Part shown: one piece after another, positions 1-21,623 of the stretch
Layout: each line of letters starts with the position of its first letter
How positions within the stretch are numbered: the stretch's first letter is position 1
IMG/VR virus record: IMGVR_UViG_3300006329_000051
Span: 1-21,623 of that record
Source: a virus
Strand: one strand, 5' to 3'
Length of the DNA stretch: 21,623 nucleotides
Translations under genes and position numbers: made by a program
Notes under the pieces: model-generated
What the model saw: only the letters and a program-made list of their open reading frames with translations
Database searches by the model: none
What the model was told of the DNA's origin: nothing

Positions 1-671
1 CAGGTGCTGTTGCTAATGGAACTGCACAATTAACTTGGAGAAGAACTAGATATGCAAATCCAGTATTTAGAGCAAAAGATGTAGATTATCAAATAGAAAC
101 ATTTAATATTAATACTGCAAACTTGAAATTTAGTAGTACTTCTACTAATGCTTATATCGGTAGTAATATAGATTCTATAGATTTTGGATTTGATAACACT
201 GGAGATAAAGTATTATTTGGAGCAACTAAAACTGGTGGATTATTTGTTAACACTGGTTATGTTGCTGGTACAACTTCTAACACAGAAATTTTAAATTATG
301 AATTAAATGAATTTACTTTAAAAGATACTAAAGTATTATCAGCAGATGCAACTCTTGATACATCAGTTGGTAATTCAGTATCATTAACATTTAAACCATA
401 TACTGAAGGTTTCTCTGGTAAGTTTATGGTTGAGATAAAAGATAACTCAGCAACACCTAAGAGACAATTCTCAGAAATTAGTTTCCTTTGTGTTTCTGAT
501 GGTTCAGCAATAATTTACACTGAGGTAAGTAAGATATATACTGATGTGGTCCTATGTGATGTTTCTGTGGATATTGTTGGTAATAATATCACATTAATTG
601 TTCAAGATTCTCAAAACTCCTCAACGGTTGTCTATACCGTTAAGGCAATACACAATAGCATTCTAGCATAA
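1..671 (+). CDS. 3' part of a probable phage virion structural protein (start outside window)
   Basis: The reading frame is open from base 3 to the TAA at 669-671, giving about 222 visible residues; the true start lies upstream. A TTG codon at 123 is only an internal Leu, because the frame continues before it without a stop (GAVANGTAQLTWRR...). The visible part is Thr/Ser/Asn-rich and beta-strand-like, with no membrane segment and few charged residues. Its end (SFLCVSDGSAIIYTEVSKIY) resembles the C-terminal beta domains of other marine T4-like structural proteins as I remember them. The stop overlaps the next ATG (TAATG), so the two are probably translationally coupled. The role is inferred from composition and from lying upstream of the giant fibre gene. 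A baseplate or fibre component is likely, but I cannot assign a T4 gene number. Confidence 0.7.
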   Translation, partial: GAVANGTAQLTWRRTRYANPVFRAKDVDYQIETFNINTANLKFSSTSTNAYIGSNIDSIDFGFDNTGDKVLFGATKTGGLFVNTGYVAGTTSNTEILNYELNEFTLKDTKVLSADATLDTSVGNSVSLTFKPYTEGFSGKFMVEIKDNSATPKRQFSEISFLCVSDGSAIIYTEVSKIYTDVVLCDVSVDIVGNNITLIVQDSQNSSTVVYTVKAIHNSILA

Positions 672-1444
672 TGGCAACAAAAATAGTAAAATCGTTCCAA
701 TCTGAAGGTGGGTTCTCTGTTAAAGAGGCAACTATTATTGATGAAAATAGACACATCATTGATGCTGCTAGTGTAAAAGTTTTAGATGATGCCAATACTA
801 GAACATTTAAAAAGGAGTATATTGTACATGCTTCTTTGAATGATGCTACTAATTCTGCTGAGATGACTCCAACTCATACAGTAGCAGCAGATAGAATTGT
901 TTTTGTTACTGGTTTTATGTTAGGTACATGGAAAGGTTATCCAGTAGCTACATATAACGTGGGTGCTAATGATACAACTGTAACTTGCTCATTAGCTGAA
1001 CATGGTTTAAGTCAAGGTGATTCGATTGATATTGAATTTCAATCTCCATACTTATCATCTAATGGAACATTCACAGTAGCAAGTGTAGTTGATATAAACA
1101 CATTTACATTTACTACTACAAACCCTCTAAATGTCAACAATGCTGTTGTTGGTGCATTTTTAGAGATTACATCTATGTCTCTTAACTGGGAGCAAGCAAT
1201 TAAAATTGAATCTGCAGTTCTTAGTGATACGTTGCAGCAACTAACCATTGCAGCACAACACAAAACTGTTGTTAAAGATAACACTCCCCCAGGTCAAACT
1301 TGGGATATCAACGCTATCATTAACAATACAACTAAGGTTCTTACCTTTACTCCATCCGTTTCAGCAGCAAAACTACAATATCGTGGTAATGGTGTTAGAT
1401 GGAGTGGAAAAGTTGAAATAGTATATACCGAAAGGAATTACTAA
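671..1444 (+). CDS. Hypothetical virion structural protein with an HGLxxGDxI beta domain (257 aa)
   Basis: The ATG at 671 sits inside the TAATG overlap with the preceding stop. The protein is 257 aa, soluble and beta-rich, without signal peptide or membrane span. Residues 1-60 (KIVKSFQSEGGFSVKEATII...) look like a conserved phage N-terminus. Around residues 95-165 is a segment with an AEHGLSQGDSIDIEF core ending in an NTFTF strand. This pattern closely matches the repeating units of the giant protein encoded next (NHGFADGEYIKI, GHGLKNGDWVKF), so the two gene products appear to share a small beta-sandwich module. The C-terminus ends WSGKVEIVYTERNY. I do not recognise a named T4 homologue. A baseplate or fibre-attachment protein is the best inference, since it lies directly upstream of the giant fibre gene. 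Confidence 0.75.
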   Translation: MATKIVKSFQSEGGFSVKEATIIDENRHIIDAASVKVLDDANTRTFKKEYIVHASLNDATNSAEMTPTHTVAADRIVFVTGFMLGTWKGYPVATYNVGANDTTVTCSLAEHGLSQGDSIDIEFQSPYLSSNGTFTVASVVDINTFTFTTTNPLNVNNAVVGAFLEITSMSLNWEQAIKIESAVLSDTLQQLTIAAQHKTVVKDNTPPGQTWDINAIINNTTKVLTFTPSVSAAKLQYRGNGVRWSGKVEIVYTERNY

Positions 1445-1449
1445 ACCAA

Positions 1450-1457
1450 GATAAATA
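1450..1457 (+). promoter_or_regulatory. Candidate T4-like late promoter (GATAAATA)
   Basis: GATAAATA lies in the 39-base gap before the giant gene and about 26 bases upstream of its ATG. T4 late promoters are defined by a TATAAATA -10 element, and a looser NATAAATA form has been proposed for marine cyanomyoviruses. Placement in the only gap between 671 and 13861 supports a function. The one-base departure from TATAAATA and the AT-rich background lower confidence. Confidence 0.5.
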
Positions 1458-1483
1458 AATCAATAGAGGAAACGTAGGATCAA

Positions 1484-4400
1484 ATGGCTTTAGAATTAAA
1501 TGCTGATAAGCAGATTATTCAGTCAGACAAACTCAAAATTAAAAACGACACGAGTGTCAGAATTGATTTAGGGGGAGGTGCTGATGAGAAAGCGGCTATT
1601 TTTGGAAATTTAACAGCGGATGCTGATAAACTTGTTCGTATAGGTATAAACACATTAAATCCTCAATATGAATTAGACGTTGAAGGACAGATAAGAACTA
1701 CTACATCTATTATTTCAGATACTGCTCGTATCGCAAACTTGGATATTGATACGATTGTTAACCCAAGTTTAGCATTAAGAGCACCAGTTTTAAATACTTT
1801 TACTGATCCTAACACTAACGAGTTACTATTTCCTCGCTCTACAACTCCTGCATATAGTGACGACAGTAATAAGATTGCTACAACAAACTTCGTATATAAT
1901 ATTGCTACTAACGACGTTGGTGGTCGTATTTACGTTTCAGCACAGATAGGTTCTGATACATTTGATGGTCGTTCTGCTACTAAACCAGTTAGAACAATTA
2001 AGAGAGCAACACAACTCGCTGCTTCAACTCCTGATAAAGAAACAATTATTGTTGCAGGTGGTGATTATCTAGAAGATAACCCAATTTCTCTACCAGATTT
2101 ATGTTCTGTTGTTGGTGATAATATTCGTTTGACAATTTGCCGACCAGCAAATCCTGGTAAACATATGTTCAAGGCATCTGATGAGAACTATGTTACTGGT
2201 ATTACTTTCAGAGATCAGATTGATGGAAATAATGTACCAATTAAAACTTGGAGTTATGCATATGTATTTGATGATAAACAGAGATTCTATTATCCAAAAT
2301 CTTTAGGTGGTCAATACGGTAGAACATTTAACTTAGGTCATAAAATATCTGCTGCCCAAGAATGGAAATTAACGTTCAACTCTAATGGTGGAGGAGTATT
2401 ATTAGTTCCTGGTATCGTATTAACATCAGTTACTGGTGGTACTGGTACAATTACAGAGGTTGTATTTGATACTGGTACGGATCAATCTGGATATGTTGTT
2501 ATACAAAATATTACTGGTTTGATTGAATCAACTGGTTCTGTATATACTTACGATGCAAATGATCCAGTAGTAAACTATAACTTATCAGTTTCTAGTGGTG
2601 AACAGTTAACTCCTGATGGACAGGTTGTTAAACATCAAACTACACATACCTCTTATAGTGTATCTAAAGTTAAATATGATCCATTATTATATCCAAATGG
2701 TTTAATAGTAACTGTAACTGGTACAGGTGTTTATCATGATTTTGAAGTTGGTCAATATGTTAGATTTACTAATTTCCCAGATGCTGGACTATATGCTGAC
2801 CTTGATAGGTTTAATGGTCGTCAATATGTTTCACATAGAATTGAAACTACTGATGGATTCAGTACTCAATTTGTAGTATATAAAGATAATCCAACAGATC
2901 TTGGAGCAATAGGTGCTCCTGGTGGAGAATATGGTGTTACTAACTTCGCTGTTACTGTAACTTCTGATGATCACTATGTAACATTCTCTCTAGACAACTC
3001 TCCTCGTAAGTTTGTAACGTCTACAAAGAGTGCTAATAGATATCTTGATGCTACTGATTTAATTGATAGAAACAAAGCAGGTATTGCAGATCAAGCATTA
3101 AAGAGAGCAAAGAAAGAATATCCAGCATTAATGTGTGCTGATGAGGCAAAATGTATTAATGATATTGGTTATATTATAGATGCTGTTAACTATGACCTTA
3201 CATGGGGTGGTAATGCAGCAACTAAAGAAGCAGCTGAATACTATTATACAGGTGGTGTATTAGATCATTTAGTTGGATCATTAAAAGAAAGTACATATAC
3301 ATTTGCACAAGCAAGAGACCTGTCTATACAGGCAATGAGAAACCAACTTGAGTATGTTAGTAGTAGCACTAAAACTTCTGTAACCAAGACAGTAGGATTT
3401 GGTGGAAATGCTATTTGGGATAATGAAAGATTTGTTTCAGTTAGTCAAAGTGGTATTGCTACTTCTGCTGATGGAGTAACTTGGACTTCTCAAACAGTTG
3501 CTGGTAGTCCCTATTTAAGAGATGTATTATTTAATAAATGGGCAGTTGGTGAAAGAGGAGTACCAGAATATATCGCTGTTGGTCATGGTGGTGTAATATT
3601 TACATCTAATAATACAGTAGATTGGTATAGTAAAACTACACCTAATACAAAAGATTTAAAAGCAGTAGCTTATGATGGAACAACTTATGTTGTTGTTGGT
3701 GAAGATGGTACAGTATTAACATCTCAAAATGGTAATACTTGGGTTGCACAAACTAGTGGAACAACTAATGATCTTGAAGATATCATATACAATGATGATT
3801 ATGATGCATTCTATGCTGTTGGTAATAATGATACAATACTTAAATCTACAAATTCTGGTGTTACTTGGACTGCATTAGAAAGTGGTACAATTTCACAAAA
3901 TATTCAAAGTATATCTTGGTTTGAAGGAACCATGGTTGCTGGTGTTGCACGAGCACATATTCTAATAAGTGATGATGGTGGAGATACTTGGGAAACTAAT
4001 ACTATAACAAGTACTGTTACGTCTGATCGTAACCAAGATGCTGCTGATTTATTATTAAAGAACAAGAAATTACTTGCTGCACAAGGTTTATTTAATTACT
4101 TGAATAATGGTGGTTCTGGTCATACAGTGCCTACAGGAAACATGGCATGTATTGATGATATTGTAGATGTAGTAGAAGCAATAGCTCATGACTTAAGACA
4201 TGGTGGAAACTATAGAACATATAAGGCAGCAAGTTACTATGTTAGTACAAACGCAACTGCTGGAGAAGAAGCAGAAGCAGTAGGTGCATTAGACGCTGCT
4301 ATTGTATTAGCAAAATCTATAATTCGTAACGTATCAATAACAGTTAACTATGTTAACGATGCAACTTATGTTGCTTCTCTTGAGACACCATATCAAGCAC

Positions 4401-7400
4401 TTACACAATATACAAAACCAGATATTACTCTAGATTACTCAGAGGGTACTAGACATTCTGCTACTAATGCAACTTATGATCCAGACACTGGTGTAGTAGT
4501 ATTAACTATTGCTAATCATGGATTTGCAGATGGAGAGTATATTAAAATTGATACTGATGCATTGAAATTTACTTGTTCAATGGATGGTAATTATTCTACT
4601 CATTCATATCCAAGAGCAGAAGATCCAGCAAATGATGCATGGTTACAAATATTTGGTAAAACAAATGATACTATAAGTGTATTTGTTGGTAGAGCATTTA
4701 ATACATCATACTCACCTACTGGAGGTTCATACGATCCAGAAACTGGTATAATGACTCTTACTGTTGGTGAAAACAGATTTAAAGCACCTTCATCTCACAC
4801 AGTAACTTTCGCTGATTATAATCCTAATACAGGTATTATGACAGTGACAATTCCACATCATGGATTCTATGAAAATGATCATGTTAAATTTAATAATGGT
4901 GCTGTAACCTTCACATGTACTCAGGGTGGTGGTACTCATTCATATCCACGCTCTACAGACCCTGCTAGTAATCGCTGGTTGAACATATGGAATGTAACCA
5001 GAGATACATTTGATGTACAAGTTTTAGATACTGTACCTTCTACAAACACAACTGTTCATACATTCTCTAGTGCACTATCAGGTGGTCTTAAGCATTCATC
5101 TGAAAATGTAAAACTTGCTACTGGGGGAATATCATTTAGTTGTAATCCTGGTGGTGGAGTTCAGACAGTTGCATATCCAAGAAACACTGTTGATTCTCTA
5201 AACACTCCAACAGGTGCAACATATGATCCTGCAACTGGTGTATTCCAAACAACAATCAATGGTCATGGTTTAAAGAATGGTGATTGGGTTAAATTTGGTA
5301 CAGGAACATTTAGATTCCAATGTACAATGGATGGAGGAAGTTCTCCTAAAGATTATCCACGTGCTTCTGATCCAGTTAATGATCAGTGGTTAAAAGTAAC
5401 TAACGTAACTACAAATACATTTGAAGTTAATGTTGGTAAATCACCTATAGTTGGACATGATGCATCTTCGGGTTCATATAATGCTTCCACTGGTGAATTA
5501 GAACTTAACATTGGTCCTCATACTTTAGCACAAGGTACTGCTATTAAGATTGCTAAGGAATCCTTGCAGTTCAAGTGTGGTATGGATAATAATACCTCTA
5601 CTAAGGTATATCCTAGAACTACTGATCCAGCATATAACACAGCATTAGATATTACTGCAGCAACTGAAAATACAATTACAGTTAATGTTGGAACAACTCC
5701 TTTAGTTAATCATGATGTAACTAACGCTACTTATGATCCTGCAACTGGTCTTGTAGTAATGACTCTAGTTGGTACTCATGGTTTAGTACAAGGTGAAAGT
5801 ATTAGAGTTGGTGATAATAAGTTAACCTTTACTTGTACAATGGATGGTAATGCTACCGACCATACTTATCCAAGAGAAGGTGATCCTGCATATCAAACTG
5901 CACTTCCAATTACTAATGTATCTGGACAAGATATTACAGTTAATGTTGGAACATCTCCAATAGTTAATAAGACAGTAACTGCTGCAATTTACAACCCTAA
6001 CTCTGGTGATTTAGTATTAACAATTGGTAATCATAGTTTAAGACAGGGAACAAATATTAAATTAGCTACCGAGTCATTAGTGTTTACATGTACACTTGAT
6101 GATAACGTAAGTCAGAAATCATATCCTCGTGCTTCAGGTGCTAACACATCTAGTGGTGCTGACTATGCATATGATACACCTCTACCTATTACAGCAATAA
6201 CATCTGACACAATTACAATCAATGTTAATGGTGGTCAAGGTGCTATTTCTGATCTCTCTACACATACATTTGTATCTGGTACTAATGCTGTTGTATCAGG
6301 TGGTAACTACACTCACACATGGTCAGGTGGAACTTCTACTGCTGCTGTTATTTCTGGTGGTAACTATCCTCATACATTCCAAACTGTAGCAGGATTAACA
6401 CCTAATGATGCATCATATAACTTTACTACTGGTAAATTATCTTTAACCTTTGCTAGTGCACATAATTTAACAACTGATGATTATGTTAAACTTGATGAGA
6501 ATGCATTATCATTTACTTGTGCTATGGATGGAAATACTGCAATCAAGCAGTATCCACGTTCTAGTGATCCTACTTTTGGTAAGTTCATACAATTAGAAAA
6601 TGTAACTACACTTGGATTTGATCTTGATGTAGGTACTTCTCCACTTGTAAGTCATGATGTAACTGATGCTGAATATACTCCAACAACTGGTATATTAAAA
6701 TTAGTTATTGGTAAGCATGATCTTAAAGTTGGTACTAATATTAAATTAGATACTGATTCAATTTCATTCAAGTGTGGTTTAGATAACTTTACTGCTACTA
6801 AGACATATCCTCGTGCAAATGGTACAGGTGGTGCTACTGCAGATGATCCAGCATATGATTCTCCAGTAACAATTATTGATACTGATGCTACTTCTATTAC
6901 TATTAATGTTGGTACATCATCTGATACTTCGGAACATCAATTCGTTACTGCATCTGCTGGTGCTGTTAAGAGTGGTGGTGGATATGCTCATACATTTACA
7001 GGTGCAGCAAATAATTCAGTTAAGAGAGCACAGGTATTATCAGGTGGTGGATATGCTCATACATTTGTATCTTCTCCTGGTGGTGGGGTAAGTAAGAAGA
7101 GAGATAGAGCATTCGATACAAATATTCCTGTAGTTGGTACAACTAGTACAAATGTCCAACTATTTGTTGGTATAAGCACAAGTGTTTATGCACATACTTT
7201 TGTCAGTGCAGTTGATGATGCATTGATAGCAGGTGGTAATTATGTTCATACATTCTTATCAAGTGATGTAAACGGTATTATTAAAAATGGTGCTGAAAGT
7301 CCAACTACAGCATGTACTGATGTTATTAACTCAATAGTTACTTTAAACAGTATTGTTACTACAGCAATAACGAATGATAATATGAATCACGCTGCTTTAA

Positions 7401-10400
7401 CAGCGTCTGTTGGACATGAAAGATGGGAATATGGTACTAATAGCATTAGGACACCTGAGATAATAGTTCATGATGGAAATAGATTCTGGATGTACTTACA
7501 ATTTACTCAAGGATCAGGTAATAATGAGTGTGCAGTATTAACATCTGAAGATAGAGGAAGAACATGGAATGTTGAAGTTTCAACTGCTTTTAATGATCAA
7601 TGTGATTCTATAGCATTTAGTGATACAACTGGTATATTTTTAGGTTTTCAGAATAGTTTTATACTTACAGGAGTAGGTAGTGAATTTACAGATCCAAATG
7701 GTCTAACACAATTTAATACATCAACATCAGTATTCTCAGATAATACAATATCAAATACATATGATGCTAATAGAAGTAGAGCATGTGATAATGTAAGTAA
7801 CTCAATATTTACTTTATGGAATATTGTTCTTGATAGAATTAATGGAAGAACTCCTCCTACAACATCTTATGCAACATCATATTTCCTTGATAGTAATAAC
7901 AAATTCTTTACTGTAGGTCATGCATATGACGATCTACCTGTTATTGAAGTATCACCTTATATCTTTAACTCATCTGTAATTTCATTCCTTGGTGGTAATG
8001 GTTGTGAAATTGATGGTGCTAAGTGTGCTACTCCTAACGTAAAACGTCCTGGATTACCTCCTCAGGGTAAGTCGATGGTTGCTGCTGCATTCACGATTAT
8101 CTCATTTGGTGGTACTGGATATAATGTAACCAATGATGGTTATACTCAGTTGGTGTCTGTGTTCTGTATCTTTACACAAGACGGTGCTATTGTAGAAACT
8201 GGTGGTTATGCATCACTAACTAACTCAGCATCTAACTTTGGTACTTTCTCATTAAGAGCAAATGGTGTAAGAGAAGAAGCATATAGTTTTGATAAGGGTG
8301 TTATTAGTAACGTAACATTTACTGATATTGGTGTGCCTAAGTTTACTGTTACAGGTCTTGGAGCACCACCACTTGAGCATTATATTTTAAGTCCTGGTGG
8401 ATATGAAGTTGCTGTACAATCTGGTCAAAACCCATTGTATTTCATAGAGAATACAATTTCTGCAACTCCAACTAAACCAATTACTGCTGAAGTACAAGCA
8501 AACCTTGCAATGTCTGTTAGAGGTAACTTTAACCGCTATACAGATTCCTATGATTTAATTTACAATAATGCTAGGTATATTGCAGAAGAAGCATACTTTA
8601 AAACACTTCAAACTACATCTAATCCTTTAGACCAAGATAGAGTTAAGTGTATTCGTGACACAGAAGAAATAGTTAAAGCATGGGCAACAGACCTTAAGTT
8701 TGATGCTAACGATGCTACATGGGATGCTGCTAAGTTATATGTAAATGCAAACTCTATTCAGCATATTTCTGGATACGTTGCAGCAACCAAAGAAGTTCTA
8801 GATGAAGCAAGAGATCTATGTAAGAAAGCAGTAAATAACCAACTTAAATTAAAAGGAACTACATTAACTACTGCTGAATCAAATGCTAATTACTACGTTG
8901 CTACTTGGAGTGATGAAATTCCATATGTAGATACTACTATTACACATGATGTAAGTACTGGTACTGAGTATACCAATAGTGATTGTTCTAATGTTCAAAC
9001 TGCTTTGAACACATTAAATACTCTATTTGATGAGATAATTGACAATCCATCTGTTACAACTCCTATGCCTTCAACAGCAGTTAGGGATGATGGATTCTTT
9101 ACAATTAATCCAACAAATAAAAACAAACTACAGGATCATAGAATTGATATAAGAAGACCATCCATATGTAACTCCTCATCTCATACATGGGAATTCTCTG
9201 GATCTGGTAATGATTACAATGCACTACCTCAAAATGGTGGTACTAGAGGTTCAGATAACACTGGAGATTTTGAACAGGTATCTCAGAATAATGGACGTGT
9301 TTACGCTTCAGGTACTGACGAACTTGGTGACTTTAAGATTGGATACTTTGCTAAGGTAGAAAACAGAACTGGTAACATCACATTCGGTGGTACTGTTACA
9401 ATTTCTGAAGTTGAATTCTTGAAGATTAAGGGTAACAACGTTGTTATCACAGGATTTGATCCAAGTAATACTTTAAATGCTCTAGAACTAGGTGGTGCTG
9501 GTGCTAGTGATTCTCTACTACCAACTCAGAAGGCAGTTAAGGATTATATTTCTAACCAGTTAGGTCAATACTTAGGACGTACATATTCTACTGTTCCAAC
9601 ACCTAATGCTCTTGTTCAGTTAGATTCATCTGGTCGTATTAATATTGACCAACTACCTGCACTAAGACCATTCAACATTTATACGGTTGCAGATCAGGCA
9701 GCAAGATTGGCACAAGAAGGACCACTTGCTGGTGATATTACAATTCAACAGGATAATACTATATCCTACATTATGAACAATGACTTAGAAAGTCAAATTC
9801 TTGAATTTGATCCTGATTCACTTCATACCTTTGCAAACACTAATATTGTTCTTTGTAGTCCATCTGGATCACAGGGTCAGGTAACTTCATGGCTACCTGG
9901 TACTGTTAAACAAATTATTATTAATAATGGTGGTACTGGATATCAATCTGGTGATACAATCACAATCTCAGCACCTGGCGGTGGTGGTACACAAGCGACT
10001 GCTACTCTTACTGTTAATGGTGGACAGATTACTGGTGTAGCACTCGTTAATAAGGGACAAGGATATTACACAGCACCATCAACTGCTGGTAGCACAATTA
10101 CAATTACCACTTCAACAGGATCTAATGCTGTTCTTACTTCAGTTATTAGATCTAGATTAGAAGTTGATATTCTTAACTCAATTAAAGCAGTTGCTACTGA
10201 TAGTGTTGATGATAAAACAACTCCAACTGCAATTACTATTAGTTTAACTGATGTTATTAACACATCAGCAGGTAACAATGCTAACTGGGTTCAGTTAACA
10301 TCATCTACCATTGATGCATCATTTATTACAACTGGTGTTCTTAACGTTGCACGTCTTGGTAATATATCTTCTAACTATCCAGCAAACTCACTAACTTACT

Positions 10401-13400
10401 TAAGAGGTGATTCATTATTTGCTCCTGCAGTTGCATCACAAAGAATTTCAGATGATTCACCTATTGTATTAGGTTCAAATAATACTGCTAGTGATTATAT
10501 CAAGCAGATTCAGATTGTTAACGGTGGTGAAGGATATACTACAGGAACATATACTGACGTTCTTATGTTAGGTGGTGGTGGAACCTCTGCTGGACTTAAG
10601 GGTACATTTAACGTTGCTAATGGTGTAGTAAGTAGTGTAACTATAACTGCTGGTGGTACTGGATATACAACACCTCCTACAGTTGTATTCAAAGATAACT
10701 GGACTGATCCACAAAACCCAGCTGTTTTAAACAACATTAAAGCAGTAGCAGTTGTAAGTGGTGGAGCAATTACTGCTGTTCATATGACTGATGGTGGTAC
10801 AGGATTAGGATCAAACACTCCTTTAGTTGAGTTCACAGGTGGTGGAGGTGTTGATGCTACAGCAACCTCAGTTACTAAAGATGGTGCTGTTAGATTTATT
10901 ACTATTACTGATGGTGGTCAGAACTATACTGCTGACTTTACGGTAACTCCAATACCAACTATAATTGGTACTTCACCTACTATTGCTGCAAGTTTAAAAG
11001 GTATTATTGCATCTGTACCTAAGATCTATGGTGACTCTGTAATTGATATTAATAGAGTTGATGGTCTTACAGTTTCTGCAGAACCATATGGTAACTTAGG
11101 TGTTGTTAGATTACTGAAGAGTCAGTTCGAGTTTGCTGCTAATGGTGGTGCTACATTGAAGACAGGTCAAGGTTCTGGTCTTGATGCTGATACTCTTGAT
11201 ACTAATGATTCAAGTTACTTCACTAATGCATCTAATTTACAATCTGGTCTTGTAAATCCTCTTAGATTATCTGGAGATTATACCATTAATGTTACAGGTA
11301 ACGCTGCTACATCAACTCTACTTAATATTGGTGATACAAGAACTTCTATCTTTAATCCAGAAAACTTTGCTGCAGGTTTGCTTCTATCATGGAAGAGTAA
11401 TACTCAGGGATATAATACAGGTGAATTCCTTGCTGATGGTGGTAACTATCATAGTGTAATCACAACACGTCGCTCAGGGTCTTCTACGGACTTCTCAGGA
11501 GGTGCTTTAGGGCAGATAGCACAGACAGATAATAATAACATTTACATTAGAAATAGTGGTCCTAACCATGTTGGATCATTAACTGTATCTAACGCAGGTG
11601 CTGGTTATAAGAATGGAACATATAATAACGTATTACTAACTGGTGGTGAAGGTTATGGTCTAAAAGCAAATATAATTGTCTCTGGTGGGTCTATATCTTC
11701 TATCACTCTCGTAGATGGTGGTTGGGGATATAACGAAGATGGTACTGCTTCTGGCACATTTATTGCAGATCTACCTTATCAGTGGTTTGGTACACAAAAT
11801 ACAAGACAGATAACAACTCCTGCAGTTATTACAGCAACTCTTGCATTCCTTGGAAGTGGTTCTTCTACTGGTAATAGTTGGTCATCTTGGCGTAAGGTGT
11901 GGCATGATGGAAACCATGGAAAAGATTCTGGCTTAGATTCTGATCTATTACAAGGCAAAAATGCACGTTGGCATAAAAGTGCTCTTAACACTAATGAAGA
12001 GAAATTCGGTAATAATAGATTACCTTATCAACAAGCATCTCATGCATTTAATGAGCATGTTAAAGTAACTGTTCCTGATCCAAATTATCAAGATAATAAT
12101 GGTGGTCATTATGATCTTTATATTGAAGGTAAGAACTTAACTCAGCAAGTTGTAGATAATATTGATACTCAATCTGGAGTAACTGGTAAGCAGTGGAATC
12201 TATATACCGCTAACAATGTTAACGAAGGTACAATAAGAATTATTAGCAGAAAGATCAATCTTGATCCTGCTAATTATCTAACTGGTGTTCAGTACGTTGA
12301 GTACAACACAGAATGGGTAGCAAACGCATCAGCAAATAAGAATGATAGAATCGTATATGGTCATAACATATACAACGTAACAAACTCTATAACTGGTTCT
12401 TATAGTTTAGGAACAACTCCTCCTACACATATCTCTGGTACTGTAACAGCACCTGGAGGTAATGCTGATCTAACATTTGAAAGAAAGATTGAGAATCCTT
12501 GGACAATTCTTACTGTTGAATTAATATCTGGTAACTTATCAGAATCAATTAAGAAAATTGGTACTGCTACTGCACCTGCAGAATACTATGAGTTAACTGA
12601 TTGGGGTATTTCTGATAATACAACTTATTCTAGAACTAAGGCAATTCTTGGATCTGATTCTAGTGGTAATCCTTACTTAAACTTAGGATATACTGATGTT
12701 TCTACTACTGCATATATTGATGCTAATACATCAGGTAACAATGTAGATTATGATTCTAGAATTCAGTTTACTGGTGGATCTAGTAGCATAGGTACAGGTA
12801 CTATTAACTTTAGATCAAATAGTGCTCAGGTCAATGGTAACAATATATGGCATGAAGGTTCAATAACATTTGATAGTGCAAACACAGCAAATGCTGGTGT
12901 TAAACGTGATGCATCTGGTAACTTCTCTGCTGGTACTATTACAGCAGCATTGAATGGTACTGCTAACGGAAACTTACCGATTACTGGTGGAACTCTAACA
13001 GGTGCTTTGACTATCAGTACTACTGCAACTGATCAAATTAACTTCACACAAGGTAATAAGTACATAACTTGGAATGCAGGTATGTACTTTAGAGGTAGTG
13101 GTAGTTCTTGGAACGCAAGATTCTCTACTACAACTTCTACTACAACTTCAGAAATTATTAGTGCTTGGACAACTAACTTTGGTAATAGAGTATTTACCGT
13201 ATACAATAATAGAAGATCTAGATTTGATTTACCAGGAAATGATACAGATGGTATCCAAATATTTGGTAATTCTGGTGGATACTCTAGTATTAGACATTAC
13301 TATGGATCAACTACAGTTGGTTATAGATTAGCAATAGCTCATCTGGCAAACCATTATGGTACTGGAACTACTACAGGTGATATTATTGATAGAGTTGAAA

Positions 13401-13861
13401 GTGGACGTAAGTGGCACTTCAAGATGGGTGGACAAGTTAGTTCCATCGTTCTAGATGATTCCAGACGTGTTGCTATTAACCAAAGTAGTACAAACACTAG
13501 TTACCAGTTCTATGTAAATGGATCATTAGGTGCTACAAGTAAATCATTTGTTATTGATCACCCAACAAAAGAGAATCATGAACTACGTCATGGTTCACTT
13601 GAAGGTCCTGAACATGCAGTATATGTAAGAGGACGTGTAAGAAATAATGTTATTACCCTTCCAGAATACTGGACTGGACTAGTTGACATGAATACAATTA
13701 CAGTTCAATTAACTGCAGTTGGTGGAATGTCAAGAACTGTTTGGGTTAAGGATCTAAAAGATAATAAAATTATTACAGGTGGTGGTGACGCTTTCTACTT
13801 TGTACAGGCAGAAAGAAAAGATATAGATAAACTAGAGGTGGAGTACGACAAAGGAAACTAA
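1484..13861 (+). CDS. Giant mosaic virion/tail-fibre protein (4125 aa)
   Basis: A single uninterrupted 12.4-kb frame whose ATG is preceded by AGGA four bases upstream. Modules by approximate residue: 1-110 conserved N-terminus (LVRIGINTLNPQYELDVEGQ); 147-250 start of a pectin-lyase-like beta-helix (GRIYVSAQIGSDTFDGRSA, TIIVAGGDYLEDNPISLPD); about 515-625 and 845-955 helical modules; 630-843 five Asp-box repeats; 994-1927 nine Cys/MDG/YPR units; about 2165-2300 a second beta-helix segment (SFLGGNGCEIDGAKC, ISFGGTGYNVTNDGY); about 2350-2450 a third helical module; 2809-3433 GGxGY glycine-rich modules; 3430-4000 fibre repeats (HDGNHGKDSGLDSDLL, NLPITGGTLTGAL); 4020-4125 a conserved C-terminal cap (KSFVIDHPTKENHELRHGSL). 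Such proteins are typical of marine cyanomyoviruses, where they are assigned to the virion or tail fibres. Receptor or polysaccharide recognition is inferred. No catalytic residues can be assigned. The stop overlaps the next ATG. Confidence 0.9.
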   Translation: MALELNADKQIIQSDKLKIKNDTSVRIDLGGGADEKAAIFGNLTADADKLVRIGINTLNPQYELDVEGQIRTTTSIISDTARIANLDIDTIVNPSLALRAPVLNTFTDPNTNELLFPRSTTPAYSDDSNKIATTNFVYNIATNDVGGRIYVSAQIGSDTFDGRSATKPVRTIKRATQLAASTPDKETIIVAGGDYLEDNPISLPDLCSVVGDNIRLTICRPANPGKHMFKASDENYVTGITFRDQIDGNNVPIKTWSYAYVFDDKQRFYYPKSLGGQYGRTFNLGHKISAAQEWKLTFNSNGGGVLLVPGIVLTSVTGGTGTITEVVFDTGTDQSGYVVIQNITGLIESTGSVYTYDANDPVVNYNLSVSSGEQLTPDGQVVKHQTTHTSYSVSKVKYDPLLYPNGLIVTVTGTGVYHDFEVGQYVRFTNFPDAGLYADLDRFNGRQYVSHRIETTDGFSTQFVVYKDNPTDLGAIGAPGGEYGVTNFAVTVTSDDHYVTFSLDNSPRKFVTSTKSANRYLDATDLIDRNKAGIADQALKRAKKEYPALMCADEAKCINDIGYIIDAVNYDLTWGGNAATKEAAEYYYTGGVLDHLVGSLKESTYTFAQARDLSIQAMRNQLEYVSSSTKTSVTKTVGFGGNAIWDNERFVSVSQSGIATSADGVTWTSQTVAGSPYLRDVLFNKWAVGERGVPEYIAVGHGGVIFTSNNTVDWYSKTTPNTKDLKAVAYDGTTYVVVGEDGTVLTSQNGNTWVAQTSGTTNDLEDIIYNDDYDAFYAVGNNDTILKSTNSGVTWTALESGTISQNIQSISWFEGTMVAGVARAHILISDDGGDTWETNTITSTVTSDRNQDAADLLLKNKKLLAAQGLFNYLNNGGSGHTVPTGNMACIDDIVDVVEAIAHDLRHGGNYRTYKAASYYVSTNATAGEEAEAVGALDAAIVLAKSIIRNVSITVNYVNDATYVASLETPYQALTQYTKPDITLDYSEGTRHSATNATYDPDTGVVVLTIANHGFADGEYIKIDTDALKFTCSMDGNYSTHSYPRAEDPANDAWLQIFGKTNDTISVFVGRAFNTSYSPTGGSYDPETGIMTLTVGENRFKAPSSHTVTFADYNPNTGIMTVTIPHHGFYENDHVKFNNGAVTFTCTQGGGTHSYPRSTDPASNRWLNIWNVTRDTFDVQVLDTVPSTNTTVHTFSSALSGGLKHSSENVKLATGGISFSCNPGGGVQTVAYPRNTVDSLNTPTGATYDPATGVFQTTINGHGLKNGDWVKFGTGTFRFQCTMDGGSSPKDYPRASDPVNDQWLKVTNVTTNTFEVNVGKSPIVGHDASSGSYNASTGELELNIGPHTLAQGTAIKIAKESLQFKCGMDNNTSTKVYPRTTDPAYNTALDITAATENTITVNVGTTPLVNHDVTNATYDPATGLVVMTLVGTHGLVQGESIRVGDNKLTFTCTMDGNATDHTYPREGDPAYQTALPITNVSGQDITVNVGTSPIVNKTVTAAIYNPNSGDLVLTIGNHSLRQGTNIKLATESLVFTCTLDDNVSQKSYPRASGANTSSGADYAYDTPLPITAITSDTITINVNGGQGAISDLSTHTFVSGTNAVVSGGNYTHTWSGGTSTAAVISGGNYPHTFQTVAGLTPNDASYNFTTGKLSLTFASAHNLTTDDYVKLDENALSFTCAMDGNTAIKQYPRSSDPTFGKFIQLENVTTLGFDLDVGTSPLVSHDVTDAEYTPTTGILKLVIGKHDLKVGTNIKLDTDSISFKCGLDNFTATKTYPRANGTGGATADDPAYDSPVTIIDTDATSITINVGTSSDTSEHQFVTASAGAVKSGGGYAHTFTGAANNSVKRAQVLSGGGYAHTFVSSPGGGVSKKRDRAFDTNIPVVGTTSTNVQLFVGISTSVYAHTFVSAVDDALIAGGNYVHTFLSSDVNGIIKNGAESPTTACTDVINSIVTLNSIVTTAITNDNMNHAALTASVGHERWEYGTNSIRTPEIIVHDGNRFWMYLQFTQGSGNNECAVLTSEDRGRTWNVEVSTAFNDQCDSIAFSDTTGIFLGFQNSFILTGVGSEFTDPNGLTQFNTSTSVFSDNTISNTYDANRSRACDNVSNSIFTLWNIVLDRINGRTPPTTSYATSYFLDSNNKFFTVGHAYDDLPVIEVSPYIFNSSVISFLGGNGCEIDGAKCATPNVKRPGLPPQGKSMVAAAFTIISFGGTGYNVTNDGYTQLVSVFCIFTQDGAIVETGGYASLTNSASNFGTFSLRANGVREEAYSFDKGVISNVTFTDIGVPKFTVTGLGAPPLEHYILSPGGYEVAVQSGQNPLYFIENTISATPTKPITAEVQANLAMSVRGNFNRYTDSYDLIYNNARYIAEEAYFKTLQTTSNPLDQDRVKCIRDTEEIVKAWATDLKFDANDATWDAAKLYVNANSIQHISGYVAATKEVLDEARDLCKKAVNNQLKLKGTTLTTAESNANYYVATWSDEIPYVDTTITHDVSTGTEYTNSDCSNVQTALNTLNTLFDEIIDNPSVTTPMPSTAVRDDGFFTINPTNKNKLQDHRIDIRRPSICNSSSHTWEFSGSGNDYNALPQNGGTRGSDNTGDFEQVSQNNGRVYASGTDELGDFKIGYFAKVENRTGNITFGGTVTISEVEFLKIKGNNVVITGFDPSNTLNALELGGAGASDSLLPTQKAVKDYISNQLGQYLGRTYSTVPTPNALVQLDSSGRINIDQLPALRPFNIYTVADQAARLAQEGPLAGDITIQQDNTISYIMNNDLESQILEFDPDSLHTFANTNIVLCSPSGSQGQVTSWLPGTVKQIIINNGGTGYQSGDTITISAPGGGGTQATATLTVNGGQITGVALVNKGQGYYTAPSTAGSTITITTSTGSNAVLTSVIRSRLEVDILNSIKAVATDSVDDKTTPTAITISLTDVINTSAGNNANWVQLTSSTIDASFITTGVLNVARLGNISSNYPANSLTYLRGDSLFAPAVASQRISDDSPIVLGSNNTASDYIKQIQIVNGGEGYTTGTYTDVLMLGGGGTSAGLKGTFNVANGVVSSVTITAGGTGYTTPPTVVFKDNWTDPQNPAVLNNIKAVAVVSGGAITAVHMTDGGTGLGSNTPLVEFTGGGGVDATATSVTKDGAVRFITITDGGQNYTADFTVTPIPTIIGTSPTIAASLKGIIASVPKIYGDSVIDINRVDGLTVSAEPYGNLGVVRLLKSQFEFAANGGATLKTGQGSGLDADTLDTNDSSYFTNASNLQSGLVNPLRLSGDYTINVTGNAATSTLLNIGDTRTSIFNPENFAAGLLLSWKSNTQGYNTGEFLADGGNYHSVITTRRSGSSTDFSGGALGQIAQTDNNNIYIRNSGPNHVGSLTVSNAGAGYKNGTYNNVLLTGGEGYGLKANIIVSGGSISSITLVDGGWGYNEDGTASGTFIADLPYQWFGTQNTRQITTPAVITATLAFLGSGSSTGNSWSSWRKVWHDGNHGKDSGLDSDLLQGKNARWHKSALNTNEEKFGNNRLPYQQASHAFNEHVKVTVPDPNYQDNNGGHYDLYIEGKNLTQQVVDNIDTQSGVTGKQWNLYTANNVNEGTIRIISRKINLDPANYLTGVQYVEYNTEWVANASANKNDRIVYGHNIYNVTNSITGSYSLGTTPPTHISGTVTAPGGNADLTFERKIENPWTILTVELISGNLSESIKKIGTATAPAEYYELTDWGISDNTTYSRTKAILGSDSSGNPYLNLGYTDVSTTAYIDANTSGNNVDYDSRIQFTGGSSSIGTGTINFRSNSAQVNGNNIWHEGSITFDSANTANAGVKRDASGNFSAGTITAALNGTANGNLPITGGTLTGALTISTTATDQINFTQGNKYITWNAGMYFRGSGSSWNARFSTTTSTTTSEIISAWTTNFGNRVFTVYNNRRSRFDLPGNDTDGIQIFGNSGGYSSIRHYYGSTTVGYRLAIAHLANHYGTGTTTGDIIDRVESGRKWHFKMGGQVSSIVLDDSRRVAINQSSTNTSYQFYVNGSLGATSKSFVIDHPTKENHELRHGSLEGPEHAVYVRGRVRNNVITLPEYWTGLVDMNTITVQLTAVGGMSRTVWVKDLKDNKIITGGGDAFYFVQAERKDIDKLEVEYDKGN
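1922..2233 (+). other. Pectin-lyase-like beta-helix segment in the giant protein (first part)
   Basis: Residues about 147-250 read as the opening of a right-handed parallel beta-helix: an IYVSAQIGSDTFDGRSATKP strand-turn with a GSDxxDGxSAxxPxxTI signature, then a TIIVAGGDYLEDNPI rung and a VVGDNIRLTICRP rung. The pattern matches the DUF1565/pectate-lyase-like start found in many phage fibre proteins. The remaining rungs of the usual module seem to resume only near residue 2165, after a very large insertion. Confidence 0.6.
3372..4010 (+). other. Five-unit Asp-box (BNR/Ycf48-like) beta-propeller in the giant protein
   Basis: Five copies of the Asp-box turn S/T-x-D/N-x-G-x-T-W occur at residues about 660 (TSADGVTW), 707 (TSNNTVDW), 746 (TSQNGNTW), 788 (STNSGVTW) and 829 (SDDGGDTW), spaced 39-47 residues apart. 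Each is preceded by a strand such as YIAVGHGGVIF, YVVVGEDGTVL or FYAVGNNDTIL. This is the repeat pattern of sialidase/sortilin/Ycf48-type propellers. The second copy has V in place of G. A further isolated Asp-box (TSEDRGRTW) occurs near residue 2020 (7541-7567). Asp-boxes are structural turns and do not show enzymatic activity by themselves. Confidence 0.75.
4463..7262 (+). repeat. Tandem protein repeats: nine FxCxMDG...YPR units plus GGxYxHT repeats
   Basis: Nine copies of F-x-C-x-[ML]-D-x-N...YPR-x-x-DP, with variants, have their Cys at residues about 1031, 1145, 1220, 1280, 1365, 1451, 1536, 1679 and 1764. Five of the eight spacings are near a unit length: 85, 86, 85 and 85, with one of 75. 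Each full unit begins with a TYDPATG hairpin and an HGLxxGxxIKI strand and ends in an NxITVNVGTSP strand. Between and after the later units are short repeats GG[NG]Yx-HT[FW]: five copies, for example SGGNYTHTW and SGGGYAHTF. The copies have diverged at the DNA level, so the array is old, apart from a near-recent 24-base duplication inside it. Confidence 0.8.
6974..7066 (+). repeat. 24-base direct repeat pair inside the giant gene
   Basis: The same 24 bases, coding for GGGYAHTF, occur at 6974-6997 and 7043-7066. The start-to-start distance is 69 bases, a multiple of three, so gain or loss of one copy by slippage or recombination would keep the reading frame. Confidence 0.8.
9908..11780 (+). 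repeat. Glycine-rich GGxGY modules in the giant protein
   Basis: Three clusters (about 9908-10085, 10502-10960 and 11569-11780) carry repeated strand-turn units of the form I-x-I-x-x-G-G-x-G-Y. Examples are INNGGTGYQSG, VNGGEGYTTG, TAGGTGYTTPP, SNAGAGYKNG and VDGGWGYNED, often followed by GGGG. The regular Gly-Gly-x-Gly-Tyr turns every 40-60 residues suggest a beta-solenoid or beta-prism fibre shaft. Fibre repeats with GSGLDADTLD-type sequence separate the last two clusters. Confidence 0.65.
13541..13858 (+). other. Conserved C-terminal cap domain of the giant fibre protein
   Basis: The last 106 residues begin with KSFVIDHPTKENHELRHGSL and continue through EGPEHAVYVRG, LPEYWTGLVD and a terminal KLEVEYDKGN. 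I recognise this as a C-terminal domain recurring in cyanophage fibre-like proteins, and it probably caps or trimerises the fibre. No Ser-Lys dyad of the S74 self-cleaving chaperone is evident, so no autoproteolysis is claimed. Confidence 0.6.
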
Positions 13862-14631
13862 TGGCATTACACACAGGGCAAAATTGTATATCTGATGGTC
13901 TTTGTTTTTACATAGATGCAGGTAACCCAAAATCTTATCCAGGTAGTGGATCTATATGGTATGATCTTGCTAATAAGATTATAATGAATTCATCTGGAAC
14001 TCAAACACCTTTTACTACAAAGGATAATGTTCCATGTTTTCAATTTAATAACAGTGGATACTGGTCATCATCTGATGATGACGGTAAGAAATTCTGGACA
14101 GGTAATGGAGCAACTCTTGAGTTGATAATTTGGAGATCTGGTGATTCAATGACTGAAAGAGACACTATTTTTGAAAAGAATCCATACCAAGGTGGGCAAA
14201 GTTACACTAATGAGTTTGCTTGTACTTACGAAACAAGTGAAACCTTAAGTCACTACAGAGGTGGTGCTACAGGTGGGTCATATGATTATTCAAATACACA
14301 AACAGCTTGGCAGGATAATGCATGGACTCAATGGACATCAACATTACCTGGTCCTAGTCCAAGTAATGGACAAAATAGATTTAATGGTAAGAATGTAGGA
14401 TCTTATGTAACAAGAGCCAGTGGTGGAACTAATAGTTACAGGCAAGCAGGTGCAGTACGAGTAGGTACTGGATATGCTGGTACTGTGGAAGGTACTTCTG
14501 CTAAAGGTCCTTATATTACTATTGCTAGAATTTATGAAAGAGTTCTATCTGTAGATGAAATTAAACACAATTGGGAAGTGTTTAAGAGACGTTACGGTCT
14601 TGCGGAAGGTGAAGGTAATTATGGTTATTAA
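13861..14631 (+). CDS. LamG/concanavalin-like jelly-roll protein (256 aa), probable fibre or adhesin
   Basis: The ATG at 13861 overlaps the stop of the giant gene (TAATG), implying coupled translation. Residues 10-40 (ISDGLCFYIDAGNPKSYPGS, WYDLANK) and 230-250 (ITIARIYERVLSVDEIKHNW followed by FKRRYGL) are the characteristic first and last strands of LamG-like jelly-roll domains in phage and bacterial surface proteins. Between them lie the expected beta strands (ATLELIIWR, TIFEKNP). The whole protein is essentially one such domain with no signal peptide or membrane span. Such folds commonly bind carbohydrate, so a distal or accessory adhesin working with the two neighbouring fibres is likely, though ligand binding is inferred. 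The long Trp/Ser/Gly-rich middle (residues 140-200) is less typical. Confidence 0.8.
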   Translation: MALHTGQNCISDGLCFYIDAGNPKSYPGSGSIWYDLANKIIMNSSGTQTPFTTKDNVPCFQFNNSGYWSSSDDDGKKFWTGNGATLELIIWRSGDSMTERDTIFEKNPYQGGQSYTNEFACTYETSETLSHYRGGATGGSYDYSNTQTAWQDNAWTQWTSTLPGPSPSNGQNRFNGKNVGSYVTRASGGTNSYRQAGAVRVGTGYAGTVEGTSAKGPYITIARIYERVLSVDEIKHNWEVFKRRYGLAEGEGNYGY

Positions 14632-14632
14632 T

Positions 14633-14640
14633 TATAAATA
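14633..14640 (+). promoter_or_regulatory. T4-like late promoter TATAAATA
   Basis: An exact TATAAATA match to the T4 late-promoter element begins one base after the stop of the LamG gene and ends 15 bases before the ATG at 14656. It sits in a 24-base intergenic gap. Exact match plus position make a function likely. The resulting leader would be very short, and no strong Shine-Dalgarno is seen (only an AAGAAAAG stretch). Confidence 0.7.
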
Positions 14641-14655
14641 TAAGAAAAGCTAAAA

Positions 14656-16731
14656 ATGGCAAACTCTGATAAGGACATTTTAATAACTCCCCAGAAAGGT
14701 GCTGGTACAGGTACGTATCCAGAAATTAGCTTTGTAGGTTCTGGTAATAATCCTATAAGATTAAGGGTATTAGATAATAATGCTGTAGAATTTAAAGGTT
14801 CATCTGGTCAGTTATTTAGTGTAAATAATACAACAACAGGAACTATATTTTCAGTTAACGATGTTTCTGGTGTTCCGAGTATTAATGTTGATGCAGGTGG
14901 ACGAGTAGATTTAGCAAGATATAACGGTCAAGTTCAAATTGGTCAAAACGCAAATACAACTGATAAAGATTTGTGTGTGACAGGGGCGATAGCAGTAACA
15001 AATAAGAAACTTCAAACAACACCAGCTGCTATACATTTTTATGAAGATGCATCTAACACAGGTACAGGTAGTATGTATTTGGGTTATGATGGTCCTAATA
15101 AAGGAGATAATGAAAATTATTGGTTTGTTAGGAATAGTAGTAATACAGATATTTTAACATCAACTTATGGTGGTGCAGTTGGTATTCGTACTACTAACCC
15201 AAGAACTGTTCTTCATCTTAGTGGTGGACACACTACTACACAGTTTAGGATGACGTTGCCATCTGGTAGTAATGGTGGTGGAACTGGTGAAATTAACTTT
15301 CAGGCATGGGTTTCTGAAGGTGGTGTTACATGGGATGGTTGTGGTATTGGTGCTAACGTTAGTAACTATAATACCTATTCATATCCAACTTCAGCAAACT
15401 CTTCCGATAATAATTATTTCCCAAGATTAAATACATCTGTTGGTTCGTCATATATTAGATTCTTAACTAATCCTGGTTACTTATCTTTCTCTACAAGAGA
15501 AAATGATGGTACTAGTTATAGGGATCAAATCCAAATGAGATATGGTATGTTAGCTATTAATGCTGGCACTACTACTTCATATAAGATCAACGTTGGTGGT
15601 GATGTAAACATCACAGGAAAATATAGGATTAATGGTAATGAGTTTACCATGTTACCATCACAGACAGATTCTACTAGAGGTGCATATCTAGTATCTGATG
15701 GTTCTAATGGTGCTTTCTGGGCATATCCAGGTGCTTCTAATAATACCTCTTCACCATTAACTGGATATAGATATAGAAGTTTAATTACTCATGGATATAT
15801 TGCAGGTGGATATAAAGGATCTCAGCCATGGAGATCAGTAAATAAAACGTGGCATCATACTGACACTACTGTGTATTGTGGTGAACAGTTAGATAGAGCA
15901 GGTGCTTATTGTGATGGTACATGGGGTGACTATCAGGCATATGTTCATGGTACTGTGAACTCATTCCAAGGTAACTCCAGTCATACCTCAAGTTATAACG
16001 GTCATACTGGTATTGTTAGAAACCAAGGTGATGGTAGATTCTCTCAGCACAACTATGGTTGGGATGATAATGAACCCAAAGATACTATGGGATATGGTAC
16101 TACTGGTGGTTGGTCAATGAACGTAGGTAGAAACGACGCTGGATGTGCTAGTAACCAAATAGGACAGGCAGGATATATAACAGGAGGTGGTAGTTCTGAT
16201 ACTAACAAACTACATTTCCCAACTGAGATCATGTACACAACTAGTGGATCTGGTTATTCAAATGACTGGGTTGCTGGTGTTGGTGGTGAAACAAGAGGAT
16301 ATTTCTCTTGGAGTAATGGTGGTCAACAATACATAACTTATAGTAATGATAGTTGGTCTAATACCAATGCTATGGGTGGTAATAGGGGATGGTGTAAAGC
16401 ACTTCCTACTAAGCATGGTTTCTTCTACATATGCACAAGTAATAACGTGACTACTCCTATCCGTAAGGTAAGAGATAGTGATGGTGCAGATCTTGGAAAC
16501 TTCAATAGATCTAGATCAGCTGGTGAAGAGAATATGGAAATGGGTCAAGATTGGGGTTATAAACTAGGTGACTATAATGGTCAGCAGAATAACCAAACTG
16601 AGAAATGGAATTATTCAAATGATTCTATTACTGCTATGGGTGCAGCAACTAGACCTAAAGGACATTATGGACAATCATCTGCAGCATGTTCATCATTTGC
16701 AGCAGCAGTAACAGTAAATCAGCCAGCATAA
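14656..16731 (+). CDS. Tail-fibre-like protein with kelch-like C-terminal half (691 aa)
   Basis: Residues 1-100 carry the conserved phage fibre N-terminus (DKDILITPQKGAGTG, GQLFSVNNTTTGTIFSVNDV, INVDAGGRVDLARYNGQVQI) found in many marine phage fibres. Residues 100-370 are Gly/Ser/Asn-rich beta structure with a KINVGGDVNITGKYRI element. From about residue 381 the sequence becomes Trp/Tyr/Gly-rich with recurring blade-like segments: HGYIAGGYKGSQPWRSVN, AGAYCDGTWGDYQAYVHG, AGYITGGGSSDTNKLHFP, RGYFSWSNGG. The GYIxGG turns resemble kelch or related propeller repeats. A trimeric fibre with a propeller-like receptor-binding tip is the best reading. The gene follows its own late-promoter-like motif, and the next gene starts one base after its stop. 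Confidence 0.75.
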   Translation: MANSDKDILITPQKGAGTGTYPEISFVGSGNNPIRLRVLDNNAVEFKGSSGQLFSVNNTTTGTIFSVNDVSGVPSINVDAGGRVDLARYNGQVQIGQNANTTDKDLCVTGAIAVTNKKLQTTPAAIHFYEDASNTGTGSMYLGYDGPNKGDNENYWFVRNSSNTDILTSTYGGAVGIRTTNPRTVLHLSGGHTTTQFRMTLPSGSNGGGTGEINFQAWVSEGGVTWDGCGIGANVSNYNTYSYPTSANSSDNNYFPRLNTSVGSSYIRFLTNPGYLSFSTRENDGTSYRDQIQMRYGMLAINAGTTTSYKINVGGDVNITGKYRINGNEFTMLPSQTDSTRGAYLVSDGSNGAFWAYPGASNNTSSPLTGYRYRSLITHGYIAGGYKGSQPWRSVNKTWHHTDTTVYCGEQLDRAGAYCDGTWGDYQAYVHGTVNSFQGNSSHTSSYNGHTGIVRNQGDGRFSQHNYGWDDNEPKDTMGYGTTGGWSMNVGRNDAGCASNQIGQAGYITGGGSSDTNKLHFPTEIMYTTSGSGYSNDWVAGVGGETRGYFSWSNGGQQYITYSNDSWSNTNAMGGNRGWCKALPTKHGFFYICTSNNVTTPIRKVRDSDGADLGNFNRSRSAGEENMEMGQDWGYKLGDYNGQQNNQTEKWNYSNDSITAMGAATRPKGHYGQSSAACSSFAAAVTVNQPA

Positions 16732-16732
16732 A

Positions 16733-17557
16733 ATGAAGTATTTAATTATTAAACAATCAGCTTTAGATACCACACAATTTGATAGCGGTTTGTGGGATAG
16801 TAGATTTACATTTAATGAAATGTATGATCTACAGAATCTTTCTTGTGTAGAAATATCTGATGAATTGTATGGTATACATCATAAAGCTTGGGAAGGTAAG
16901 TATAAAGAAATTACAAAGGATGTAGCAACAAATGGATCAACTTTCTTCTCAGAAGTAAGAGATGTATCTAAGGTTTGGGAAGTAGGTGAAGGTGCTCCTG
17001 AGGGTCTGACTGAAGAGCAGATGAGGAATATGGACTATCCAGATGGTGTGAAATATGGTAAAGTCCCAGTCACAATGACTGATGAAATTAAAGCAGATAC
17101 TTTAAACTTCATGAAAATCTTTGCTAAAGAATTGATTGAAGATGAATTTGAAAAGAGATACTTAGCAATTAGAGATACTGGTTTATTAGAATCTGCAACA
17201 TGGGAAATACAAAAGCATGAAGCAAGAGAACATTTGGCAGGTGCAGGTGGTAAGACAGCATTTCTAGATTATCTTTCAACACAACATAGTACAGATAAAA
17301 CAGTATTAGCAAATAAGATCTTATCTAAGGCAGAATCATATGAAGATAAGGTATCTACATTATTAGTTGCTATGCAAAAACTACTGAAACAGTTTGAAAA
17401 TACTACTTCTATAAAGGATATAAATACGTTATATGAGGACTATCTTGGTGTCTTGATGCCTACAATACAGGCGATAGAGATGGGTAGGACTGTATCCAAC
17501 ACAGATTGGGCACGTAAACCTGAGTATGAGGTAAAAGCGAATGAGTACAACTTCTGA
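16733..17557 (+). CDS. Hypothetical phage protein with helical C-terminus, possible fibre-assembly factor (274 aa)
   Basis: The ATG lies one base after the preceding stop. Residues 1-110 are mixed alpha/beta (MKYLIIKQSALDTTQFDSGL, ITKDVATNGSTFFSEVRD). Residues 120-265 are strongly helical and charged (ELIEDEFEKRYLAIRDTGLL, ATWEIQKHEAREHLAG, KILSKAESYEDKVSTLLVAM). A helical tail with a WExQxxEA segment directly behind a fibre gene recalls phage tail-fibre assembly chaperones, but the resemblance is weak and I would not name the family. It contains an internal TATAAATA at 17419-17426 and overlaps the next gene by 17 bases. It is likely a structural accessory or assembly protein, and the function is not established. 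Confidence 0.7.
   Translation: MKYLIIKQSALDTTQFDSGLWDSRFTFNEMYDLQNLSCVEISDELYGIHHKAWEGKYKEITKDVATNGSTFFSEVRDVSKVWEVGEGAPEGLTEEQMRNMDYPDGVKYGKVPVTMTDEIKADTLNFMKIFAKELIEDEFEKRYLAIRDTGLLESATWEIQKHEAREHLAGAGGKTAFLDYLSTQHSTDKTVLANKILSKAESYEDKVSTLLVAMQKLLKQFENTTSIKDINTLYEDYLGVLMPTIQAIEMGRTVSNTDWARKPEYEVKANEYNF
17419..17426 (+). promoter_or_regulatory. Possible internal late promoter (TATAAATA) inside the 274-aa gene
   Basis: An exact TATAAATA occurs in the coding sequence 115 bases upstream of the ATG at 17541. It could give extra late transcription of the downstream genes. An all-A/T octamer is expected a few times by chance in sequence this AT-rich, so the call is tentative. Confidence 0.3.
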
Positions 17558-18326
17558 ATTTTTAAATAGTAATGATGATATTGACATCGTTAATGCAGAA
17601 GTAAAAGACATTAAACTTAGTAAAGAATATATTGATGAGTTTGGTGTATCGGAATTAGATTGGAAAGTGCTTGAAGGAGCACTCCATATGAATTCGACTA
17701 TGACTCCATATCAGTGTCAACATTTTGTTGCTGATAGTCAACTGACACCATGGAGAAAAACAAGACAAGCAATGTTAGAATTAGAGACAAGGTATCATGC
17801 CTATGTCGAAATTAAGCATAGCTTGAAGAAATCTATTGTTCAACGTAAGTTGATGCAGAGAGATTTTGAAGAGACAGAAGATGAAATTAAAAAAGAATTA
17901 ATTGAAATTGATCTAAGTAAACTTGATTATGATATTACTATTTGGAAAAGAAAATATCAACAGGCACAATCAGAAATTGATACCTTCTTAAAAATTGCTA
18001 AGAAAGTAATTAAGACAGAAGATGATATTAAAAATATTACTGAATATAATGAGGATGAAGAAAGAAATTACTGGATTGCTCGTATGGGTAAGCAAGCTGC
18101 CATGGATATTGTTTCTTTTGGTAGAATAACCTCAGGTAATATGGATTCATTAACTTTAATGCCAGAACAAGATCAGGTTGAGGCATTACAGATTGCCACT
18201 AGATACTCATCCATGGTTATGGGTGGTGTTGATAAGATAAATAAACAGTTACAACCTGAACTACAAAAGTTTATGGTTGGTGATAAACTAACTACTAAAC
18301 TAATAGAAGACGGAGGAAAATCATGA
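17541..18326 (+). CDS. Hypothetical coiled-coil phage protein (261 aa)
   Basis: The protein starts inside the end of the preceding gene (17-base overlap) with no good Shine-Dalgarno, so translational coupling is likely. Residues 1-40 are acidic. Residues 75-165 form a long charged helix or coiled coil (KKSIVQRKLMQRDFEETEDE, DYDITIWKRKYQQAQSEID). Residues 175-235 are a more compact, conserved-looking part (YWIARMGKQAAMDIVSFGRI, MPEQDQVEALQIATRYSSMV). The last 25 residues are polar. There is no signal peptide, membrane span or recognised catalytic motif. I recall similar unnamed proteins in cyanomyoviruses but cannot assign a function. Position between fibre genes and the enzyme cassette leaves both a structural and a regulatory role open. 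Confidence 0.7.
   Translation: MSTTSEFLNSNDDIDIVNAEVKDIKLSKEYIDEFGVSELDWKVLEGALHMNSTMTPYQCQHFVADSQLTPWRKTRQAMLELETRYHAYVEIKHSLKKSIVQRKLMQRDFEETEDEIKKELIEIDLSKLDYDITIWKRKYQQAQSEIDTFLKIAKKVIKTEDDIKNITEYNEDEERNYWIARMGKQAAMDIVSFGRITSGNMDSLTLMPEQDQVEALQIATRYSSMVMGGVDKINKQLQPELQKFMVGDKLTTKLIEDGGKS
18312..18316 (+). promoter_or_regulatory. Strong Shine-Dalgarno GGAGG for the 70-aa gene
   Basis: GGAGG lies six bases before the ATG at 18323. It is the clearest ribosome binding site in the second half of the window, where most starts depend on overlap with the previous gene. It supports the small downstream gene as real. Confidence 0.7.
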
Positions 18327-18535
18327 CTGATTGGGCAGCTATAAAGGATGTTAGATGTAAAGCAATGCTTCCTATCATTCAATATCAGTTGGATGCTGAG
18401 AATCCAACAGCAGTAAACGAATCTAAGTTATTAGAATTTGCAGAAGCAAATAAAGATATCATAGAAGGTGGTAACGAACAACTTTTTATTAATGCAGTAG
18501 TGAAAGATTATGAAGATTTTCTCGCTTCCAATTAA
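18323..18535 (+). CDS. Small hypothetical phage protein (70 aa)
   Basis: The ATG overlaps the preceding stop (ATGA) and has a strong GGAGG site, so this short frame is very likely translated. The product is acidic and helical (WAAIKDVRCKAMLPIIQYQL, ESKLLEFAEANKDIIEGGNE), with one Cys and no membrane segment. I do not recognise the family. Its 3' end overlaps the start of the next gene by 26 bases, so it is embedded in the same operon as the enzyme cassette. Confidence 0.65.
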   Translation: MTDWAAIKDVRCKAMLPIIQYQLDAENPTAVNESKLLEFAEANKDIIEGGNEQLFINAVVKDYEDFLASN

Positions 18536-20189
18536 CCCTAAACTTGAAGAGGAATATGTTTATTCTGACTTCATACCTTTTTTAAAAGAACATAAACATT
18601 TAATATCTGATCTATATTTTACCTGTCGTATGCCTCCTTTTCTACAGGATGCTATGGGTGATGTATTTGAGTCGGATATTAGAATGACTACTATGAATGC
18701 TTTGCATATTAGTAGGGAAGTAGATATACCATTGTCTGCTACATTTAATAATATTTACGTAGTACCAAATCAAAGAAATTTAGATACTTGGATAGAACAT
18801 TTTAGACCTTTATATAATGAAGGTTGTAGAATAGTAACTTTACCTCATACATCTTGGGTATTAACTGGACAGATACAAAGAGAGTTTCCAGATCTTTACA
18901 TTAAGAATACTATTCTAAGAGAAGTAACAAAAGCAAACGATATAGTCCAATTATCTCAAGCAGGATTTAACTATGTTAATCTTGATAGAGATCTTATGCG
19001 AGATAGAGATCAACTATTAAGAATTAAACAAGCAAAAGAATATTGTGATAATGATCTTAAGATTTCATTATTAGTTAATGAGGGATGTTGGGGTGGATGC
19101 CCCATAATGCCAGAGCATTATCATTATAATAATTCTAGGATGCCTAATGATCCACAATATTTTGATGACCCTATAAGTAGAGTTTCATGTTCCCTTTGGG
19201 ATGTAAAGGATCCAGCAGCATCATTAAAGGCAGCTAATTTACCACCATGGAAAAAAGATTGGGAAGAGATTCTTGATCTAGGTGTTGATGTCTTTAAATT
19301 ACATGGCAGAGAAAATGCTATGAGATTAAAAGAATCCATGGATATAATTAAACGATGGAATAATGATGAAGAACTTTTATTTCCAGAGTTTGAAGAGTAT
19401 ATGGAAGATACATCAATGGCAGAGAGACCTATTGATGTTTGGAGAGAGAAAATAAAAACATGTAAGTTTGATTGTTGGGATTGTCATTACTGTGATACTA
19501 TAGCTAAGAATTACGTAGATAAGAAAGGATTATCTTTACATCCTTATGTTGAACGTGTACTAAGATCTATAGATGATGCTGCAATGTTTAAAAGTGGTTT
19601 TGAACATCGTTATACTATACCAGGATTTACATCTAATAGGGTTCGTCATTTTTTAAATAACTTATGTTCTCAATCTCCAACAGTATATCTAGAATTGGGT
19701 TGTTATACTGGTAGTACCTTCTATGCAGCTACACATAAAAATGGTATAATAGCAGCATATGCTGTTGATAATTTTGAATCAACAGAAATAGAACCTTTCC
19801 GAGAGGAAGTTCTATTACCAAAATCAAAAGATCCTAAAAAGGAGTTCTTATCTAATTTCTATCATCCTAATTGGTCGTTAATACATAAGAACATACCAGA
19901 TTTAATTGGTTCCGATATTCCACTTAAACCTAATGTTATTTTCTATGATGCAGATCATGATCATGTTAATCAATTAGCAAATTTAAATTCAATTCTTGGT
20001 TTTCTTCCAGATGAATTTATACTTGTTTTAGATGATGCTAATTTCCAAGGAGTAGTATCTTCTGCTGATGAATTTGTAGAAACAAATAATTTGAAACCAA
20101 TGTTTCGTAGGAAAATATTAACATCTGTGGTAGAAGATGATAAGGATTGGTGGAACGGTCTCTATATACTTGTACTTTCTAAATCATGA
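18510..20189 (+). CDS. Fusion of U32-peptidase-like Cys-rich domain and class I SAM methyltransferase (559 aa)
   Basis: Residues 1-345 resemble the U32/UbiU-UbiV-like TIM-barrel group. They contain a NEGCWGGCP motif (C193, C197), a VSC (C227), an FKLHGR strand (262-267) and a CKFDCWDCHYC cluster (C318, C322, C325, C328), which suggest Fe-S or metal binding. Family members include RNA and quinone hydroxylation factors as well as proteins named peptidases, so proteolysis is not assumed. Residues about 365-559 form a Rossmann methyltransferase of the Methyltransf_24 type: motif I LELGCYTGS (394-402), acidic VDNF (419-422), FYDADHDH (478-485) and LDDANF (507-512). The gene starts inside the 70-aa gene without an obvious ribosome site and overlaps the next gene by ATGA. 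Hydroxylation followed by methylation of a common substrate is a hypothesis, and the substrate is unknown. Confidence 0.75.
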   Translation: MKIFSLPINPKLEEEYVYSDFIPFLKEHKHLISDLYFTCRMPPFLQDAMGDVFESDIRMTTMNALHISREVDIPLSATFNNIYVVPNQRNLDTWIEHFRPLYNEGCRIVTLPHTSWVLTGQIQREFPDLYIKNTILREVTKANDIVQLSQAGFNYVNLDRDLMRDRDQLLRIKQAKEYCDNDLKISLLVNEGCWGGCPIMPEHYHYNNSRMPNDPQYFDDPISRVSCSLWDVKDPAASLKAANLPPWKKDWEEILDLGVDVFKLHGRENAMRLKESMDIIKRWNNDEELLFPEFEEYMEDTSMAERPIDVWREKIKTCKFDCWDCHYCDTIAKNYVDKKGLSLHPYVERVLRSIDDAAMFKSGFEHRYTIPGFTSNRVRHFLNNLCSQSPTVYLELGCYTGSTFYAATHKNGIIAAYAVDNFESTEIEPFREEVLLPKSKDPKKEFLSNFYHPNWSLIHKNIPDLIGSDIPLKPNVIFYDADHDHVNQLANLNSILGFLPDEFILVLDDANFQGVVSSADEFVETNNLKPMFRRKILTSVVEDDKDWWNGLYILVLSKS

Positions 20190-20776
20190 CACCATCATTT
20201 ATTGAAGAATATCAATTAGAAGATACCACTATATGTGATTCCTTAATAAAGATGTATAAAGATGCATCTGCTAAAGGTCTTGCTTATAGAGGTAAATCTG
20301 GTATTGGTAGAGTTCAAGAAGAAGTTAAAAAAAGCATGGATTTCTGGCTACAGGATGCAGATAAACTTGCATCACCAGCACAGATGAATGAGTTGTATAG
20401 ATGGTTTGACTATAGAGAACAACTAAATGATTTCATTGATGTATACCTAGATAAGTTTAAATTCAATGAATTTGGTGGAACTTTTACGTCAAGACAGTTC
20501 CCACAGATACAACATTATCAACCAGGAGAGGGTTATTATGAATGGCATATAGATGGAGCACAATTAACTGGATGTGAACGTGCTATGGTTTATATGACAT
20601 ATCTAAATGATGTCACAGATGGTGGTGGAACTATGTTCTATCATCAGGACTATACAGTTAAACCCATTAAGGGTAAGACAGTTATCTTCCCTGCAGCATA
20701 TACTCACGTACATAAAGGTGAGATATCTGAAACTCAACACAAATACATTATCACAGGATGGTTATGGTGGACTTGA
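20186..20776 (+). CDS. 2-oxoglutarate/Fe(II)-dependent dioxygenase (196 aa)
   Basis: This is a prolyl-4-hydroxylase-type double-stranded beta-helix enzyme. The iron triad reads as H121-x-D123 in EWHIDGAQ and a distal His in YTHVHKGE, with H174 or H176 the candidate. K186 (KYIITGWL) is the likely 2-oxoglutarate-binding basic residue, in place of the more common Arg; Lys is used there in prolyl 4-hydroxylases. The core strand run YLNDVTDGGGTMFYHQD is typical of the family, and the length is normal. The ATG lies in an ATGA overlap with the fusion gene. Such enzymes are common in marine T4-like phages, mostly with unknown substrates. Hydroxylation of protein, nucleic acid or a small molecule is possible. 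Confidence 0.9.
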   Translation: MTPSFIEEYQLEDTTICDSLIKMYKDASAKGLAYRGKSGIGRVQEEVKKSMDFWLQDADKLASPAQMNELYRWFDYREQLNDFIDVYLDKFKFNEFGGTFTSRQFPQIQHYQPGEGYYEWHIDGAQLTGCERAMVYMTYLNDVTDGGGTMFYHQDYTVKPIKGKTVIFPAAYTHVHKGEISETQHKYIITGWLWWT

Positions 20777-21414
20777 TAAACCCCAATGATTTTAGAATAA
20801 GAACTGGTATTTACCCTAAAGTAATTAATATAGGCAATACTAATAGTAGAATTGTTGTTATTAATGATTTCTTTTTATACCCAGATAAGGTTAGAGAGTA
20901 TGCTCTCAACTGTAAGTATTTTAAAGATCCTGAGATACCAATGAATCCAGGATATATTAACTACTTTGGGTTCAATGAAATACAGGTTCTGAAGTTAACA
21001 GGAATGTTAAAGGAATCCTTTATGGGAGATTTTAGAACTTCTCATACTTCTTTTGCTCCAGTAGTATCATTACAAATGTATAAAGAAATAGGAACTCTAA
21101 TGCCTCATGTTGATTATTTTCATTATGCTGGTATATGTCCACTTAATATTGATTATAGTCATGGTGAGAAAAGTTCTGGTACTCACTTCTACAGGTATAA
21201 GAAAACTGGAGAAGAGTATACAGCATTAGCAAACTATAGACACAAAGAGATTCTTGATTCAGAACTAGATGATTGGGAGGTATACCACACCCAGTATCAT
21301 AAGTATAATCAATATATATTTTATGAATCAGCATTATTCCATTCAGCACATTGGGATAAAAGCACTTGGAACTCAGATGAAGCAAGATTGACATTCAATA
21401 CCTTCACCTGGTAA
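20758..21414 (+). CDS. DUF6445-like putative 2OG-Fe(II) dioxygenase-fold protein (218 aa)
   Basis: Residues 30-55 (RIVVINDFFLYPDKVREYAL) and residues about 110-165 (PHVDYFHYAG, CPLNI, GTHFYRYKKTG) match the layout of DUF6445, a family related to 2OG-Fe(II) oxygenases. Candidate iron ligands are H117-x-D119 and a distal His in FHSAHW (H195 or H198), with R210 (EARLTF) as a possible cosubstrate residue. The frame overlaps the previous gene by 19 bases if the ATG at 20758 is used. The ATG at 20764 (MVDLINPN) is an equally good start and has AGG upstream. The GG before T in the usual GGT-F strand is replaced by KSSGTHF. Its place at the end of the cassette suggests it acts with the neighbouring dioxygenase. 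Activity is inferred. Confidence 0.75.
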   Translation: MVMVDLINPNDFRIRTGIYPKVINIGNTNSRIVVINDFFLYPDKVREYALNCKYFKDPEIPMNPGYINYFGFNEIQVLKLTGMLKESFMGDFRTSHTSFAPVVSLQMYKEIGTLMPHVDYFHYAGICPLNIDYSHGEKSSGTHFYRYKKTGEEYTALANYRHKEILDSELDDWEVYHTQYHKYNQYIFYESALFHSAHWDKSTWNSDEARLTFNTFTW

Positions 21415-21418
21415 CCCT

Positions 21419-21426
21419 TATAAATA
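21419..21426 (+). promoter_or_regulatory. T4-like late promoter TATAAATA
   Basis: An exact TATAAATA starts five bases after the stop of the DUF6445-like gene and ends 22 bases before the next ATG. The spacing fits a late-promoter -10 element with a short leader. It marks the probable start of a new transcription unit. Confidence 0.7.
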
Positions 21427-21448
21427 ATAACGTTAATTATTCAAAACC

Positions 21449-21623
21449 ATGGCTTGTAACACCGAAATGATAGACCAGTTCAAAACACAACTTGAAGGAG
21501 TTGTAGCAAAGATTCGTGAACTAGATACAGAAATAAACGCTAAGAAGGAAGAATACTTCCGTCTCCAAGGTGCAATAGAAGCACTATCTATGGCAGATAA
21601 AGAGGGACATAAAGAAGTAGGAG
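21449..21623 (+). CDS. 5' part of a small coiled-coil phage protein (runs off window)
   Basis: An ATG at 21449 opens a frame that stays open to the end of the window (58 codons, no stop). The translation begins MACNTEMIDQFKTQLEGVV and continues with a heptad-like charged helix (KIRELDTEINAKKEEYFRLQ, GAIEALSMADKEGHKEVG). It is preceded by a TATAAATA motif but no evident Shine-Dalgarno. Helical composition and size resemble the short unnamed coiled-coil proteins of T4-like cyanophages. The function is unknown. Confidence 0.65.
   Translation, partial: MACNTEMIDQFKTQLEGVVAKIRELDTEINAKKEEYFRLQGAIEALSMADKEGHKEVG

Follow-up and report, generated by a model that had tools for sequence, protein, structure and literature searches.

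A widespread family of cyanomyovirus proteins joins a divergent U32-like barrel with seven invariant cysteines to a likely O-methyltransferase

A protein that is widespread in cyanomyoviruses and has been catalogued as hypothetical can here be recognised as the fusion of a divergent U32 domain, featuring seven invariant cysteines, with an O-methyltransferase domain. It is encoded in the window, by which we mean the whole analysed stretch of 21,623 nucleotides; these 21.6 kb come from a virus record, and the encoded proteins have cyanophage proteins as their relatives. The complete gene lies at 18510..20189 on the plus strand, starts with an ATG at 18510 and encodes 559 amino acids plus the stop, with no internal stop in the 18510-20189 (+) frame; it overlaps a small ORF before it and the start of a 2OG-Fe(II) oxygenase gene after it. 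Given its matches to phrog_1458, phage records and IMG/VR stretches (see below), its coding nature is beyond doubt. The first-pass annotation had described a single frame carrying two domains, and this is what the 559-aa ORF contains, together with all of the motifs quoted for it: NEGCWGGCP (residues 190-198), CKFDCWDCHYC (318-328), LELGCYTGS, FYDADHDH and LVLDDANF. Databases already contain the family as such, and the folds of both domains are known ones. The whole protein matches phrog_1458 (E=5e-226), and the copies of P-HM2, Syn19 and S-ShM2 bear the label T4-GC 354 from a 2010 comparison of cyanomyoviruses; under both names, the family is catalogued as hypothetical or of unassigned function. 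There is no mention of T4-GC 354 in the text of Sullivan et al. 2010 (PMC3037559). We found no published description of a U32 plus O-methyltransferase architecture among the open-access papers searched, in agreement with the earlier remark that the architecture is uncharacterised.

The fusion is a constant feature of the family. Relatives occur in 123 phage records (77 Synechococcus phages, 38 records named ‘Cyanophage’ and 8 Prochlorococcus phages), with at least 80% of the query matched in each at 51-56% identity (tblastn); among the matches listed, the copies are annotated as hypothetical. A further 414 IMG/VR stretches contain relatives. When IMG/VR was scanned with the C-terminal cysteine motif of the N-terminal domain, 109 ORFs carried the motif, of which 105 feature both domains, while a contig end truncates the remaining four; no closed ORF with the N-terminal domain alone was found among these 109. 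Both domains are still present in those complete members that have diverged the furthest, to about 43% identity. The two-domain order that the first-pass annotation wished to see in other phages is thus found throughout, and its wording, a fusion ‘in a phage’, was right about the phage origin of the protein but understated its distribution, which takes in hundreds of viral contigs and 123 cyanophage records from isolates or assemblies. Although the window is a single metagenomic contig, the identical full-length architecture in the phage records and in 105 of the 109 motif-bearing ORFs rules out an assembly or sequencing error that joined two genes, a reading that we consider practically out of the question. 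In P-SSM3 (L152:6974-8691), the frame is broken within the methyltransferase part and has no annotated CDS, while other records have intact copies. Outside of viruses, no relative was found on plasmids, and the genomes of 84,980 prokaryote species yielded two loci only when scanned, on metagenome-bin contigs of 10 kb and 3 kb that look like misbinned phage contigs, the 10 kb one being equal in length to an IMG/VR contig (L079); a cellular homologue was not found among these genomes. The bins that hold the two contigs (L082 and L083) are named Dehalococcoidia and Euryarchaeota.

The N-terminal domain (residues 1-345; 18510..19544, plus strand) appears to be a U32-like TIM barrel with a Cys-rich C-terminal extension. 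Searches of Pfam, NCBIfam and PDB sequences gave nothing usable for these residues, and PF01136 was not matched directly at E<=1 in 28 members or at E<=10 in the window copy. The evidence for U32 comes from structure prediction and from profiles. Residues 1-345 modelled alone with AlphaFold2 reach a mean pLDDT of 82 and a pTM of 0.83, with low confidence at about 195-240 and 295-345; most of the cysteines lie in these regions, so their geometry cannot be judged from the model. Compared with the PDB by VIA-align, the model has Mk0906, a U32 protein of Methanopyrus kandleri (5D88), at rank 1, with a Z of 16.4 and an rmsd of 3.1 over 223 of 247 residues; the same match in the full-length model has a Z of 15.3. 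Mk0906 is the best solved-structure match of residues 1-273, but it shares 8% identity with them and its solved chain has no fused methyltransferase. The first-pass annotation had named a non-U32 fold as one outcome that would overturn its reading; such a fold was looked for, and U32 came first. The strongest competitor is a non-U32 TIM-barrel enzyme akin to methylenetetrahydrofolate reductase (MTHFR), whose chains outrank 5D88 by Foldseek E-value. In VIA-align, however, MTHFR is the next fold (Z 13.1, rmsd 4.8), 3.3 Z units below 5D88, and the profile match described below, to phage U32s related to PF01136, spans both the KxxGR motif and cysteines, which makes an MTHFR-like barrel highly improbable. 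Radical SAM was rejected as well: the CX3CX2C pattern formed by C318, C322 and C325 falls after the barrel and not at its first strand, and no radical-SAM Pfam family was matched at E<=1 in 28 members, with one weak NCBIfam match (0.023) in a single member.

The closest relatives of the N-terminal domain outside its own family are found in other phages. In a viral structure library, the best such match is a U32 ‘peptidase’ of an Escherichia phage of the Tevenvirinae (E 3e-9). Its family, phrog_5757, was also reached by sequence, through a weak tblastn match (E of 3-7), and is itself a member of PF01136 (7e-11). A profile alignment of the cyanophage N-terminal domain with 11 U32 proteins of phrog_5757 (hhalign) gives a score of 58.2 (prob 94, E 2e-7), whereas the maximum over 100 column shuffles is 25.4, so that none of the 100 reaches the real score, and the reversed profile scores 16.6. 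The alignment pairs NEGC with NEFC, FKLHGR with FKVSGR, the counterpart of the U32 KIEGR motif, and CKFDCWDCHYC with the cluster FDC..C..C.YC. Against UbiU, UbiV, TrhP and RlhA alone, the four E. coli U32 proteins, the same profile is at noise level in hhalign (2 of 100 shuffles reach the score). Adding the phage U32 family to the E. coli proteins yields 48.0 over residues 63-271 with the register unchanged, but the rise stems mostly from the phage sequences. We therefore regard a relationship to U32, at the far edge of the family, as well supported. The earlier description as U32-like is borne out by the 5D88 fold match and the phage-U32 profile score, with the qualification that there is neither a direct PF01136 match nor the canonical cysteine spacing; the named kinship with UbiU/UbiV, RlhA and TrhP has to be narrowed to that of a distant branch, as opposed to membership among these enzymes, in view of the noise-level scores of the four E. 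coli profiles and the same missing spacing.

What sets this branch apart is its cysteines. In 48 relatives that are 54-69% identical to the window protein, C193, C197, C227, C318, C322, C325 and C328 are invariant, along with K263, G266 and R267. The motif CX6CX15CX3/4C is canonical for most U32 families, but UbiU and UbiV, too, deviate from this pattern (PMC6747719). It is absent here, and the spacing is instead C193-X3-C197-X29-C227 and C318-X3-C322-X2-C325-X2-C328. Since this canonical spacing and a direct PF01136 match are both missing, we place the domain on a divergent branch of U32, marked by its seven invariant cysteines. The first two are part of CWGGC (residues 193-197; 19086..19100, plus strand), with C193 falling on UbiU C169 in the profile alignment, and C227 (19188..19190, plus strand) pairs with an invariant cysteine of the Tevenvirinae U32 family. 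Beyond the final strands of the barrel follows the loop of the KIEGR type, DVFKLHGR (residues 260-267; 19287..19310, plus strand), in which K263, H265, G266 and R267 are invariant; it occurs in the family as FK(L/M)HGR and aligns with both FKVSGR and KIEGR. The remaining four cysteines form CKFDCWDCHYC (19461..19493, plus strand), which resembles the cluster of the Tevenvirinae U32s and is found in the same place. By eye, the C-terminal stretch LKFDCRPCEM of E. coli RlhA (L158:6782-8743) also resembles CKFDCWDC. UbiU and UbiV bind a [4Fe-4S] cluster via conserved cysteines and act in an O2-independent hydroxylation (PMC6747719), and TrhP and RlhA likewise act in hydroxylation (PMC6599085). UbiU-UbiV is a heterodimer that works on quinones, and, as members of the E. 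coli set, the two share its failure to score above shuffles against the fusion. In TrhP, E162, C170 and C177 are essential (PMC6599085); C193 of the fusion lies on the first of these cysteines, while the spacing to the second differs and the position of E162 holds no Glu, with the invariant E191 nearby.

The C-terminal domain (residues 359-559; 19584..20186, plus strand) features a class I SAM O-methyltransferase fold, with Z values of 14-16 to fifty chains of the O-methyltransferase type, which supports the SAM methyltransferase domain proposed earlier. The best VIA-align matches, MeT1 (Z 16.4), TomG (16.1), MycF (16.0), TrmR (15.8) and COMT (14.4), are effectively tied. On the sequence level, Methyltransf_24 is matched by 23 of 28 members (best 4.9e-11), with the window copy at 24.9 bits, just under the curated cut-off of 26.3. 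TylF is matched by 1 of 26 members (7e-4); for Methyltransf_3, no match was reported among the members, and the fold match to TrmR is tied with other O-methyltransferases. A PDB sequence search with the whole profile or the C-domain profile gave no significant match. The SAM loop pattern E/D-x-G-x-x-x-G is present, and LGCYTGST (19692..19715, plus strand), with G397, G401 and T403 invariant, is presumably the SAM-binding glycine-rich loop (motif I). In the 48 relatives, G397, G401, D420, D480, D508, D509 and N511 are invariant in this part of the protein. Candidate metal ligands are D480 in FYD (19941..19949, plus strand) as well as D508, D509 and N511 in DDAN (residues 508-511; 20031..20042, plus strand). 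We take the three aspartates to be likely metal ligands by a comparison with enzymes of the TylF/MycF and COMT type that is based on motifs and not on superposition; these enzymes share the fold (Z 14-16) and the Asp pattern, but the sequence match to them is weak, with TylF recognised in one member only. The domain thus combines a class I O-methyltransferase fold with a likely metal site at D480, D508 and D509; the fold by itself does not choose among tRNA, sugar, catechol and other substrates.

Genomic context adds information of a different kind. Upstream of the fusion gene lies a tail-module gene (phrog_1409; 17541..18326, plus strand), a recurrent neighbour; downstream follow the 2OG-Fe(II) oxygenase gene (PF13640; 20186..20776, plus strand), whose start codon overlaps the stop of the fusion, and a gene for a DUF6445 / phrog_1644 protein (20758..21414, plus strand). 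We compared 50 IMG/VR loci, no two of them identical, that extend 2.5 kb or more to each side of the fusion gene: a tail-module gene (a relative of window 13861-18326 or of T4-GC 351-353) is located upstream of it in 48, and a 2OG-Fe(II) oxygenase or DUF6445 relative lies upstream or downstream in 44. In P-HM2, the fusion gene sits between a giant tail-fibre gene and gp13. A 4125-aa ORF at 1484-13861 of the window probably encodes a giant tail fibre as well; imperfect ~255-base repeats occur in it at roughly 4450-7250. The phrog_1644 label reads minor coat protein, yet the protein is found beside 2OG-Fe(II) oxygenases, which may cast doubt on its being a coat protein. Neither the window nor the annotated cyanophages examined showed a glycosyltransferase or nucleotide-sugar gene next to the fusion, and tRNA genes are absent from the complete P-HM2 genome (ARAGORN) and from the window. 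As a weak hint, T4-GC 354 may not be found in virions, because it lacks the note ‘similar to Synechococcus phage S-SM1 protein’ that is attached to many known virion genes of P-HM2 and other phages.

How might the two domains work together? The fusion could be a bifunctional enzyme that carries out sequential oxidation and O-methylation on one substrate, for which we would put the chances somewhat short of even. The seven invariant cysteines of the U32-like barrel would probably hold one or two Fe-S clusters; the barrel would install or expose an oxidised site on the substrate, most likely a hydroxyl, and the C-terminal SAM O-methyltransferase, probably metal-dependent, would then cap that oxygen with a methyl group. 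This two-step reading is favoured by the first rank of the U32 fold, the profile match to phage U32s, the O-methyltransferase fold, the invariant D480, D508 and D509 and the fact that the fusion was never seen split among the 109 ORFs. Against it, the equivalent of TrhP E162 is not conserved, CX6CX15CX3/4C is not matched and the catalytic role of this branch is not readable from its sequence. The logic of hydroxyl first and methyl next is supported by Bacillus subtilis, in which trhP1, trhP2 and trmR, the last a catechol-type O-methyltransferase, belong to one operon and form ho5U and then mo5U in tRNA (PMC6599085); this does not fix the substrate of the fusion. A phage U32 domain, on the other hand, need not be a hydroxylase, since in Mosigvirus-type phages, whose U32 gene lies in an arabinosyl-cytosine cluster, it is a thymidylate-synthase homologue to which the cytosine hydroxyl is attributed (PMC13390438). 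The fused domains may also act on separate substrates.

What, then, could the substrate be? Our guess is a tail-fibre component or a virion-bound sugar or glycan rather than tRNA. A target of this kind would be likely because both steps sit in one late-module protein, and it is favoured over tRNA by the tail-module genes and the iron-oxygenase genes at 48 and 44 of the 50 loci, respectively. In its full form, the proposal is that a tail fibre or a glycan is first oxidised by a divergent Fe-S branch of U32, which carries four additional clustered cysteines, and then capped by the methyltransferase. This would be a new post-assembly modification of marine phage virions; we regard it as tentative and rather doubtful.

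A comparably speculative alternative, possible but on balance improbable, is that the substrate of the U32 barrel is a sugar or sugar nucleotide, which the methyltransferase then O-methylates, feeding the glycosylation of tail fibres or another product. The argument rests on the Tevenvirinae U32 proteins as the nearest relatives, which share with the fusion the U32 barrel, KxxGR, three mid-chain cysteines and the C-terminal FDC..C..C.YC, but have no methyltransferase domain and are ~24% identical over the aligned part. Their gene, in the arabinosyl-cytosine cluster, has genes for an arabinose-5-phosphate isomerase and a nucleotidyl transferase on one flank and one for a dCMP hydroxymethylase homologue on the opposite flank; the protein there may act on the sugar. 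The one member that matches TylF, a family of sugar O-methyltransferases, and the presence of the sugar methyltransferases MycF and SpnH among the best folds point in the same direction. However, the function of the Tevenvirinae protein is itself putative, and the missing glycosyltransferase and nucleotide-sugar genes beside the fusion speak against this route. The phrog_5757 U32 is kept in 218 phage records, mostly of T4-like enterobacterial phages and inside the arabinosyl-cytosine cluster, where it is annotated as a peptidase or a putative UDP-arabinose enzyme (examples are L163:4494-5654 of Escherichia phage PNJ-6 and L164:4494-5654).

A further, unlikely route has the fusion uniting TrhP and TrmR in one chain, with the wobble position of tRNA, be it from the host or the phage, becoming 5-methoxyuridine. 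The B. subtilis trmR-trhP1-trhP2 operon performs exactly these two reactions (PMC6599085), pairing U32 proteins (TrhP/YrrN/YrrO) with an O-methyltransferase, and TrmR is among the top structure matches of the C-terminal domain. But in B. subtilis these are separate proteins, the TrhP cysteine spacing and E162 are not conserved in the fusion, and TrmR is not singled out, as methyltransferases for sugars, catechols and small molecules score level with it. The fusion methyltransferase belongs to a different sequence family, Methyltransf_24 or TylF. P-HM2 has the fusion gene but no tRNA gene, which would leave host tRNA as the sole possible target there, and the late tail-module position is odd for a tRNA enzyme.

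Finally, the U32-like domain could be non-catalytic, a substrate-binding or an Fe-S or zinc structural module that serves the methyltransferase. Consistent with this, the domain keeps neither the cysteine spacing that is canonical for U32 nor the position of TrhP E162, and the C-terminal cysteine cluster could be a zinc site. The N-terminal domain, however, is conserved more strongly than the methyltransferase (mean column identity of 72% versus 50%), and the many invariant polar residues in the barrel point to catalysis there, which makes a purely accessory role decidedly unlikely.

Returning to a bifunctional oxidising and methylating enzyme, the wider interest of the fusion is that U32 is a large family with few solved functions, and a permanent fusion to an O-methyltransferase suggests what the next chemical step is. 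Together with the U32 proteins in the arabinosyl-cytosine cluster of T4-like phages, the fusion makes up two unexplained phage U32 branches with a common additional cysteine cluster. The question of the substrate is testable in the isolated and culturable cyanophages P-HM2, Syn19 and S-ShM2. If the target is tRNA, the fusion would represent a viral wobble-base system on one chain; if it is a tail fibre or a glycan, viruses that are among the most abundant in the sea would turn out to modify their virions.
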